A stretch of 64,000 nt of DNA from Spiractinospora alimapuensis. Lineage in GTDB: Bacteria; Actinomycetota; Actinomycetes; Streptosporangiales; Streptosporangiaceae. Under the pieces are notes generated by a model. The model was not told the DNA's origin, searched no databases, and saw nothing but the letters and a program-made list of their open reading frames with translations. Location of the stretch: the NCBI RefSeq assembly GCF_018437505.1, contig NZ_CP072467.1, positions 2,852,001-2,916,000 of the forward strand, given 5' to 3'. Shown here piece after piece: positions 1-64,000 of this stretch; position 1 is the stretch's first letter; each line of letters starts with the position of its first letter. The translations under genes and the position numbers were made by a program.

Positions 1-110
1 GTCAGCCCGTCGTCGTTGGTGGCCAGCGTGGTGTCAGTGCCCGTGCAGCCGGTCAGACCGACCACGACGGCCGTGGCCGCCGCGAGCACTGGGGGGACGC
101 GCACGCGCAT
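1..110 (-). CDS. Lipoprotein, N-terminal fragment (cut by window edge)
   Basis: Only the first 36 codons lie in the window. The peptide has a short basic start, a hydrophobic stretch and an LTGC lipobox with Cys about residue 22, so it is a signal-peptidase II lipoprotein. A strong purine-rich ribosome site (GGAGAGGGAGG) stands just upstream of the ATG. It follows a dehydrogenase and a sugar-isomerase-like gene on the same strand, which would suit a substrate-binding lipoprotein of an uptake system, but no family can be read from so few residues. Confidence 0.7.
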   Translation of the reverse strand, partial: MRVRVPPVLAAATAVVVGLTGCTGTDTTLATNDDGL

Positions 111-198
111 GCCTCCCTCTCCTTTCCTCTGGCCCGGGCTCGACCGTGCAGGACCGAACTCCGGGCGGATCCGTGGGCGCCGAACCGGCGCGGGTGGG

Positions 199-1017
199 TC
201 AGGGTGCCGCGGCCAACTGGGCGCCACCGCAGACGTGCAGGACCTCGCCGGTGATGAAGCCGGCGTGCGGTCCAGCCAGGAAGGCGACCGCCTCGGCGAC
301 GTCGTCGGGGGTGGCGAGCCGCCCCAACGGTGTCATCGCCGTGTGTCGCGCGGTGAAGGCGGCGTACTCCTCGGCGGAGCGGTGCCCCCGGGTGAACGGG
401 GTTTCCACCATGCTCGGCGCGACAGCGTTGACGGTCACGCCGCGTGGCCCCAGCTCGAGCGCGAGGGACCTGGTCAGTCCGACGAGTCCGGCCTTGGACG
501 CGGTGTAGGCGGGCGGTCCGCCGCTGAGCCAGGTACGGGACACGATGTTGACGACGCGTCCGCCCTCGGCCGGCCACAGTGGGAGCACCGCGCGGGCGAG
601 TTGCATGGGCCCGCGCAGGTTGACCGCCATCACCGCGTCCCAGTCGCCGCTTCCGGTGTCGGAGAGCGGATGTTGGCTGCTGACCGCCGCGTTGTTGACC
701 AACTGGTCCACCCGCCCGTACCGGTCTCGTGTCCAGTCGGCGAGTTCCCGCACCTGGTCGCCGTCGGCGACGTCGGCCCCGTAGCCGACCGCTCGCGCGG
801 GAGCGGCGGTGTCGGCGAGTCCGCCGGTGAGGTCGCCGGCGGCGCGTCGCGCATCGGCTCCGTCGCGGTCCACCAGTACGACCCGGGATCCGCCTCGGGC
901 CAGCCGGGCCGCGATCGCGAAGCCGAGGGCGCCGGCGGCTCCCGTCACGATCGCGACGGGACGCGTGTCCTCGCTGCCCGGCGCCGGGTCGGTGGCGTCG
1001 TCGGTGTGGATCGTCAC
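199..1017 (-). CDS. Short-chain dehydrogenase/reductase (SDR)
   Basis: This 272-residue classical SDR would oxidise or reduce an alcohol or ketone with NAD(P). The nucleotide-binding motif TGAAGALG is near residue 26, the structural NNAA motif is in the middle, and the catalytic Ser plus Tyr-x3-Lys (YTASK) follow at about residues 160-175. It starts with GTG and overlaps the stop of the preceding TIM-barrel gene by 4 nt (GTGA), so the two are translationally coupled. The isomerase-like partner and the lipoprotein gene behind it suggest catabolism of a sugar or polyol. The substrate cannot be deduced. Confidence 0.9.
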   Translation of the reverse strand: MTIHTDDATDPAPGSEDTRPVAIVTGAAGALGFAIAARLARGGSRVVLVDRDGADARRAAGDLTGGLADTAAPARAVGYGADVADGDQVRELADWTRDRYGRVDQLVNNAAVSSQHPLSDTGSGDWDAVMAVNLRGPMQLARAVLPLWPAEGGRVVNIVSRTWLSGGPPAYTASKAGLVGLTRSLALELGPRGVTVNAVAPSMVETPFTRGHRSAEEYAAFTARHTAMTPLGRLATPDDVAEAVAFLAGPHAGFITGEVLHVCGGAQLAAAP

Positions 1018-1865
1018 CGGGCACCTCCGGCGGGGGTCGCGAACGCGGGCTGGCTTCGGAGGTACCGGGCGTTGTGCTCCAGCGTCTCCCGTGGGGATCG
1101 GTCGGTGCTGAAGTCCTCGACGGAGACCCAGCCGCCGTAGTGGACCGCCGTGAGCGCGTCGAGCAGGGCGGGGACGTCGAGGAGGCCGTCGTCAAGGGGG
1201 GACCAGCGGTGGGTCCACGCGCCGCCGTCCGCGGGACGGACGTACTGGGCGTTCTTCACGTGCACGTGCGCCAGGTGGTCGCCCAGGATCTCCAGCGCGA
1301 TGCCGTGGTCCTCGTATCCCTCGACCAACAGATTTCCGGCGTCGTAGTTGACGCCGACCCGCTCGGGGTCCAGGCCCTCCACCAGCCGCGCCCCGAGGGA
1401 GGCGCTGGGGCAGAGGGACCGTTGGTGGAGTTCCAGGACGGCCCGCACCCCCGTCCGACCCGCCAGGTCGGCGAGGTCGGCGAAGTGGGCCCGGGCGCGG
1501 TCGAAGAGCGACGTGAAGGAGGTTCCGTCCCGCCACGGTGCGCGGACGCGCACCATCGGGGCGCCGGCGGCGCGGGCCAGGCGCATCGCGTGCTCCACGC
1601 CGACGGTGTCTCCGAACTCGACGTAGGGACAGAGCCCGATCACGGTGAGTCCGGCCTCCGCGCACTGGCTCGCGACGCTCTCCATCACGTCCGGCTCCGG
1701 GGCCAGGGTGCAGTGGTTGGCGGAGAAGAAGTCCGGGGGCGCGGACGGCGGCGGCGGCGAACCCACCCGCCATTCGATTCCTGCATAACCGGCGCGCCGA
1801 ACTGCGTCGACAGCCGCCGATGGCGACATATCGGGCAGTGAGATCGAGTAGACGCCGGGCAGCAT
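1014..1865 (-). CDS. Sugar phosphate isomerase/epimerase-like TIM barrel
   Basis: A 283-residue protein of the xylose-isomerase-like/AP-endonuclease-2 fold. The acidic and histidine positions that normally bind the divalent metal are visible in order: ELHQ, YDAGN, HVHVKN and SVEDF. Relatives isomerise or epimerise keto sugars or act on hydroxypyruvate or inosose; which applies here is open. It is the first gene of the minus-strand operon that continues with the SDR. It lies divergent from the LysR gene, its probable regulator, across a 233-bp region with two palindromes. GAGAGGA precedes the ATG. Confidence 0.85.
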   Translation of the reverse strand: MLPGVYSISLPDMSPSAAVDAVRRAGYAGIEWRVGSPPPPSAPPDFFSANHCTLAPEPDVMESVASQCAEAGLTVIGLCPYVEFGDTVGVEHAMRLARAAGAPMVRVRAPWRDGTSFTSLFDRARAHFADLADLAGRTGVRAVLELHQRSLCPSASLGARLVEGLDPERVGVNYDAGNLLVEGYEDHGIALEILGDHLAHVHVKNAQYVRPADGGAWTHRWSPLDDGLLDVPALLDALTAVHYGGWVSVEDFSTDRSPRETLEHNARYLRSQPAFATPAGGAR

Positions 1866-2007
1866 GAAACGTCGGTCCTCTCCACGGGGTGGGGCGCGTT
1901 CGCCGCCGGGGGCCGACGACCAGTCCTTACTGGGGTGCGACCAGGGGTGATGCCGGGAACGCGATAACGTGCACCATTACAGCCCATGACGTCCGTCACG
2001 TCCAAGT

Positions 2008-2024
2008 CCCATGTGTTACATGGG
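2008..2024. promoter_or_regulatory. Palindromic operator candidate, LysR/isomerase intergenic region
   Basis: CCCATGT and ACATGGG form a perfect 7-bp inverted repeat around GTT. It lies between the divergent isomerase and LysR genes, about 75 bp before the LysR ATG, where a LysR-type regulator would bind. Confidence 0.5.
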
Positions 2025-2034
2025 CTATACCCCA

Positions 2035-2046
2035 GAGCTATAGCTC
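2035..2046. promoter_or_regulatory. Second palindrome, LysR promoter region
   Basis: GAGCTATAGCTC is a perfect 12-bp palindrome, 11 bp from the first inverted repeat. LysR-type regulators commonly use a recognition and an activation site next to each other, and this spacing fits that pattern. That this is such a pair is inference. Confidence 0.35.
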
Positions 2047-2098
2047 CGGTGGTGTGACGCGTCGAGCCCCCATCTGACCTGCGAGGACGGGATCACCC

Positions 2099-3007
2099 AT
2101 GGAGTTCCGCCATCTTCGTTACTTCTCCGCACTGGCCGAGGAGGGATCGTTCAACCGCGCCGCCGCGCGCCTCCACATCTCCCAGCCCTCACTGAGTCGC
2201 CAGCTCCGGGAACTGGAGCGGCACCTGGGGACGGTCCTCATCGACCGGGGCCCGCGCGGTGCGACACTGACGGCCGCCGGCACGGCACTGCTGGAGCACG
2301 CGCGCCAACTGCTGACGCTGGAGGCGGCCACGGCCGGTGTGGTCGCCGGGGTGGAGAGGACGCGGGAGCTCGTGCGCGTCGGCCTGCCGCCGGGGCTGCC
2401 GACTCAGTGGGCCACGGCCACCGCGCACCGCGTGGCGACCGACGTCCCCACCTGCGACCTGGAGTACACCGAGGAGAACAGCGCCCAGCAGCTCCGCGAA
2501 GTACGCCAGGGACGCCTGGACATCGGCGTGGTCCACCAGGCTCCGCCGGCGGACGAGGACTCGGTGCTGCTGTGGCGCGAACCGATGGGAGCGGCCGTTC
2601 GCCCCGGTCATCCACTTACCGACGCCGAGGAGTTTCGGCTGGAGGACCTCAACGGACAGCGTGTGCTCGTCCACTCCCGCGACCAGGTCCCCACGCAGCA
2701 GGACGGCATCATGGCCGCGGCCCTCGCCGCAAACGTGCACCCCGACTGGCGGTTCGCGCGGTTCGCCGAGTACGCGCGGCCGTGTGCCGAGGCCGCGCGG
2801 GCCGACGCGGTTCTCGTCGGGGCACACACCGCGGCCGCCCACCTGTCGGACTGGACCTGGCGCCCCCTCGCGGGCCTGTCGCTGGCGATGTCGACGTGGC
2901 TCGTGTGGCCACGGCACACCCGCACGGTGGTCGCGGCCGTCGCCGGGGCGATCGCGGACACCCCACCACCGGGGTTGCCCTCCGTCTCCGCTCGGCCCTC
3001 ACCGTAG
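2099..3007 (+). CDS. LysR-family transcriptional regulator
   Basis: 302 residues, the usual LysR length. The first 60 residues carry the family winged helix-turn-helix (MEFRHLRYFSALAEEGSFNR..., then ARLHISQPSLSRQLRELE). The rest matches the two-lobed effector-binding domain. It is divergent from the isomerase/SDR operon, so the simplest reading is that it controls that operon in response to its substrate and also itself. The N-terminus begins exactly at the family start, which supports this ATG. Confidence 0.93.
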   Translation: MEFRHLRYFSALAEEGSFNRAAARLHISQPSLSRQLRELERHLGTVLIDRGPRGATLTAAGTALLEHARQLLTLEAATAGVVAGVERTRELVRVGLPPGLPTQWATATAHRVATDVPTCDLEYTEENSAQQLREVRQGRLDIGVVHQAPPADEDSVLLWREPMGAAVRPGHPLTDAEEFRLEDLNGQRVLVHSRDQVPTQQDGIMAAALAANVHPDWRFARFAEYARPCAEAARADAVLVGAHTAAAHLSDWTWRPLAGLSLAMSTWLVWPRHTRTVVAAVAGAIADTPPPGLPSVSARPSP

Positions 3008-3064
3008 CCGTCGAAGTTCGCGGCGTCGCCGTTGTAATGCCCGGAATTGTGTGCCACCCATGAG

Positions 3065-3092
3065 TTGATCACATACATACACGCATGTATGT
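3065..3092 (+). promoter_or_regulatory. Promoter with embedded TetR-type operator
   Basis: ACATACAT and ATGTATGT (3071-3078 and 3085-3092) form a perfect 8-bp inverted repeat with a 6-bp centre. It sits between a possible -35 (TTGATC, 3065-3070) and overlaps a possible -10 (TATGTT, 3087-3092) ahead of the DUF2867/TetR pair. A repressor bound here would block RNA polymerase, so autoregulation by the TetR protein is likely. Confidence 0.65.
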
Positions 3093-3116
3093 TTATGGCA
3101 GGAACGAAGGAGCGCG

Positions 3117-3590
3117 ATGGCACACACACCACTGGGGGACCGAGTCCGTCAGGTTCCCGCGACCGACCCCATCGCCATGTGCCGTTCCTACGACTACGTC
3201 GACGCCTTCGAGGTCCATCTGCCCGTGCAGGACGCGACACCGCCCAAGGAATGGGTACTGCGGGGGCTCGACGGGGTCCCCCCGTTCGTGGCGCGGGCCG
3301 CGTCCCTCCTTGGCATCGGGGACAGCCCGGATGACGAGCTGGGCGGTTGGACACTGGTCGAGTCGTCCGCGGATGTCGTTCACCTCAGCCAGGCACTACC
3401 GCTGCTGCGGGTGAATCTGGTCGGACGCCGTGTCAGCCCGTACCGGCGTTCGATGACCACGATCGTGGACTACGACCGCCCCGCGGCACGGCTCATCTGG
3501 GCCGTGATCGGTATCGTGCACCGCCGCGCCGCCCGGCGGGTGATCACGACCGCGGTCGCCGAGACCGGCGGTATGGAGCGCGGCGCGTGA
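3117..3590 (+). CDS. DUF2867 family protein
   Basis: 157 residues with the DUF2867 look: a Tyr-Asp-x-Phe-x-Val opening around residues 26-32, a central strand-rich part, and a C-terminal amphipathic helix with several Arg. No biochemical role is established for the family, although members sometimes form the C-terminal part of NAD-binding proteins. It overlaps the following TetR gene by 4 nt (GTGA), so the regulator and this protein are made together. A good ribosome site (GGAACGAAGGAG) stands before the ATG. Confidence 0.8.
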   Translation: MAHTPLGDRVRQVPATDPIAMCRSYDYVDAFEVHLPVQDATPPKEWVLRGLDGVPPFVARAASLLGIGDSPDDELGGWTLVESSADVVHLSQALPLLRVNLVGRRVSPYRRSMTTIVDYDRPAARLIWAVIGIVHRRAARRVITTAVAETGGMERGA

Positions 3591-4249
3591 GCCCTGACCC
3601 GCATCCGATCGAGCAGCCCACGCCCAGCGGTCGCGTACCCCAGGCGAAGCGGCGCGCGCGGACCCGCGAGGCACTGCTCCGGGCGGCCGCCCTGGGACTG
3701 TCCCGGAAGGGGTTCAGGAACCTCACCCTGGAGGAGGTGGCGAAGGACGCCGGCTACACCCGAGGCGCGCTGTACCACCTGTTCAAGGACAAGCAGGAAT
3801 TGACCCTCGCGGTTATCGAGTGGATCTTCGACCTCTGGAACGTCGAGGTCCGCTCCGTGGTCGAACAGGAGACGGACCCGGTACAGGCGTTCTTCGCTTT
3901 CGCTCGCGCCCACGCTGTCTACTACCAGCGGGACGTCGCTCGGGTCACCGGCGCCATGGTGTACGAGTTCGCGAACAATGACCACCCGGTCGGACGAGCG
4001 GTTGCCGCGGCCTACACGGAGATGACCGACCTCTGTGTGGACCTCGTCAGGACGGGCCGCGCCAGAGGATTGATCCCCGCCTCTGGACCGTCCGACCGGG
4101 TTACCGCCTTCGCCGCCGTCGGCGCGGCCGAAGGTGTGATCCTGGCACTCCGCGACGATCCTCCCTACAACCAGATCTACGCCGTGCGCGCCGTCGCCGG
4201 GGTTCTGGGCGTCGAACCCCCCGACGAACCGGAGTTGGCCGGCCGCTGA
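3587..4249 (+). CDS. TetR-family transcriptional regulator
   Basis: 220 residues. The TetR helix-turn-helix lies at about residues 22-68 (TREALLRAAALGLSRKGF, then TLEEVAKDAGYTRGALYHLF), followed by a helical ligand-binding domain. I chose the GTG at 3587 because it overlaps the DUF2867 stop in the coupled GTGA form; an in-frame start further upstream would add about 80 residues without homology. It most likely represses its own operon through the palindrome at 3071-3092. The ligand is unknown. Confidence 0.92.
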   Translation: MSPDPHPIEQPTPSGRVPQAKRRARTREALLRAAALGLSRKGFRNLTLEEVAKDAGYTRGALYHLFKDKQELTLAVIEWIFDLWNVEVRSVVEQETDPVQAFFAFARAHAVYYQRDVARVTGAMVYEFANNDHPVGRAVAAAYTEMTDLCVDLVRTGRARGLIPASGPSDRVTAFAAVGAAEGVILALRDDPPYNQIYAVRAVAGVLGVEPPDEPELAGR

Positions 4250-4277
4250 GCCGCGTCCGCGGTAGACGGCGCTGGGG

Positions 4278-5075
4278 TCAACTCTTTCGGGCCAGGCCGC
4301 AGAACTCGTCCATGTCGCGGGCGGTGCCGATGTCGGCGGGGTCGGGGCGCCACCGCGGGCAGGGAACCACACCGGGGTCGAGGATTTCCAGGCCTGCGAA
4401 AAGGCCGGTGATCCGTTCCGGAGTCCGGAGGTTGTAGACGGCCGAACCGGCCTTGTTCCAGCGGCGCACGGCTTCGATCATGCCCTCGCCGGTGACGGCG
4501 CTGGTGCTGTGCACGATGCCGAGGTGGCTCCCAGAGGGCAGGGCGGCCATCAGACGGGCGATGATGTCCTGGGCCTCGGCGTCGTCTCCGACGAACGGCA
4601 GAACGCCCAGCATGGTGACCGCGACCGGCTCGCGGAGGTCCAGCGTGGCACTGGCCCGGTCCAGGATGTGCTCCGGGTCGCGAACGTCGGCGTGGACGTA
4701 GTCCGTGGCGCCTTCGGCGGTGCCGACGAGCAGTGCCCGCGCGTGCGCGAGGACCAGCGGATCGTTGTCGACGTAGACGATCCGGGACTCGGGCGCGAGG
4801 GCCTGCGCGACCTCGTGGGTGTTGTTCTGGGTGGGGAGCCCAGTGCCGATGTCGAGGAACTGTCGCACACCGGCCTCGACCGCCAGGTGGGTGATGAAAC
4901 GTCGGAGGACAGCCCGGGTCTCGCGGGCGATGTCGGCGATCTCGGGGAAGACCTCCAGGATGCCCTTCCCGGCCGCGCGGTCCACCGGGTAGTTGTCCTT
5001 GCCGCCCAACCAGTAGTTCCAGATCCGGGCGGAGTGGGACACCGAGGTGTCGAGTTCGGGCACGCCCTGCTGCAT
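4278..5075 (-). CDS. SAM-dependent methyltransferase, DUF574 family
   Basis: 265 residues of the actinobacterial DUF574 (Methyltransf_19) family. Diagnostic signs are the N-terminal SARIWNYWLGGKDNY segment, the SAM loop FLDIGTGLPTQNN at about residue 72, and YVDNDPLVLAHA. The family is abundant in Streptomyces and Nocardiopsis, and its substrates are mostly unknown. The ATG at 5075 is the family start; an in-frame extension upstream lacks homology. It lies downstream of nicD on the same strand, but a 118-bp gap and the family's wide distribution argue against a role in nicotinate breakdown. A second member is at 34152-35042. Confidence 0.9.
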   Translation of the reverse strand: MQQGVPELDTSVSHSARIWNYWLGGKDNYPVDRAAGKGILEVFPEIADIARETRAVLRRFITHLAVEAGVRQFLDIGTGLPTQNNTHEVAQALAPESRIVYVDNDPLVLAHARALLVGTAEGATDYVHADVRDPEHILDRASATLDLREPVAVTMLGVLPFVGDDAEAQDIIARLMAALPSGSHLGIVHSTSAVTGEGMIEAVRRWNKAGSAVYNLRTPERITGLFAGLEILDPGVVPCPRWRPDPADIGTARDMDEFCGLARKS

Positions 5076-5193
5076 GGTTCCACCCACTGTTCGGCGAGAG
5101 GCTTCTCGGGGCCAACGGACATCGTGCAACCCACAGAAGCGACTGTCCAGGGCCCCCGGCGAGAACGGACAACCGGGGGCGCCCTGGACTTCC

Positions 5194-6039
5194 TCAGCTC
5201 GCCGCCAGGGCCCCCATCCGCTCGCGGACCACGGTGAGGGCCTCCTTGGGGGTGTCCCAGAAGACCATGTGCCCGGCGTCGGGGACGCGCACGAGCTCGG
5301 CGGCCGGGTTCGCTGTGGCGGCCTCGGCCGCCCCGTCGGCCGTGACGACGGGGCTGTCACCGCCGTAGACGAGGGTGGTGGGTGCGGGTACCTCGGGCCA
5401 GGTCGCGAAGAAGTCCTCGGTCTCGAACCCACGGTGCGTGGCGTCGATGGACTCGGCGTCGCAGCTCGCGAGCCAGCGGGCGCGGAGTTCGCGTTCGCGG
5501 TGGGGCCAGCGTGGCCACGACAGGGCGACCTCGTCGGCGTCGGTTCCCCGCTGGGCCTGCTGGAGCTGCGACCGGAACATGTCCAGCGTGGTGGGGTAGG
5601 TGCCGCGCCCGGGCCCGCTCATCGGGGGGTCGACGAGGATGGTGCCGCGCGTCCGGACCCCGGGGCGCGCGGCTGTCACGGCCGCGATCCGGGCGCCCAG
5701 CGAGTGGCCGAGCAGGATGGGCCGCTCCAGGCCCAGACCGTCGATCACGGCCTGGGTGTCGTCGGCGTAGGCCTCGAGGCCGTAGGTGTCCCCACCGTCG
5801 GAGAAGCCGCGTCCCCGCAGGTCCATCACGATGGGACGCACCAGGTCGGTGAGTTCACGGGCCACGAAGTCCATGCTGATCGCGGGACTGGTGATCCCGG
5901 GGAGGACGACGACGGGGACGCCGTCGCCCCCGTAGTCCAACACGTGGAGCCGCAGCTCCCCCGAGTGGACCCACCGCCCCCGGGCCGGAACGTCGGCCAG
6001 GTCGGCGAGGGCGTGCTGGCTCAGCAGGCGGTCGGACAT
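5194..6039 (-). CDS. nicD: N-formylmaleamate deformylase
   Basis: A 281-residue alpha/beta hydrolase that would cleave N-formylmaleamate to maleamate and formate, the step after ring opening. The nucleophile elbow GHSLGA places Ser113, and the catalytic His lies in AGHMVFWD near the C-terminus. Two stretches match Pseudomonas putida NicD as I remember it: PGITSPAI with the following FVAREL, and VDPPMSGPGRGTYP. It is the last gene of the nic run, 24 nt after nicF. With nicX, nicF and nicE in the same unit, this specific assignment is much stronger than generic hydrolase. Confidence 0.9.
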   Translation of the reverse strand: MSDRLLSQHALADLADVPARGRWVHSGELRLHVLDYGGDGVPVVVLPGITSPAISMDFVARELTDLVRPIVMDLRGRGFSDGGDTYGLEAYADDTQAVIDGLGLERPILLGHSLGARIAAVTAARPGVRTRGTILVDPPMSGPGRGTYPTTLDMFRSQLQQAQRGTDADEVALSWPRWPHRERELRARWLASCDAESIDATHRGFETEDFFATWPEVPAPTTLVYGGDSPVVTADGAAEAATANPAAELVRVPDAGHMVFWDTPKEALTVVRERMGALAAS

Positions 6040-6063
6040 GTGCTGCCTCCTGGAGAGGGTGGG

Positions 6064-6726
6064 TTACGAGGAACGGCGGGGTGTCAGCGCGGACAGGTAG
6101 TCGCGCGCGTCGGCGACCCCGATGACGTCGCCGTACTTGGCCTGGATGTCGAACAGGTTCGCGTCGTGCGGCGCCTGGGCCCGGTCGCCCACGCACTCCC
6201 GGGGGACGAGCACCGAGAACCCGGACTGGACGCCGTCCACGGCGGTGGCGCGGACACACCCGCTGGTCGTGGCGCCACAGACGAGGATGGTGTCGCAGCG
6301 CAGCCCGGCCAGCGTCGCGGCGAGGGAGGTGCCGTGGAACGCGGACGCGCCCTTCTTCACGACGAGGGTGTCCTCCGGTGCGGCGGGCAGCCGGGGATCG
6401 AGGATCACCGCGTCGCTTCCCTCCCGCAGGCCGCGCATGCCCTGCGCCTTGTCCAGCCACCGCACGGTGTCGCCGGCGAGTTCGGCCGCGCTGTAGGAGA
6501 TGGTGGTGAAGATGACTGGCACCCCGGCGGGGCGGGCCGTCTCGATCAGCGTGCCCGTCGCGGCGACCACGTCGGTGAGGTCGGATCCGAACGGTGAGCT
6601 CGGATCGGTGAACCCCTGGATGAGGTCGACGACGACGATCGCCGGACGCTCTCCCCGACGGACGCTGCCCCCGAAGCCCGCCCGCGCGTAGGTCGCGTCG
6701 GTTCCGGTCGTCGAATTCTCAGCCAC
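6064..6726 (-). CDS. nicF: Maleamate amidohydrolase (isochorismatase family)
   Basis: 220 residues. The enzyme hydrolyses maleamate to maleate and ammonia. The cysteine-hydrolase triad can be placed: Asp34 (VVVDLIQGF), Lys124 (VVKKGASAF) and Cys157 (TSGCVRATAVD). The closing segment RECVGDR followed by HDANLFDIQAKYGDV is almost the same as in Pseudomonas NicF. The start overlaps the end of coxG by 8 nt, so translation is coupled. Ammonia release here makes the pathway a nitrogen as well as a carbon source. Confidence 0.93.
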   Translation of the reverse strand: MAENSTTGTDATYARAGFGGSVRRGERPAIVVVDLIQGFTDPSSPFGSDLTDVVAATGTLIETARPAGVPVIFTTISYSAAELAGDTVRWLDKAQGMRGLREGSDAVILDPRLPAAPEDTLVVKKGASAFHGTSLAATLAGLRCDTILVCGATTSGCVRATAVDGVQSGFSVLVPRECVGDRAQAPHDANLFDIQAKYGDVIGVADARDYLSALTPRRSS

Positions 6727-7414
6727 GGCGGGCCTCCCGCAGCGACTTCAGGTGCTTGGACTGGGCGGAGAGCCGACCCAGCAGCCACCCCTGGAACACC
6801 CCGAAGGCGAACGCGCCCACGTAGGGGAGGTATCGCGCCGCGGGACCGAGCACGAGGCCGAGACCGTCGAGCTCGGCCGAGTCCGCCGCCGCGGGAACGG
6901 TGTTCCGTGGCGCGCCGGCGGGAGCCGTGGCCGGGGCGGACGCGGCGCGGGCCGCGCTGGGCGGTGTCGCGTCCTGGGCGAGCAGCCCCGCCAGGTTCCG
7001 GCCGAACTGCTTGAGCAGCCGGTCGGTGACCATGGAGATCGCTCCCTTGCCGAACTGGGCGATCTTGCCCCGGATGACCAGGTCGGCGTCGATCCGCAGC
7101 ACCGATCCGGCGCCGTCCGCCTCGACGCTCAGTCCGATCTCCACCTCGGCGTCGCCGTTGCCGTGGGTGTCGGCTCCCCGCCCTTGGGCGCGAAGGGTGC
7201 GCGCGGCGGTGTCGACCTCGATGAACCGGATGGTGCCCGAGTAGGCCGCGGTGATCGGGCCGACCTTGACGGTCACGTCGCCCTCGTATGTGTCGCCGTC
7301 CCGCTCCCGAAGGGACGCGCCCGGAACACAGGACACCACGCGTTCCACGTCGTTGATGAGGGCGAAGACCTCGTCGGGTGAGGCGTCGACCGTGATTGCG
7401 TTCGTCAGTTGCAT
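6719..7414 (-). CDS. coxG: CoxG-like SRPBCC protein
   Basis: 231 residues. The first 150 form a CoxG/SRPBCC domain (NAITVDASPDEVFALINDVERVVSCVPGA, later GKIAQFGKGAISMV). The tail holds an Ala/Pro-rich linker and one hydrophobic segment near the C-terminus. CoxG in CO-oxidising bacteria anchors the molybdenum hydroxylase to the membrane. By analogy this one would tether the neighbouring dehydrogenase to the cytoplasmic membrane for electron delivery. It follows the small subunit after 302 bp containing a partial second copy of its own 5' end. Confidence 0.88.
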   Translation of the reverse strand: MQLTNAITVDASPDEVFALINDVERVVSCVPGASLRERDGDTYEGDVTVKVGPITAAYSGTIRFIEVDTAARTLRAQGRGADTHGNGDAEVEIGLSVEADGAGSVLRIDADLVIRGKIAQFGKGAISMVTDRLLKQFGRNLAGLLAQDATPPSAARAASAPATAPAGAPRNTVPAAADSAELDGLGLVLGPAARYLPYVGAFAFGVFQGWLLGRLSAQSKHLKSLREARRG

Positions 7415-7624
7415 GACCGGTTCCTAACGCTGACCAGTGCTGGGCTGCTTGGGGCTGTACTCGCCAGGACGGTGCTGGCTTCGGGGCGGGGTGGAGGCCG
7501 GGCGTCCGGGAGGTCCGGTGGGAGCCGGGTACCGTCCGGGTCCCACCGACGCTGTACCCGAGCACCGTGGAGTCGGCCGAGGTTCCGTGGATCGTCCCGG
7601 CCGCGCCGCCCGCCCGTACCGTGG

Positions 7625-7700
7625 CGTGGCACCGGCGTCCACGATTTCGTTCGTCAGTCGCATGACCGTTTCCTTACGCTGGCCGGCACTGGGCTGGTGC
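7625..7700 (-). pseudogene. Duplicated 5' end of coxG (remnant)
   Basis: Positions 7643-7696 repeat 7394-7447 at 46 of 54 bases, exactly 249 bp apart. The repeated part spans a ribosome site (AAGGAAACGG), an ATG at 7663 and codons reading MRLTNEIVDA, against MQLTNAITVDA for the intact gene. After about ten codons similarity stops and the frame continues with Arg/Pro-rich, non-CoxG sequence. It looks like the stub of a tandem coxG duplication that was later deleted. The rest of 7415-7716 shows no gene. Confidence 0.7.
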
Positions 7701-7716
7701 GAGGCCCGGGCGGTAC

Positions 7717-8271
7717 TCAGGCGGGCCGGGGTTCGTGCTGAGGTCGGGTCCGCCCGGGGCAGGATCCCCCCGCGGCGTCACCGGCCGGCCCGTGGGACTG
7801 ACACCGGCGCGCCGCACAGTCCTCGATGGCGTCCACGATGGTCTGGTAGCCGGTGCACCGGCACAGGTTCGCCGAGACCGCCTCCCGGATCTCGTCCCGG
7901 CTGGGACTCGTGTTCTCGCTGAGGAACCCCTCGGCGAGCATCAGGAATCCCGGCGTGCAGAATCCGCACTGGAGGCCGTGGTTGTCGGCGAACGCGGTCT
8001 GCAGGTCGCTGAGGTCGTCCGGGGCGCCGAGGGACTCCACGGTCCGGATGTCCCGCCCCTCCGCCTGCACGGCGAACATCAGGCAGGCCCGCGCAGGCGC
8101 GCCGTCGACGAGGATGGTGCAGGCGCCGCAGACCCCGTGTTCGCAGCCGACGTGCGTGCCGGTGAGCCGCAGGTCGTGCCGGATGGCGTCCACGAGGGTC
8201 CGACGGGCGGAGACGAGCAGCTCGTGGTCGGCGCCGTTAACGGTGAGGGTGATCAGGTGCTGGTCGGTCAT
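7717..8271 (-). CDS. Molybdenum hydroxylase small subunit, 2x[2Fe-2S]
   Basis: 184 residues. The plant-type [2Fe-2S] motif GCEHGVCGAC with a later C (residues about 38-60) and the second cluster CGFC plus CRC (about 100-137) are complete. This is the iron-sulfur chain between the molybdenum centre and FAD in the xanthine oxidase family. The ATG at 8271 overlaps the large-subunit stop by 4 nt. Some 20 residues after the core are extra and low in complexity. In this cluster it belongs to the predicted nicotinate dehydrogenase. Confidence 0.93.
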   Translation of the reverse strand: MTDQHLITLTVNGADHELLVSARRTLVDAIRHDLRLTGTHVGCEHGVCGACTILVDGAPARACLMFAVQAEGRDIRTVESLGAPDDLSDLQTAFADNHGLQCGFCTPGFLMLAEGFLSENTSPSRDEIREAVSANLCRCTGYQTIVDAIEDCAARRCQSHGPAGDAAGGSCPGRTRPQHEPRPA

Positions 8272-10676
8272 GTCTGCGGCTCCAACGTGTCCAGGGTCTC
8301 CAGCGCGCGCTGGACCGTCTCCGGGGTGATGGGGGTCTGGTCGAGTTCGATCCCGGTCGGGCGTAGGGCGTCGTTCACGGCGTTGAGCACCGCCGCGGGT
8401 GCCCCGATGGTGCCGCCCTCCCCCACCCCCTTCGCGCCGCTCTCGGTGAACGCGCAGGGGGTTTCCAGGTGGTGGATCTCGACGTCGGGGATCTCGCTGG
8501 CGGTGGGCACCTTGTAGTCGATGAAGCTGGCGCACGAGGGTTCGCCCTGCGCGTCGTAGGTGACGCTCTCGAAGAGGGCGCCCGCGATGCCCTGGGCGAT
8601 GCCGCCCCGGCACTGCCCTTCCACCACCTGGGGATGGATGGCGATACCGCAGTCCTCGACGCACAGGTAGCGCAGGATCTCCACCTTCCCGGTGCCGGGG
8701 TGCAGCTCCACGACGACGGCGTGGGTGGCGTTGGCGAACGTCCCGTCACCTGGGGTGTCGAAGCTCGCCGTCTCGGTCAGGCCGGGTTCGGTGTCCTTGG
8801 GGAGTCGGTTGGCCCGCAGGTAGGCGGCGTCGGCGATGTCGGTGAAGGGCACGGCGCGCTCGTGGTCGTCGCGGTGGCGCACCGTCCCTCGGTGCAGTTC
8901 CACGTTGTCGATCTCGGTGTCCAGCAGGTGGGCGCCGATGTGGCGGAGTTTCACGCCGAGTCGGTCCGCGGCGAGGGAGACCGCGCTGCCGCCGATGGTG
9001 ACGGAGCGGCTGGCGAAGGTGCCCCAGCCGTAGGTGATGCGGTCGGTGTCGCCCTGCTGGACCTTGACCTTGGCCACGTCGATGCCGAGCTGGGTGGCGA
9101 CGATCTGCGCCAGCGTGGTCTCGTGGCTCTGCCCGTGGTTCATCGTCCCCGAGGTCACGACGACCGAGCCGCTGGTGTCCATCCGGATCTCGGAGAGGTC
9201 GAAGCCGGGAACCACCATCATCTTGCGCTTGGCGAACGCGTCACTGCCGTACCCGGTGCGCTCGTTGAAGCAGCAGTACCCGATCCCGACGGTGCGCCCC
9301 TGGGCGGCGGCCTCCCGCTGGAACTCGTACCAGCCCTCCGCGCGGACCAGTTCCTCGCACAGGTTGAGGGCCTCCAGGTAGCTCCCCGGGTCGTAGGTGA
9401 CCATGTTGACGCCGGTGTAGGGGAACTCGGTGATGACGTTGCGGCGCCGGATCTCCACGGGGTCCAGGTCCAGCTCACGGGCTGCCCGCTCGAACAGCCG
9501 CTCCATCACCATCACGTACTGGGGGCGGCTCACCCCGCGGTAGGGGGCGCTGGGCGCCTTGTTCGTGGTGATGGCGCGGCCCCGCACCCGGTAGGCCGGC
9601 ACGCGGTACACCCCGGGCATCTCGGCGGAAGCCATGAGGGGCTCGATCCCGGCGGAGAACGGGAAGCAGGAGTAGGCGCCCATGTCGCACACGATGTCGG
9701 CGTCGAGGGCGAGGATCCGGCCCTCGGAGTCGAACGCCGCGCGCGCCTCGTAGCGCTGTTCCCGCGCGAGGAACGCCGCGCTCAGCGCGTCCCGCCGGTC
9801 CTCGATCCACTTGACGGGACGGCCGAGCCGGATGGCGGCGGCCCCGGCCGCGATCTCCTCCCGGCCGACGACACACTTCTGTCCGAACCCGCCGCCCATG
9901 TCGGGTACGACGACCCGCACGGTGCGTTCGTCCCTACCCAGACAACGCGCCATGACGGTGCGCACCTGGTGCGGAACCTGGGTGCACGTCCGCACCAGCA
10001 GCTGCTCGTCCCGTTCCTCCCACGAGACGACGACGCCCCGGGTCTCCAGCGGCAGCGCGTTCTGCCGGGCGGACCGCGCCACCACGTCGACGACACAGTC
10101 GGCCGAGGCGAAGACGTCCTCGATGCCGTCCGTGGCGAACATCGACACGTCGAGGAGGGTGTTTTTGGGGGCGTTGTCGTGGACCAGCGGCGCCCCCTCC
10201 GCCAGGGCCTGGTCGTCGGAGACCACGGCCGTACTGGCGGAGTAGGTCACCCGGGCGGCCTCCACGCCGTCCTCGGCCGCGTAGGGGTCCTCCGCGAGCA
10301 CGATGGCGAGGGGCTCCCCGGTGAACCGGACGCGATCCCGAGCCAGCACCGGCATGTCGGTGGGCACGAACTCCGAGAGGGGACGCTCCAGGATCGCGGT
10401 GATGTCGCCGAGGTCGAGGTCGGCCGCGGTGTAGGCGGCGAGCACGCCGGGGGTGCGTCGGGTCTCGGTGAGGTCGATGTCCACGACCTCACCGGCCGCG
10501 ACGGTGCTGCGCACGAACTGCGCGTGCGCCATCCCGGGCAGGGCGATGTCGTCCACGAACTGCCCTCGGCCGGACACCAGGCGTGGGTCCTCCCGCCGTC
10601 GGACGGAGGCGCCGACCCAGGTGCCGTCGGTCTCGAACCGGGGTTCACGGTGCTCGGACTTGGTGACACTGCTCAT
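8268..10676 (-). CDS. Molybdenum hydroxylase large subunit (predicted nicotinate dehydrogenase)
   Basis: 802 residues of the xanthine dehydrogenase/CoxL family: an a/b hammerhead in the first 150 residues, the cofactor loop GGGFGQK mid-protein, and the C-terminal catalytic Glu in GVGEGG. The active-site loop reads PYRGVSR. Form I CO dehydrogenase has AYxCSFR and form II AYRGAGR, so this is not a CO dehydrogenase. The surrounding nic genes lack any other enzyme for the first step, so hydroxylation of nicotinate to 6-hydroxynicotinate is inferred. No XdhC/CoxI-type sulfuration factor is in the window. Confidence 0.9.
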   Translation of the reverse strand: MSSVTKSEHREPRFETDGTWVGASVRRREDPRLVSGRGQFVDDIALPGMAHAQFVRSTVAAGEVVDIDLTETRRTPGVLAAYTAADLDLGDITAILERPLSEFVPTDMPVLARDRVRFTGEPLAIVLAEDPYAAEDGVEAARVTYSASTAVVSDDQALAEGAPLVHDNAPKNTLLDVSMFATDGIEDVFASADCVVDVVARSARQNALPLETRGVVVSWEERDEQLLVRTCTQVPHQVRTVMARCLGRDERTVRVVVPDMGGGFGQKCVVGREEIAAGAAAIRLGRPVKWIEDRRDALSAAFLAREQRYEARAAFDSEGRILALDADIVCDMGAYSCFPFSAGIEPLMASAEMPGVYRVPAYRVRGRAITTNKAPSAPYRGVSRPQYVMVMERLFERAARELDLDPVEIRRRNVITEFPYTGVNMVTYDPGSYLEALNLCEELVRAEGWYEFQREAAAQGRTVGIGYCCFNERTGYGSDAFAKRKMMVVPGFDLSEIRMDTSGSVVVTSGTMNHGQSHETTLAQIVATQLGIDVAKVKVQQGDTDRITYGWGTFASRSVTIGGSAVSLAADRLGVKLRHIGAHLLDTEIDNVELHRGTVRHRDDHERAVPFTDIADAAYLRANRLPKDTEPGLTETASFDTPGDGTFANATHAVVVELHPGTGKVEILRYLCVEDCGIAIHPQVVEGQCRGGIAQGIAGALFESVTYDAQGEPSCASFIDYKVPTASEIPDVEIHHLETPCAFTESGAKGVGEGGTIGAPAAVLNAVNDALRPTGIELDQTPITPETVQRALETLDTLEPQT

Positions 10677-11530
10677 CGTTCGCTCGCCTCCGCACACGCG
10701 CGGGTGATCAGGGTTCGGGCCAGGGCCTTGCGGTAGTCCGCGGTCCCGTTGGCGTCGCTGGGCGGGTCGATGGCCTCGGCGGCCGCGTCCGCGCACTCGG
10801 TGAAGAGTTGGGGCCCCACCCGGCCTCCGCGCCGAAGGACCTCCTCGGCGGCGTCGACACGGACGGGGGTGGGCGCCACCCCGCCCAGGGCGACGCGTCC
10901 GCCGCGCACCGTGTCGCCGTCCAGGTCGAGGTCGACGGCGGCGGCCACCGTGGCGAAGTCCCCGTGCCGTTCGGCGAACTCAGTGAGGGCCGCGTGGGGT
11001 GCGGGGCGGGGGAACACGACCTCGGTGATGAACTCGTCGGGTTCCAGGGTGGTTGAGTAGAAACCGAGGAAGAGGTCCGCAGCGGCGATCTGGCGCTCCG
11101 ACCCTCCTGGGCCACGCGCCGTCACCCGGGCGTTGAGCAGGACCGCCAGCAGGCACCACTCGGCGGTGGCGTCGGCGTGGGCGAGGCTACCGCCCACCGT
11201 GCCGAGCGACCGGATGGGGAGGTGACCCACCCAGGCCATCGCCTCACGCAGGATGGTGAACCCCGGATCCAGCCCGTCCGCCGTCTCGACGTCGTGGTGG
11301 GTGGTCAACGCGCCGATGCGCAGCCCGGCACCGTCCGGGGTGACGTGGCGCAGGGTGGACAGCCGACTCACGTCGACCAGGTGGCGCGGTCGGGCGAGGC
11401 GGAAGTTCATCATCGGGACCAGGCTCTGACCCCCCGCGATGATCTTCGCGTCGTCCCCGAGTTCGGTCAGCAGTGCGGTGACCCCATCGACGTCGCGGGC
11501 GCGATGGTAGGTGAAGGCAGCGGGCTTCAT
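10673..11530 (-). CDS. Molybdenum hydroxylase FAD subunit
   Basis: 285 residues, the usual length of CoxM/XdhB-type subunits. The FAD-binding motifs AGGQSLVPMM (about residue 32) and TVGGSLAHADATAEW (about residue 110) are intact, followed by the C-terminal CO_deh_flav_C region. It passes electrons from the iron-sulfur subunit to the acceptor. The gene order medium-large-small with two 4-nt overlaps gives balanced synthesis of the three subunits. A 248-bp gap separates it from nicC; it holds no gene I can support. Confidence 0.93.
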   Translation of the reverse strand: MKPAAFTYHRARDVDGVTALLTELGDDAKIIAGGQSLVPMMNFRLARPRHLVDVSRLSTLRHVTPDGAGLRIGALTTHHDVETADGLDPGFTILREAMAWVGHLPIRSLGTVGGSLAHADATAEWCLLAVLLNARVTARGPGGSERQIAAADLFLGFYSTTLEPDEFITEVVFPRPAPHAALTEFAERHGDFATVAAAVDLDLDGDTVRGGRVALGGVAPTPVRVDAAEEVLRRGGRVGPQLFTECADAAAEAIDPPSDANGTADYRKALARTLITRACAEASER

Positions 11531-11778
11531 GGCATCTCTTTCTCCACCGGGCCACGTGGGCGGCGTGACCGACGGATCGCGGAACAGAGCCGATGACGGC
11601 TGTCGAGCGGCTGGGCTAGTGAGTCATGGGACGTGTACACAGAGTAATCATCCGGCCTTGTGGGCGGGTTGTGCCCGTGGCGGGGCGGTCCGCGGAGGGT
11701 CAGCCGCGGGGCTGGGCGGGGCGGGTGGTTCCGGAGGCTGGGTTGGGCCGGGTGCGGGGCCTGGTGGAAAGGCCGGGG

Positions 11779-13044
11779 TCAGCGGATGAACTGGTAGGAG
11801 AAGGACTCCGTATCGTCCTCCCGCAGCGGGGTGCCGCGCCAGAGGAGGTCGTAGGAGATCGCGGACTCGCCGTGGAAGTCGCGCAGCTTGGCGTCGCGCT
11901 CCTCCTGCCGGGGGCCGTCGGGCAGGTGGTAGAGCTCCATGTTGCGCAGGGACGCGTCCTGCACCATGGCGGCGCGCTTGGCCCGTCGCGACACGTAGCG
12001 GGTGAGGGCCTCGGGGGCGTTGGCGACGGTGACCGCGCCGAGCTCCTCGGCGAGCACGGCGGCGTCCTCCATCGCCTGGGACGCGCCCTGCGCCTGGTAG
12101 GGCAGCATGGCGTGGCAGGCGTCGCCGAGAAGCGCGATCCGGCCGTCCACCCACACCGGGTCGGGCAGGCGGTGGTACATCGCCCACGCGCTCACCGACT
12201 CGGCCTTGGACAGCATGGCTGGGACACGGTCGTCCCACCCGGGGTAGGCGCCGGCCAGTTCCTCGGCGGTCGCCGGGGCCGACCACTGGCGTTCGAGCTC
12301 CGGCCCGCACGGCACGATCGCGACGACGTTCAGGTACTCGCCGCCCCGGATCATGTAGTGCACGAGGTGACGGTCGGGCCCGTACCAGATGGTGCTGTGG
12401 AAGCGGTCGAGGAGGAACCGCGTGGCCGGGTCCTCCGCGATCCTCTCGCCGGGGATGAGCGCCCGGTAGGCCATCTCCCCGGAGAAGCGCAGCGTGTCGC
12501 GGAACCCGGCGGCGTCACGCACCCGGGACTGGATGCCGTCGGCGCCCACCACCACGTCGGCGGAGTGACGCTCACCCTGGGCGGTGACGATGGTCGGCCG
12601 CGCCGGGTCGGTCCGGTCGACGTCGACCACCTCGCAGCCGGTGCGCACCTGGACGACGGGACCGGGCCCGTCGGCGTCCACGCACGCGTCCAGGATGACG
12701 CGGTGCAGGTCGGCGCGGTGGTAGTGCCAGTAGGGCCCGTTGTAGTCACGCTTGCACCGGTCGCCCAGAGGGGTCTGGCCGATGATGCTGCCGTCCTTCC
12801 ACCGCCGGCGGACCTGGTCCTGCGGCTCGGTGTGGATCTCCTCCAACCGCTCCCGCAGGCCGAGACGCATCAGGATACGGCTGGCGTTCGGCGCGGTCTG
12901 GATGCCGGCGCCCACCTCACCCAGTTCTGGTGCCCGTTCGAGCACCGTCACCCGCAGCCCCTGCTGACGAAGGGCGAGTGCGGCGGTCAACCCGCCGAGT
13001 CCCGCTCCCACGATCGTCACCTCGTAGGACTGACTGGATGGCAT
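11779..13044 (-). CDS. nicC: 6-hydroxynicotinate 3-monooxygenase-like flavoprotein
   Basis: 421 residues of the class A flavin monooxygenases (salicylate hydroxylase type). The FAD dinucleotide motif GAGLGGLTAAL is at about residue 12, the DG motif GADGIQSR mid-protein, and GDACHAMLPYQAQGA near residue 305. NicC decarboxylates and hydroxylates 6-hydroxynicotinate to 2,5-dihydroxypyridine using NADH and O2. Sequence alone supports only the family; the assignment to NicC rests on nicX, nicE, nicF and nicD next to it. Close relatives such as 3-hydroxybenzoate 6-hydroxylase cannot be excluded by sequence. Confidence 0.85.
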   Translation of the reverse strand: MPSSQSYEVTIVGAGLGGLTAALALRQQGLRVTVLERAPELGEVGAGIQTAPNASRILMRLGLRERLEEIHTEPQDQVRRRWKDGSIIGQTPLGDRCKRDYNGPYWHYHRADLHRVILDACVDADGPGPVVQVRTGCEVVDVDRTDPARPTIVTAQGERHSADVVVGADGIQSRVRDAAGFRDTLRFSGEMAYRALIPGERIAEDPATRFLLDRFHSTIWYGPDRHLVHYMIRGGEYLNVVAIVPCGPELERQWSAPATAEELAGAYPGWDDRVPAMLSKAESVSAWAMYHRLPDPVWVDGRIALLGDACHAMLPYQAQGASQAMEDAAVLAEELGAVTVANAPEALTRYVSRRAKRAAMVQDASLRNMELYHLPDGPRQEERDAKLRDFHGESAISYDLLWRGTPLREDDTESFSYQFIR

Positions 13045-13123
13045 TCTTCCTCCAAGCGGTGTGCACGGTTCGGCGCGCGGCGCAGGACGCGCGCGCCGAA
13101 CGGTGTGTGGGGCGACGCGGTGG

Positions 13124-14134
13124 TCAACCCTGTCGAATGAGCTGGTCGCCGTCCTTGATCCAGGAGATCTTGCGTAGGCCGAGGCTGATCACCCAGGCGA
13201 TCAAGGCGGGGAGCACGATGTGGAACGCGACGATGACGGCGAGAAGCTGGTAGCTGAAGCCCATCGTCGTGATGGTCATGATCTGGCCGACGAACCCGGC
13301 CGTGCCCATTCCCGCCCCCGCGGCGTTGCTCTCCATGGAGAAGACGATGACCGCGATCGGGGCGAGGATCGCGCCGGCCAGGGTCGGGGGAATCAGCAGG
13401 CGCGGATTCTTGAGGATGTTGGGGAACTGCAGCATCGAGGTGCCCAGGCCGATGGAGGCGAGGCCGCCCCACCGGTTCTCCCGGAAGCTCATCACCGCGA
13501 AGCCGACCATCTGCGCGCTGCACCCGACCGTCGCGGCCCCCGCGGCGAGGCCGCTGAGGTCCAGCATGACCGCGATCGCGGCACTGGAGATGGGGGCCGT
13601 GAGGGCGAGTCCCATCAGGACGGCGATCAGGATGCTCATCGTGAAGGGTTCCTGCGTGGTCGCCCAGTTGATGAGCTCGCCGAACCGGCGCAGTCCGCTG
13701 TCGATGACCGGACCGATCGCCCACGCGACCGCGAAGCCCGACAGGACCGTGACCGCCGGGGTCACGACGATGTCGATCTTCGTCTCCTTGGAGACGATCT
13801 TTCCGATCTCCACGGAGACCACCGCGGCGAGGAAGGCACCGGCCGGTCCTCCGAGCTCGGCTCCCGCGGCGCCCGTGGCGGCCGCGGAGAACAGCACGAG
13901 CGGCGGACCGCCCAAGGCGTAGGCGACGGCGACGCCGATGGCCGGCCCCATCATCCCCATGGCGAGGGTTCCGGCCTCAATGAGGAACCCGACACCGGCC
14001 TGTTCACCGACCGTCTGGATGATCAGGCCGATGAGCAGCGACGAGAACAGGCCCAGCGCCATGAACGACATGGCTTCGATGAAGTAGGTGTGCAGTGAGG
14101 GCCGCACACCCTTGTTGGCGAGAAAGGTCTTCAT
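13124..14134 (-). CDS. PTS EIIC-like membrane protein, candidate pathway transporter
   Basis: 336 residues with about nine or ten hydrophobic segments, resembling the PTS_EIIC_2 (PF13303) family. The start KTFLANKGVRPSLHTYFIEAMSFMALGLFSSLL is typical. There is no EIIA or EIIB domain, and no PTS partner lies nearby, so phosphorylation-coupled sugar uptake is unlikely. It sits between nicC and nicE in the nicotinate unit, where Pseudomonas has the NicT transporter. I infer uptake or export of nicotinate or a hydroxypyridine. The ATG at 14134 is favoured by AGGGAAG just upstream; a GTG start at 14158 is possible. Confidence 0.82.
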   Translation of the reverse strand: MKTFLANKGVRPSLHTYFIEAMSFMALGLFSSLLIGLIIQTVGEQAGVGFLIEAGTLAMGMMGPAIGVAVAYALGGPPLVLFSAAATGAAGAELGGPAGAFLAAVVSVEIGKIVSKETKIDIVVTPAVTVLSGFAVAWAIGPVIDSGLRRFGELINWATTQEPFTMSILIAVLMGLALTAPISSAAIAVMLDLSGLAAGAATVGCSAQMVGFAVMSFRENRWGGLASIGLGTSMLQFPNILKNPRLLIPPTLAGAILAPIAVIVFSMESNAAGAGMGTAGFVGQIMTITTMGFSYQLLAVIVAFHIVLPALIAWVISLGLRKISWIKDGDQLIRQG

Positions 14135-14312
14135 GCGCTTCCCTGGTCTGAGGTCCACCGTGACGCGATCACGTGCGGGGGTCGGGGACGTGTCGGTCCC
14201 CCGTAAGTGCTTGTGACCGCCAGGACCGCGGGCGCTTCGTCGCGGCCCGGGTCATCGTGCCCCTCCCACGGGTGTGGGAAGGGAGCACACGAATGCAGTG
14301 GCCCCGCTGGGA

Positions 14313-14327
14313 CGCCAGACTCTGGCG
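14313..14327 (-). other. Intercistronic hairpin between nicE and the EIIC-like gene
   Basis: CGCCAGA and TCTGGCG form a perfect 7-bp stem with a 1-base loop. A second, bulged CCCAC/GTGGG hairpin lies near 14264-14280. Neither has a T-run. The 231-bp gap otherwise shows no gene. The hairpins could tune the level of downstream genes against nicX and nicE. Confidence 0.35.
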
Positions 14328-14365
14328 GGGCTGGGAGTGGGTGAGGCGCTACCGAATCCGTACGG

Positions 14366-15127
14366 TCAGGGCGCGGGTACGGTACCGCTGAGCAGGTGAC
14401 CTGTGTCCGGGACGACGGTGTCCAGGCCCAGTTCTGAAAGTAGACAGTACGCTGTCGCGGTCGCCGCCGAGAGGACGGGTACCGGTGCTTGGTCCTCGAT
14501 CCGCTGGATGACCGGCAGCGAGGGCATCTGCACGCAGGCGGAGACCACCAACGCGTCGGCGCCGTTGAGGTTCAGGGTGCGCCAGTGCTCCTCGAGCCCC
14601 GCCGGGTCGAGGCGGGCGACCTCCAGGTTGTCGGCGACCTCGAGACTGAGGGCGTCGACCACCTCGGTGCCGGCGTTCTCGATGTAGTCGACCACGGTCT
14701 GGGTCAACGGCTTCATGTAGGGCGTGATGAGGGCGATGCGCCGGGCCTTGAGGGCCGACAGCGCCGTGAGGAGCGCCCCCGCGCTGGACACCACGGGCAC
14801 CTCGGCGTCGTTCCCGCGCAGCGCGGCGGAGATCGCGTCCTCGGCGGTGCAGTGGTAGCCGGGCCCCTGGGCCATGATCGCCACCAGGCAGGCGGAGGTC
14901 ACGATGTCGGGGCGGGCGTCGGAGAGCTCCGTCGCGGCGCGCTCGCTCTGCGCGTTCATCTCCCGAAGCTGCTCCGGGGTGACGCGCTGCATGCGCGTCC
15001 GGGCGCTGTGGAAGGTGAAGCGGTCCTCGGGTCGGACGGCCTCCCGCGCGGACAGCATGCGCGGGATCTCCGTCTCCATGGTCAGGTTGGAACTCGGCAC
15101 GATCATGCCGATGCGATGGTCAGGCAT
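14366..15127 (-). CDS. nicE: Maleate cis-trans isomerase
   Basis: 253 residues of the Asp/Glu racemase superfamily. It converts maleate to fumarate, which enters the TCA cycle, ending the pathway. The opening IGMIVPSSNLTMETEIP is the maleate isomerase signature. The two catalytic cysteines are Cys80 (SACLVAIMAQG) and Cys198 (VSACVQMPSL), matching the pair recalled for Pseudomonas NicE apart from a 2-residue offset. It lies 42 nt after nicX. Alternatives such as arylmalonate decarboxylase lack this N-terminal signature. Confidence 0.94.
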   Translation of the reverse strand: MPDHRIGMIVPSSNLTMETEIPRMLSAREAVRPEDRFTFHSARTRMQRVTPEQLREMNAQSERAATELSDARPDIVTSACLVAIMAQGPGYHCTAEDAISAALRGNDAEVPVVSSAGALLTALSALKARRIALITPYMKPLTQTVVDYIENAGTEVVDALSLEVADNLEVARLDPAGLEEHWRTLNLNGADALVVSACVQMPSLPVIQRIEDQAPVPVLSAATATAYCLLSELGLDTVVPDTGHLLSGTVPAP

Positions 15128-15169
15128 TGGTGCCTCCCCTCTTCTTCCAGGCTAGGAGGGACGAAGGTC

Positions 15170-16201
15170 TCAGCGACGATCCAGGGGGCGCATTTCGGGC
15201 ACCGTGATGTCGCCGTCGCGCACGATCTGTTCGTCGTCGAGGTACAGGCTGCAACCGCGCATGGGGATGTCGAAGTGGCAGGGGGTGTCGTTCGGTCCGC
15301 CGAGCTCGTTGTTGGGGCCGATGGAGAACATGACGTTGCCGTAGAACGACCGGAGCTCCATCCCCATGCCGCCGGGGAACTGGGTCAGCCCGTGCCAGTG
15401 GGCGCGCTCGTCCAGGCCCCAACCCACGTGCGACATCCCGTAGCCGCGCGGGTCGTTGAAGGAGGCGATGTAGGAGGAGAGGAGCTCGGCGTCCAGACCG
15501 CCACGGATGTCGGTGATGAAACCGTGTTCGATCGTGATCGTGACGGGCGTCTGCACGTAGGTGTTGAACGGGAGCAGGACGTCACCGGGGGACAGCACGA
15601 TGGTGCCGTCCACGCCGTCGTCGGCCCCACCGGTGAACACGAACGCGGCGGGCCAGTGGTCCCAGCGGCCGGGGGTGTCGGTGTAGCCGTACTCGCTCAT
15701 CGTCGGATAGACGCCGAGCTGGTAGGTGACGTCGGTCCCGCCCGGGCTGGTGATCCGCATGGTGCGGGCCTTGGCGAGGAGTTCGGCGCCGACCTCCACG
15801 CGCTCGCGGAGCTCGCGCGTGGGCATCAGCCGGGCGAGCAGCGGGGCGGGCTCGACCACGGTGAGGATCCGGGTGTCGGCGGCCTGGATGGCGAACTGCT
15901 CCTTGCTGAAGAGCAGGAAGGTCAGGTCGATCAGCATGTCGGACTGCTTGAGCGCCTCGACCGCGACGTCGTTGCCAGCGAGCCCCGACTCGCCGACGGC
16001 CCAGGCTCCTGACGCCTCGCGGGAGTTGGGCAGCCGCATGTGGAAGGTGTTGGCCCCCAGCTCCTGGGCGGCGAAGAGGAACGCGTTGGCGAAGTCGCCG
16101 CGTTCGTCGCCCCGGGACAGCACAGCGAGCGTCTCGCCGTCACGGACACCGCTCAGGGAGAGCTGCCGTACGCAGATGTCATTCAGGCTGTTCTGATCCA
16201 T
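15170..16201 (-). CDS. nicX: 2,5-dihydroxypyridine 5,6-dioxygenase
   Basis: 343 residues. This Fe(II) extradiol-type enzyme opens the ring of 2,5-dihydroxypyridine to N-formylmaleamate. Long stretches agree with Pseudomonas NicX as I remember it: EYGYTDTPGRWDHWP, FNDPRGYG, SHVGWGLDERAHW and NDTPCHFDIPMR. The likely iron ligands are His258, His309 and Asp311, with the same spacing as the known His/His/Asp set. I chose the ATG at 16201 because GGAG lies 9 nt upstream; a GTG two codons earlier is too close to it. It is the first gene of the nic unit, beside the divergent MarR gene. Confidence 0.95.
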   Translation of the reverse strand: MDQNSLNDICVRQLSLSGVRDGETLAVLSRGDERGDFANAFLFAAQELGANTFHMRLPNSREASGAWAVGESGLAGNDVAVEALKQSDMLIDLTFLLFSKEQFAIQAADTRILTVVEPAPLLARLMPTRELRERVEVGAELLAKARTMRITSPGGTDVTYQLGVYPTMSEYGYTDTPGRWDHWPAAFVFTGGADDGVDGTIVLSPGDVLLPFNTYVQTPVTITIEHGFITDIRGGLDAELLSSYIASFNDPRGYGMSHVGWGLDERAHWHGLTQFPGGMGMELRSFYGNVMFSIGPNNELGGPNDTPCHFDIPMRGCSLYLDDEQIVRDGDITVPEMRPLDRR

Positions 16202-16234
16202 CACCACTCCAACAACGCGAATTAATCCGGAGAC

Positions 16235-16273
16235 TGATAGTCAGTGCCCGGACTGTCCGGACACTGACTATCA
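16235..16273. promoter_or_regulatory. 39-bp near-perfect palindrome, nic operator
   Basis: TGATAGTCAGTG (16235-16246) and CACTGACTATCA (16262-16273) are perfect inverted 12-mers. Inside them CCGGA and TCCGG (16248-16252, 16256-16260) share the same centre at 16254, so only one pair (16247/16261) mismatches. It overlaps the predicted -10 of the nicX promoter and lies 34 bp before the nicX ATG. The divergent MarR protein is the obvious ligand. Confidence 0.8.
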
Positions 16274-16296
16274 TCGACGTGGGCGGTCCACGTCAA
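16267..16296 (-). promoter_or_regulatory. Predicted nicX promoter
   Basis: Read on the minus strand, TTGACG (16291-16296) and GATAGT (16267-16272) are separated by 18 bp. The -10 lies inside the outer arm of the palindrome, so bound repressor would block initiation. The rest of the 381-bp region 16202-16582 shows no gene. Confidence 0.5.
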
Positions 16297-16582
16297 GAGG
16301 TGAAGTGGATCATTTGATGTCGATTCCGAGTCGGGCGTGTGACACGCGGGGTTCACCTCGGTCCACACCGTCGGCGCACACGGAGATCGACGCCGACAGC
16401 GCCCGTCGGGGCGTGGCCGGGGTAGTGTCTCCAACGCCCCGTCCAACGCACGCCCACCGGCACCCAGGCGGGCACGGCGGCGCCCGAGAGCGGCACCGGA
16501 CCCTCTGGGTTCCTCGCCAGGCGGCACATCCCGCCCCTCGGCGGTCCGGTTCGAGGACAGAACGTCAGGAAGGGAAGGCACA

Positions 16583-17098
16583 GTGAGCGGTGGCGACCGG
16601 ATCGATCAGACCTCCAGCCGCACCAACGGCAGGGGCGAGGCGGGCGCTGGCCCACCCTCGACCCCGCCCGATCTCCTGGCCGCACCCGGATACCTGGTCC
16701 GACGCATGTACCAGGCCTACACCGCGCTGTGGGGACAGACCGTGGACTCCACACTCACCGGACCGCAGTTCGCGGTACTGACCGCGGTGGAACACGACCC
16801 CGGGGTCGACCAGGGGTCCCTGGCGTCGGTCATCGCGCTCGACCGGTCCACCATGGCCGACGTGGCGCGCCGACTGGAGGACCGTGGGCTCATCACCCGC
16901 GCCACGTCCACCACCGACAGCCGACGCAAACTCCTGCACCTGACCACCCACGGGACCCAGGTACTCGCCGAGACCAACCAGCGGGCCCGTGACCTGGACC
17001 GGTTGCTGCTCCAGGGCTCCCCGCCCGAGGGGCGCGAGCGACTGATGCGGGACCTCATCCAACTGGCCGAGGACTGGGAGAAACTCACCCAGCGCTGA
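16583..17098 (+). CDS. nicR: MarR-family regulator, probable repressor of the nicotinate cluster
   Basis: 171 residues. After about 30 disordered residues comes a MarR winged helix (LTGPQFAVLTAVEHDPGVDQGSLASVIALDRSTMADVARRLEDRGLI, then a wing with DSRRKLLHLT). Such proteins bind palindromes as dimers and release DNA when an aromatic acid binds. In Pseudomonas the NicR regulator is also MarR-type and responds to 6-hydroxynicotinate; orthology here is inferred from position. It is transcribed away from nicX across the region carrying the 39-bp palindrome. GTG start, preceded by AGGAAGGGAAGG. Confidence 0.85.
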   Translation: MSGGDRIDQTSSRTNGRGEAGAGPPSTPPDLLAAPGYLVRRMYQAYTALWGQTVDSTLTGPQFAVLTAVEHDPGVDQGSLASVIALDRSTMADVARRLEDRGLITRATSTTDSRRKLLHLTTHGTQVLAETNQRARDLDRLLLQGSPPEGRERLMRDLIQLAEDWEKLTQR

Positions 17099-17217
17099 TT
17101 CCCACGCCTCTCCCGCTTTCCGCCCCCTGCTCCCCCACCAGGAAATCCACGCGTCGATCGTATGGGACTGCACGTCCAGCCGCTATAGCGCGGGAATCCC
17201 TCCAGGGGGCCGCTGCC

Positions 17218-17223
17218 TAGAAT
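17218..17223 (+). promoter_or_regulatory. Possible -10 giving a leaderless transcript
   Basis: TAGAAT ends 7 nt before the ATG at 17231, which would place the transcript start at the start codon. No clear -35 or ribosome site is present. Confidence 0.35.
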
Positions 17224-17230
17224 CGACCGC

Positions 17231-18016
17231 ATGACGCTCACCGACACCTTCCGAGACCTCCACCACCGCGACGAAGTCCTCCTCATGCCCAACCCCTGGG
17301 ACGCCGGATCCGCGAAGGTGATGGAGTCGCTGGGATTCGCGGCCCTGGCCACCACCAGCAGCGGAGCCGCCGCCACGCTGGGCCTCGACGACGGCGCGTT
17401 GGGACGGGACCGGGCGCTGCGCGGCGCCGCCGAGATCGTGGCCGCCGTCGACGTCCCCGTCTCGGCCGATCTGGAGAACGGGTTCGCCGACGACCCCACC
17501 GGGGTGGCCGACACCTTCCGACGCGCAGTGGACGTCGGGCTCGCTGGAGCGTCGATCGAGGACTGGGACGGGTCGGCCATCTACGAACGCCGGCACGCGG
17601 TGGAGCGGGTGCGCGCGGCGGTGGAGGCGGCGGACGGTCGACTCGTGGTGACGGCCCGCGCGGAGAACCACATCCACGGCGTCGACGACTTCGAGGACAC
17701 ACTCGGCCGGGTCCAGGACTACGCGGCGGCCGGAGCCGACGTCGTGTTCGCGCCCGGACTGGCAACGGCGGACCAGATCGGGGCCCTGGTGCGCGGTGTG
17801 GACGTCCCGGTGAGCGTTCTGGCCGTCCCCGGAGTGCCGTCCGTACCGGAACTGCGGGACCTCGGGGTGCGGCGCGTCTCGACTGGCGGCTCCTGGGCGT
17901 GGGTGGCCTACGCGGCCATGGCGGAGGCGGGGCGCGAACTCCTGGAGCAGGGAACGTTCGGGTACCTCGACGGTGCGGCGGAGGACCGGGCCGTCGTCGA
18001 TCGGGCACTCGGATAG
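17231..18016 (+). CDS. Isocitrate lyase/PEP mutase superfamily protein
   Basis: 261 residues forming a TIM barrel of the ICL/PEPM superfamily. Recognisable parts are LMPNPWDAGSAKVMESLGFAALATTSS, the metal-binding SADLENGF near residue 80, and IEDWDG near residue 115. Characterised members make or break C-C or P-C bonds of small 2-oxo acids. The Lys-Arg-Cys loop of isocitrate lyase and 2-methylisocitrate lyase is not evident, so the reaction is unknown. It follows the MarR gene by 132 bp on the same strand, but nothing ties it to nicotinate use. Confidence 0.87.
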   Translation: MTLTDTFRDLHHRDEVLLMPNPWDAGSAKVMESLGFAALATTSSGAAATLGLDDGALGRDRALRGAAEIVAAVDVPVSADLENGFADDPTGVADTFRRAVDVGLAGASIEDWDGSAIYERRHAVERVRAAVEAADGRLVVTARAENHIHGVDDFEDTLGRVQDYAAAGADVVFAPGLATADQIGALVRGVDVPVSVLAVPGVPSVPELRDLGVRRVSTGGSWAWVAYAAMAEAGRELLEQGTFGYLDGAAEDRAVVDRALG

Positions 18017-18084
18017 CCCCTCGGGCCGACGAAGCGGGAGAAACCGGCTCGTCGCGTGTCGTCCGCCCCGGATATAGATGGGGA

Positions 18085-18654
18085 ATGCACAACACCGACG
18101 AGATCCGGTCCGTCTCGGACCTCACCCGCGTCGCCGACCGAGTGAAGTTCCTGTTCTTCTACGGACACCGGCCCACCGGAACTTCCGAGGTGGGCCCGGA
18201 GTGCCTCTCGCAGTGGTGGACGGCCCCCTTCGTCGTGGACACGGTCAGCTACCCGACGGCGGAACACTGGATGATGGCCGAGAAGGCCCGCCTGTTCCAC
18301 GACGCCGACGCGGAGGCCAAGATCGTCGCCGCCCGCACGCCCGGCGAGGCCAAGAAACTGGGCCGCCTGGTGCGCGGATTCGACGAGGAGGTGTGGAACC
18401 GCGAGCGGTTCGAGGTCGTGGTCCGCGGCAACCACGCCAAGTTCGACCAGAACCCCGTCCTGCGCGACTACCTCCTGGCGACCCGCCAACGCGTCCTGGT
18501 CGAGGCCAGCCCCAGGGACCTGGTCTGGGGGATCGGCCTGTCCAAGGACAACGAACGGGCGGCCGATCCCACCCAGTGGCGGGGGCTCAACCTGCTGGGC
18601 TTCGCGCTGATGAAGGTCCGCCACCAGCTCGCGGCGGAGGAGGGCGTGGGGTAG
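18085..18654 (+). CDS. NADAR family protein (YbiA-like)
   Basis: 189 residues matching the NADAR/DUF1768 fold (RibX/YbiA). Family marks include the FFYGH start near residue 20, LSQWW, YPTAEHWMMAEKARLF, the VRGNHAKFDQN segment, and the end GIGLSKDNERAADPTQWRGLNLLGFALM. Known members hydrolyse N-glycosidic bonds of riboflavin-pathway intermediates or remove ADP-ribose from DNA. Which applies cannot be told from sequence. GGGGA precedes the ATG. It appears to be monocistronic. Confidence 0.9.
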   Translation: MHNTDEIRSVSDLTRVADRVKFLFFYGHRPTGTSEVGPECLSQWWTAPFVVDTVSYPTAEHWMMAEKARLFHDADAEAKIVAARTPGEAKKLGRLVRGFDEEVWNRERFEVVVRGNHAKFDQNPVLRDYLLATRQRVLVEASPRDLVWGIGLSKDNERAADPTQWRGLNLLGFALMKVRHQLAAEEGVG

Positions 18655-18947
18655 CGAGCAGCGCGGCTCCGTGGGAATCCGGTTGCCGTCGGGTGGGGAT
18701 CCCTGGCACGGTGGATCGTGTTGTCGGAGGACCACGGAAGGAAAGTCGATTTTGCCGATCATGATCAACGGTGTGGCTCCAGCGGGTGCTTCGACCCGGG
18801 AGTTCGCCGTTCTCTGATCTTTTGACCGGCGCAGCCCCTGAGCGTCGAAGTCCCGCACCGGGTTGATCGTCCCGCGCGGTTCGCCCGCGCACGATCCCCG
18901 GTCGGTGTCGCGTGCGCGGCCCGACTTCGACCTTCCGAGGAGCCTCT

Positions 18948-20477
18948 GTGTCCTCGTCTCCTACCGAGACCTCCGCTGTCCGCACGTCGCGGACAACCCG
19001 ACGCGCGTGGCTGGGCCTGGCCGCCCTGTCCCTGCCCACCGCGCTGCTCGCGCTCGACATGAGCGTGCTGTACCTCGCTCTGCCACACCTGGCGACCGCT
19101 CTCTCGACGAGCGCGGCACAGGAGCTGTGGATTCTCGACATCTATCCGTTCATGATCGCCGGCTTCCTGGTGCCGATGGGCAGCCTCGGGGACCGGATCG
19201 GCCGCCGTCGACTGCTGGTGGCGGGCGCCGCCGTGTTCGCCGCGATCTCCGTGGTGGCGGCGCTCTCCGTCACGCCCGAGATGCTGATCGCCGCCCGGGC
19301 GGCCTTGGGGGTGGCCGGCGCGACGCTGATGCCGTCCACGTTGGCTCTGATCAGCGTGATGTTCCCGGACCCCGACCGTCGGCGCGTCGCGATCGCGGTG
19401 TGGACCAGCGCCTTCATGACGGGGTTCGCCACGGGGCCGCTCATCGGGGGAGCCCTGCTGGAGGTGTTCTGGTGGGGGTCGGTGTTCCTGCTCGCGGTTC
19501 CGGTGATGGGCCTGCTGCTCGTACTCGGCCCGATCCTGCTGCCGGAACACCGCCCCACCCACGCCGGGCGGTTCGACCTTCCCAGCGCCCTACTGTTCCT
19601 GGTCGCGGCTCTGCCCCTGGCGTACGGGCTGAAGCGGCTCGCCAACGACGGTGTGCATGTTGGGGCGGTGGTCGCCGTCGGCCTGGGGCTGGCCGCGGGG
19701 GCGGTGTTCGGGTACCGGCAGTTCCGTGTCACCGACCCGCTCCTGGACCTGCGGATGCTGGCCAACCGCACGTTGGGGTCGGCGCTGCTGCTGCTCCTGC
19801 TGGGACCGGCGGTGGTCAGCGGCATCACGCTGTTCGTACCGCAGTACCTGCAACTGGCGCACGGGATGTCGCCGCTGCTGGCAGGGGCACTGATCCTTCC
19901 GGCGGCGTCGGGACTGATCGTCGGTGCCATGCTCGCGCCGTTGGCGGCCCGCAGGCTCGCGCCGGGGACGGTGATCGCGGTCGGGCTGGCGGTGTCCTGT
20001 GCCGGATTCCTGCTGATCGTCCAGGGTGCTCCGCTGGCGCCAGTGTGGGTCGTCGTGGGGCTGGTCGCCGTCTACCTGGGCAGTGGACCGTTCGACGCCC
20101 TGGGCACCGACCTCGTGGTGGGGGCCGCGCCGCCGGAGCGGGCGGGATCCGCGGGCGCCACCTCGGAGACCGTGACGGAGTTGGGCGGCGCAGTCGGGAT
20201 CGCGACGCTGGGTAGTCTCGGTTCGGCCGTCTACCAACGCCACGCGGCGGACACCCTGCCCTCGGACCTGCCCTCCGGAGCTGAGTCCGCGGCACGGGAG
20301 TCCCTGTCCGGAGCGGTCGCGGCGGCCGAACGACTCGACCCGACGCAGGCCGCGGCCCTGCACGACCTCGCGGGAAGAGCGTTCACCGACGGCCTCCAAG
20401 CCGCGGGCCTCGCCGGCGCCGCGATCACGGCGGTGCTGGCCATCCTCGCCGCATGGCTGCTCAGAGCCGTCCGGTAG
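18948..20477 (+). CDS. MFS drug exporter, DHA2 (14-TM) type
   Basis: 509 residues with about 14 hydrophobic segments. Motif A (GSLGDRIGRRRLL) follows segment 2, and motif C-like Gly-rich sequence (TGFATGPLIGGAL) lies in segment 5, the antiporter mark of the EmrB/QacA group. These proteins export toxic compounds with proton exchange. The GTG at 18948 is chosen for the GAGGAG ribosome site 6 nt upstream; a GTG at 18912 would add 12 residues. No linked regulator is seen, so the substrate is unknown. The 293-bp region before it holds nothing I recognise. Confidence 0.92.
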   Translation: MSSSPTETSAVRTSRTTRRAWLGLAALSLPTALLALDMSVLYLALPHLATALSTSAAQELWILDIYPFMIAGFLVPMGSLGDRIGRRRLLVAGAAVFAAISVVAALSVTPEMLIAARAALGVAGATLMPSTLALISVMFPDPDRRRVAIAVWTSAFMTGFATGPLIGGALLEVFWWGSVFLLAVPVMGLLLVLGPILLPEHRPTHAGRFDLPSALLFLVAALPLAYGLKRLANDGVHVGAVVAVGLGLAAGAVFGYRQFRVTDPLLDLRMLANRTLGSALLLLLLGPAVVSGITLFVPQYLQLAHGMSPLLAGALILPAASGLIVGAMLAPLAARRLAPGTVIAVGLAVSCAGFLLIVQGAPLAPVWVVVGLVAVYLGSGPFDALGTDLVVGAAPPERAGSAGATSETVTELGGAVGIATLGSLGSAVYQRHAADTLPSDLPSGAESAARESLSGAVAAAERLDPTQAAALHDLAGRAFTDGLQAAGLAGAAITAVLAILAAWLLRAVR

Positions 20478-20485
20478 TCCGAGGT

Positions 20486-20523
20486 CCGGCCGGGGGTGGG
20501 AGGGGGCTCTTGCCCCCGGCCGG
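20486..20523. terminator. Bidirectional terminator hairpin
   Basis: CCGGCCGGGGG (20486-20496) and CCCCCGGCCGG (20513-20523) form a perfect 11-bp stem between the convergent MFS and HATPase genes, 8 nt after the MFS stop and 12 nt from the other stop. Confidence 0.75.
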
Positions 20524-20535
20524 GGTTTGTGGGGG

Positions 20536-20955
20536 TTAGGTGGTGGTGAGTTTGGCGGTGATGGTGTGGTGATTGGTGAATTTGAGTGCGCGCCACCAGT
20601 CGGCGTGTGCTTCGACGAGCCAGAGTCCTTGACCGCTTTCGGGTAGGTCACCGTCGCTGTTTTCGCGCGGTTGTTTGTAGGGCGGGTAAGGGGCGCCTGC
20701 GTCGGTGACGGAGAGGTAGAGGGTGGTGTCGGTGAATTCGGTGTGGACGGTGTAGGTTCCGCCGGGCTTCCCGCTACGGGAGTGCTTGATCGCGTTCGTG
20801 GCGAATTCGGAGGCGATGAGCACCGCGCGGTCGACGGTGTCGGCGTCGATCCCTCGGAGTGCGCACTGTTCCCGCACCCACGTCCGAGCGAGCGCGACGG
20901 TTTCCGCGACACCGTCCAGGGTCTTCCGCGGGGTTGTCGGAGTGACGGGCCGCAT
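20536..20955 (-). CDS. ATP-binding protein, anti-sigma-kinase (RsbW/SpoIIAB) type
   Basis: 139 residues with an HATPase_c domain: the N box IASEFATNAIKHSR at about residue 47, the G1-like DAGAPYPPY region, and the G2 motif SGQGLWLVEAHAD near residue 115. Stand-alone proteins of this kind are common in actinobacteria, where they act as serine kinases of anti-anti-sigma factors or as uncharacterised partners of XRE/DUF397 modules. The ATG overlaps the stop of a small Cys-containing gene in TAATG form. The divergent XRE/DUF397 module starts 360 bp away. Confidence 0.88.
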   Translation of the reverse strand: MRPVTPTTPRKTLDGVAETVALARTWVREQCALRGIDADTVDRAVLIASEFATNAIKHSRSGKPGGTYTVHTEFTDTTLYLSVTDAGAPYPPYKQPRENSDGDLPESGQGLWLVEAHADWWRALKFTNHHTITAKLTTT

Positions 20956-21143
20956 TACACACCACCACCCACAACACGCATAGGGCCGGTCGCGAGCACC
21001 GACGACACCGTCGAGGGGTGCGTCAACGCCGCGCCACACGACCGGCAGCACGCCCACGCCACGGACTCGAACACGTAGCGCCGGATCCGCGCGGGGCCAC
21101 GACGGCGAAACCACACACGGCCATTAGGGTCAGACATGTCCAT
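20955..21143 (-). CDS. Small Cys-containing protein coupled to the ATPase
   Basis: 62 residues, basic, with a CCRSC core (ACCRSCGAAL) that could bind metal, though only one C-x2-C pair is present. I recognise no family. It looks real because GGAAGGA stands 6 nt before the ATG and because its TAA overlaps the ATPase ATG (TAATG), a typical coupled arrangement. In-frame alternatives are an ATG at 21137 and a GTG at 21167. Confidence 0.55.
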   Translation of the reverse strand: MDMSDPNGRVWFRRRGPARIRRYVFESVAWACCRSCGAALTHPSTVSSVLATGPMRVVGGGV

Positions 21144-21318
21144 CTGGGGTCCTTCCAGTTGGGCCACGCCCCCGGACGCTGAAATCGTCGCGGGGGTTTC
21201 TTGGCTGGTTGGCCATCAGCCTTATAGGAATCATTGGTTGGAGCCAGTGAACTTACGTTGTCGACAAGAATCGGCATCAGGGTAGAGATTGGTAGAGCTA
21301 TCGCATAAATTCCTACCC

Positions 21319-22131
21319 ATGGGTGATGCGCACAACGATGCGAAGCCGGAGCTCAAGAGGATCGGTGCTGAGATTCAGCGATTGCGCCTCTTAGCTCGGA
21401 TGACGCAAGCGCAGCTTGCGAGTTCGATGCAGGTTGCCCCGCCCACAGTCAGTTCTTGGGAAACCGGGCGTAGGGAACCAGATCGGAACACTGTGGACAG
21501 ATTGGACAGTGTTCTCTCTACCGGCGGCGCATTGGGGCAGATAGTAGTCAGCGCAAGGGCCCCACGAGAGATACCAGAGTCTTGGCGAGATTTCGCACAG
21601 CTTGAGCGCCAAGCGGTAGAGATTCGTGACTACCAGACTGGGCTGATCCCAGGTCTCCTTCAGACCCGCTCCTACATTCAGAGTCTGATGCGGAACATCC
21701 AAGCCGAGACCGGGGCCGACGACCTCAAGCGCTTCGAGGATGATCGAGTTGCCCGCTTGGATCAGGTTCCGCAGACCTCATTAACCTTCGTGGTGGACGA
21801 ATTAGCGGTTCGGCGAGTTCTCGGGTCATCCCAGGTTATGCGGGAACAGATCGAGTGGATCCTGGAGTTGATCGAACTGCAGCGAATCCGCTTCTCCGTC
21901 GTCCCGATGAACTCCCCAACTTGCCCGATCCCGACAGGACCGTTCCGCATCATGAGCCTGTACAACGGACAGCTCGTCGGCCACGCCGAGCACTGGGGCG
22001 GTATCGCGGTCGTCAGCGAGGCGGTCCGCGTGAACATGATGCTCAGGCTGTTCGGTAACTTGCAGAGTGAGGCGCTTTCAGCTTCCTCCTCAACGAAACT
22101 GCTGCACGAGATCAAGACGGGGTTGTCATGA
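21319..22131 (+). CDS. XRE-family regulator with DUF5753 domain
   Basis: 270 residues. An XRE helix-turn-helix occupies about residues 12-70 (AEIQRLRLLARMTQAQLASSMQVAPPTVSSWETGRREP), and DUF5753 fills the rest (YQTGLIPGLLQTRSYI..., the Phe-Val-Val-Asp-Glu block, FRIMSL). Such proteins come with a DUF397 protein in actinobacteria and affect development or antibiotic production. The DNA is visibly richer in A+T than its neighbours, notably 21200-21800. The ATG at 21319 fits the family; an upstream TTG is less likely. It overlaps the next gene by 4 nt. Confidence 0.93.
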   Translation: MGDAHNDAKPELKRIGAEIQRLRLLARMTQAQLASSMQVAPPTVSSWETGRREPDRNTVDRLDSVLSTGGALGQIVVSARAPREIPESWRDFAQLERQAVEIRDYQTGLIPGLLQTRSYIQSLMRNIQAETGADDLKRFEDDRVARLDQVPQTSLTFVVDELAVRRVLGSSQVMREQIEWILELIELQRIRFSVVPMNSPTCPIPTGPFRIMSLYNGQLVGHAEHWGGIAVVSEAVRVNMMLRLFGNLQSEALSASSSTKLLHEIKTGLS

Positions 22132-22313
22132 CTGAACTGGCCTGGCACAAGAGCAGCTACAGTCCAAATTCAGGCTCTGACTGCGTCGAGGTCGCCGAAA
22201 CCCCCCACACGGTCCTCGTCCGCGACACCCAGCACCGCCACCTCGGCCACCTCACCCTCCCCGCCACCGAATGGCAGGCGTTCCTGCACGCCATACGCCG
22301 CGACGAGCTGTGA
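22128..22313 (+). CDS. DUF397 domain protein
   Basis: 61 residues covering the whole DUF397 domain: WHKSSYSPNSGSDCVEVAE at the start, VLVRDTQ in the middle and TEWQAFLHAIRRDEL at the end. Function is unknown, but the protein is the regular partner of XRE/DUF5753 regulators and is probably bound or released by them. The ATGA overlap with the XRE gene shows translational coupling. Its codons return to high G+C, unlike the first part of the XRE gene. Confidence 0.93.
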   Translation: MTELAWHKSSYSPNSGSDCVEVAETPHTVLVRDTQHRHLGHLTLPATEWQAFLHAIRRDEL

Positions 22314-22432
22314 CCCATCACTTCAGGGGCTAAGAGGCCAAAACATCAAGGCCACGCTCCGCGTGACCCCTTGTGGCCAATGGGTCCATCACCGCACCCA
22401 CTTCCTGGCCTGGTTCGGGTGTCGGCGGGAGG

Positions 22433-23806
22433 TCAGTGGTGGAAGCCGACGTTGGGGCCGGGGCCTCGGGCTCCGTTGTGGAGGTCGGTGAGGGCTCTCC
22501 GCATGTCCGAGGTCAGGAGTTCGATCTTGTCGGCGCTGATTCCGCGGCGGATGATGACGCGTTGGGCCACCGTATGGTCTCGATCCGCCGGTAGAGGGTA
22601 GGAGGGCACCTGCCAGCCGCGGGTTCGGAGGCGGTCGCTGAGGTCGTAGAGCGTGAAGTCGACGGACGGGTCGGCGAGCGTGTAGGAGACGGCGGGGAGG
22701 GCTCCCCGTCCGTCGTAGAGCAGCGAGAAGGGACCCATCGCGGCGATGGAGTCGGCGAGCCCCCGCGCGGTGTCCAGACACGTCCGCTGCACCCGGCGGT
22801 AGCCCTCTCGGCCGAGTCGCAGGAACGTGTAGTACTGGGCGATGACCTCGCCGCCGGGCCGGCTGAAGTTCAGCGCGAACGTGGGCAGGTCTCCGCCGAG
22901 GTAGTTCACGCGGAAGACCAGCTCCTCGGGAAGATGCTCCCGATCGCGCCAGATCACCCACCCGACCCCGAGGGGTGCGAGCCCGTACTTGTGGCCCGAG
23001 GCGTTGATGGAGACGACCCTCGGCAGCCGGAAGTCCCACTCGAGCTCGGCCTGGCAGAAGGGGGCGACGAACCCGCCACTGGCGGCGTCCACGTGGACCG
23101 GGACGTCGAGACCGGTGTCGCGTTGGATGGCGTCCAGCTCCGATGCCAACGCGGCGACCGGCTCGTAGTCGCAGGTGAAGGTCACGCCGAGGATGGCGAC
23201 CACACCGATGGTGTTCTCATCGACGTGGTCACGGAGCTGTTCCGGCCGCAACCCGGTGGCTCCCGGCAGCAGCGGCACCTGGCGGAGCTCCACGTCGAAG
23301 TACCGGGCGAACTTCTCCCAGCACACCTGCACCGGCCCACAGACGAGGTTGGGCCGTGTGGTGTCCTCGCCCGCCGCGGCGCGGCGCTGGCGCCAGCGCC
23401 ACTTCATGGCGAGACCGCCGAGCATCGCGGCCTCGCTGGACCCCGTCGTGGAGCAGCCGATGGTGTGGTCGGACTCGGGCGCGTGCCAGAGGTTGGCGAG
23501 GATGCGCACGCACCGCGACTCGATCTCGGCCGTCTGCGGGTACTCGTCCTTGTCGATCATGTTCTTGTCGAGACTCTCCACCATGAGGCGTCGTGTCTCG
23601 TCGTCGGCCCAGGTCGTGCAGAAGGTCGCCAGGTTCTGGGCGGCGTCCCCGTCAAGTCCCAGCTCGTCGTGGATCAGGGCGTAGGCCACCCGGGCCGGCG
23701 ACTCCCTCTCGGGCATCCGGTGCCGGGGCAGTGGCGCCGCGCTGAGCTCCGACGCGTACACGTCCAGCGGCTCGCTCCCGACCTCGTCAGCCTTGTGCAA
23801 CGCCAT
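22433..23806 (-). CDS. gadB: Glutamate decarboxylase (PLP)
   Basis: 457 residues, close to bacterial GadB length. It converts glutamate to GABA and CO2, consuming a proton. The PLP-binding lysine is in SINASGHKYGLAPLG; other marks are VHVDAASGGFVAPF before it, STTGSSEAAMLGGLA near residue 110, and YLGGDLPTFALNFSRPGGEV after it. The C-terminal GFHH resembles the pH-sensing tail of E. coli GadB. The ATG at 23806 gives the family N-terminus. No glutamate/GABA antiporter lies beside it, so an acid-resistance role is uncertain. Confidence 0.94.
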   Translation of the reverse strand: MALHKADEVGSEPLDVYASELSAAPLPRHRMPERESPARVAYALIHDELGLDGDAAQNLATFCTTWADDETRRLMVESLDKNMIDKDEYPQTAEIESRCVRILANLWHAPESDHTIGCSTTGSSEAAMLGGLAMKWRWRQRRAAAGEDTTRPNLVCGPVQVCWEKFARYFDVELRQVPLLPGATGLRPEQLRDHVDENTIGVVAILGVTFTCDYEPVAALASELDAIQRDTGLDVPVHVDAASGGFVAPFCQAELEWDFRLPRVVSINASGHKYGLAPLGVGWVIWRDREHLPEELVFRVNYLGGDLPTFALNFSRPGGEVIAQYYTFLRLGREGYRRVQRTCLDTARGLADSIAAMGPFSLLYDGRGALPAVSYTLADPSVDFTLYDLSDRLRTRGWQVPSYPLPADRDHTVAQRVIIRRGISADKIELLTSDMRRALTDLHNGARGPGPNVGFHH

Positions 23807-23927
23807 GGGACCCCCACCCGACGCCCGTGAACCGACGCCATCTCGCCTGGACAGCAATTACCCCGCTGCCAGCAATTAAGCGCCCCGCGCCGCCCGACGC
23901 AACGCCGACTCCCCCAGTTGACCGGAC

Positions 23928-24390
23928 CTATACCTCGGGCGACGCCCCAGCTCCACCACGCAGCATGGCGACCAGGGAGGTCACGAGCTCCTCCTTGCTC
24001 GGGGACTCGGGTCTCTTGCGCAGGTGGCCGCCGAGCTCCAGGTCCATGGCTCCGTGCGCCGTCGCCCAGATCAGCGACAGCACCCGTGCGGTGTCCCGGC
24101 TGAGCGAGGTGTGCTCCCGTTGGGCCTGTCGCACGACCTCCTCCATCGCGCCGGTGGCCCGCGCAGCGGCGGCGGCGAGCTCCTCGTGTGGGCCGGTCCA
24201 GGATCCGAATGTGAGTTTGAACCGGGCCGGGTGCGCGCTGGCCCAGTCGAGGTACCGCAGCGCGGCCGACTCCAACCGCGCCGCCCCCGCACCGGCGGGC
24301 GCCGCGACGCTCTCGGCGAGCCGGCGCAGCTCCCCGGCGGCGACGGTGGCGAGGAGGTCCCGCTTGTCCTCGAAGTGTTTGTAGGGCGTG
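23928..24390 (-). pseudogene. TetR-family regulator lacking its 5' end
   Basis: From about 24390 down, the minus strand reads TPYKHFEDKRDLLATVAAGELRRLAES, the last half of a TetR helix-turn-helix, followed by a normal-looking ligand domain (about 150 residues). The preceding 40 or so residues that should hold helices 1 and 2 are missing: further upstream the strand is antisense to the SRPBCC gene. No plausible start or ribosome site precedes the remainder. It is best read as a regulator truncated by a deletion between two divergent genes. Confidence 0.75.
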
Positions 24391-24408
24391 TTCCAGACCG
24401 ACGGCAAC

Positions 24409-24900
24409 GTGTCGGCGACCCACTCGGTGGTCATCGACGCTCCCCGCGACGCCGTCCACCGCTGGAACAACGAGCCTGACCGCGACCTCGGCGACCTCAT
24501 CGAGGCCAGCGACGACTTCCCCCAGGTCGTTGGTACCGAGATCATCTGGGGTGAGTGGGATCCCGAGGGCGACCGCTCGGGCGACCGACGACGCGTCCTC
24601 TTCGCCGACGGCCACTCGCTCGCCGAAGAGGTCCTCGTGGACAGCTCGGAGCGGTTCCGCTACGTGATCTGGGGTTTCACCGACTTCCGCCGGCTCGCGG
24701 TGGACCACGGCACGGCGGAGTTCGTCTTCGAGGACCAGGGCGACCAAACCCGCGTCACGTGGACGTACCAGCTTCGGCCCACCACCCCCCTGGTGCGCCC
24801 CTTCGTCGCCGACTTCATGACCACGACCATGTCGGCCATGATGACCGACACCCTGGAGGCCATGCGTACCGGTGTCGAGGCCGAGCAGGACTCAGAGTGA
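24409..24900 (+). CDS. SRPBCC (polyketide-cyclase-like) protein, promoter probably lost
   Basis: 163 residues from GTG 24409. An SRPBCC/START-like fold begins at once (VSATHSVVIDAPRDAVHRWNN) and ends with a long helix (VADFMTTTMSAMMTDTLEAM). Such proteins bind hydrophobic ligands; none can be named. No ribosome site precedes the GTG, and within 20 bp upstream lies the broken end of the opposing TetR gene. The gene body may be intact but without its own promoter. A GTG at 24388 is an alternative that adds 7 residues of TetR-antisense sequence. Confidence 0.65.
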   Translation: MSATHSVVIDAPRDAVHRWNNEPDRDLGDLIEASDDFPQVVGTEIIWGEWDPEGDRSGDRRRVLFADGHSLAEEVLVDSSERFRYVIWGFTDFRRLAVDHGTAEFVFEDQGDQTRVTWTYQLRPTTPLVRPFVADFMTTTMSAMMTDTLEAMRTGVEAEQDSE

Positions 24901-24978
24901 CTCCGCCACTCAACTGAGACCTGGATCCCGACGCCCCGAACACGTCATCGACGATTCCCGACTACCGGTCGGCGCGGC

Positions 24979-25521
24979 CTACGTGTCGTCGGGCAGGAGG
25001 ATCGTGGTCATCATGAGGCGCCGGTGGGTGCCGGAGTCCGTCTCGTCTGGTGCTCGCAGGTAGGGCGTGAGGAGGTCGGCGAATCCCCGCTGGATGCGCT
25101 CCAGGTCCTCGTCGGTCACGTAGAGCGCGGCCTGGTTGTAGTTGACGTGATCGGCTAGGACGTCAATCGACTCACGGGCCAGGTACGCCTCGAAGTCGGA
25201 GCTGAGGCCGGCCAACAGCAGGTGGAAGGCGTCGCGGTGCTCTTCGCGGGACATCGCCGCCGCCCCTGACTCACCGACGGCCTGACGCGTCTGATCAAGC
25301 CGGTAGGTCCGTTCCACCGCGCCACGAACCCGGCGTTCCGACACGATCTCCAGGACCCCAGCGTCGGCGAGAACACCGACGTGCCGGTAGAGCGTCGTCA
25401 CCGGGACGTCATCGATCAATCCTCGAAGCTGCGTGGTGGTCAACTCCCGACCGGAGAACGTCCGGACGATACGCCAACGCACAGGATGCAGCAGAACGTC
25501 AGCCAAGGACTTCTCGCTCAT
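24979..25521 (-). CDS. ArsR-type helix-turn-helix regulator
   Basis: 180 residues. A winged helix lies at about residues 5-75 (LADVLLHPVRWRIVRTFSGRELTTTQLRGLIDDVPVTTLYRHVGVLADAGVLEIV), followed by a helical C-terminal half. This is the HTH_20/ArsR-like type that pairs with ABC exporters. It is divergent from the ABC gene pair at 25734-27274 across 212 bp, which includes an A+T-rich patch with ATTCC/GGAAT arms (25657-25673). Control of the transporter is likely. The metal-binding Cys pairs of classic ArsR are absent. Confidence 0.88.
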   Translation of the reverse strand: MSEKSLADVLLHPVRWRIVRTFSGRELTTTQLRGLIDDVPVTTLYRHVGVLADAGVLEIVSERRVRGAVERTYRLDQTRQAVGESGAAAMSREEHRDAFHLLLAGLSSDFEAYLARESIDVLADHVNYNQAALYVTDEDLERIQRGFADLLTPYLRAPDETDSGTHRRLMMTTILLPDDT

Positions 25522-25733
25522 GTGCTCTCCGTCGGATCCATCCTGGGAAACATTACCGTTCCGGCGGGCCCAGCTCGTGTTCCGATTCGCCCGCCATCCA
25601 CCTGGTGTGGCCGCGTGACACGATGACCGGCCCCCTTCATTTCCATCATTGGTAATATTCCAATACTAGGAATTGATCAGCGGGAACGGAAGGGGAGTCG
25701 CATGCGGCAGGTCCACACCACGGGGAGCACCCC

Positions 25734-26483
25734 GTGACCCCCCGGAGGGCGCCGATAATCGAGGTCAGCGGACTCAGCAAGCGTTTTGGAGACGTCAAGG
25801 CCGTCGACGGGCTGTCCTTCGACGTACGTCCTGGTGCGGTGACGGGCTTCCTGGGGCCGAACGGATCGGGAAAATCCACGACGATGCGGATGATCCTTGG
25901 CCTGGTCAAACCCGATACGGGTACGGCGACGATCGGTACGCGGCCCTACGCCACGCTTCCGTCCCCCACCCGGACTGTCGGAGCGGTGCTCGACACTGCG
26001 CGCGCCCACCCGGCGATGACCTGCGCCGATCACCTTCGCCTCTATGCCCGCTTTGGCGGGCACCCACCAACAGCGGTCGACCGGGCCGCCGGCCTCACTG
26101 GGGTGGACTCATTCGCCGACCGACGCACGCGCGCGCTCTCGACGGGCATGCGTCAACGCCTCGCGCTGGCGACAGCGCTGCTCGGCGACCCCGACGTGCT
26201 GCTGTTGGACGAACCCGCCAACGGACTCGACCCCCAGGGACTCGCGTGGATGCGCGGCTTCCTGACCTCCCTCGCGGCCGAAGGCCGAACGGTATTGGTC
26301 TCCAGCCACGTCCTCTCAGAGCTCGAACAGGTGATTGACCAGGTCGTCATTATCGCGGCCGGTCGGCTGGTGACCGCCGGGCCTCTGTCCGACGTGCTGG
26401 CATCGACCAGTACCGACGACGGACCCGCCACCTCCCTGGAGCAGGTGTTCCTCGCCCTGACAACGAAAGACACCGCCTCATGA
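25734..26483 (+). CDS. ABC transporter ATP-binding protein (drug-export type)
   Basis: 249 residues. Walker A is GPNGSGKST, the signature is STGMRQRLALATAL and Walker B LLLDEPANGLDP, followed by the H-loop in SSHVLSELE. The layout matches the DrrA/CcmA-like ATPases of ABC-2 exporters. The GTG start overlaps nothing upstream; the 3' end overlaps the permease ATG by 4 nt. The divergent ArsR-type gene is the probable regulator. The exported compound is unknown. Confidence 0.92.
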   Translation: MTPRRAPIIEVSGLSKRFGDVKAVDGLSFDVRPGAVTGFLGPNGSGKSTTMRMILGLVKPDTGTATIGTRPYATLPSPTRTVGAVLDTARAHPAMTCADHLRLYARFGGHPPTAVDRAAGLTGVDSFADRRTRALSTGMRQRLALATALLGDPDVLLLDEPANGLDPQGLAWMRGFLTSLAAEGRTVLVSSHVLSELEQVIDQVVIIAAGRLVTAGPLSDVLASTSTDDGPATSLEQVFLALTTKDTAS

Positions 26484-27274
26484 CCCATCTCCTGCGCGCC
26501 GAACTCTTCCGCATCCGAACGACGCGTCTCTGGCTCTGGGCCCTCCTCGCCGCTGTCGTGTTCGGCGGCTGCTTCACCGCATTGTTCACGTTCGTCGGGC
26601 CGGAGAACTTCGATCCACCCATGCCGCCCCTGTCCACCGCCGAGGGCGTGCGCGCCATGCTCGGCCTGGGCACGGTGACGCTCTTCGTTCCCACGCTGAT
26701 CGGGACGGTCGCGGTCACCAACGAATACCAGCACCACACCATCAGCCACACCTATCTCGCCGTACCCCGGCGCGGCCGCGTACTCACGGCGAAACTCCTC
26801 GCGTTCTCGCTCGTGGGCGTCGGATACGCGCTCGTCGCCACCGGACTGATCCTGGCCAGCCTGTACGGCGCCACCGTCACGACCGGAACCCAACTCGGAG
26901 CATCGTTCGGCGACGTTCTCATCGTCCTCGGCGCCAACGCCGCCGCGATGGTCGCCTACACGCTCATCGGTGCCGGAATCGGCGCGCTGGTTCGCAACCA
27001 GATCTTCGCCGTGGTCGGGGTAATCGCCTACTTCACTCTCTTCGAGGTCCTTCTCCTCATGGTCCCGGGGCTCAACGCCGTCTATCCCTTCCTGCCCGGC
27101 GGGGCAAGCGCCGCGCTCACCGACTTCAGCTACCTCACTGACACGATGTACGTCGAGACCGGCGTCGCCACGTCGCTGCTGTCCCCCGCGGGCGGTTTCG
27201 CGGTCCTCTTGGCCTATGCCGTTGTCGCCGGTGTCGTCGCGACGGCCACGTCCCTACGGCGGGACGTGTCGTAA
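26480..27274 (+). CDS. ABC-2 type permease
   Basis: 264 residues with six hydrophobic segments, starting at the N-terminal helix after LLRAELFRIRTTRLWLWALLA. The order is typical of ABC-2 permeases: a large loop after TM1, TM pairs, and a final TM near the C-terminus. It forms the membrane half of the exporter with the ATPase it overlaps (ATGA). It converges on the response-regulator gene at 27428; I see no clear terminator hairpin in the 153 bp between. Confidence 0.9.
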   Translation: MTHLLRAELFRIRTTRLWLWALLAAVVFGGCFTALFTFVGPENFDPPMPPLSTAEGVRAMLGLGTVTLFVPTLIGTVAVTNEYQHHTISHTYLAVPRRGRVLTAKLLAFSLVGVGYALVATGLILASLYGATVTTGTQLGASFGDVLIVLGANAAAMVAYTLIGAGIGALVRNQIFAVVGVIAYFTLFEVLLLMVPGLNAVYPFLPGGASAALTDFSYLTDTMYVETGVATSLLSPAGGFAVLLAYAVVAGVVATATSLRRDVS

Positions 27275-27427
27275 GGCGTTCGGTGTGCAACGGCGGTGCT
27301 CCTACAGGGAGGGCGATGTCCCGTCACCGCGCCCGTTGGCATCGAGCCGCGCCACGCCCGGATCCAGAGCGAAGCAGGTGGCGTGGGGACGCTAGAGTTC
27401 ACGTCCCCAACGCCGTCAGTCCGCGCG

Positions 27428-28087
27428 TCAGGGTGTGGCCACTCCCTGCTGGTAGGCCCAGACCACGGTCTGCAGCCGGTCCCTGGCGCCGATCTTGGTC
27501 ATGGCGCGGCCCAGGTGGGACTTCACCGTCGTGGTCTCGATGTGCAGCGCGCCGGCGATCTCGCCGTTGGACATGCCCTGGGCGAGGAGACGGACGATGT
27601 CGGTCTCCCGGGCGGTCAGCCCCCCGGGGTCCTCGCCGCCGCGGGGGCGGGGCGGGCGCCGGCGGGCGAACTCGTGGATCACGCGCCGGGTCACGGTCTG
27701 GTCCACGAGGCCGTAGCCGTTGGCGAGACGGCGGATGGCGTCGGCGAGGTCGTCGGGTTCGGTGTCTTTCAGGACGAACCCGCTGGCGCCGGCCTCGAGC
27801 GCGCCGAACACGTACTCGTCGAGGTCGAACGTGGTCACCACCAACACGGCCGGCGCCGTGCCCGTCGCCCCCTCGACGATCTGGCGGGTCGCGGTCAGAC
27901 CGTCGCCGCCGGGCATCCGCACGTCCATACAGACCACGTCCGGTCGCAGGGTACGGACGAGCTCGACCGCCCCCGGACCGTCACCGCACTCCCCCACCAC
28001 CTCGATGTCACTGGTCAGGTTGAGGATGACCCGGAAACCGGCCCGCACCACGGCTTGGTCATCCACGAGCAGGACTCGAATCATCAC
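27428..28087 (-). CDS. NarL-family response regulator
   Basis: 219 residues. The receiver domain has the acidic pocket (LLVDDQAVV), the phosphoacceptor Asp in VVCMDVRMPGGDG, and the conserved Lys in GFVLKDTEPDD. The LuxR-type helix-turn-helix covers about residues 155-215 (LTARETDIVRLLAQGMSNGEIAGALHIETTTVKSHL). It overlaps the sensor kinase stop by 4 nt. Together they form a two-component system, perhaps controlling the membrane serine hydrolase encoded just upstream on the same strand. Confidence 0.95.
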   Translation of the reverse strand: MMIRVLLVDDQAVVRAGFRVILNLTSDIEVVGECGDGPGAVELVRTLRPDVVCMDVRMPGGDGLTATRQIVEGATGTAPAVLVVTTFDLDEYVFGALEAGASGFVLKDTEPDDLADAIRRLANGYGLVDQTVTRRVIHEFARRRPPRPRGGEDPGGLTARETDIVRLLAQGMSNGEIAGALHIETTTVKSHLGRAMTKIGARDRLQTVVWAYQQGVATP

Positions 28088-29541
28088 GCACTTCCCGTCT
28101 CGGCGTCACTCGATCGACCACCCGACACCTCCCGGCTGACCGGGAGCGTCAACGTCACGTTCCAGCCGCCGGCGGCGGTGCGACCGGCCCGCAGAACGGC
28201 ACCGACCAGTTGGGCCCGCTCATGCATCCCGACCAGGCCGAGGCCGCGCGGTGTCCCCGCGGATTCGGCATGCTCGAGAGCGAGATCCCGTCCAGGCTGG
28301 TTCTCCACCTCCAGCACGACCTCGGACTCCGCGAACCGCAACGCCACCCGCACCGCGGCTCCCGCCGCGTGCTCGCGGGCGTTGGCCAGAGCCTCCTGCG
28401 TGACCCGGTAGAACGTGACCCCGGCGATGGGCGAGAGAGGGTAGCTCCGGCCTTCGCGTTCGAACTCGATCGTCGCGCCGAGAGCACGCTCGGTCTCCAG
28501 CAGTCGGTCGATCGCCGTCAGGTCGGGAATGGGGGTGCCGCCGGTCCCCGGTTCTCCGTCGTGGCCGAGCGAATCCCCCGAGGGCAGGGGGCGCTCCCCG
28601 GGCTCACGCAACGCCCCCACCACGAGGCGCAGCCCATCGAGCGTCTCCTTGCCCTGGGACCGGACCCAGCTCGTGGCCTCGCGCGCCGCCTCCTCGTCGC
28701 GGCCGATGAGCCGCTCCGCGGCGGCCGCCTGCACCACCATCCCGGACAGGTGGTGTGCCGCGATGTCGTGCAGCTCGCGCGCCATGCGCGATCGCTCGGC
28801 GCGGACCGCCCCCTCGGCCCGCTCCCGCTGTGCCCGCACCGCCTCCTCGGCGTTCACACGCACGAGTTCGGTGTAGCGGCGCCGCATCGCGACGTAGGTT
28901 CCGGTCAGGGCCGCCACGACGTAGCTGAAGGCAAGCGAGAGGATCGGCCCCGAACCCACCATCACCGAGTCGTCGACCAAAGACAGGGTGGCCGGGGAGG
29001 CCCACGGCTGGGCGGCGGGACTCGCCTGGGCCGCGGTGGCGAAGACGATCCCGACGCTCTGCACGGTGACGACCGCGCCGATGATCCACAGCAGTCGCGG
29101 GACGGGAAGCCGCACTCCACAGGTGTAGGCCGCGATGAGTGGCGCGGGAGTCAGAAAGGAGACGTCCGAGGGCATCAGCGCACTGATCACCAACTGGGCG
29201 AGGGACACCACGAGCAGGCAGGCCAGCACGTTCACACGACGAACACACAGCACGAGGCCCTGGGCCACCATGAGGGCGGCGAGGGCGGCCGTCCCTCCCG
29301 ACGACAGCGTGACCTCCTCCGCCTGACCCATCGTGACGAGCATCCCTTGGAGCAGCGCCACGGACGCCAGTGCGGCGATCACGGCCAGGAGGCAGTCCCG
29401 GGCGAAGGCTCCCCGCACGCCCAGTCGGTTCAGTGGGTCGTGGAGCCACGCCCCGAAGCTGATGGGGCTCGGTGGGGTCGAGTCGGGCCGTTCGTGGGTC
29501 GACTGGGCCATCGTCGTTCCCGGATGTCGGTCGTCGGTCAT
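28084..29541 (-). CDS. Sensor histidine kinase, HisKA_3 type
   Basis: 485 residues. Six or so hydrophobic segments in the first 220 residues form a membrane sensor without an evident extracellular domain. The dimerisation helix follows with the phosphoacceptor in MARELHDIAAHH, then an HATPase_c domain (TQEALANAREHA, later GLGLVGMHERA). It phosphorylates the NarL-type regulator it overlaps. The signal is not evident; kinases of this layout often sense the membrane itself. Confidence 0.93.
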   Translation of the reverse strand: MTDDRHPGTTMAQSTHERPDSTPPSPISFGAWLHDPLNRLGVRGAFARDCLLAVIAALASVALLQGMLVTMGQAEEVTLSSGGTAALAALMVAQGLVLCVRRVNVLACLLVVSLAQLVISALMPSDVSFLTPAPLIAAYTCGVRLPVPRLLWIIGAVVTVQSVGIVFATAAQASPAAQPWASPATLSLVDDSVMVGSGPILSLAFSYVVAALTGTYVAMRRRYTELVRVNAEEAVRAQRERAEGAVRAERSRMARELHDIAAHHLSGMVVQAAAAERLIGRDEEAAREATSWVRSQGKETLDGLRLVVGALREPGERPLPSGDSLGHDGEPGTGGTPIPDLTAIDRLLETERALGATIEFEREGRSYPLSPIAGVTFYRVTQEALANAREHAAGAAVRVALRFAESEVVLEVENQPGRDLALEHAESAGTPRGLGLVGMHERAQLVGAVLRAGRTAAGGWNVTLTLPVSREVSGGRSSDAETGSA

Positions 29542-29659
29542 GGGGAGCCACCCGGTCGTCGTGGAGGGACAACAGCATCATGCCGGACGTACGCGGGCGA
29601 ACACGCACAGTCGGCGGGGACGCGTGACCGTCCCCGCCGACGCCCACGCATCCGGCCCG

Positions 29660-31675
29660 TTAGTAGGTCACGCTGGTCGCGACCAGGCTGAAGACGGCGC
29701 TGAACCACGCGCTTCCCACCAGGGCGAGGAAGACCAGCGCGCTTCCCAGGCGCCGCCACCAGCCGGCTCCGTGGCGGAAGTCGTTGAACAGCACCACGGC
29801 CGCGGGGATTGCCCCGAAGAACCCGATCACCTGCAGCACCTGCACCCCGCGCAGGGCGATGTGGGGCACCTCCTGGATGCTCATGACGATGAGGACGGCC
29901 ACGGTCCAGCCGATGAACGCGGCCAGGGCACTAGAGACGCTGACGCGGGTCAGGATCCGGGGGATCCGCCCGGCGCGGCCACGGGTCGGCCAGGACAGGC
30001 GTCGCCGCACGATCGCCCCGATCGGCCAGGACAGGATCGAGATCAGGAACACCGTCACCGAGAAGATCAGAATGGGCAGCGCGATCCCGGAGTCGCGGGC
30101 GTCCGCCGAGGGCAGCAGGGAGAACGCCGACGCGAAGCCGATGGCCTGAACCTCGTCGTTCTCCACCCGCATGGAGAGGATGCGCTGCCCGCCGACCTCG
30201 CGCCACACCCACGGTTCGATCTCCTCGTACTGCGCGGGTCGCCCAGTGGTCGGGTTGGGTTCCACGATGATGGTGCCGTCGTCCTGCGCCATGATCGTGG
30301 TCTGGTCGAGAAGCCCGGCGACGTTGAGGAAGGTGCTGTACATCCCGCGCGAGCTCTCGTACCGGCCTTCGGCGATCGCCGCGTGCTCCTGCGCGGTCGG
30401 CTCGACGTCGGCGTCCAGAGCGCCGGACTCAGGGGGGAAGTACCGATCGGCGAAGCCCAGGGCCACCTCCTCACGCAGTGCCACGCTGGCGATGTCGGTG
30501 TTCCCCCCGCTGTTCACGCTGACGAAGATCCCGGAGCCCGTCTCGGGGTAGATTTGCATCTCGGAGTGGAACAGGTTGGTGTCCCCGCCGTGACCGATGA
30601 TCCGGTGCCCGTTACGGCTTTCGTCGAAGAAGCCGAGGGTCATTTGGGGACCGTTGGCGAGGTTGCCAAGGCCCTCCTCGTCCGCGGCGGGCTGCTGCAT
30701 GAGTTCCAGCGTCTCCGGCTCCAACATGGGCTGGCCGGTCTGCAGCGTCCCCAAATGCGCCTGCATGAACAGCGCCATGTCGGTCGCCGACGCGGAGAGG
30801 GACCCCGCGGGATAGCCGGAGACCACCTCGAACTCGCCGGCGGGCTCCCCGTCGGCGCCGTAGCCCGCGGCCAGACGGGAGTCCAGCTCGTCGGGCAGCG
30901 GCTGGGTGAAGGTGGAGGAGTTCATCCCGATGGGCTCGAGCACGTTCTCCTGCACGTACTCGTCGAAGGGCATGCCGCTGGTGACTTCGACGATGTACCC
31001 GGCGAGGGCGTTGCCGTAGTTGGAGTAGGCGGGCACGGTTCCCGGCTCATACACCTGCGCCGGCGGGTCGGTGACCAGGTGGTCGCGGAGGTCGACTTCC
31101 TCCCCGTCGGACTTCATCGTGTCCCCGAGCCGTTCTTCATACCCGGGGGTGTGGGTCAGCAGGTGCCGCATGGTGAGGTCCTGGTCGAAGGTGCGCTCCA
31201 CCTCGAAGTCCAGGTACTCGTCGATGTCGGTATCCAGGTCGATGTCACCCGACTCCACGAGCTGCATCACCGCGGTCGCGGTGAACAGCTTCGACACCGA
31301 ACCCACGCGGAACACCGTGTCCTCCGGGTCGACGAGCTGCGCTTCCGACTCACCCGACCCGTTGTCGGCGTAGCCGTAGCCGCGCGCCGTGAGGAGTTCG
31401 CCGTTGTGGACCACGGCCACGGTCGCCCCGGCGGTACGGGTCTGCTCCAGCGACGGCGGGATCAGCCCGTCGAGCCAGGCGTTGACGTCCTCTTCGGTGA
31501 GTTCCCCGGTCCCCGACGGCGGGGTGGGGATCGGGGGCGTAGGCGTCAGCGGCTCGGCGGGCGCGCCACAACCGGAGACGGCGAGGATGCTTGCGGCGCC
31601 GAGCACCGCGAACGCGGCCCGCGCGCCGCGCCGGAACCGCCGCGGGGGGTTTTCGTCGGGGGTGGTCACGAACAT
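29660..31675 (-). CDS. Membrane-anchored serine hydrolase (beta-lactamase/DD-peptidase fold)
   Basis: About 670 residues. An N-terminal hydrophobic stretch ends in a lipobox (LAVSGC), giving a lipid-anchored protein. The hydrolase domain has the Ser-x-x-Lys motif SVSK, the Tyr-x-Asn motif YSNYGN and GHGG. A beta-rich region follows, then four hydrophobic segments at the C-terminus. Relatives cut or remodel peptides or esters; the substrate is unknown. Start is uncertain: ATG 31675 or GTG 31669, the latter better spaced from AGGAG. It lies 118 nt before the sensor kinase on the same strand. Confidence 0.88.
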   Translation of the reverse strand: MFVTTPDENPPRRFRRGARAAFAVLGAASILAVSGCGAPAEPLTPTPPIPTPPSGTGELTEEDVNAWLDGLIPPSLEQTRTAGATVAVVHNGELLTARGYGYADNGSGESEAQLVDPEDTVFRVGSVSKLFTATAVMQLVESGDIDLDTDIDEYLDFEVERTFDQDLTMRHLLTHTPGYEERLGDTMKSDGEEVDLRDHLVTDPPAQVYEPGTVPAYSNYGNALAGYIVEVTSGMPFDEYVQENVLEPIGMNSSTFTQPLPDELDSRLAAGYGADGEPAGEFEVVSGYPAGSLSASATDMALFMQAHLGTLQTGQPMLEPETLELMQQPAADEEGLGNLANGPQMTLGFFDESRNGHRIIGHGGDTNLFHSEMQIYPETGSGIFVSVNSGGNTDIASVALREEVALGFADRYFPPESGALDADVEPTAQEHAAIAEGRYESSRGMYSTFLNVAGLLDQTTIMAQDDGTIIVEPNPTTGRPAQYEEIEPWVWREVGGQRILSMRVENDEVQAIGFASAFSLLPSADARDSGIALPILIFSVTVFLISILSWPIGAIVRRRLSWPTRGRAGRIPRILTRVSVSSALAAFIGWTVAVLIVMSIQEVPHIALRGVQVLQVIGFFGAIPAAVVLFNDFRHGAGWWRRLGSALVFLALVGSAWFSAVFSLVATSVTY

Positions 31676-31894
31676 ACTCCTGGTCCTTGCGCGCACCGGG
31701 CGTCCGGACCTCGTCCGCATGCCGCACCCGATGCCTCCACCGCCAGTGTGCTGAAAGTGACCATCCGGACACATCGTGCGTTGGTAGCCACTTCGCCTGC
31801 GACCTTCGTAGGAGACGGACCCCTACCCCCGACCACAACGCGACCCTGACCAGCCCAAGGGAAGCCCGGCCTCGGGGCTCCCCTTGGGCGGGCG

Positions 31895-33808
31895 TCACGA
31901 CGGGGTGATTCCGGTGTAGGCGGTCGCCTGGATGGTGAAGAGTTCGCGGTAGTGGCCGTCGGGGATGGCCATGAGTTCTTGGTGGGTGCCCTGTTCGATC
32001 ACCTTGCCCTTGCTGAGGACGTAGATCCGGTCGGCCATCTGGACCGAGGCGAGGCGGTGGGTGATCAACAGAACCGTGGCGCCGGCCGCGGCGGCGTGGA
32101 GGGTGTCGAAGAGGCGGCGTTCGGCCTTGGCGTCGAGGGCGGCGGTGGGCTCGTCGGCGATGACCAGGTCGGCGTGGCGGTAGAGGCCGCGGGCGGCGGC
32201 CATGCGTTGTTTCTGGCCGCCGGAAAGGTCCGCGCCATCCACGAACCGCTTGTCAAGCAGCGTGTCCAGCCCGTACTTGAGTTCCGCGACGACCTCGTCG
32301 GCGCCGCTCCGCTGGAGGGCGCTCTGGAGGCGTTCACGGTCGGTCTCGTCGTCGGACATGAGGACGTTGCGCAGGGCCGACAGCGGCCACTGCGTGTAGT
32401 CCTGACTGACGAGGCCGATCCGTGCCCGCAGCAGGTCCGGGTCGAGCGTCGCGGTGTCCTCGGAGTTCCAGTACAACGCGCCCCCCTGCGGGGTGTACAG
32501 GGCCGCGATCAGGCGGGCGAGGGTGGTCTTGCCCGACCCGTTCTCGCCCACGAGCGCCACCACCTCGCCCGCGTGGATGTCGATGTCGACGCCGCACAGC
32601 GCGGGCTCGTCCTCCCCCGGGTAGGAGAACACCAGGTCGCGCGCGCTCAACGTCACCAGTGGGCCCGAGAGTTCGCGGCTGGCCGGACGGGGCAGATGGG
32701 CGCGGGCGCTCGCGGAGAACTCCTCGACGTCACTGGCGTAGAGACTGGACTCGTAGCAGCTGTTCGCCGCGTACAGGGTCTGGTTGAGCGCGGCCTGGCC
32801 CTGGCGGATGGCGAGTACCGCGGTCCCCGCGATCGCCAACGGCATATGCCCGCCGATCAGCAGCGCGCCCAAGGTGACGTAGGCCCCGAGCGTGGCGACG
32901 CCGCTCCCCGCCTCACCGCCGAGTCGGATCAGTGTCTGGCGTCGGGCGACGACGAGCATGACGCCTCGGACGTGGTCGGCGACGCTGGTGTACTCGCGCT
33001 GGAGCAGGGAGCGCATGCCGTAGGCGCGCAGCTCCGCGGCGGAGAACCGCTCGGCCAGGAGGCCCCCGATGATGTGCTGGTGCCGCCGGGTCGTGGTCAT
33101 CTGTCGGATCCGGGTGTAACGCAGCCGGGCGGCCTTCGCCGCGGCCCATCCGACGGGGATGACGGTGAGGATCAGCAACGCGAGCAGCAGCGGGTGGAGT
33201 ACGGTCAACACGCCGGCGACCGCCAGCATCCCGACCATCCCGGTGAGGACGTCAACCCCCGCGTTGATCATGCGGGAGACCTCGTAGATCCCTCGGTCCC
33301 GGGCCCGCGCCATCTGGTCGTTGAACTCGGAGTCGTCGAACGCCTCGAGTTTGATGCGGGAGGTGAGGTCGAACAGGGCCAGTTCCGCGACCCGTTCCAC
33401 CTGCGGGTCCAGGCGGGCCTGGGCCCAGCCGGCGGCGGCCTGCAGCAGGATCTGCGCCGCGACCGCCCCGGCGACCAGCATCAACGACGGAAGCGCTGCC
33501 CACACGCGTTCGGGCGTCGGACCCTCGGCGAACAGGGCCTCCAGAACCCCGGCGACCGACACCAAGGCGAACGCCGTGAACACTCCCGCGGCCACGTTGA
33601 ACCCGACCGTGGCGACCGTGTCCCGGGGGCTCGCCCGCCACGCCCACCGCGCCCCCAGGCCGAGGAGACCGGGCATCCGCGTGAGCACGGTCAGGAATCC
33701 GGCGGACTCCAGCTCCGCCAGGAACGGAAAGTACCGGTTGGCCCGCACCTGTGGGTGGTCGGGGGTGGGGGTCGGGTGGGGCGTGCGACGCCTGCGCCAC
33801 GGACGCAT
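31895..33808 (-). CDS. ABC transporter, fused permease-ATPase
   Basis: 637 residues. The N-terminal half is an exporter membrane domain with about six TM segments. The C-terminal half is the ATPase: Walker A GENGSGKTT, signature LSGGQKQRM, Walker B LVIADEPTAALD and the H-loop ITHRL. The single polypeptide would work as a homodimer. Related actinobacterial half-transporters export peptides or lipids. The ATG at 33808 has GAGGAG 5 nt upstream. There is no linked peptide precursor or modification gene, so the cargo is unknown. Confidence 0.92.
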   Translation of the reverse strand: MRPWRRRRTPHPTPTPDHPQVRANRYFPFLAELESAGFLTVLTRMPGLLGLGARWAWRASPRDTVATVGFNVAAGVFTAFALVSVAGVLEALFAEGPTPERVWAALPSLMLVAGAVAAQILLQAAAGWAQARLDPQVERVAELALFDLTSRIKLEAFDDSEFNDQMARARDRGIYEVSRMINAGVDVLTGMVGMLAVAGVLTVLHPLLLALLILTVIPVGWAAAKAARLRYTRIRQMTTTRRHQHIIGGLLAERFSAAELRAYGMRSLLQREYTSVADHVRGVMLVVARRQTLIRLGGEAGSGVATLGAYVTLGALLIGGHMPLAIAGTAVLAIRQGQAALNQTLYAANSCYESSLYASDVEEFSASARAHLPRPASRELSGPLVTLSARDLVFSYPGEDEPALCGVDIDIHAGEVVALVGENGSGKTTLARLIAALYTPQGGALYWNSEDTATLDPDLLRARIGLVSQDYTQWPLSALRNVLMSDDETDRERLQSALQRSGADEVVAELKYGLDTLLDKRFVDGADLSGGQKQRMAAARGLYRHADLVIADEPTAALDAKAERRLFDTLHAAAAGATVLLITHRLASVQMADRIYVLSKGKVIEQGTHQELMAIPDGHYRELFTIQATAYTGITPS

Positions 33809-34151
33809 CACAACTCCTCGGAGTGGGGGATCGGACTGTCGCGCGGCGGAACGCCCTCAAAGTCGCCCACCGCTCCATCACCTCCTCCCCGGTGGGGACG
33901 TCAACGTCGCCGTCGCCCTCGTTGTGGCCGCGTCGTCACCGCATATCGGCACGGCCGTACCCCATGCGACGACCACGAAATGCCGCACGGAATGGCGACA
34001 CCGCCACCACCTGAATTGATCTTGGGCGTTCCATAATGGACGGTCGTATCGATCGGAAACATCGGCGTTTGATGATCAATATCTGGTGACACCGCGAACG
34101 GGAGCGCCTAGGGTTTCCCCCGACGTCGGCCCGAACTCCAAGGATCCCCCC
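33809..34151. other. Divergent promoter region, no gene seen
   Basis: This 343-bp region separates the ABC exporter from the second methyltransferase. The right third is A+T-rich and includes the palindrome TTGATGATCAA (34069-34079), a possible regulatory site. No ribosome site with credible coding sequence was found. Confidence 0.45.
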
Positions 34152-35042
34152 ATGGCGAACCCCAACGACTTCATGAAAGGCGTTTCGTCCAACGCGGACT
34201 TCTCCGCCTTTCCACCGGACATCACCACCGACCGACCCACCATCGCGCGCAGTTATGGATATCTGCTCGGCGGTAAGGACAATTTCGAGATCGACCGAGC
34301 GACCTCCCTGAAGGGCCTGGAGGTGTTTCCCGAGTCCCTGGACATCGCGCGGGAGAACCGACTGTTCCTCTATCGGGCCGTGCGTTTCCTCGCCGAGGAG
34401 GCGGGAATTGACCAGTTCCTGGATCTGGGGTCGGGCCTGCCCGCGGAGAACAACGTGCACCAGGTTGCGCAGGCGACGAACCCCAACGCGCGTGTCGTGT
34501 ACGTGGACATCGACCCGATAGTGCTCGCGCACGGCCGGGCGCTGCTCGCGGAGAACGCCAACACCACGATCATCACCGCCGACATCACCGATCCGGACTC
34601 CGTCATCGGACACGAGGAGACCACTCGTCTCATCGACTTCGACCGGCCCGTGGCGGTGTTGCTCTTTTCCATCCCGCACTGCGTTCCCGACGACGACGCC
34701 GCCGAACGCACCATCCGCGCCCCCATGGCGCGGGCGGCACCCGGCAGTTATCTCGCGATTTCCCATGTGGTCTCCGACGACCCGGCCATCGCCGCGGCCG
34801 GCACGGACACCGCGACCAGGCTCGGCGTTCCGTGGAAGACGCGAACCCCCGGCGACGTGGAGCCGTGGCTGCGCGACCTGGAGGCCATACCCCCCGGACT
34901 CGGCGACATCGGCGCCTGGCGCCCGGACCCCGACCAGCCGCCCCTCGCCCCGGTCGCCGAGCCGCTCCGCAGGTTCGTGGGCGCGCAGGACCCGACCGCC
35001 AAGCGCGCCTACGAATACGGCGGCGTGCTGCGCAAGCCGTGA
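34152..35042 (+). CDS. SAM-dependent methyltransferase, DUF574 family (second copy)
   Basis: 296 residues, a paralogue of the protein at 4278-5075. The shared marks are ARSYGYLLGGKDNFEIDRA, the SAM loop FLDLGSGLPAENNVHQVAQ and YVDIDPIVLAHGRALL. It differs in a longer N-terminus (about 35 residues) and a C-terminus ending in a Tyr/Gly-rich tail. The ATG at 34152 is chosen because the preceding in-frame 22 codons lack family similarity. No substrate is known. Confidence 0.9.
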   Translation: MANPNDFMKGVSSNADFSAFPPDITTDRPTIARSYGYLLGGKDNFEIDRATSLKGLEVFPESLDIARENRLFLYRAVRFLAEEAGIDQFLDLGSGLPAENNVHQVAQATNPNARVVYVDIDPIVLAHGRALLAENANTTIITADITDPDSVIGHEETTRLIDFDRPVAVLLFSIPHCVPDDDAAERTIRAPMARAAPGSYLAISHVVSDDPAIAAAGTDTATRLGVPWKTRTPGDVEPWLRDLEAIPPGLGDIGAWRPDPDQPPLAPVAEPLRRFVGAQDPTAKRAYEYGGVLRKP

Positions 35043-35170
35043 GGGCTCTCGAAGACGCCCCCACCGCCGCGGGATTCCGTCCCGGCGATCGGCGCGTATC
35101 CCTATCGACATAGGCGGACGGTGACGCCCGGGAGAGCCGTTACGGCGGTGCTCCTCCTACCGTCTGGCGC

Positions 35171-36667
35171 ATGCGAGATTTCGTGCGTGGTGCGGTCCTG
35201 GCGTTCTCCGTCGCGGCGGTCACCGCGACCGCCGGGACACCGGTGGCCGTCGGTGACGAGGAACCGTCGGCGACGGTCGAGGAGTTCCTGGCCGAGGCGG
35301 TCACCGGGGACACACCGGGGATCGCCGTCGCGGTCGTTCGCGGGGACGAGATCGTCGACGTCTCCGCGGCGGGCACCGCCGGGAGCGGACGGGACCTCAC
35401 CCCCGACACACCGATGCGGATCGACTCCCTGTCCAAGTCGTTCACCGCCACCGCGGTCATGCAGCTGGTCGAGTCGGGAGACGTTGAGCTCGACCGCCCG
35501 GCTCGGGACTATCTGCCGGAGTTCGAGGTCCACGACCCGCGCGGCGCGGACATCACGGTGCGCCACCTGTTGAGCCAGACCTCCGGGATGAGCGACGCGA
35601 CCGCCCCACCCCAGTACCGTGCGGACGCTCGGACGCTGGAGGAGGCCGTGGAGAGGCTGGAATCCGCGAGCCTGGCCTCGGAACCGGGCACCGAGTTCGA
35701 GTATCACAATCCCAACTACCACGTGCTGGCACGCCTCGTGGAGGTGGTCGCCGACCAGGACTTCGACGCCTACCTCGAGGACAACGTCTTCGAACCGGTG
35801 GGCATGGACTCCACCCGGCACGTGGCCACACCGGCGGTCGAGGTTCCGGGGCTGGCGCGGCCGCACACGGTCGCGTTCGGCCACGGCATCCCCCATGACG
35901 AACCGGAGTACTTCTTCGGCGGCTCCGGCGGAGTCGTGTCCACGGCTCGGGACATGGCGAACTGGCTGTGGACGCAGAACAACGGCGGACGCACCCGCAC
36001 CGGCGATCGCGTCCTCTCCCAGGAGTCCCTCGCCGAGACCCACCGACCGCAGACCCCGGACGGCCCCGCGGCCGACTACGGCTTCGGTTGGTACCACGCG
36101 GAGTCCGCGGAGGGACCACCCGTACGGACCTCACACTCCGGAGCCGGCAGCGGATTCAACTCCTACCAGGGCCTCTTCCCCGAGTCCGACTACGCGATCG
36201 CCGTCCTCACCAACCACGGCCCCGAACTGATGGCGGTCCAGGCGAGCGTGCAAGCACAGAACCTGCTCGCCGAACTGGATCCCACCATCCCACCCCTGTC
36301 GCAACCTGGCGGAACGCTCGGAACCGACATGGTTCTCGGTGCGGCGACGCTGGTCACGCTCACCGGAGTCGCCCTCGGTCTCCTCCGTGCCCGACGGTGG
36401 GCCGCGCGTCGTCGCGGGAGGTCGGGAGTGGTCACCGTGCTGCGACTGCTTCCCCTCGGAGTCGTCGCCGTGTTCGTGTCCCTCGTTCCGGTGCTCCAGC
36501 TCCTCGTCCTCGGCCGCACGGCGAACTGGTCCGTGCTCACCTCGGTCCTCCCGGTCGGGGTGACCTGGTTGCTCACCCTCGGCGTCGGGTGCGTCGCGGT
36601 ACTCGTCACGCGGAGCCTCCTGCTGCTGGCGCCCCGCCCGCGGGGACTCCGGTCGCCGACGCCGTAG
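35171..36667 (+). CDS. Membrane serine hydrolase (beta-lactamase/DD-peptidase fold)
   Basis: 498 residues. A signal-peptide-like start is followed by a hydrolase domain with SLSK (Ser-x-x-Lys), a YHN motif (Tyr-x-Asn) and HSGAGSG in place of the KTG motif. Three or four hydrophobic segments close the protein. It shares the phrase FTATAVMQLVESGD and overall layout with the hydrolase at 29660-31675, so the two are paralogues with different anchors. A possible -10 (TACCGT, 35158-35163) ends 7 nt before the ATG, suggesting leaderless transcription. Confidence 0.9.
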   Translation: MRDFVRGAVLAFSVAAVTATAGTPVAVGDEEPSATVEEFLAEAVTGDTPGIAVAVVRGDEIVDVSAAGTAGSGRDLTPDTPMRIDSLSKSFTATAVMQLVESGDVELDRPARDYLPEFEVHDPRGADITVRHLLSQTSGMSDATAPPQYRADARTLEEAVERLESASLASEPGTEFEYHNPNYHVLARLVEVVADQDFDAYLEDNVFEPVGMDSTRHVATPAVEVPGLARPHTVAFGHGIPHDEPEYFFGGSGGVVSTARDMANWLWTQNNGGRTRTGDRVLSQESLAETHRPQTPDGPAADYGFGWYHAESAEGPPVRTSHSGAGSGFNSYQGLFPESDYAIAVLTNHGPELMAVQASVQAQNLLAELDPTIPPLSQPGGTLGTDMVLGAATLVTLTGVALGLLRARRWAARRRGRSGVVTVLRLLPLGVVAVFVSLVPVLQLLVLGRTANWSVLTSVLPVGVTWLLTLGVGCVAVLVTRSLLLLAPRPRGLRSPTP

Positions 36668-36811
36668 TGGGAGTCCGTGCGAGGCTCCGGCTTCCTTCGA
36701 CCGAGTGCGGCCATGCTCCGGATTCCCAATGATTCGGCGGCACGTGGGTAGGTTCCCCGCTGGCGCCTCGGAGCGACCGGGGCGTGTGCGTCCCCCACCG
36801 GAGGTCCCCCC

Positions 36812-37066
36812 ATGGCCCACCAGAACGAACACCGCGACCGCTCGGAGGGGAGCCCCGGTGCCGCCCTCGCCGTCGCGATCGCCACGTTCGTGTGCTGCAA
36901 CTTCCTCGGCGGTGTGCTGGGCATCGTGTTCGCCGCGATCGCCATGTCCAAGGACCCCGGGCCGGAACGCGAACGCTTCGTGAACTACGCCTGGATCGCG
37001 ATCGTGGTCGGGGTCGTGCTGTCCGCGATCGGTGCCCTCGTCATCTACAGCGGGGGTGCGTTCTAG
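36812..37066 (+). CDS. Small CD225/dispanin-like membrane protein
   Basis: 84 residues: a hydrophilic start of about 18 residues, a first membrane segment containing FVCCNFLGGVLGIVFAAIAM, a basic/acidic loop, and a second segment (WIAIVVGVVLSAIGALVIY). The paired Cys at the first segment and this topology resemble CD225/DUF4190-type proteins. Their bacterial function is unknown. GGAGG lies ahead of the ATG. It is separate from the Tm-1-like operon that begins 290 bp later. Confidence 0.75.
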   Translation: MAHQNEHRDRSEGSPGAALAVAIATFVCCNFLGGVLGIVFAAIAMSKDPGPERERFVNYAWIAIVVGVVLSAIGALVIYSGGAF

Positions 37067-37224
37067 CGCGTCCGAGCGACCACGTCGCGGCCGTCGGACG
37101 TGGGACGGGACGTGGGACCGATGCCGCGCGTCCCGGCTCCGTGGACTTTCCCGGCCGGGGCCGTGCGGGAGGCGCGGCGGCGACCGCACATTTTTGGGCC
37201 CTGTCTCAATCGTTTCTGGCTTGC

Positions 37225-37230
37225 TACGAT
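37225..37230 (+). promoter_or_regulatory. Possible extended -10 upstream of the Tm-1-like operon
   Basis: TGC followed by TACGAT is an extended -10 sequence in the only A+T-rich patch of the 290-bp gap 37067-37356. A small CTCTC/GAGAG hairpin (37318-37331) lies between it and the first gene. No convincing -35 was found. Confidence 0.35.
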
Positions 37231-37356
37231 CTGGACAACGAAATGTGAAGTCCACGATACGAAATCCCAATCGGACCCCGTGTCGCACGGCGCGACAACT
37301 GAACAGATGACTACCGTCTCTCCCGTGAGAGAGACCTGCGCCATTCAGGGAGCACG

Positions 37357-38577
37357 ATGAGTCCCCCCATCGCCCTCCTCGGCACCCTCGACACCAAAAG
37401 CGCCGAATACCGGTTCCTCTCCGGCCAGATTCGCGCCGCGGGCTGCACGCCCGTCCTCGTCGACACCGGCGTCTTCGGCTCCGGTGGGTTGACCCCCGAC
37501 GTCACCGCGGAGGAGGTCGCACAGGCGGCGGGAGCCTCCCTCGCCGATCTCCGGGCGGCGGAGGACCGGGGCGCGGCCGTCGCCACGATGGCCGACGGCG
37601 CCGCCGCCGTTCTCAGCCGCATGGCGCGGGAAGGCCGGGTCACCGCAGCCCTGGCCATGGGAGGCTCGGGCGGGACCTCCATCGCCGCCCACGCCATGCA
37701 GTCCCTGCCGGTCGGCTTCCCGAAGCTCATCCTGTCCACCGTCGCCTCCGGCGACACCCGCCCGTACGTCGGCGCACGCGACATCGCGATGATGCACTCC
37801 GTCGTGGACATCGCCGGCATCAACCGGGTCTCGGCTCCCATCCTCGCCAACGCCGCGGCGGCCGTCGCGGGCATGGCCCGCGCCCACGCGCCGGAGCTGG
37901 CCACCCACCCGCTCCTGGGCGCGACCATGTTCGGCGTCACGACGCGGAGCGTGGACGCCGCCCGCCAACGACTCGAGGCCGCCGACTACGAGGTCCTCGT
38001 GTTCCACGCCACCGGCACCGGCGGCGACTCGATGGAGGCGTTGCTCTCCGACGGGTTCCTCAGTGGCGTCCTGGACGTCACGACCACGGAACTCGCCGAC
38101 GAGCTCGTCGGCGGCGTCATGGCCGCCGGCCCGCAGCGGCTCCGCACCGCCGGACGGCTGGGCATCCCCCAGGTGGTCTCGGTCGGAGCGCTGGACATGG
38201 TGAACTTCGGCGCCGCCGACACCGTGCCGGCACAGTTCGCCGACCGGCTCCTCTACCGGCACAACCCGAACGTCACCCTCATGCGCACCACCCCCGAGGA
38301 GTGTGCGGAGCTGGGACGACGCCTCGCCGAGCGGCTGAACGCCGCCACCGGACCGACCGCCCTGTACCTTCCACTCCGTGGGGTCTCCGCGCTGTCGGTG
38401 GCCGACGCCCCCTTCCACGACCCCGCGGCCGACGCCGCCCTGTTCGCCGCACTGCGCCGGGACATCGACGCCGACCGGGTCGAGCTCGTGGCGATCGACA
38501 CCGACATCAACGACCCCGACTTCGCGGCGGCCATGACCGACCGACTCATCGCACTCACCCGGGAGACCGCACCGTGA
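37357..38577 (+). CDS. Tm-1-like ATP-binding protein (UPF0261)
   Basis: 406 residues matching the N-terminal half of the plant virus-resistance protein Tm-1. Marks are the opening [17 protein letters not shown], the glycine-rich nucleotide loop MGGSGGTS near residue 105, and [17 protein letters not shown] followed by [13 protein letters not shown]. Bacterial members are widespread, bind ATP and have no agreed reaction. The gene overlaps the TIM-barrel gene by 4 nt (GTGA), so the two Tm-1 halves are made in step. It heads a run that continues into a cupin and a branched-chain-type ABC transporter. Confidence 0.93.
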
Positions 38578-39401
38578 ACCGCGAACAGGCACTGTCCCGC
38601 CTTCGAGCCGTCGTGAACGCCGGCGGCGCCGTCATCGGCGCCGGAGCGGGCACCGGACTGTCCGCCAAGTGCGCGGAGGCCGGTGGAGTCGACCTGATCA
38701 TCATCTACAACTCGGGCCGCTACCGAATGGCGGGGCGTGGCTCCCTGGCCGGCATGCTCCCCTACGGCGACGCCAACGCGATCGTGCTGGACATGGCGCG
38801 CGAGGTCCTGCCCGTCGTACGCGACACCCCGGTCCTGGCCGGGGTGTGCGGCACCGACCCGTTCCGCCGGATGGAGGTCTTCCTGCGCGAGGTCAAGGCA
38901 CTGGGTTTCGCGGGGGTGCAGAATTTCCCGACGGTCGGCCTCATCGACGGCGTCTTCCGCGCCAACCTCGAGGAGACCGGAATGGGTTTCGACCTCGAGG
39001 TGGACATGGTCCGCCAGGCTAGGGAGCTCGACCTCCTCACCGCCCCCTACGTCTTCACACCCGCCGAGGCCGAAAAGATGGCCGCGGCCGGCGCCGACGT
39101 GCTGGTCCCGCACATGGGCCTCACCACGTCGGGTTCGATCGGCGCCCAGACCGCCATGACTCTGGACGAGGCGACCGAGCGGGTCCAGGAGATCCGCGAC
39201 GCCGCGGTCAGGGTCTCCCCCGACCTCATCGTCCTCTGCCACGGCGGCCCCATCGCCGAACCGGCCGACGCCACCCACGTGCTCGCCCACACCCACGGCG
39301 TCAGCGGTTTCTTCGGCGCCTCCAGCATGGAACGGCTTCCCACCGAGGAGGCCATCACCGCCACCACCCGCAGGTTCAAGGAACTACGTCCGACCACCTA
39401 G
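38574..39401 (+). CDS. Phosphoenolpyruvate hydrolase-like TIM barrel (Tm-1 C-terminal half)
   Basis: 275 residues of PF09370. The opening [34 protein letters not shown] and the block [23 protein letters not shown] are diagnostic; [16 protein letters not shown] and a Gly-Gly-Pro loop close the barrel. Members are annotated as PEP hydrolases or IGPS-like, but the reaction is not settled. In plants this domain is fused to the preceding protein; here it is a separate, coupled gene. GTG start within the overlap. Confidence 0.92.
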
Positions 39402-39444
39402 TCACCGTGGTTCGCGGTGCCCGTCGCGGCCCCGCACAACCAAC

Positions 39445-39462
39445 GGTGGGAGCCCTCCCACC
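39445..39462 (+). terminator. Hairpin between TIM-barrel and cupin genes
   Basis: GGTGGGA and TCCCACC form a perfect 7-bp stem with a 4-base loop, 44 nt after the TIM-barrel stop. There is no T-run. It may separate a Tm-1-like unit from the cupin/transport unit or reduce read-through. The remaining 200 bp to the cupin show no gene. Confidence 0.45.
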
Positions 39463-39669
39463 GCCTCCACGACGAACGTCGCCCGCCAACACCCCGGCAA
39501 CGTCGCCGACACCGCCGAATGTGAGCGCAAACATCCACAACGCGGATGGCTCCCGGCACACACCGACATCTCCCCGCGTCCGCCCCGAAACGGCCCCAGA
39601 CGCCGCGCCACCATTCCTGTGACCAGTACGAACCAGCGACCAATACACCGAACCCACCAAGGAGAACCG

Positions 39670-40101
39670 ATGACCGAGAAACACACCGCGGTCGATCCGC
39701 ACCGCCTGCCCACGATGACCTTCGACTGGGGGTCGGTGAAGTGGTACGTCCAGCCGGACACCACTCCCGGCGCGACCCTGTCGTTCGGCGAGGTCGTCCT
39801 CAACCCGGGCAAGGGTCACGAGCGCCACAACCATCCCACCGCGGAGGAGGTGCTGTACGTCCTGTCGGGGACCGGAGATCAGATGCTGAACGACGAGGAC
39901 CCGTTTCCGGTACACGCGGGCGACGTCATCCACGTGCCGCGCGGGATGTACCACAGCACCCTCAACACCGGTTGGTCCCCGATGCGGCTCATCGCGCTGT
40001 ACAACCCGGGGGGCGCGGAGGAGCGTGCCCTCGCCGAACTGCCTGACTTCCGGGAGGTCCCCCCGGGTTCGGTTCCCGTCTTAAGACGTTCCACCGAATG
40101 A
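39670..40101 (+). CDS. Cupin-domain protein
   Basis: 143 residues holding one cupin barrel. Motif 1 is present (KGHERHNHPTAEEVLYVLSG) with two His and a Glu as metal ligands, and motif 2 (VHAGDVIHVPRGMYHSTLNTG) with the last His. Such proteins isomerise, epimerise or sense small acids and sugars. A perfect AAGGAG stands 6 nt before the ATG. It lies 9 nt before livH, so it belongs to the transporter unit and may act on the imported compound. Confidence 0.88.
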   Translation: MTEKHTAVDPHRLPTMTFDWGSVKWYVQPDTTPGATLSFGEVVLNPGKGHERHNHPTAEEVLYVLSGTGDQMLNDEDPFPVHAGDVIHVPRGMYHSTLNTGWSPMRLIALYNPGGAEERALAELPDFREVPPGSVPVLRRSTE

Positions 40102-40110
40102 GGGGGAAGC

Positions 40111-40974
40111 GTGCAGCAGTTCCTGCTCATCCTGCTCAACGGTCTGACCTCCGCCGCCCTGTTCTTTCTCGTAGCCAGCGGCCTCACCCTCATCTTCGGC
40201 ATGATGCGGGTCGTCAACCTGGCCCACGGCGGGTTCTACCTGCTCGGTGGCTACGTCGCGTTCAGCGCGGGGCGGGCGGCGGACTCCTGGGTGCTGGGTG
40301 TCGTCGCGGCCGTCGTGGCCGTGGCCGTCCTCGGTCTGGCGATGCACCAGATCCTGCTCCGCTGGTTCGAACAGCAGGACATGCGCGTCGCGCTGGTGAC
40401 GATCGGGGTGTCGCTGATCCTCGCCGACCAGCTCCTCTTCGTCTACGGTGGCCGGGCCTACGAGGTCAGCGTCCCGGACCCACTGCGCGGCCCCGTCGAC
40501 CTGGGCTTCCTTGACCTCGTCTACCCCAGGTACCGCTTCCTGCTGATGGCGCTCGCGATCGTGGTCGGCATCCTGCTGTGGCTGCTCATCACGCGCACCC
40601 GGTTCGGCATGATCGTCCGCGCGGGCGTCGACGACCGGGACATGGTCTCCGCGACCGGAATCAACGTACGCCTCGTCTTCGCCGCCGTCTTCCTCCTCGG
40701 CGCCGGCCTCGCGGGACTCGCCGGAGCCATCGGTGGTGGTGTCTTCTCCCTCGCCCCCACGACCGACGTCGAGTATCTGCTGTACGCCCTCATCGTGGTG
40801 ATCGTCGGAGGTATGGGATCCATCCCGGGTGCCGCCATCGGAGCGCTCCTGGTCGGCCTCGTCTCCCAGCTCGCCCTCGGCTACGCCCCTCCACTCGCGT
40901 CCATTCTGACCTTCGGCCTGATGATCGTGGTCCTCGCGGTCCGCCCGCAGGGCCTGATGGGGAGGCCCGCATGA
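40111..40974 (+). CDS. livH: Branched-chain-type ABC permease (LivH family)
   Basis: 287 residues with about eight TM segments. The family phrase LIFGMMRVVNLAHGGFYLLGGY lies near residue 28, and the EAA-like loop GMGSIPGAAIGALLVG lies near residue 230. LivH-type permeases import amino acids, but relatives take up urea, amides and aromatic acids. The GTG at 40111 has GGGGGAAG upstream. The stop overlaps the livM ATG. Confidence 0.93.
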   Translation: MQQFLLILLNGLTSAALFFLVASGLTLIFGMMRVVNLAHGGFYLLGGYVAFSAGRAADSWVLGVVAAVVAVAVLGLAMHQILLRWFEQQDMRVALVTIGVSLILADQLLFVYGGRAYEVSVPDPLRGPVDLGFLDLVYPRYRFLLMALAIVVGILLWLLITRTRFGMIVRAGVDDRDMVSATGINVRLVFAAVFLLGAGLAGLAGAIGGGVFSLAPTTDVEYLLYALIVVIVGGMGSIPGAAIGALLVGLVSQLALGYAPPLASILTFGLMIVVLAVRPQGLMGRPA

Positions 40975-42062
40975 CGTCTCCGATGGTGGCGGCCTCCTCG
41001 CGGCGACGCCCACGCGTGACACGCGTCGCGCTGGGAGTCGTGCTCGTGGTCGTCTTGGTGCTCTTCCCCCTGGTCGTCCCACGCCCCGACTTCTGGGTCG
41101 TGAGCATCGGCATCCGAGGACTGTGGCTGGGCATCATCGCGCTCAGCCTCACCTGGCTCGCCAAGCACACGGGCCTGCTCTCCCTGGGGCAACTGACCTT
41201 CTGGGGGGTTTCCGCCTACACCGTCGCGATCCTGGCCACCACCTACGACCTCAGCTACGCGGTCGCGATCCCCGCGGGCGTCCTCCTCGCCACCGCGGTG
41301 GGCGCGCTCGTGGGAATGGTGGCCGTACGCACCCAGGGCGTGTACTTCCTGATGGTCACGCTCGCCGTCTCACAGCTCGCGTACTTCCTCGTCCTCAACG
41401 CCGCCGACCTGACCCGGGGACACGTCGGCATCAGCGTCCCCCGCCCGGAGTTCCTCGGCCTCTCCCTGGACGACCGCAACGTCTTCTACTACCTGTCCCT
41501 CCTGGTCGCCGGACTGCTGTTCGTGACCTGCTGGTACCTCAGCCGCACTCCGTTCGGCCTGGCGCTGCAGGGGATCCGGGACAGCCCGGACCGGATGCGG
41601 GCCCTCGGGTACAACGTCTACCTGCACCGGGTCGCCGCGTTCACCGTCTCCTCCGGCATCGCCGCAGTGTCCGGTGTTCTCGCCCTGTTCTACAACGGCC
41701 GCGTCACCCCCGGCGGTATCGACCTGATGCGCTCAATCGAGGTCCTCATCGTCTCGGTCCTCGGTGGGATCGGCGCGCTCGCCGGATCCTTCCTCGGCTC
41801 CTTCAGCCTGACCACGCTGCAGAACTTCGCCCAGGAGGACTTCATCGACCTGCGCCGGATGACCCTCACCGGCCTGGTGTTCCTGCTGGTGCTGTTGTTC
41901 TTCCGTGGCGGCATCGTCGACCTGCCCCGACAACTCCGCGTCTACGCCCGATCGGCGCTCCGACTCCCCGACCGGGTGCGGGGCCGGCACCGCGTCGGCT
42001 CCGCACCTCCCACTCCCCCCATCGCGACCGAACCCCGCGACGATCCGAAAGGCTCACCATGA
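40971..42062 (+). CDS. livM: Branched-chain-type ABC permease (LivM family)
   Basis: 363 residues, about nine TM segments, with the family segment SLGQLTFWGVSAYTVAIL near residue 70 and the loop GLALQGIRDSPDRMRALGYNVYLHRVAAFTVSSGIA mid-protein. GGIGALAGSFLGS forms the EAA-like contact with the ATPase. It pairs with LivH in the membrane. A hydrophilic C-terminal tail of about 35 residues is longer than usual. The ATG overlaps livH and the stop overlaps livK, both by 4 nt. Confidence 0.93.
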   Translation: MTSPMVAASSRRRPRVTRVALGVVLVVVLVLFPLVVPRPDFWVVSIGIRGLWLGIIALSLTWLAKHTGLLSLGQLTFWGVSAYTVAILATTYDLSYAVAIPAGVLLATAVGALVGMVAVRTQGVYFLMVTLAVSQLAYFLVLNAADLTRGHVGISVPRPEFLGLSLDDRNVFYYLSLLVAGLLFVTCWYLSRTPFGLALQGIRDSPDRMRALGYNVYLHRVAAFTVSSGIAAVSGVLALFYNGRVTPGGIDLMRSIEVLIVSVLGGIGALAGSFLGSFSLTTLQNFAQEDFIDLRRMTLTGLVFLLVLLFFRGGIVDLPRQLRVYARSALRLPDRVRGRHRVGSAPPTPPIATEPRDDPKGSP

Positions 42063-43363
42063 CCCTCCCCCCTCGCTTCCCGCCACTCTTCGGACGCCTC
42101 CCCACCCTGGCCGCCCCCCTGGCACTGGTCCTCGTCCTCACCGCCTGTGGCCAGTCCGACAGCGACGGCGACGGCGACGACCCGAACCTCGACGGCGGCG
42201 CCGCCGAGGAAGCCGACGGTGACGAGCTCGTCATCGGACGCATCAGCGCTCTGGAGGGCGCCTTCGCCGACGGTGCCGAGGACGGTGAACGCGGCGTGGA
42301 GATGGTTCTCGACGAGTACGACCACCAGGTCGCCGGCCGGCCGATCCGCACCATCGTGGAGAGTTCGGACACGACCCCGGAGACGGCGGTGGATCGGGCC
42401 CGCAAACTCGTGGAACAGGACGGCGTGGACATCATCCACGGCCCGCTTTCGGGTTCCGAAGGGGTCGCCCTGGCCGACTACGCGACGTCGGTACCGGACG
42501 TGACCTTCGTCGACGCCGCGTCCGGGAGCGCCGAGACCACCCTGGAGGACCCGGCCGACAACTACTTCCGTTGGCACTCCGAGGGCGCGATGTGGGCCGC
42601 TCCCATGGGGCCCTACGCGGTCGAGGAGCTCGGCTACGAACGTGTGGCGACACTCGCCGAGGACTACGCCTTTCCCCACTCCCAGATCGGTGGGTTCCTG
42701 GACGGCTTCTGCGGTGCCGGCGGGGAGGTCGCCGAGACGTTCTGGGTGCCCCTCGGGGAGAGCGACTACAGCTCGATCATCGCCCAGATCCCGGAGGACA
42801 TCGACGCGATCTACGTCTCCGTGGGCGGCTCCGACGCCGTCGACTTCATGGGGCAGGCGATCGACTTCGGTGTGGACGTCCCCATCATCGGCGGCTCGAT
42901 CCTCGTCGACGAGACCGTGCTGGGCGCGGAGGGCGAGATCCGGGACGCCGCCCTGGGCACCGTCGCCTCCGGAAGTATCCCGACGGCCGACGCCGACATC
43001 CCGGAGTGGCAGGACTTCGTCTCCGGGTACCAGGAGATGCACCCGGACGGTTTCGACGTGCCGTCCAACTTCGCGCTGCTGTACTACAACAGCTTCAAGT
43101 CGTTGCTGCTGAGCCTGGAGGAGGTCGACGGCGAGGTCGAGGAGGACGGCGGTGAGGCGCTCCGCGCCGCGATGACCGACCTGGAGTGGGACTCCCCCAT
43201 CGGTCCCCTGGCGTTGAACGAGAACCGACAGGCCGCCAGCGACGTGTTCATCTACGAGATCGTGGAGGACGACGACGGTGGCCTGACCACCACGCAGCGG
43301 CACACGGCCGAAGGGGTGGAGCAGGGGGACGCCGTATGGGAGCGGCTCGATGACTGCCCCTGA
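42059..43363 (+). CDS. livK: Branched-chain-type substrate-binding lipoprotein (LivK family)
   Basis: 434 residues. The signal peptide ends in the lipobox LTAC, and an acidic linker (many Asp/Gly/Glu) follows. The type-I periplasmic-binding fold begins at LVIGRISALEGAFADGAEDGERGVEMVLDEY. The strands and the PTAVDRARKLVEQDGVDIIHGPLSG-like block are normal for the family. It captures the substrate outside the cell. The strongly acidic composition may reflect a salt-tolerant host. Substrate unknown. Confidence 0.9.
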   Translation: MTLPPRFPPLFGRLPTLAAPLALVLVLTACGQSDSDGDGDDPNLDGGAAEEADGDELVIGRISALEGAFADGAEDGERGVEMVLDEYDHQVAGRPIRTIVESSDTTPETAVDRARKLVEQDGVDIIHGPLSGSEGVALADYATSVPDVTFVDAASGSAETTLEDPADNYFRWHSEGAMWAAPMGPYAVEELGYERVATLAEDYAFPHSQIGGFLDGFCGAGGEVAETFWVPLGESDYSSIIAQIPEDIDAIYVSVGGSDAVDFMGQAIDFGVDVPIIGGSILVDETVLGAEGEIRDAALGTVASGSIPTADADIPEWQDFVSGYQEMHPDGFDVPSNFALLYYNSFKSLLLSLEEVDGEVEEDGGEALRAAMTDLEWDSPIGPLALNENRQAASDVFIYEIVEDDDGGLTTTQRHTAEGVEQGDAVWERLDDCP

Positions 43364-44207
43364 CCGCCCCGCCCCACGACCCACCGGGCCCCGCCGCGAG
43401 TCCGACGCCGGTGTCGGCTCGGAGGTGGCGTTGCGCGTCCGCGGCCTGGGGAAGCGCTTCGGCGGGGTGCACGCCGTGGCGGGGATCGACCTCGACGTGA
43501 CCCGTGGCGAACGCGTCTCCGTCATCGGGCCGAACGGGGCGGGCAAGTCCACTCTGTTCAACCTGGTCGCCGGCGAGGTGCGTCCCAGCGCCGGGCGGGT
43601 GGAGATGTTCGGTGAGGACGTGACCGGGCACAGCGTGCAGGCGCGCGCCCGGCGCGGCCTCGCCCGCACCTTCCAGACGTCCCGCCTGTTCGCGGGCCTC
43701 ACCGTCAGCGACAACCTCTATCTCGCGCTCTCCGGCCGACCGGGCGGCGTCGGACGCCTGCGGGCCTCGGATCGCGACACGGCTCGCCGCCGCCGGGCCA
43801 CCCGACTCGCCGACGACGCGGGGCTGGTCGAAGCCCTGCACACCGTCGTGGGCGAGCTGTCCCACGGTGAGCAGCGGCAACTGGAGCTGGCGATGGCGCT
43901 GGCGACGGACCCCTCACTCCTCATGCTCGACGAACCAGCCGCTGGTCTCTCCCCCACCGAACGCCGCACCCTCACCTCCACCCTGCGGCGGTTGAGCCCA
44001 CGGGTGACGCTGCTCCTGATCGAACACGACATGGACATCGCGCTGGTCATCGGAGACCGCGTCGTCGTCCTGGCCGACGGCGAACCGCTGCTGGAGGGCA
44101 CGGCGGACGAGGTCCGCTCCAGCGAGACCGTCCGTCGCGTCTATCTGGGCGCGGGCAGCGTCACCGCCGCGGACACGCCCGTCCCCCCGACCGACCCCAA
44201 CGACTGA
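43350..44207 (+). CDS. livG: Branched-chain-type ABC ATPase (LivG family)
   Basis: 285 residues. Walker A is GPNGAGKSTLFNLVAG, the signature LSHGEQRQLELAMAL, Walker B LLMLDEPAAGLSP and the H-loop LIEHDMD. The phrase RTFQTSRLFAGLTV is typical of LivG rather than LivF. The start overlaps livK by 14 nt. In most operons livF follows directly; here a 4.2-kb gene for a secreted protein is inserted between livG and livF. Confidence 0.93.
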   Translation: MTAPDRPAPRPTGPRRESDAGVGSEVALRVRGLGKRFGGVHAVAGIDLDVTRGERVSVIGPNGAGKSTLFNLVAGEVRPSAGRVEMFGEDVTGHSVQARARRGLARTFQTSRLFAGLTVSDNLYLALSGRPGGVGRLRASDRDTARRRRATRLADDAGLVEALHTVVGELSHGEQRQLELAMALATDPSLLMLDEPAAGLSPTERRTLTSTLRRLSPRVTLLLIEHDMDIALVIGDRVVVLADGEPLLEGTADEVRSSETVRRVYLGAGSVTAADTPVPPTDPND

Positions 44208-44238
44208 GCGACCCACCGGACTCTGAAGGAGGAGTCAG

Positions 44239-47200
44239 TTGAGATCCCCCCAGCACGCCGGGACGGCCTCCGTCCTCGCGGGCAGCCTGCTCCTGATGTT
44301 AGCGACGGCGCCGCCAGCCAGCGCCGACACCGACCACGAGATCCTCTTCTTCCACGAGACCACCGGATTCCGACACGACTCGATCGAGACCGCCTTGGAG
44401 ACCGTCGAGGCCCTGGGCGCGGAGCACGGCTTCGGCGTCACCGAGACCCAGGAATCGGAGGAGGTGTTCACCGACGACGGTCTCGCCGCGTTCGACGCCG
44501 TCGTCTTCTTCACCGACGGCGAGGGCACCCTGAACGAGGACGAACGAGCGGCCTTCGAGCGGTTCGTCAACGACGGCGGCGGAGTCGTGGGGCTGCACTC
44601 CGCATCCAACATGGACACCACCGACTGGCCATGGTGGGAGGACCTGATGGGTGGCGCGTTCTTCACCAACCACCCCTCGGGCGACGACCAGTTCCAGACC
44701 GCCACGATGCACGTGGAGGAACAGGGGCACCCGTCGACCGCGCACCTGGACGAGACGTGGGAGTGGGAGGAGGAGTGGTACAACTTCGCCGCCAACCCGC
44801 GGGACGCCGGGGTCCACGTGCTCATGACCGTGGACGAGGACACCTACACCGGCGGCGAGATGGGCGACGACCACCCCGTCGCGTGGTGCTCCGAGTTCGA
44901 CGGGGGACGCACCTTCTACACCGCGCTCGGCCACGAGAGCCACTACTACGACGACTCCGACTTCCAACAGCACATCCTGGGCGGGATCCAGTGGGCGACC
45001 GGAGCCGAGGACGGCGAGTGCGGCGAGCCCCGCGACAGCGCCCCCGGTGAGGCGGCGTTCGAGCGGGTGGCGCTCGACGACAACACCGCGAACCCGATGA
45101 AGCTGGACATCGCGTCCGACGGGCGGGTGTTCTACACCGAGCTCGGTGGCGCCCTGAAGATCCACCACCCCGACGACCAGTCGGTGACGGTCGCGGCGGA
45201 ACTGGACGTCTACCGGCAACACGAGAACGGCCTGGTCGGGGTGGCGCTGGATCCGGACTTCGACGAGAACCAGTGGCTGTACCTGTTCTACACGGATCCG
45301 GAGATGGACACCGTGGACGGTACGGACGGCGGGGTACAGCACGTCTCCCGGTTCACGTTCGACGACGCGACCCAGCAGCTCGACCTCGCGTCGGAGGAGA
45401 TCCTGCTGGAGATCCCGCACCAGCGCCAGGAGTGCTGTCACACCGCGGGCGACATCAAGTTCGGCCCCGACGGCGCGTTGCTCATCACCACGGGCGACGA
45501 CACCAATCCGTTCGGCTCCAGCGGCTTCGCGCCGATCGACTACCGGGACGGCCGCGCCCCCTGGGACGCCGCGCGTACGTCGGGCAACACGGCGGACCTG
45601 CGCGGAAAGGTGCTGCGCATCGTGCCGCTCGACGACCCGGGTGGGGAACCTGGGCTTGGCAACACCTACACCGTACCCGACGACAACCTGTTCACCGAGG
45701 CCAACGACACCTGGCACCACCTGTTCCCCGGCGGGAGCTTCGACCCGGAGCTCGGATACCCGGAGATCTACGCCATGGGTGTGCGCAACCCGTTCGGGAT
45801 GGCGGTGGACCAGGTGAGTGGTGAGGTCTGGGTCGGAGAGGTCGGTCCCGACTCCAACCCCTCGGGCGGCCACGACGAGAACCGCGGTCCGCGCGGGTAC
45901 GACGGCTGGAACCGAATCACCGAGGCGACCAACTTCGGCTGGCCGTTCTGCACCGGGGACAACGAGGCGTACCGCCAGTGGGACTTCGCCACTCAGACCC
46001 CCGGCGACTTCTACGCCTGTGACGACGGCCCGGTCAACGACTCGCCCAACAACACCGGCCTGGACCAGCTCCCCGCCGCGCAGCCGCCGGAGATCTGGTA
46101 CCCGTACTGCCCCTACACCGCTGACCCGCCCTTCCCGGAGATCCCCAGTGGCGACGTCGAGGGCGGCCAGAACTACGGGTGCGGCCGAGCCGCCTACATG
46201 GGCGACTTCTACGAGTACGACGACGCCAACGCCGACACCGAAGCGTTCCCCGCGAGCTTCGACGGAACCCCGTTCCTGCTGGAGTGGGAGCGCGACGTCA
46301 TCGCCACCATCGACCGGGACGACGCCGGCGACTACGTGGCCGGGTCCTTCACCGAGTTCATGCCCGAGCACCGGTTCGACGACGACCAGCGGTTCCGCAA
46401 GCCGCACGACATGAAGTTCGGCCCCGACGGACAGATGTACCTCATCGAGTGGGGCGACGAGTTCAACTTCGGTGGCGGTGGGGTCAACCCCGACTCGGGG
46501 CTGTACCGGATCAGCTACACGGAGGAGGGCCGGACCCCCATCGCCCGGGCGGAGGCGGATCCCGACAACGGGCCGCTGCCGTTGGACGTGGAGTTCTCCA
46601 GCGCGGGCAGCACCGACCCCGACGGGGGTTCGCTGGAGTACGCCTGGGACTTCGGTGACGGGACGACCAGCACCGAGCCGGACCCCGAGCACACGTTCAC
46701 CGACGCCGGCGCGTACACCGTCCAACTCACCGTCACCAACGAGGGAGGCCGCTCCAGCAGCTCCAACGTGACCGTCACCGCCGGCAACACCCGTCCCGAG
46801 GTCACCATCGAGTTCCCCGGGCACGGCGGGTTCACGGAGTGGGGAGACGAGGTTCCCTACGAGGTGTCCGTGGTCGACGCCGAGGACGGCTCGATCGAGG
46901 ACGGTTCACTCGACTGCTCCGACGTGACGATCGACCTCGGCCTATGGCACGACCCCGGTGAGGGCGAACACGTGCATCCGGGGCCCAGCCTCGACGGATG
47001 CGCCGGCATGATCGAGATCCAGGACGAGGCCGACCACGGCCCCGGGCACGACATCGCCCAGGTGGTCACCGCCTCCTACACCGATTCCGGCGGCGAGGCG
47101 GGAACACCGCCGCTGACCGGTGGCACCAGCCACTACCTCCACCCCAAGCGGCAGTTGGCCCGGTTCTACGAGGACTCCTCGGGCGATCCAACGGTCGTCT

Positions 47201-48459
47201 CCGTGGACGATCCGGAGAATCCCTACACCGCGCTCGCGGACCTGTCCGACGGGGACTGGGTCTCCTACCATCCCGTGGACCTGCACCAGGCGAACCCGCT
47301 GGCGTTCCGGGTCGCCTCGGCCGGCGGCGGCGAGATCGAGATCCGCGAGGGCGCGGCCGACGGACCCGTCCTCGGGACGGTCGACGTGCCCGACACCGGT
47401 GGCCGGCTCGACTGGACCACCGTGGCGACGGAGGTCGAGGACCCCGGCGGGACCGTCGAACTCGTCCTAGTCGCCGGAGGCGACAACCCCGTGAGCGTCG
47501 GGTTCTACGAAGCCTTCGGGCAGGGAGTGTCGGCGGAGGCACGGCCTTGGGTCCACCTCACCGAACCGCTCCCCGGCCAGGACCACGAGATCGGGTCCGA
47601 CATCACGGTCACGGCGGAGGCCCACGCTCCGAACTCCACGATCCGCTCCGTAGAGTTCTTCGCCGACGGAGAGCCCATCGGGACGGTCAACGGTAACCGG
47701 GGCAACGGCCGACAGCCGTTCAGCATCACGTGGGAGGACGTCGACGAGGGCCTCTACGACGTGACGGCGGTGGTCACCAACCGCCACGACGAGTCCACCG
47801 AGTCCCACGTCCAACGCGTCTTCGTCGGGGAGGAACGGTCCGTCAGCGACGACTTCGCCGGCGACTCACTCGACGAGATCCGGTGGGATCGACTCGTGCG
47901 CCCCGACCACGACCTGATGGGGGTGTCCGACGGACAACTCCACCTGGAGACGACCACGGGCGACATCTTCGGCGACGCCAACGACATGCCCAACATCGTG
48001 CTCCAGAACTCTCCGGAGGGGGACTGGGCCATCCAGACCCGGATGCACGCACCCCTCATCCGCAACTACCAGAACGCCGGGCTCATGGTCTACGACGATG
48101 ACGACAACTACCTCAAGTTCGGGTTCGTGGTGACGAGCGAACCAACCGAACCACGGTCCGTCAGCGTCGAGGCGGCCCCCGAGGTCGACGGTTCGCCCAC
48201 GGTGTTCAACGAACCGGCCCCCACGGAGGTGAACGACTGGTGGCTGCGCATGACGAGGTCGGGTGACTCCTACACCCTGGACTGGAGCACCGACGGGGAG
48301 GAGTGGAACACCATGTCGGAGGTTCCGGAGATCGAACTGGGAGCTCCCGCGTTCGGGGTGTACGCGACCGGCAGTGGCCTCCAAGGGGAGAACGAGAGCG
48401 TCACGGTCAGTTGGGACTGCTTCGAGTTGATCGACGAGGGAGAGGAAGTCTGCGCGTAG
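44239..48459 (+). CDS. Secreted multidomain protein: ThuA, glucose/sorbosone dehydrogenase, PKD, CBM-like, Ig-like, LamG-like
   Basis: 1406 residues from a TTG start with AAGGAGGAG 4 nt upstream. A signal peptide (about residues 1-30) precedes a ThuA-like domain (31-260, EILFFHETTGFRHDSIETAL). Next is a GSDH six-bladed propeller (270-760, HENGLVGVALDPDF, ending SGLYRISY), then PKD (765-850, DFGDGTTSTEPDPEHTF), a CBM6-like region (900-1095), an Ig-like domain (1100-1195) and a LamG/DUF1349-like lectin end (1200-1400). Fusions of this kind are thought to oxidise sugars outside the cell, perhaps with PQQ. The whole protein is very acidic. It lies inside the liv operon. Confidence 0.9.
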   Translation: MRSPQHAGTASVLAGSLLLMLATAPPASADTDHEILFFHETTGFRHDSIETALETVEALGAEHGFGVTETQESEEVFTDDGLAAFDAVVFFTDGEGTLNEDERAAFERFVNDGGGVVGLHSASNMDTTDWPWWEDLMGGAFFTNHPSGDDQFQTATMHVEEQGHPSTAHLDETWEWEEEWYNFAANPRDAGVHVLMTVDEDTYTGGEMGDDHPVAWCSEFDGGRTFYTALGHESHYYDDSDFQQHILGGIQWATGAEDGECGEPRDSAPGEAAFERVALDDNTANPMKLDIASDGRVFYTELGGALKIHHPDDQSVTVAAELDVYRQHENGLVGVALDPDFDENQWLYLFYTDPEMDTVDGTDGGVQHVSRFTFDDATQQLDLASEEILLEIPHQRQECCHTAGDIKFGPDGALLITTGDDTNPFGSSGFAPIDYRDGRAPWDAARTSGNTADLRGKVLRIVPLDDPGGEPGLGNTYTVPDDNLFTEANDTWHHLFPGGSFDPELGYPEIYAMGVRNPFGMAVDQVSGEVWVGEVGPDSNPSGGHDENRGPRGYDGWNRITEATNFGWPFCTGDNEAYRQWDFATQTPGDFYACDDGPVNDSPNNTGLDQLPAAQPPEIWYPYCPYTADPPFPEIPSGDVEGGQNYGCGRAAYMGDFYEYDDANADTEAFPASFDGTPFLLEWERDVIATIDRDDAGDYVAGSFTEFMPEHRFDDDQRFRKPHDMKFGPDGQMYLIEWGDEFNFGGGGVNPDSGLYRISYTEEGRTPIARAEADPDNGPLPLDVEFSSAGSTDPDGGSLEYAWDFGDGTTSTEPDPEHTFTDAGAYTVQLTVTNEGGRSSSSNVTVTAGNTRPEVTIEFPGHGGFTEWGDEVPYEVSVVDAEDGSIEDGSLDCSDVTIDLGLWHDPGEGEHVHPGPSLDGCAGMIEIQDEADHGPGHDIAQVVTASYTDSGGEAGTPPLTGGTSHYLHPKRQLARFYEDSSGDPTVVSVDDPENPYTALADLSDGDWVSYHPVDLHQANPLAFRVASAGGGEIEIREGAADGPVLGTVDVPDTGGRLDWTTVATEVEDPGGTVELVLVAGGDNPVSVGFYEAFGQGVSAEARPWVHLTEPLPGQDHEIGSDITVTAEAHAPNSTIRSVEFFADGEPIGTVNGNRGNGRQPFSITWEDVDEGLYDVTAVVTNRHDESTESHVQRVFVGEERSVSDDFAGDSLDEIRWDRLVRPDHDLMGVSDGQLHLETTTGDIFGDANDMPNIVLQNSPEGDWAIQTRMHAPLIRNYQNAGLMVYDDDDNYLKFGFVVTSEPTEPRSVSVEAAPEVDGSPTVFNEPAPTEVNDWWLRMTRSGDSYTLDWSTDGEEWNTMSEVPEIELGAPAFGVYATGSGLQGENESVTVSWDCFELIDEGEEVCA

Positions 48460-48491
48460 GATTCCCCGCCGGACGTCACCCGGCGACCCCT

Positions 48492-48524
48492 CCGGCGGCC
48501 GAGCCCCCCCCGCTCGGCCGCCGG
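48492..48524 (+). terminator. Strong hairpin between the secreted dehydrogenase and livF
   Basis: CCGGCGGCCGAGC and GCTCGGCCGCCGG form a perfect 13-bp stem around seven C residues. No T-run follows. It may partly stop transcription or stabilise the upstream mRNA, so livF might be made less or from another promoter. Confidence 0.6.
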
Positions 48525-48553
48525 CCCCCGCGAACCCCCGGTGAGGAGCCGTC

Positions 48554-49261
48554 ATGACCACGGGGAACCGGCTGACCGTCAGGAACCTCAACGCCTACTA
48601 CGACCAGGTGCACATCCTGCAGGACGTGAGCTTCGAGATCGGCGCGGAGCCCGTGGCGATGGTCGGACGCAACGGCATGGGCAAGACCACGCTCGCGCGG
48701 ACCCTGACCGGGATGCACCCGGCGCGGTCCGGTTCGATCCTCTTCGCCGGTACGGAGCTCAGTGGCAAGCCGCCCTACCGAATCACGCGTGCCGGAATCG
48801 GCTACGTCCCTCAGGGGCGACGGATCTGGCCGTCGCTCAGCACCCACGAACACCTCGCGATGGTGGGGGCCCGGTCGGACGCGCGCTGGAACGTGGACGC
48901 CGTCTACGACCTGTTTCCCCGACTGGCGCAGCGCCGCGCCGTCGGCGGCGCACAGCTCTCCGGCGGAGAACAACAGATGCTGGCCATCGGGCGTGCCCTG
49001 CTCACCGACCCGGCGCTGCTCATCCTCGACGAACCGTCCGAAGGGCTCGCCCCCGCCATCATCGACCACCTGGCCGAGACTCTGCGAACCCTCGTGCGGG
49101 AGGGGCAACAGGTCCTGCTGATCGAACAGAATCTCGCGTTCGCCACCGCCATCGGCCACGACATCCTGGTCATGGTGAACGGTCGCATCGAGGCCGTCCT
49201 CTCCGCCTCCGAACTCCTGGCCGACGAGGCCCTCCAGAATCGTTACCTCGGGGTCGCGTGA
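48554..49261 (+). CDS. livF: Branched-chain-type ABC ATPase (LivF family)
   Basis: 235 residues, the length of LivF. Walker A is GRNGMGKTTLARTLTG, the signature LSGGEQQMLAIGRALL, Walker B LLILDEPSEGLAPAI and the H-loop LIEQNLAFA. The phrase GIGYVPQGRRIWPSLSTHEHL is typical. It completes the transporter with LivG, LivH, LivM and LivK despite being 4.3 kb from livG. GGTGAGGAG precedes the ATG. Confidence 0.93.
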   Translation: MTTGNRLTVRNLNAYYDQVHILQDVSFEIGAEPVAMVGRNGMGKTTLARTLTGMHPARSGSILFAGTELSGKPPYRITRAGIGYVPQGRRIWPSLSTHEHLAMVGARSDARWNVDAVYDLFPRLAQRRAVGGAQLSGGEQQMLAIGRALLTDPALLILDEPSEGLAPAIIDHLAETLRTLVREGQQVLLIEQNLAFATAIGHDILVMVNGRIEAVLSASELLADEALQNRYLGVA

Positions 49262-49287
49262 GCCCCACCGAGTAGGACACCGAACGA

Positions 49288-49320
49288 CCGCGCCCGCCCC
49301 GGCAACCGGGGCGGGCGCGG
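49288..49320. terminator. Bidirectional terminator hairpin
   Basis: CCGCGCCCGCCCCGG and CCGGGGCGGGCGCGG form a perfect 15-bp stem with loop CAA between the convergent livF and copper-ATPase genes. It is one of the strongest hairpins in the window. Confidence 0.8.
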
Positions 49321-49351
49321 TGGGCTGGACGCGCCAGGAGGTCCAGCCGAA

Positions 49352-51616
49352 CTAGCCGGCCAGGGCGTGCGCCTTGGCGTCCCCCACGCTGGCCTCGGGG
49401 CGGAGGTCCAGACGCCGCAGGAGTTGGGCGTTCAGCGCGACCACCACGGTCGAGGCCGACATCAGGATCGCGCCGACGGACATCGGGAGGACGAACCCGA
49501 CGGGCGCCAGCACGCCGGCCGCCAGCGGCACCGAAAGCAGGTTGTAGCCCGCGGCCCACCAGAGGTTCTGCTTCATCTTGCGGTAGCTGGCCCGGGAGAG
49601 CTCGATCACCGAGAGCACCGACCGCGGGTCGTCGCTGGCGAGGATCACCCCGGCGGACGCGATGGCGACGTCGGTACCGGCGCCGATCGCGATCCCCACG
49701 TCGGCCTGGGCGAGGGCGGGCGCGTCGTTGACGCCGTCCCCGACCATCGCGACGCGGCGGCCCTCCTTCCGCAGTTCCTCGACCTTGGCGGACTTGTCCT
49801 CCGGCCGCACTCCGGCGAAGACCCGGTCGATCCCGAGCTCACCGGCGACGGACCGCGCGACCGCCTCGGCGTCGCCGGTGATCATCACGACCTGGACGCC
49901 GCGTGCGTGCAGGGCGTCCACGGCCTGGCGGGACTCCTCACGGATCTCGTCGGCGAGGCGCAACGCACCGACCACCGCGCCGTCGGCCACGACGTGGAGG
50001 ATGATCGCGCCCTCGGTGCGCCACTCCGCGGCGACCGACTGCTCGGAGCCGTTCTCCTCCCGCAACATCGCGGGCCCGCCGACGCGGACGGTGCGCCCCG
50101 CCACCGTCGCGGTGACGCCCACCGCCGGCGAGGACTCGAACCCGGTCGCCTTGGCGACCGTCAGCTCCCGGGCCCGCGCCGCATTGACGATCGCCCGAGC
50201 CAGGGGGTGTTCGCTGTCGGACTCGGCCGCGGCCGCGAGGGCGAGGACCTCGTTCTCGTCGTGGCCATCGACGACCTCGACCCCGGTCACGGTCGGCTCG
50301 CCCTTGGTGAGGGTGCCGGTCTTGTCGAACAGCACGGTGTCGACGGTCCGTATGCTCTCCAGGGCGAGACGGTCCTTGACGAGGACACCGCCGCGCGCCG
50401 CGCGCTCGGTGGCGATGGAGACCACCAGCGGGATGGCGAGCCCGAGGGCGTGTGGGCAGGCGATGACCAGCACCGTGATGGTCCGCACCACGGCCGCGTC
50501 CGGCATACCGAACAGCGTCCACATCGCGGCGGTGATGACGCCGGCCCCGAGCGCGAACCAGAAGAGCCAGGCGGCGGCGGTGTCGGCGAGGCGCTGGGCA
50601 CGGGAGGAGGAGTTCTGGGCGTCGGTGACCAGGCGTTGGATTCCGGCGAGGGCGGTCTCGTCCCCCACGGCGGTGACCTGGACACGCAGCCCTGAGTCGG
50701 TCGCGACCGTTCCGGCGACCACCTGTTCGCCCTCGGTCCGCCGGACCGGGTGGGACTCGCCCGTCACCATCGACTCGTCGATGCTGGCGGTGCCTTCGAT
50801 GATGCGGCCGTCGGCGGGAACCGACCCACCGGGGCGGACCACCACGACGTCCCCGAGCGTCAGCTCGGACGGGGCGACCGTGACGATCTCGTCGCCCTCG
50901 ACCCGCTCGGCCTCGTCCGGGAGCAGCGCCGCCAGCGAGTCCAACGCGGACGTGGTCTGGGCCAGCGACCGCATCTCGATCCAGTGGCCGAGCAGCATGA
51001 TCACGACCAGGAGCGCGAGCTCCCACCAGAAGTTCAGTTCGTGCCCGAGCAGGCCCAGGCTGGAGCCCCACGAGGCGACGAAGGCGACGGTGATCGCGAG
51101 CCCGATGAGGAGCATCATGCCCGGCTTGCGACTGGTGATCTCGCTCCACGCCCCGGCGAGGAACGGCTGCCCGCCCCACAGGTAGACCACGGTGCCGAGG
51201 ATCGGCGAGACCCAGGGAACCCAGGCCATGTCCGGCGGTTGGTAGCCGAGGATCATCGCGAACATGTCGTTGAACGCCACGACCGGGGCGCCGAGGGCGA
51301 GCATGATCCAGAACAGGCGCCGGAACTGCCCCACGTGGTCCCCGTGATCTCCATGCCCGCTGTGTCCACCGTGGCCACCATGCCCGGCGTGGCCCGCGTG
51401 CTCCCCGTGCTGGCCGTGCTCCGCGTGCTGGTGCTCGGACCGTTGGTTCGCCGACCCGTGGTGGTGACCGTGGTCGCCATGGTCGACGTTCCCACCGTGT
51501 GTGTCGTGGTCGTGACCCTGGTGCGCGTCCATCGCGGCGGTCGCCGCGTGTGCGCCGCCGTGGTGCGCGGGTTCGCGGTCTTCCGCCGGGTCGTGGTGAT
51601 CGTGTCGCTCACTCAT
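49352..51616 (-). CDS. copB: Heavy-metal P-type ATPase, CopB-like (CPH motif)
   Basis: 754 residues. The first 95 are extremely rich in His, Gly and Asp, a metal-collecting tail in place of the Cys-x-x-Cys domain of CopA. Eight TM segments are expected. The transport motif is CPH (IACPHALGLA), the phosphorylated Asp lies in DKTGTLTKG, the SEHPLARA motif follows, and GDGVNDAPALAQADVGIAIG is the hinge. CPH pumps of the PIB-3 group export copper, possibly silver. A CsoR-like box just upstream supports copper control. The ATG at 51616 is uncertain: one at 51628 is closer to AAGGGGG. Confidence 0.93.
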   Translation of the reverse strand: MSERHDHHDPAEDREPAHHGGAHAATAAMDAHQGHDHDTHGGNVDHGDHGHHHGSANQRSEHQHAEHGQHGEHAGHAGHGGHGGHSGHGDHGDHVGQFRRLFWIMLALGAPVVAFNDMFAMILGYQPPDMAWVPWVSPILGTVVYLWGGQPFLAGAWSEITSRKPGMMLLIGLAITVAFVASWGSSLGLLGHELNFWWELALLVVIMLLGHWIEMRSLAQTTSALDSLAALLPDEAERVEGDEIVTVAPSELTLGDVVVVRPGGSVPADGRIIEGTASIDESMVTGESHPVRRTEGEQVVAGTVATDSGLRVQVTAVGDETALAGIQRLVTDAQNSSSRAQRLADTAAAWLFWFALGAGVITAAMWTLFGMPDAAVVRTITVLVIACPHALGLAIPLVVSIATERAARGGVLVKDRLALESIRTVDTVLFDKTGTLTKGEPTVTGVEVVDGHDENEVLALAAAAESDSEHPLARAIVNAARARELTVAKATGFESSPAVGVTATVAGRTVRVGGPAMLREENGSEQSVAAEWRTEGAIILHVVADGAVVGALRLADEIREESRQAVDALHARGVQVVMITGDAEAVARSVAGELGIDRVFAGVRPEDKSAKVEELRKEGRRVAMVGDGVNDAPALAQADVGIAIGAGTDVAIASAGVILASDDPRSVLSVIELSRASYRKMKQNLWWAAGYNLLSVPLAAGVLAPVGFVLPMSVGAILMSASTVVVALNAQLLRRLDLRPEASVGDAKAHALAG

Positions 51617-51628
51617 GCCGGCCACCAT

Positions 51629-51645
51629 ATACCCCCTTGGGGTAT
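51629..51645 (-). promoter_or_regulatory. CsoR-like copper operator
   Basis: ATACCCC and GGGGTAT form a perfect 7-bp inverted repeat around CTT, the form of CsoR boxes known in Mycobacterium and Streptomyces. It lies 12 nt upstream of the copB start and covers the AAGGGGG ribosome site of the alternative start. CsoR itself is not in the window. Confidence 0.75.
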
Positions 51646-51929
51646 TTTGCCAAGACGAACACCTCAACCACACGCCACCCCACCCCCAAAGGGCCACATC
51701 ACCCCAGGCCAGACGGGCTCCACGCACTTCGACCCGAGGCGCCCCCCTGACCGCCACCGCGACCGGGCGCCGGCATACCCCACCCACCCATCACGCCGAG
51801 GGAGCCCAATACTGCCCGATACCGCCGACATTTCACGGTTCGTCCCGGTTTTCAGACGCCCCAGCGGGCGATACACACCCCCCGGGGGCACCGCAGAGGA
51901 GCATCCAGGCCACGGCGAGCACTCTTCAG

Positions 51930-51968
51930 TTGACATATTGGAAACTAACGCCGACAATTTCCAATATG
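51930..51968 (+). promoter_or_regulatory. Promoter and operator spanning the start codon (leaderless)
   Basis: TTGACA (51930-51935), 17 bp, GACAAT (51953-51958) place the transcript start at about the ATG, 51966. CATATTGGAAA (51934-51944) and TTTCCAATATG (51958-51968) are a perfect inverted repeat reaching from the -35 to the start codon. A bound repressor would cover the whole promoter. The product of 52427-52735 is the obvious candidate. The rest of 51646-51929 shows no gene. Confidence 0.7.
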
Positions 51969-52427
51969 GAAACTGACGGACAGTCGCCGGACGACACGCC
52001 TCCCACCCCGAAGGACGCGGCCGCCGCCCTCACGTCGATCGAGGAGACGCGGTCCGCTGTCGCGCGGGTCCGAACCCCCCTTTGGTACTTCGTCACGCTG
52101 GGCGCCATGACCGCCCCGATCGGCCCCCTGAGCACTGTGGCACCGAGCTCACTCCCCGGTGCGCTGGCGTTCCTGGGTGTCATGGTGGCCTGGCTCCTCG
52201 CGCTGGGCTGGCTCATGTCCCGCGTGGTATATCGCATGGGTGTGCAGGGTCGAATGACCTGGAAGCAGCTGGTCCTCGTACCCACCGCGTGTGGCCTGGC
52301 CGGGATCGCGGCCGCCGTCCTGAAGAACCAGTTCGAGGTGGAGTGGGCCATGTCGGCCTTCACCGTCGTCCTCGGACTCGTCATCGTCGGTGTCGGCCTG
52401 GTCCACAACCACAGGAAGAGCCAGTGA
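51966..52427 (+). CDS. Small membrane protein with four predicted TM segments
   Basis: 153 residues: a Pro/Asp-rich N-terminus of about 40 residues, then segments near WYFVTLGAMTAPIGPL, ALAFLGVMVAWLLALGWLMSRV, QLVLVPTACGLAGIAAAVL and SAFTVVLGLVIVGVGLVH. I recognise no named family, although the pairing with a small winged-helix gene is common in actinobacteria. The ATG lies inside the operator, and no ribosome site is possible, so translation should be leaderless. Its stop overlaps the regulator start (TGATG). Confidence 0.8.
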   Translation: METDGQSPDDTPPTPKDAAAALTSIEETRSAVARVRTPLWYFVTLGAMTAPIGPLSTVAPSSLPGALAFLGVMVAWLLALGWLMSRVVYRMGVQGRMTWKQLVLVPTACGLAGIAAAVLKNQFEVEWAMSAFTVVLGLVIVGVGLVHNHRKSQ

Positions 52428-52735
52428 TGCCCCCGTCCACGTCCACTGACGGGTTCGACTCCACGATCCACGCCCCACAGCGTCTGCGCATCTGCGCGCT
52501 GCTGGACGCCAGCGACCGCGCCGAGTTCGGTTTCGTCCAGGAACAACTCCAGGTCAGCGCGTCGGTTCTCAGTAAGCACGTGAGTGTGCTGATGGACTCC
52601 GGGTACTTGGAACAGACCAAGTTCGTTCGCAACGCACGCCAGCGCGTGTGGCTACGCCTCACCCCCACGGGCCGCACCGCCTACCGGGACCATGTCGCGG
52701 CCCTGCGCGCGATCGTGGAACAGGCGGGATCGTAG
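52427..52735 (+). CDS. Winged-helix regulator (HTH_34/MarR-like)
   Basis: 102 residues that are almost only a winged helix: PQRLRICALLDASDRAEFGFVQEQLQVSASVLSKHVSVLMDSGYLEQTKF, then a wing (NARQRVWLRLTPTGRTAY). The compact size matches the PF13601 group of regulators. Coupled to the membrane protein by TGATG, it most likely represses the pair through the 11-bp arms at 51934-51968. The inducer is unknown, and the membrane protein may take part in sensing. Confidence 0.9.
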   Translation: MPPSTSTDGFDSTIHAPQRLRICALLDASDRAEFGFVQEQLQVSASVLSKHVSVLMDSGYLEQTKFVRNARQRVWLRLTPTGRTAYRDHVAALRAIVEQAGS

Positions 52736-52805
52736 CCTCCCGCTCCCGCCCTGGGGGAGGCGCCGGCCGGTCCGCGACACCGTCGGCCGTGTGTCATCAT
52801 TCGGC

Positions 52806-53684
52806 ATGACACTCGATCGGATGGTTCTGTTCAGGCTTGCCACCAGTGAGAGATGGGAACGTTCGGTCAGGTCAACGACCATGACCGAACGTCTGGCGAT
52901 CCGGGCGGCGTCCCGGTACGTCGCGGGAACGACGCTGGACCACGCGGTCGCCGTCGTCGGACGCCTCAGCGCGACTGGGGTCGCGAGCAGCGTCGACATG
53001 TTCGGCGAGTGGGTGCGGGATGCCTCCACCGTCGACCGCGTCCGCGACGACTATCTCGCTCTCGCCGGACGCCTCGCCGACCTACCGGCCAACACGTGGA
53101 TATCCATCGACCTCTCCCACCTTGGGCTGGACATCGACCCCGCCCGATGCGCGGACTACCTCACCGCCATCACCCGTGCGGTGCCCACGGGACACCGCGT
53201 CCAGGTCGGGGCGGAGGACGCGCGTCGCGCGGACGCCGTCCTGGACTGTGTGACAGCCACGGCCGCCGCGGGACTGGGTGACCGGCTCGGGGCGACGGTG
53301 CAAGCCAACCTGCGTCGCTCGCCAAGGGACGTGGAACGCCTCGTGGACGCCGGGGTCCACGTGCGGTTGGTGAAGGGCGCCTTCGTCGAGCCTGCGAGTG
53401 ATGCGCTGTCCTACGGCGAGGAGACCGACATCGCCTACCTCCGTCTGGCACATCGACTAGCCGAACGCGGGGCCGAGTTCTGCCTGGCCACACACGACGG
53501 GGTGGTGCGTGAGGCGTTGTTGGCGGGCCTGGGGCCGTTGCCGGTGGAGCAGCTCCTCGGTGTCCGTCCCGAGATCCGCGACGACCTGGTCGAACGCGGG
53601 ATTCCCGTGCGGGTGTACGTCCCCTACGGCCCGGACTGGTTCCGGTACTGGATGCGTCGTGTCGCGGAGTCCCGCGGGGCGTGA
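52806..53684 (+). CDS. Proline dehydrogenase
   Basis: 292 residues, the length of stand-alone bacterial proline dehydrogenases. The enzyme oxidises proline to pyrroline-5-carboxylate with FAD. Family signs are the alpha-beta barrel strands, HVRLVKGAFVE near residue 185, ATHDG near residue 235, and the end VRVYVPYGPDWFRYWMRRVAE with the substrate-binding Arg pair. No pyrroline-5-carboxylate dehydrogenase lies beside it, as is usual when the pair is encoded together. The ATG at 52806 fits; a GTG at 52791 would add five residues. Confidence 0.9.
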   Translation: MTLDRMVLFRLATSERWERSVRSTTMTERLAIRAASRYVAGTTLDHAVAVVGRLSATGVASSVDMFGEWVRDASTVDRVRDDYLALAGRLADLPANTWISIDLSHLGLDIDPARCADYLTAITRAVPTGHRVQVGAEDARRADAVLDCVTATAAAGLGDRLGATVQANLRRSPRDVERLVDAGVHVRLVKGAFVEPASDALSYGEETDIAYLRLAHRLAERGAEFCLATHDGVVREALLAGLGPLPVEQLLGVRPEIRDDLVERGIPVRVYVPYGPDWFRYWMRRVAESRGA

Positions 53685-53727
53685 CCGACCGCCGGGCGTG
53701 TGACGCCCGGCGGGTTCTCGTCGGCTG

Positions 53728-53943
53728 CTACTGCGAGGGCTGGGGGACGTCCCACTCCGAACAGTCGACCGCCGGGTTCACCCCGACATAGTTCAGTGGG
53801 CCGATCAGGATCGTGGTGACCGTGCTGCCCACGCTGGCGCAGCTTGCGTCCTCGGTGATCAGGTAGCCGCGTTGCCAAGCGGCGGCGACTCCGATCAACA
53901 GCCAGAGGACGACGAGGACACCCACGACGGACGCGATGCGCAC
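53728..53943 (-). CDS. Small conserved membrane protein
   Basis: 71 residues. One TM segment (RIASVVGVLVVLWLLIGVAAAWQRGY) is followed by an outside part with Cys, ending in GPLNYVGVNP and a terminal PQPSQ. Proteins of this plan occur widely in actinobacteria and have no known role. The GTG start at 53943 has GGGGGG at 9-14 nt upstream, and the upstream in-frame extension has no homology. Monocistronic. Confidence 0.75.
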   Translation of the reverse strand: MRIASVVGVLVVLWLLIGVAAAWQRGYLITEDASCASVGSTVTTILIGPLNYVGVNPAVDCSEWDVPQPSQ

Positions 53944-54088
53944 GGTACGTACCCCCCATGTGGCGTGGCCACCACTCACTAGGTGACTGCCCGGCGCGGC
54001 GGGGGTGCACACCGATCAGCGGCGGAAGGCCGCCTGCCCGGGGAGTGTGGAGGTTCGCTCCGCCCTCCCCGGACCGGCGCCCGAGCTC

Positions 54089-54940
54089 CTAGCCGTCCAG
54101 CGAGAGACCGTTGAGGACGGGGACGAGGTGCTCCTCCTCGTAGTCCAGGTGCGCCTCCAGGTCGGCGATCAACCGATCAACGGTCGCCAGCAGCTCAGCG
54201 GGCGTGCGATCGTCCTCCCGGATCACGGCCTGTAGTTCGTCCACCAACCGCGCGATCTCCTTGTGTTCCTCGCCGAGACGCTCCAGGGCGGGTCGTAGTT
54301 CGGGGTTGCCCTCCGCCAAGGAGGGGAACACTCCGGCGTCCTCGTGGTGGTGGTGCGTGTGCAGCCCCTCGCACACGGAGAGACAGTTGATCCGCAGTTG
54401 CGCGCCGATCGACCCCCCGGAGGCCGCCACCTCCGCCCGCACCAGGGCGAGCTCCCGTCGGAACGTGGCGTGGATGGCGACGAGCGCGTCCCCCCACCCC
54501 CCTTCGGCGTTCGGGCCACCGTCGACCATGGTGAGCGCCACGACGGGCAGCGTCCGTCCGGCGTTGTCCTGGTACTCCTGCCAGCCCGGATCGGCGACGG
54601 CCGCCCGCCTGAACACGGTGTCGCGTTCCTCCCCCACCAGCACGCGCGCCTCCGCGGTGTAGGTGAAGTTGTCGCTTTCGACCGTCACCTTCGGGTTGGC
54701 CCGCACGTTGTGGTACCAGGCGGGATGCGTGGGAGCGCCACCAGCCGAGGCGATGACGATCATCTCGCCGGACTCACCGTGGAGATACCCGAGTGGCGTG
54801 GTGTGCGGTTCGCCGCTGCGCGCACCGGTCGTGGTGAGCAGCAGCAGCCGAGCCCCCTCGAACATTCCACCAACGCGACCGTGGTTGGCGCGAAACTCCT
54901 CGATGACCCGCTGATTGAAATTCTGGGCGGAATTGGGCAC
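54089..54940 (-). CDS. F420-type nitroreductase fused to a hemerythrin domain
   Basis: 283 residues. The N-terminal 135 match deazaflavin-dependent nitroreductases (Ddn family): NFNQRVIEEFRANHGRVGGMFEGARLLLLTTTGARSG and APTHPAWYHNVRANPKV. The C-terminal part from about 150 is a hemerythrin-like four-helix bundle with diiron ligands in HTHHHHEDAGVFP, EEHKEIARLVDEL and HLDYEEEHLVPVL. The first part would use F420H2; the second would bind O2, NO or iron. The GTG at 54940 matches the family start, with GAGGAG 10 nt upstream. Confidence 0.9.
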   Translation of the reverse strand: MPNSAQNFNQRVIEEFRANHGRVGGMFEGARLLLLTTTGARSGEPHTTPLGYLHGESGEMIVIASAGGAPTHPAWYHNVRANPKVTVESDNFTYTAEARVLVGEERDTVFRRAAVADPGWQEYQDNAGRTLPVVALTMVDGGPNAEGGWGDALVAIHATFRRELALVRAEVAASGGSIGAQLRINCLSVCEGLHTHHHHEDAGVFPSLAEGNPELRPALERLGEEHKEIARLVDELQAVIREDDRTPAELLATVDRLIADLEAHLDYEEEHLVPVLNGLSLDG

Positions 54941-55328
54941 GAAAAATAGACTCCTCGCGAAATAGAGAACAGATGGTTCGTCCCCTCGGTCAGGGCGGGG
55001 GACGCGATACGGGCGACACACCGCGCTGGCCTGGAAGCCCGCGTGGCATGGTCAGCACGATGCCCGGTACGGGCACAGGAGAGGCGGCGCCCGAGAGAAC
55101 GGAGACCCGCTAGGAAACGCGCGCGGCGGCTACGCAGCGGAATACGCCAGTGGGAGCCAGCTACACGCGGAGAGAGGAAACGGCGGGCCGCGCGCCCGCC
55201 CGAAACTCACGAGGAGGCCGGGAGCCCCACTCGGTATTGGCCAATGGCCGACCCGGCAGTCACAACTCGTGACATTACCACCCAGGGGTGGGCCGCGCTA
55301 TCGACTTCCACCTCCAGAGATGGCCGGG
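54941..55328. other. 388-bp gap, no gene seen
   Basis: The region between the nitroreductase start and the HTH_42 stop holds two short palindromes: TGCCCG/CGGGCA around GTA (55061-55075) and ATTGGCCAAT (55236-55245). Frames across it are Arg-rich and lack ribosome sites, so I call no gene. Confidence 0.5.
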
Positions 55329-56441
55329 TCAGGCCGCCGGCGACACGCGCACGTCCCACTCCCCCGCGTCGGGGTCGGTGAACCCCAGCAGCCGGTGCGC
55401 CTCCGACTCGATGTTCGCGCGTTCCTCTTCGGTCAGAGGGCGGATCGCACGCACGGTGACGGCCGCCGTGTCCTTGCCGGAGGTTCGCGTCCAGGTTCCC
55501 GCCACCGTGCCGTCGACCAACACCGTCGCCGCGACCGCCGCCCCGTCGCACACCAGCGCCCGCACCTCGTCGGTCATGACACGTCGGCGGTCCGCGTGCG
55601 CGAGCACGGTCGCGTCGAACTCGGGCAGGAGTCGGACCGGCGCGGGAGTGTCCTCCGGGGGCAGCGGCGCGTCGGGGAGATCGTAGAGCTCCCTTCCCTC
55701 CTCGTCCCGGAAGACCCGTAGCTCGGGGCGAAGCTCCGCGAACACCTCGCGTAGCCCCGGCGCGCCCGACCAGACACGGGCATCGGGCACGCTCGCCGGG
55801 CCGAAGGCCGCCAGATACCGGTGCACGAGCCGGCGCACGTCTTCCTTCGTGGCGGCCGAACGCACACCGGTCCAGTCGGCGAGGGCGAACGGGGTGGCGC
55901 CCCGCACGTTCCAGGTCCCGCTGGGGGCCGGGTGGATGAGGGGCAACAGGTACTGCACGCTCCAGCCCAAGGCCGAGGGTTCGACGCCGGGCCGACTCTG
56001 TGCCAGCAGCCGGCCCAGCATCGGCCGGGTCAACACCTTCTCCGCGGCGAGGATCTCGCGGGCCTCGGTGACCAGCGCCTCGAGGTCGACGCCCCGAGTG
56101 CGGGAGCCGAACGCGGTGCGTTGGACCCGCCGCAGCAGAGGTGCCAACGCGGCGCGGAGGAACGGGAAGTCCGCCGTCGATACCAGGTGCTGGGTGGCCC
56201 GCATCATCGTCGACCGCACCAGGGCGTGGCTTTCGATGCCCTCGGTGAGGTCCTGGATCCGGAACGCGGTGAGGCGGCTCCACAGGGCCAGGTACGGCGG
56301 GTTGGGGTCCTGCGCGTTCAGTCCCAGCAGGTGTTCGACCGCTGGGACGACGGGCAGGTCGGCCCGGGAGAGCAGCATCTGCCGGTGCAGGGTGGCACGG
56401 TTGAGTTGACGCGCGGTGAGCCGCTGGGCCGTGTGGGACAT
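55329..56441 (-). CDS. HTH_42 winged-helix protein (AlkZ/YcaQ-like)
   Basis: 370 residues of PF06224. The start ARQLNRATLHRQMLLSR, then VVPAVEHLLGLNAQDPNPPYLALWSRL, and ADWTGV and LPEFDATVLAHADR later are typical. The family includes DNA glycosylases that unhook alkylated bases and crosslinks (AlkZ, YcaQ), but many actinobacterial members have no known role, and activity here is unproven. The ATG at 56441 begins the conserved part. It lies 61 nt after the DoxX-like gene on the same strand. Confidence 0.88.
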   Translation of the reverse strand: MSHTAQRLTARQLNRATLHRQMLLSRADLPVVPAVEHLLGLNAQDPNPPYLALWSRLTAFRIQDLTEGIESHALVRSTMMRATQHLVSTADFPFLRAALAPLLRRVQRTAFGSRTRGVDLEALVTEAREILAAEKVLTRPMLGRLLAQSRPGVEPSALGWSVQYLLPLIHPAPSGTWNVRGATPFALADWTGVRSAATKEDVRRLVHRYLAAFGPASVPDARVWSGAPGLREVFAELRPELRVFRDEEGRELYDLPDAPLPPEDTPAPVRLLPEFDATVLAHADRRRVMTDEVRALVCDGAAVAATVLVDGTVAGTWTRTSGKDTAAVTVRAIRPLTEEERANIESEAHRLLGFTDPDAGEWDVRVSPAA

Positions 56442-56502
56442 GGACCGACCATAGAGAGCGTGGCGGACAGGTCGGGTCCGCGATCGCCGGCGCGTCTCGT
56501 CC

Positions 56503-57042
56503 TCACTGGCGCACGGAACCGACGGCAGCGGTGGCGGGATCATCCGCGGTGTCTGACGCCCTCCGTTGACCCGTGCGGGGCATCCATCGAGTCGCGCCGG
56601 CGACCCAGAGCGCGACGGCGACGTAGACGGCCTGCTGTGGCGCCCGGATCCACAGGGGCGTGGCGTCCACCTGCGCGGGGTCGAGCGCGGCGTAGACGTT
56701 GGCCGGGAACATCACGAGGAACAACAACGCGATCCCCATGCCCGCCCAGCGCCGCGTCCGGTCCATCACGAGGCCGACGGCTGCCGCGACCTCGAGACCG
56801 CCGGTCGCGATCACGGCCACCTCGGGGAACGGCACCTGGGGCGGCACCAGGGCGACCATGTCGGCGTGGTTCGGCATCACGGTCACCGACGAAGGCACGA
56901 AGTGGGCCGCCGCGGTCACCAGCAGCATGACGGAGAGACCATGCGCGGCACTGACGCGCCACTGGGCGAAGCGGGCGACTCCCCCGGCACCGAGCCCGCG
57001 GAACAGAAGTGTCGCCACCAGAAACACGGCGAACGGCACCAT
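56503..57042 (-). CDS. DoxX-like membrane protein
   Basis: 179 residues with four TM segments: FAVFLVATLLFRGLG, LSVMLLVTAAAHFV, GGLEVAAAVGLV plus GIALLFLVMFPANVYAALD, and AVYVAVALWVAG. The Pro/Gly/Leu-rich PPQVPFPEV loop and GGLEVAAA are typical of the DoxX family, whose members are linked to redox stress. The promoter region upstream carries an unusually elaborate set of repeats. Confidence 0.82.
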   Translation of the reverse strand: MVPFAVFLVATLLFRGLGAGGVARFAQWRVSAAHGLSVMLLVTAAAHFVPSSVTVMPNHADMVALVPPQVPFPEVAVIATGGLEVAAAVGLVMDRTRRWAGMGIALLFLVMFPANVYAALDPAQVDATPLWIRAPQQAVYVAVALWVAGATRWMPRTGQRRASDTADDPATAAVGSVRQ

Positions 57043-57063
57043 TGGGCACCCCCTCGGGCACGT

Positions 57064-57115
57064 CCAATCTTGACAGTGACAAGATTAGGGCAAATCTATC
57101 CAGTGTCAAGATTGG
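57064..57115 (-). promoter_or_regulatory. Promoter with nested operators upstream of the DoxX-like gene
   Basis: CCAATCTTGACA (57064-57075) and TGTCAAGATTGG (57104-57115) are perfect inverted 12-mers. Nested inside, AATCTTG/CAAGATT (57066-57086) is a second 7-bp inverted repeat. On the minus strand TTGACA (57104-57109) and TAATCT (57082-57087), spaced 16 bp, form a good promoter overlapped by all arms. Confidence 0.65.
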
Positions 57116-57187
57116 GGTGTGCTGGTCAGCCGTTCGAACCGGTCCGTTCACCAACCACCGCGACGGCGTGGGGCGCCGTCCACGTGG

Positions 57188-57706
57188 TCACTCCGACACG
57201 GGGCCGGCGGCGCCCTCGCCGAAGTTGGGGTAGACGTAGGAGACCTTGTGCAGCTTGATCTCCTGGAACGTCTCGACGTCCGCGACGCCCTCGACGGACG
57301 GCAGGCGCTGGGTCAGCAGCTCCCAGAGGTGTTCGTGGTCCCGACACACGACCTGGATGTAGAGGTCGGCCCGACCGGTGCAGGAGGAGACGTAGATGAC
57401 GTCGTCCCACCGGGAGAGCTCCTCGACCACCGACGCCTGGTATCCGACCTGGACCCGGATCAGGCAGAAGGCGGTCACCCGGTAGCCGAGGGCGAACTGG
57501 TCGGTGATGGCGGCGATGGTGAGCACGCCGTCCGACTGCAGTCGGTTGACCCGGTTACGGACCGTTCCTTCGGAGACCCCGAGCTCGCGGGCGATCTCGC
57601 GGTAGGGTGCGCGCCCGTTGCCCTGGAGGATCCGCAGGATCTCGCGGTCGATCTGGTCCAGTGGCACGTCGGGTGTGGCCCGCGGCGGGCTGCTGACCGG
57701 TCTCAC
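57188..57706 (-). CDS. Lrp/AsnC-family regulator
   Basis: 172 residues. The N-terminal helix-turn-helix is LDQIDREILRILQGNGRAPYREIARELGVSEGTVRNRVNRLQSDGVL; the C-terminal RAM ligand domain covers the last 75 residues. Such proteins respond to amino acids or small acids. GTG 57706 is chosen since TACGAT (57714-57719 on the minus strand) ends 7 nt before it, as in a leaderless transcript; a GTG at 57757 is an alternative. It follows the SDR gene by 61 nt on the same strand and may regulate it. Confidence 0.9.
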   Translation of the reverse strand: MRPVSSPPRATPDVPLDQIDREILRILQGNGRAPYREIARELGVSEGTVRNRVNRLQSDGVLTIAAITDQFALGYRVTAFCLIRVQVGYQASVVEELSRWDDVIYVSSCTGRADLYIQVVCRDHEHLWELLTQRLPSVEGVADVETFQEIKLHKVSYVYPNFGEGAAGPVSE

Positions 57707-57767
57707 CCCACCGATCGTAGCGTCGTGGCCCGCCGCGCATCGCGACGCCCGGGCCACGACGCACCCG

Positions 57768-58610
57768 CTACTTCACGGCGACGCCGGCGTCCACCGGGAG
57801 GGCCACGCCGGTGACGTAGCGCGCCTCCTCGGAGGCGAGGAAGAGCACCGCGTTAGAGATGTCCCTGGCGTCCACCCAGGGAACGGGCAGGGCGGTCATC
57901 GTCGCGGCCACCTCGGCGAACTCGTCACGCGTGGGCTTGTCGTGCGCGGGGAGGAACAGCTTGTACATCGGCTCGTTCTGGATCATGTCGGTGTCGCAGT
58001 TGGTGGGGCACACGGCGTTGACCCGGATCGCGTGCTCGGCGTTCTCCAGCGCGAGAGTGCGCATGAGTCCGATGACGCCGTGCTTGGAGGCGACGTAGTG
58101 CCCGATGTTCGGCATCCCCTTGAAGCCGGCGTCGGAGGAGATGAGGACGATCGAGCCACCGCGGTCGGCCTCGTGCAGGTGCGGGAGGGCTGCCTTGCAG
58201 GTGTTGAAGACGCCGGTGAGGTTGACGTCGATGGTGTCGCGCCAGGCCTCCGCGGAGGTCAGGTGTACCTGGTCACCGAACTGGAAGATCCCGGCGTTCG
58301 CGACGACGACGTTCAGCCGCCCGAGTTCGGCGACGCCCTCGTCCAGGGCGCGTTTCGTCGCCTCGTAGTCACGGACGTCGGCCTCGCGGACGATGATGCG
58401 TCGCCCGAGGGCCTCGACCTGACGGACGGTCTCGGCGAGATCCTCCCGTGTGGCCGGCGGATAGTAGTCGGAGGTCGCTCCCACGGGGCCACAGATGTCC
58501 GTGCCGATGACGTCCGCGCCCTCCTCGGCGAGACGCACGGCGTGGCTGCGCCCCTGCCCCCGCGCGACACCCGTGATGAACGCGACCTTGCCGGCGACCC
58601 GTCCTGTCAT
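57768..58610 (-). CDS. Mycofactocin-coupled SDR-type oxidoreductase
   Basis: 280 residues. The SDR nucleotide motif TGVARGQGRSHAVRLAEEGADVIGTDIC is in the form typical of the mycofactocin-dependent family (TIGR03971), with the extended insertion after it (YYPPATREDL). The catalytic residues are Ser in SSDAGF and Tyr-x3-Lys in YVASK. Such enzymes hold NAD tightly and pass electrons to mycofactocin when oxidising alcohols. The mft biosynthesis genes are not in the window. GGAGCGGAG precedes the ATG. Confidence 0.88.
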   Translation of the reverse strand: MTGRVAGKVAFITGVARGQGRSHAVRLAEEGADVIGTDICGPVGATSDYYPPATREDLAETVRQVEALGRRIIVREADVRDYEATKRALDEGVAELGRLNVVVANAGIFQFGDQVHLTSAEAWRDTIDVNLTGVFNTCKAALPHLHEADRGGSIVLISSDAGFKGMPNIGHYVASKHGVIGLMRTLALENAEHAIRVNAVCPTNCDTDMIQNEPMYKLFLPAHDKPTRDEFAEVAATMTALPVPWVDARDISNAVLFLASEEARYVTGVALPVDAGVAVK

Positions 58611-58792
58611 TCTCCGCTCCCGTTCGTCGAGGGGGATGCGGCCCACTACGCGATACACATCAAATCCGGATCACGAATCCGCGAGCCACATCCGAACAGC
58701 GCACATTCTACGCATATGTCAGTTCGATCCCGCAATCGCCTGCGCATCACCCACGACCCCTCGTGGCGCCCCACGCGAACCGACCATCGGCA

Positions 58793-58847
58793 TGCAACCC
58801 AGGGGTTGCACAGAAGATCCTTTTGTGCAACTCTGGGGTTGCACAAA
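58793..58847 (+). promoter_or_regulatory. Two ArsR-type operators upstream of the SRPBCC/ArsR pair
   Basis: Site 1: TGCAACCC/GGGTTGCA around AG (58793-58810), perfect. Site 2: TTTGTGCAAC/GTTGCACAAA around a 6-bp centre (58822-58847), perfect. They are 33 bp apart centre to centre, about three helical turns, and lie just before the AAAGGAGA ribosome site. The ArsR protein encoded downstream is the likely ligand. Confidence 0.75.
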
Positions 58848-58864
58848 TGATCAAAGGAGACACC

Positions 58865-59329
58865 GTGAACGACACACTGGACCGAATCGAACGTCAGGTG
58901 GACATCGCCGCGCCCGCCCAGCGGGTCTGGGAGCTGATCTCCCGACCGGGCTGGTTCATCAACGACGGCACCATCGTCGACCACGAGACCGAGGACCTCG
59001 GGGACGGTCTGCACCGGGTCCACGTCCGCCCGTTCGGCGACTTCCAGGTCCGCACCCTCACACTGGACCCGCCCCGCTACGCGGCGTTCCGGTGGTTGAG
59101 CGGCAAGGGGGAGAACGCCGGCGAGGACGGGTCGACGCTGGTCGAGTTCCGGATCGAGGAGCACGCCGACTCCGGCGTCTCGCTCCACGTGACGGAGAGC
59201 GGCTTCTCGACGCTGTCGGTGTCGGAGAGCGAACGACGCCGGAAGGTGGAGGAGAACACCGCGGGCTGGGAAGAGGAGCTGGGCCTGGCCCGCGTCCTCC
59301 TCGAATCCCCGACCAACGGAGGGCAGTGA
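58865..59329 (+). CDS. SRPBCC (AHSA1-like) protein
   Basis: 154 residues of the SRPBCC/AHSA1 type: RIERQVDIAAPAQRVWELISRPGWFINDG at the start, a beta-rich core and a long C-terminal helix (ERRRKVEENTAGWEEELGLA). Pairs of such a protein with an ArsR regulator are very common, and its ligand is rarely known. The GTG has AAAGGAGA 3-10 nt upstream. The gene ends 4 nt before the ArsR ATG. Confidence 0.9.
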   Translation: MNDTLDRIERQVDIAAPAQRVWELISRPGWFINDGTIVDHETEDLGDGLHRVHVRPFGDFQVRTLTLDPPRYAAFRWLSGKGENAGEDGSTLVEFRIEEHADSGVSLHVTESGFSTLSVSESERRRKVEENTAGWEEELGLARVLLESPTNGGQ

Positions 59330-59333
59330 GGAA

Positions 59334-59657
59334 ATGACCGACTCCCCCCAACTCACCACCACCTTCGCGGCCTTGGCCGACGAGACGCGGTGGGCGGTCC
59401 TCCAGCGGGTGGGGCGCTCCCCCGCGTCGGCCTCGGAACTCAGCCAGGAGTTCCCGGTGTCGCGTCAGGCGATCGTGAAGCACCTCGACGTCCTGCGGGA
59501 GGTCGGACTGGTGGAGGCCGACCGGCACGGGCGCGCGGTCGTGTTCCACGCGGTGGGTGCCCGCCTGAACGAACTCGGGCACGACCTACGGCGCATGGCC
59601 GCCGTGTGGGATCGCCGTCTCGCCGCCATCAAGAGGAGCGCGGAGGCCCCCGACTGA
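59334..59657 (+). CDS. ArsR-family regulator
   Basis: 107 residues: TTTFAALADETRWAVLQRVGRSPASASELSQEFPVSRQAIVKHLDVLREVGLVEADRHGRAVVFHAV is a full ArsR winged helix. Metal-binding Cys residues are missing, so it senses something other than a heavy metal. It follows the SRPBCC gene by 4 nt and would bind the two operators at 58793-58847. A bidirectional terminator closes the unit. Confidence 0.94.
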   Translation: MTDSPQLTTTFAALADETRWAVLQRVGRSPASASELSQEFPVSRQAIVKHLDVLREVGLVEADRHGRAVVFHAVGARLNELGHDLRRMAAVWDRRLAAIKRSAEAPD

Positions 59658-59665
59658 TCGGGATC

Positions 59666-59703
59666 GGGGGGTGGCGGGCACCAGTTGGTGTCCGCCACCC
59701 CCC
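59666..59703. terminator. Bidirectional terminator hairpin
   Basis: GGGGGGTGGCGG and CCGCCACCCCCC, continued by CACCA/TGGTG, form a stem of 17 pairs with one mismatch and a 2-base loop, 8 nt after the ArsR stop and between convergent genes. A second CCAGCGG/CCGCTGG hairpin follows directly. Confidence 0.8.
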
Positions 59704-59761
59704 GGGGCCAGCGGCCCTCCGGACCGCTGGCCCTCGGGCCGCTGGCGCGTCCGGGGGGCCG

Positions 59762-60475
59762 CTAACGAAGCGCGGTGCCCGCCCGGGTGACGAGGTCGAG
59801 GAAGCCCTGCTCCAGGTCACCGTCGGAGGCGAGGCCGCTGAGGGGGCCCTCGTAGTGGGTGCTTCCCGCGACGAGCACGCCGACTCGGTCGCAGGTGCGC
59901 GCGATCTGGTCAAGCTGGTGGCTGGACACGAAGGCGGTGATGCCGTTCTCCGCGAGCCGGCGCAGCAGCTCGCGCATGTCCCGCATACCGATGGGGTCGA
60001 GCCCGTTGGTGGGCTCGTCCAGCACCAGGAGTCGTGGGCGCGCCACGAGCGCGAGCGCGATGCCCAGCCGCCAGCGCATCCCCAGCGAGTAGGCGGAGAC
60101 GCGCCGCCTGGCGATGTCGGCCATCCCGACGGTGTGGAGCGCCGCACGACCCCACTCCTCGGGAACACCGCGGAGCCGTGCGTGGACCCGTACGTGCTCC
60201 TCGGCGTTCATCCGTGGCCACAGTCCCGGTCCGTCGATCAGGGTGCCGAGGCCACGGCGGGACTCGCTGCCCAACGGCCGCCCGAAGACCGAGATCGTAC
60301 CGGACTCCTGCCGGAGCAGCCCCGCGATGGTCTTCATCAGGGTGGTCTTGCCGGCACCGTTTGGCCCCAGCAGTCCGTAGACCTCACCGGTACGCACGGT
60401 GAGCTCGACACCCTGGAGGGCGGGATGCCGGCCCAGGGTCTTACTGACTCCGGAGACGCGCAACGCTTCGGTCAT
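59762..60475 (-). CDS. ABC transporter ATP-binding protein (immunity/drug type)
   Basis: 237 residues. Walker A is GPNGAGKTT, Walker B LLVLDEPTNGLDP and the H-loop SSHQLDQ. The signature reads SLGMRWRLGIA, with Trp where Gln is normal in these ATPases (SLGMRQRLGIA). It overlaps the permease stop in TGATG form. The layout is that of lantibiotic-immunity-like exporters, although no lantibiotic genes are seen here. It is the last gene of the set that runs from 62126. Confidence 0.9.
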   Translation of the reverse strand: MTEALRVSGVSKTLGRHPALQGVELTVRTGEVYGLLGPNGAGKTTLMKTIAGLLRQESGTISVFGRPLGSESRRGLGTLIDGPGLWPRMNAEEHVRVHARLRGVPEEWGRAALHTVGMADIARRRVSAYSLGMRWRLGIALALVARPRLLVLDEPTNGLDPIGMRDMRELLRRLAENGITAFVSSHQLDQIARTCDRVGVLVAGSTHYEGPLSGLASDGDLEQGFLDLVTRAGTALR

Positions 60476-61299
60476 CACAGTTCCTTCCGCTTGACGTGGC
60501 GCGCGCCGACCGCCAGCAGGACGACCGCGAGAGTGAGTGAGAGCCCGATCCCGATCGGTACGACGGTCATGTCGTGCAGCGGATGGGTGTCGGGAAGCGG
60601 CACCCCGGACGCCTCGACCCCGGCGATGGGCACGACCATGCGCATCGGCCAGGCCAGCGGGATCAACCACCAGACGACCTTGTCGGCGAGCAACGCGCCG
60701 AACATCATCCCGGCCACGCCCGTGCACATCGTCGCGGTGAAGCCCCAGGCGTGCGCGATGACGAGGCACAACGCGAGTGTCCCCAGGCCGGCCGCCCAGG
60801 GCAGGAGGCTGCCCATGACCACCCGCGCCATGGTGTCGAGTTCGCCGAACCCGAGGGCGAGCCCGGTCAGAAGCACCACGAGGAGGAGGGAGGACAGCAG
60901 CCCCAGCGTCGCGAGCGCGAGGTACTTGCCCAGGAGCAGGCGACCGCGGGGAAAGGCGTAGGAGTAGAGGAGGCGGCGGGCGTCGTCGTCCTGGCGCACG
61001 GACACGCCGGCGTACAAGGCGGCGCCCATCGGCAGGAGGATGCCCCAGAACATGAGCACCACCCGCAGCCAGATCTCCCACACCGCGTTCTCCCGGGCCT
61101 CCGGCGCGAAGGCGGAGACCAGCCCGAGCGGGAGGATGAGTGCCGTGGGGAGACCGATGCTGAACCACAGCGGGAAACCTCGCCGCGCCCGCAGCAACTC
61201 GGTCCCGAACACGGTGCCCACGGAAGGCGCGTCCGTGGCGCCCTCCGTGGGTGCGGCCGTCCTCGCGGCGCCGGCCGGCCCTTGCGTCGATCCTGTCAT
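60475..61299 (-). CDS. ABC permease (lantibiotic-immunity-like)
   Basis: 274 residues with six TM segments, the first after a 45-residue hydrophilic start (LRARRGFPLWFSIGLPTALILPLGL). The segment YSYAFPRGRLLLGKYLAL, with RQDDDARRLLYSY before it, resembles the MutE/EpiE-like permease family. It forms the membrane part of an exporter with the two ATPases around it. GAGGAG stands before the ATG. The cargo is unknown. Confidence 0.85.
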   Translation of the reverse strand: MTGSTQGPAGAARTAAPTEGATDAPSVGTVFGTELLRARRGFPLWFSIGLPTALILPLGLVSAFAPEARENAVWEIWLRVVLMFWGILLPMGAALYAGVSVRQDDDARRLLYSYAFPRGRLLLGKYLALATLGLLSSLLLVVLLTGLALGFGELDTMARVVMGSLLPWAAGLGTLALCLVIAHAWGFTATMCTGVAGMMFGALLADKVVWWLIPLAWPMRMVVPIAGVEASGVPLPDTHPLHDMTVVPIGIGLSLTLAVVLLAVGARHVKRKEL

Positions 61300-61376
61300 C
61301 GCCTCTCCTCGCGCTCCCGTGCCCGACGGGTTGTTGGCGTCGTCGCGTAGTACGTAGCGCGCGGAGGCGACGCGGT

Positions 61377-62126
61377 TCACGGATCCGGCGAGAAACTCTC
61401 CCCGGCACCCACCAGCGCGACGTACCCCTGCTCCAGGTCGCCTCCATCCGGGGCATGTCGAGCGAGGTCGTCGACGGTTCCGGACAGCACCAGCCCGCCG
61501 GCCCGCAGCAGCACGACCTGGCTACAGACACTGGCCACGTCACCGAGAACGTGGGTCGAGAGCACCACCGTAATGTCCCGCCCGAGCTCGGCGACGAGGT
61601 CACGCAACTGGCGCCGGTGCAGGGGGTCGAGCCCGGCCGTCGGTTCGTCCAGCACCAGGAGCCGGGGATCCCCGACCAGGGCTTGGGCCACCCCGACCCG
61701 TTGCCGCGCCCCGGTGGAGAGTTCCCCGACCCGGGCGCGGGCCGACACGGTGAGGTCGAGTCGATCCATCAGTCGTCCGACCTGGTGGCGCCGGTGTTCG
61801 GCGTCGTCATCCCCGTTCAGCAACGCGGCGTAGTCCAGACACTCGCGCACCGAGAGGTGCGGATGTGGTCCCGGAGCCTCGGGAAGATACCCGGCGAGCC
61901 GCCGTACGGCCCGACGCCCCCGTACGGTGCGTGTCTCGTGGCCACCGACGCGCAGCGTGCCGGCCCTGGGACGCAGGATGCCCGTGAGCAGCCGGAGCAA
62001 CGTGGTCTTCCCGGCGCCGTTGGGCCCGAGTACCCCGCAGACCCCAGCCGGGATTTCCACCGTCACACCGGACAGGGCGGGACCGCGCCGATACCGGTAC
62101 CGCACGTCCTTCGCGCTGATGTGCAC
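61377..62126 (-). CDS. ABC transporter ATP-binding protein (second ATPase)
   Basis: 249 residues. Walker A is GPNGAGKTTLLRLLTG, the signature STGARQRVGVAQALV and Walker B LLVLDEPTAGLDP, with H-loop STHVLGD. It differs clearly from the ATPase at 59762-60475, so the operon encodes two distinct ATPases and one permease. The GTG at 62126 has AGGGAGG 4 nt upstream; the preceding in-frame 74 codons are repeats, not protein. It may use a permease outside this window or share the one at 60475. Confidence 0.88.
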   Translation of the reverse strand: MHISAKDVRYRYRRGPALSGVTVEIPAGVCGVLGPNGAGKTTLLRLLTGILRPRAGTLRVGGHETRTVRGRRAVRRLAGYLPEAPGPHPHLSVRECLDYAALLNGDDDAEHRRHQVGRLMDRLDLTVSARARVGELSTGARQRVGVAQALVGDPRLLVLDEPTAGLDPLHRRQLRDLVAELGRDITVVLSTHVLGDVASVCSQVVLLRAGGLVLSGTVDDLARHAPDGGDLEQGYVALVGAGESFSPDP

Positions 62127-62153
62127 GGTCCTCCCTTCGGTCAGCGGGGTCGC

Positions 62154-62520
62154 GGCATGTGGGGAGCCACCGAACGCGGGCGACGAGCGCGGCCGCACCC
62201 GGGAGTCCCCCCACGACGACCGAGGTGGACGGCGGTGCGAACCGCGCCGGTCCACCTGGTGCCCTCCCCAGCCTGCCCGGCCGCGAACGCCACCGAACGA
62301 CACCAACGCCGGAACGCCACCTTCCGGCGGGCCACCAGCGGGGTCCACGGCATGTGGACCACCAGACGCGGGCGACGGTCACGGCCGCGACCTGGTTCGA
62401 CCGGGTCCGGGAGGCGCGAACCCCGCCGGTCCACCTGGTGCCCTCCCCAGTCTGCCCGTCCGTGAACGCCACCGGACGGCACCACTACCGCGACCGCGCC
62501 GGGACGCCACCTACGGGGCG
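62154..62520. repeat. Two tandem degenerate repeats of about 180-195 bp
   Basis: Copies at 62154-62348 and 62349-62520. Their cores, 62237-62305 and 62416-62484, agree at 63 of 69 bases and are 179 bp apart. Both copies begin with GGCATGTGG and include a phrase GGTCCACCTGGTGCCCTCCC. No coding role is evident: the matching frames differ and no credible gene fits. They lie between the anti-sigma and the ABC genes, in a 667-bp gap (62127-62793). Confidence 0.7.
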
Positions 62521-62548
62521 GGCCCCCCGGGGGGGCCCGCCCCGTAGG
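62510..62548 (-). terminator. Perfect 39-bp GC palindrome, probable terminator
   Basis: CCTACGGGGCGGG and CCCGCCCCGTAGG with C6/G6 inside make a 19-bp perfect palindrome centred on 62529. It lies about 245 nt after the anti-sigma stop in the direction of its transcription. A smaller stem, CTCCCGTT/AACGGGAG (62640-62665), lies closer to that gene. Confidence 0.65.
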
Positions 62549-62793
62549 ACTCACCCAGGGCACACCCCACGGCGAACCCACCACCATGGCGCCCACCAAA
62601 CGGGCGCGCCACGGACCACGGACCTCAGCTCGCGCACTTCTCCCGTTCCCGACCGGCAACGGGAGCAACGCGCTCGAAGGCGTGGCATCAGGAGTCGAAC
62701 CGGGCGACGTCATCACCACGCGCCAGGCCAGGGCGAGGACCAACCCAGGACCACCCTGGCGTTTCTCCGCTGATGGGAACACGTTCTCCCCGG

Positions 62794-63675
62794 TCACCCC
62801 AGGGCACGGGCGGGCCGCGCCACTAGCCGCGCGGCGGCCCCCAGCGCGACCGTGGCGAGGACCAGCACGAGCGCGTGACTCCCCCAGAGAAGCGTCGCCA
62901 CCGTTCCCAGACGGGTCGATGCCAAGGCTCCGTGGATCGACGCCACGGCGAGCGCCCACGAGGCGGCGCCGAACACCAGGCCGACGGCGGGCGAGCGCCA
63001 CACCGCTCCGAAGACGGTCAGACTGACGCCGAGCAGGGCGGGTGTCATCCACGCCCCGATGAGGGAGGCGACGGGTTGGCCCGCTCCGGGGAAAGCGGCG
63101 GCGAGGGCCGAGACGGCCAGCCCCAAGCCAAGCACGGCGCCCAGGACGAGTGCCAGTCGGGAGAGCCACACCGCCACGGGCGGAACGAGCATCGTGTACA
63201 GGGCCTCTTGGCGTGGATCCCGCCGTGGGTCGTTCACGGCGACTCCGGCGATCGTGACGATCGCGATGATGGCGGGAACCAGGTACTCCCCGGCGACGCC
63301 GGGTGCGACGAGGAGGGCGAGGGCCAGTGCCGCGAACCCTCCGGCCGTCCCCCACCACAGCGCCCTGGGCACCAGGCGGGCCTGACGCAGCGCCACCGCG
63401 CCGGCGAGCCGCAGCGCCCGACCGGCGGAGATCGTGGGTGCGGGGACCGGGGCCTCGGCGGAGCGCGGCGTGAGGTGTGGTGCGACGAGCGCGTCGAACG
63501 ACGGGACGGCTGGCGGCGTGGCCTCGGCTCGCAGCGCGGCGGCGAGCTGGGCGGTCCCGTCCACCTGGGCGCGGCAGTGGGCACAGGAAGCCAAGTGTTC
63601 CCGCTCCGCGCCGGACAGACGCGCGTCGGCGTGCGCTCCGGCACGGGTGAGCGCCTCCTCGTCCAAGTGCGTCAT
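62794..63675 (-). CDS. Anti-sigma factor with zinc-finger and membrane segments
   Basis: 293 residues. A ZAS-like motif HLASCAHC (His-x3-Cys-x2-Cys) near residue 30 is the mark of zinc-binding anti-sigma factors, and about six TM segments follow from residue 110. It would hold the ECF sigma factor encoded just upstream at the membrane until a signal arrives. The stop of the sigma gene and this ATG are one base apart. The large membrane domain is more than a simple anchor and may be the sensor. Confidence 0.85.
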   Translation of the reverse strand: MTHLDEEALTRAGAHADARLSGAEREHLASCAHCRAQVDGTAQLAAALRAEATPPAVPSFDALVAPHLTPRSAEAPVPAPTISAGRALRLAGAVALRQARLVPRALWWGTAGGFAALALALLVAPGVAGEYLVPAIIAIVTIAGVAVNDPRRDPRQEALYTMLVPPVAVWLSRLALVLGAVLGLGLAVSALAAAFPGAGQPVASLIGAWMTPALLGVSLTVFGAVWRSPAVGLVFGAASWALAVASIHGALASTRLGTVATLLWGSHALVLVLATVALGAAARLVARPARALG

Positions 63676-63676
63676 G

Positions 63677-64000
63677 TCAGTTCACCCGCTCTCCGGGTAG
63701 CTGGGCCGCCAGCAAGCGTCGTGCCTTGGCCATCCGGCTCTTGACCGTGCCGACCGGAACACCCATCACCTCGGCGATGTCGGCGTAGGGCAACTCTTCC
63801 ACCAGAGCGAACACCACGACCTCACGATGTGTCTCTGGCAACCGACCGATCGCCGCGAGAATTTCCTCCCGGCCGGCGGCGGCCAGGACCTGTGCCTCGA
63901 CGTCGGTCGTGGTGTCCGCGGGCTCCGGGGCCGCCTCGATCTCGACCGTCGGAACCTGGTGCCGCCGCAACCGGTTGTGTGCCTGGCGCCGGGTTACCCC
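63677..64000 (-). CDS. ECF RNA polymerase sigma factor, C-terminal part (cut by window edge)
   Basis: 107 codons lie in the window. Region 2.4 ends near RRQAHNRLRRHQV, a linker with many Glu/Ala follows, and region 4 is complete: AAIGRLPETHREVVVFALVEELPYADIAEVMGVPVGTVKSRMAKARRLL. The 5' end lies beyond 64000. It pairs with the anti-sigma factor and probably autoregulates the pair. Confidence 0.92.
   Translation of the reverse strand, partial: GVTRRQAHNRLRRHQVPTVEIEAAPEPADTTTDVEAQVLAAAGREEILAAIGRLPETHREVVVFALVEELPYADIAEVMGVPVGTVKSRMAKARRLLAAQLPGERVN

Follow-up and report, generated by a model that had tools for sequence, protein, structure and literature searches.

A predicted nicotinate-to-fumarate gene cluster in Spiractinospora alimapuensis with front-end enzymes distinct from NicAB and probably from NicC

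The nic cluster of Pseudomonas putida KT2440 encodes the maleamate route, which leads from nicotinate to fumarate and is subject to MarR control. Nicotinate is hydroxylated by NicAB, an enzyme composed of two subunits, the large one of which carries an extra cytochrome part. As to actinobacteria, titles and abstract openings of the open-licence literature yielded no paper on a nicotinate gene cluster. The consulted part of a study on Rhodococcus strains reports maleamate amidohydrolase genes and no 6-hydroxynicotinate 3-monooxygenase (PMC10005059), and in the text available from PMC12746152 the latter enzyme is named in the references only.

Here we analyzed a stretch of 64,000 nucleotides from Spiractinospora alimapuensis (the window). 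It contains ten neighboring minus-strand genes and a divergent regulator gene on the plus strand, which very probably serve breakdown of nicotinic acid (vitamin B3) to fumarate by the known route. The features are as follows (window coordinates):

5194..6039, minus strand, NicD, an alpha/beta hydrolase (N-formylmaleamate deformylase); 172 bits to deformylase 4l0c against 58 for the runner-up
6064..6726, minus strand, NicF, maleamate amidase (isochorismatase family); 196 bits to 4l07, Asp/Lys/Cys motifs present
6719..7414, minus strand, CoxG-like protein, probably accessory to the Mo hydroxylase; PF06240, 69.7 bits
7633..7696, minus strand, degenerate duplicate of the coxG 5' end; 81% copy of 7384-7447
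7717..8271, minus strand, small subunit (S) of the Mo hydroxylase with two [2Fe-2S]; PF01799 103 bits, PF00111 32 bits
8268..10676, minus strand, Mo-cofactor large subunit (L), quinoline/CO-dehydrogenase class; 538 bits to quinoline 2-oxidoreductase 1t3q
10673..11530, minus strand, FAD medium subunit (M) of the Mo hydroxylase; PF00941 147 bits, PF03450 80 bits
11779..13044, minus strand, FAD monooxygenase, predicted 6-hydroxynicotinate decarboxylating hydroxylase; 283 bits to 8x38, 272 to 8gsm, 205 to NicC 8uiq
13124..14134, minus strand, PTS_EIIC_2 (PF13303) membrane protein, predicted PTS-independent nicotinate importer; 310.5 bits, Pfam cut-off 28.9
14366..15127, minus strand, NicE, maleate isomerase; 257 bits to maleate isomerase 4fq7, with both Cys motifs retained
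15170..16201, minus strand, NicX, 2,5-dihydroxypyridine 5,6-dioxygenase; 311 bits to NicX 7cn3
16238..16270, no strand assigned, predicted operator, an inverted repeat formed by two 18-bp sites that overlap and point in opposite directions
16267..16296, minus strand, predicted operon promoter TTGACG-18-GATAGT, its -10 box overlapped by the operator
16583..17098, plus strand, divergent MarR-family regulator; 81 bits to PcaV 4fht

With the cluster of P. putida KT2440, the locus shares the chemistry of NicX, NicD, NicF and NicE along with homologous enzymes, as well as MarR control as described in the consulted parts of PMC5500553 and PMC6837509. It differs in that the place of NicAB is taken by an FAD/Fe-S/Mo enzyme with three subunits and from another class, that the monooxygenase falls outside canonical NicC in trees, and that the transporter is a different one. 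We regard it as a variant of a known pathway, in which the route is familiar, the front-end enzymes are its own and the PF13303 membrane protein, which resembles sugar transporters, is unusual. Some of the genes overlap: M/L and L/S share ATGA, and the CoxG and NicF genes overlap by 8 nt. An inducible nicotinate-catabolic operon is the best explanation for the cluster, and one that we hold to be likely. All genes named in an earlier note on this DNA are present far above chance, including the MarR regulator, but the note omitted the CoxG and PTS_EIIC_2 genes. Its statement that every step is covered on one strand had to be corrected, as the MarR gene runs on the plus strand, opposite to the enzyme genes on the minus strand. 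The complete pathway that it proposed is partly supported, the lower part strongly and the upper part only by linkage and family chemistry; a characterized orthologue was found for neither upper enzyme, which counts against the nicotinate reading.

Among 394 genomes of the class, the monooxygenase is present at 68% identity or more in seven, and the same seven hold the Mo subunit at no less than 66%. Five of these have NicX at a minimum of 90% identity in the cluster, while the other two carry a second NicX type (74 and 80% identical to that of Embleya) together with NicD, NicF and NicE. When 81 loci were compared, both upper enzymes were found in 50, the monooxygenase alone in one and the Mo subunit alone in six, in which the module runs off the fetched stretch. 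M and S are contained in all 50 full loci, NicX, NicF and NicD in 49 each, NicE in 47 and a MarR homologue in 39. Two cases speak against the nicotinate reading: genome G171 has relatives of L (50%), M (49%) and S (65%) but, at the limit applied, lacks a window-type monooxygenase, and Actinomadura rubrisoli possesses the monooxygenase but no L within 21 kb (locus L073). As to other genes of the window, the one at 17231-18016 has no match in 80 related loci, and the LysR gene at 2099-3007 gave weak matches in a few of them and the TetR gene none.

Homology and the retention of catalytic or metal-binding residues lend strong support to the predicted lower pathway, leading from 2,5-dihydroxypyridine to fumarate. 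NicX, NicE, NicF and NicD are each recognizable by family motifs and catalytic residues, as the earlier note had claimed, and match known enzymes. The Fe ligands of NicX, His265, Ser302, His318 and Asp320 (roles from the consulted part of PMC7910607), are kept in the window and in 82/82 relatives of more than 60% identity. Regarding its substrate contacts, Glu177 and His189 are kept, and His105 is Phe in the window as well as in all 82 relatives, which include the NicX of a NicAB-type cluster. NicE possesses the motifs SACLVA and SACVQMPS, the two cysteines of which we take to be catalytic, and NicD carries Ser/Asp/His motifs (GHSLGAR, VDPP, AGHM). NicF reaches 195 bits with 26st, a chain named N-carbamoylsarcosine amidohydrolase, which is level with its score for 4l07, presumably a maleamate amidase. 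This tie speaks against the nicotinate reading, and the exact amidase identity is predicted from context.

The stand-alone PF13303 gene is placed between nicE and the nicC-like gene. In the transporter slot of the 50 loci with both upper enzymes, an MFS gene is present in 45, PF13303 without MFS in three (Nocardiopsis-type) and neither in two. Because the PF13303 protein is found where the MFS gene of the relatives is missing, we propose from sequence that it may import nicotinate; partner proteins EIIA and EIIB are absent from the ten cluster proteins scanned. We lean slightly towards a phosphotransfer-free pyridine-acid importer that replaces the MFS protein, in an operon whose first two enzymes were recruited independently of NicAB and NicC. 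The protein could instead act in export, carry maleate/fumarate or be a membrane protein of a sensor-like kind. This alternative, which concerns one part of the system only, appears unlikely: the three loci with PF13303 lack the MFS gene that 45 others have, and within the class sample the domain passes the cut-off in 5/394 genomes, all five times inside this cluster. It draws on the AlphaFold model being unusable (pLDDT 40.8), which also weighs against the nicotinate reading, and on the lack of a characterized relative among those found. Relatives outside the class provided no functional hint from their neighbors as far as annotation goes, which the Lachnospira and Listeria records carry and the Photobacterium and Acetoanaerobium stretches lack.

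Judged by its sequence, the Mo hydroxylase is not NicAB-like and L belongs to the quinoline/CO class. The FAD subunit is separate and L holds Mo domains only, and the best blastp pieces between L and two NicB-type proteins reach about 30% identity over 131-138 residues, in agreement with the earlier suggestion that the first step differs from Pseudomonas NicAB. In subunit number, sizes and cofactors the enzyme resembles, by description, the three-subunit nicotinate dehydrogenase of Bacillus sp. DSM2923 (20, 34 and 85 kDa; consulted part of PMC10331938). L contains the Glu motif KGVGEGG and is 39% identical to quinoline 2-oxidoreductase (1t3q), which is of the same class but lies outside the window-type group; quinoline is not expected to be the substrate. 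Aerobic CO dehydrogenase was rejected, as the active-site Cys loop is missing (AYACSFR in 8uem versus APYRGVSR in the window) and the NCBIfam cut-offs are missed. All NCBIfam scores of L remain below cut-off, a point against the nicotinate reading. A grouping with purine or aldehyde dehydrogenases, which the earlier note had named as contrary to its proposal, was not observed: xanthine and aldehyde dehydrogenase score 164 and 129 bits versus 538 for quinoline oxidoreductase, and seven paralogues of L in the same genome fall outside its group. CoxG (>40% identity) accompanies both upper enzymes in 42 of the 50 loci, and its absence from eight counts against the nicotinate reading. The decayed coxG copy sits in a 302-nt spacer, which measures -4 to 12 nt in six relatives.

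The monooxygenase is a predicted functional analogue of NicC, and by sequence it appears to resemble decarboxylating vanillate and 4-hydroxybenzoate hydroxylases rather than NicC itself. It is 35% identical to P. putida NicC versus 42% to a vanillate 1-hydroxylase. The solved vanillate (8x38) and 4-hydroxybenzoate (8gsm) hydroxylases, presumably of fungal origin, are 38-42% identical and share with it Gln, His, Tyr and Tyr at NicC positions 47, 211, 215 and 302; its predicted substrate, in contrast, is an aza-analogue. In 51/51 window-type proteins (counting the window and only rows longer than 380 aa), NicC residues His47, Cys202 and His302 are replaced by Gln, Ser and Tyr, whereas His211 and Tyr215, which we take to form the active site with them, are kept. 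All five are retained in three NicCs encoded beside NicAB-type genes; P. putida NicC chain 8uiq itself has Gln at position 47, presumably engineered. The loss of the three residues speaks against the nicotinate reading. A free tree places the monooxygenase apart from canonical NicC, but a single clade with NicC is not rejected by the AU test (p 0.055). The label NicC-type given earlier is fair for the reaction class but tentative as regards orthology. Clusters on alphaproteobacterial plasmids (Phyllobacterium L091, Roseomonas L124, Pseudosulfitobacter L125) encode a NicX 67-75% identical to that of the window and have a MarR gene nearby, but they differ in a two-gene Mo hydroxylase with a large subunit of 1137-1182 aa, which from its layout is probably NicAB, and in a NicC 65-72% identical to that of P. 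putida.

The predicted promoter is the sole promoter-like site in 5000-17300 (12.3 kb; mean of shuffles 0.4). An 18-bp operator consensus (up to 5 mismatches) occurs upstream of nicX in 25/25 loci, window included, where the MarR gene is a divergent neighbor; as the consensus was derived by eye from those very sequences, the shuffle control (0.12% at up to 5 mismatches) addresses chance but not the selection of the pattern. Of the 18 loci whose L is of a different kind (34-39%) and which lack a window-type monooxygenase, 17 do not have this consensus. A strict palindrome search in the 420 nt upstream of nicX detected something in 7/80 loci, none like that of the window. Further operators in the same genome were dismissed: the pattern matches exactly only at the two window sites from which it was built, the only one-mismatch site (C1:32345) falls in an open frame of 361 codons, and 52 sites in total compare with 35 for the reversed-pattern control. 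The Arg shared by BpsR and PcaV is kept in 37/38 MarR homologues. It is the only one of the four 6-HNA contacts of BpsR (Tyr15, His23, Arg26, His32; roles from the consulted part of PMC6837509) to be retained, positions 23 and 32 being Tyr in 35/38 and 36/38 and Tyr15 occurring in 0/38. Membership in the BpsR type was therefore rejected, and this too weighs against the nicotinate reading.

These substitutions in NicC and BpsR positions, and the separate grouping of the monooxygenase, would also fit degradation of another 3-substituted pyridine carboxylate or derivative, e.g. a nicotinate analogue. We consider this improbable: NicX needs 2,5-dihydroxypyridine as product of the upper steps, and the simplest precursor for a decarboxylating hydroxylase would be 6-hydroxynicotinate. 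Still less probable is a nicotine pathway via 3-succinoylpyridine, in which an SpmABC-like Mo hydroxylase forms 6-hydroxy-3-succinoylpyridine and an HspB/NdpD-like monooxygenase feeds the same lower pathway. The kind of gene set is the same (SpmABC, HspB, then Hpo/Nfo/Ami/Iso; consulted part of PMC5500553), but identity to the NdpD annotated on a Sphingobium plasmid is 27%, this NdpD sits on a very long branch and has a gap at the Tyr215 column, and the ten cluster proteins scanned include no oxidase or aldehyde dehydrogenase. The picolinate pathway (picolinate to 6-hydroxypicolinate to 2,5-dihydroxypyridine) is least probable of all: the closest named L outside the window-type group (41%) does come from a Paracoccus locus that looks picolinate-degrading, where NicX is accompanied by an amidohydrolase and a ring-hydroxylating dioxygenase, which speaks against the nicotinate reading, but the ten proteins scanned lack an amidohydrolase-type decarboxylase and, to our knowledge, a single ipso-hydroxylating flavoenzyme cannot convert 6-hydroxypicolinate to 2,5-dihydroxypyridine.

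We infer, with good confidence, that nicotinate is the substrate, a point that the earlier note likewise gave as inferred. Following import by the PF13303 protein, nicotinate would be hydroxylated at C6 by the three-subunit Mo/Fe-S/FAD enzyme, with CoxG helping, and the resulting 6-hydroxynicotinate would be hydroxylated at C3 by the FAD monooxygenase under loss of CO2, giving 2,5-dihydroxypyridine by the para-hydroxy-carboxylate chemistry of its vanillate/4-hydroxybenzoate hydroxylase relatives. By family function, NicX would open the ring to N-formylmaleamate, NicD release formate, NicF release ammonia and NicE isomerize maleate to fumarate. The divergent MarR protein would repress from the inverted repeat on the -10 box until released by an aromatic carboxylate, perhaps 6-hydroxynicotinate.

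Taken together, the locus offers a compact, testable nicotinate pathway for actinobacteria, in which the slots for first hydroxylase, second hydroxylase and uptake are filled by non-textbook proteins; in some relatives NicX, too, has been exchanged. For PF13303, which the records examined label only as a PTS (sugar) subunit, it would provide a lead to function, and labels such as 'leucyl aminopeptidase' on many NicX orthologues would be corrected.

The cluster is probably an operon for the conversion of nicotinate to fumarate. The 64-kb window comes from a genome of 5.86 Mb in a single contig; in it, ten genes follow each other in the order nicX, nicE, a gene for a PF13303 (PTS_EIIC_2) membrane protein, the FAD monooxygenase gene, the genes for the FAD (M), Mo-cofactor (L) and 2Fe-2S (S) subunits of a Mo hydroxylase, coxG, nicF and nicD, with ATGA overlaps at the M/L and L/S junctions and an 8-nt overlap of coxG and nicF. 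All genes listed in the earlier note are present, but two were left out and the MarR gene had been placed on the wrong strand. The features are:

16201 (nicX start) to 5194 (nicD end), minus strand: ten-gene block
Plus strand, divergent from this block: MarR gene
16296-16267: promoter-like site TTGACG-18-GATAGT
16270-16238: inverted repeat in which two 18-bp sites overlap
7415-7716: spacer of 302 nt separating the Fe-S subunit gene from coxG, with a degenerate 64-nt duplicate of the beginning of coxG; no such spacer was present in six relatives measured
17231-18016, plus strand, adjoining the MarR gene: by eye PEP mutase/isocitrate-lyase-like; without match in 80 related loci (best 80 of 138)

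The enzymes of the lower pathway, leading from 2,5-dihydroxypyridine to fumarate, are recognizable by family and catalytic residues, as had been proposed. The sole solved-structure match of NicX is 2,5-dihydroxypyridine dioxygenase 7cn3 (311 bits), while the top matches are maleate isomerase 4fq7 for NicE (257 bits), deformylase 4l0c for NicD (172 bits; runner-up 58) and the isochorismatase-family hydrolase 4l07 for NicF (196 bits), followed by a chain named N-carbamoylsarcosine amidohydrolase (195 bits). Catalytic motifs were found in NicE, NicF and NicD; the precise substrate of NicF is predicted from gene context. Using the residue roles given in excerpts of PMC7910607, the four Fe ligands, Glu177 and His189 of NicX are conserved in the window and in 82/82 relatives (>60% identity), and every one of them has Phe in place of His105, the NicX encoded in an alphaproteobacterial NicAB-type cluster among them. 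The NicX proteins of Nocardiopsis listeri, N. kunsanensis and Nocardiopsaceae YIM 96095 are 90-91% identical to that of the window. Many NicX orthologues are annotated as leucyl aminopeptidase in plasmid records.

Linkage of the two upper enzymes was assessed in 81 loci (the best 80 of 138 together with one on an Embleya plasmid), with >60% identity required for monooxygenase and large subunit. Both were present in 50 loci, the large subunit alone in six, in which the module runs off the fetched stretch, and neither in six; in 18 loci the large subunit is a different one (34-39%) and this monooxygenase is lacking. The 50 full loci also carry M and S (50/50), NicX, NicF and NicD (49/50 each), NicE (47/50), CoxG (42/50) and a MarR homologue (39/50). 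The monooxygenase occurs without the large subunit in one locus, L073 of Actinomadura rubrisoli, which has MarR, the lower pathway and a Rieske oxygenase alpha subunit at 33-1427, the Mo hydroxylase being absent within 21 kb. In a class sample chosen independently of NicX, 7/394 genomes, counting the window's, encode the monooxygenase at ≥68% identity, and the same seven encode L at ≥66%. In five of these genomes NicX is at least 90% identical; one further genome has NicX (80%) without the upper enzymes. The remaining two (G314, G490) carry a second NicX type, 36-38% identical to the window's and 74 and 80% to that of Embleya, together with monooxygenase, L, M, S, CoxG, NicF, NicD, NicE and an MFS gene; in G314 the set forms one stretch, and in G490 it is split between two contigs. 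The Embleya protein keeps the Fe ligands and has Gln at Glu177. Such a divergent NicX (36-38%) fills the NicX place in L090 (12905-13930), L127 and L128, with the rest of the module kept.

The large subunit scored 538 bits with quinoline 2-oxidoreductase, 459 with a CoxL, and 164 and 129 with xanthine dehydrogenase and aldehyde oxidoreductase, the families named earlier as the alternative. It falls below all NCBIfam cut-offs and lacks the Cys loop of CO dehydrogenase. Its closest named relative outside its own group, at 41%, is the large subunit encoded in a picolinate-looking Paracoccus locus, followed by the large subunit of locus L060 and quinoline oxidoreductase (39%). In a tree of 24 rows, the eight window-type proteins cluster together (100/100). 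Against NicB-type proteins of two clusters, the top blastp piece covered 131-138 residues at ~30%, bearing out the proposed difference from Pseudomonas NicAB. Taken together, these scores, identities, blastp pieces and the tree show that the enzyme is not NicAB; they do not point to one particular substrate. Excerpts of review PMC10331938 describe nicotinate dehydrogenases as principally proteobacterial and mention a three-subunit Bacillus enzyme. Genome G171 (locus L130) encodes L (50%), M (49%) and S (65%) side by side, in a row that also includes another, less similar large subunit; no window-type monooxygenase was found there at the limit used.

Identities of the monooxygenase are 42% with vanillate 1-hydroxylase 8x38, 38% with 8gsm (PDB name 4-hydroxybenzoate decarboxylase), 35% with NicC of P. 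putida and 27% with a protein annotated as 6-hydroxy-3-succinoylpyridine hydroxylase. The His211/Tyr215 pair is conserved, but NicC His47, Cys202 and His302 are replaced by Gln, Ser and Tyr in 51/51 proteins (window plus 50 loci, one cut-off copy omitted), whereas the canonical set is intact in three NicCs near NicAB-type genes. Decarboxylating benzoate hydroxylases have this Gln and the second Tyr as well. Since 4-hydroxybenzoate has 6-hydroxynicotinate as its aza-analogue, the reaction naturally predicted is a decarboxylating ipso-hydroxylation of 6-hydroxynicotinate. Canonical NicC forms a separate group (100/100), and a separate origin of the window-type enzyme is likely rather than proven, since long branches are involved, placement differed among three trees and the AU test on a single clade of both gave p 0.055.

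The promoter-like site is the only one in 5000-17300 (shuffles mean 0.4), and its predicted -10 box runs into the inverted repeat. No other locus yielded this repeat in a strict palindrome search. A putative operator consensus, TAGTCAGTGTTCGGACTA, scored at ≤5 mismatches and ≤160 nt upstream of nicX, was found in 25/25 loci (counting the window) whose MarR gene is adjacent and divergent, in 21/26 other monooxygenase-bearing loci and in 10/30 loci without monooxygenase in view (all from the best 80 of 138 plus Embleya); for the loci of the other large-subunit class the count is 1/18. Shuffled sequences reach this score in 0.12%, the consensus itself being drawn from the tested sequences. MarR scored highest with PcaV (81 bits) and HosA (61); its score with BpsR was 46. 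Among the 6-hydroxynicotinate contacts of BpsR, taken from excerpts of PMC6837509, Arg26 alone is conserved (37/38), and positions 23 and 32 mostly hold Tyr. The ligand is likely an aromatic acid.

An MFS gene is present in 45/50 full loci, always between the monooxygenase and FAD-subunit genes (45/45); in 3/50, PF13303 is found instead, between nicE and the monooxygenase gene, and L032 and L090 have neither. In a family sample of 150 genomes, nine have any NicX match, four of them with at least 90% identity; these four, and no others, have PF13303, adjoining NicX (three being loci L009-L011 by coordinates). In the class sample, PF13303 exceeds the cut-off in 5/394 genomes, each time between nicE and the monooxygenase gene, with eight more weak matches below it. 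No EIIA or EIIB was found among the cluster proteins scanned. The neighbourhoods of relatives in Photobacterium (58%) and Lachnospira (47%) gave no functional context, and AlphaFold modelling from four sequences yielded no usable structure (pLDDT 40.8). The protein is best read as a nicotinate importer.

Other cluster types were seen around NicX. L028, L033 and 16 more actinobacterial loci have a different Mo hydroxylase and no NicC-like gene; their substrate may be 3-hydroxypyridine. L028 and L033, the two examined, encode an ammonium transporter and a protein with a PEP-utilising domain, and the large subunit of L060, within these 18, marks a different type again. On a Peribacillus plasmid (L123), a NicX homologue (50%) is accompanied by flavin genes of the 4-hydroxyphenylacetate-3-hydroxylase type, which may represent another upper pathway.

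Titles and abstract openings in the open-licence literature revealed no work on an actinobacterial nicotinate gene cluster. The predicted pathway is an already-known one; what differs here is its front end, its uptake system and the pocket of its regulator.
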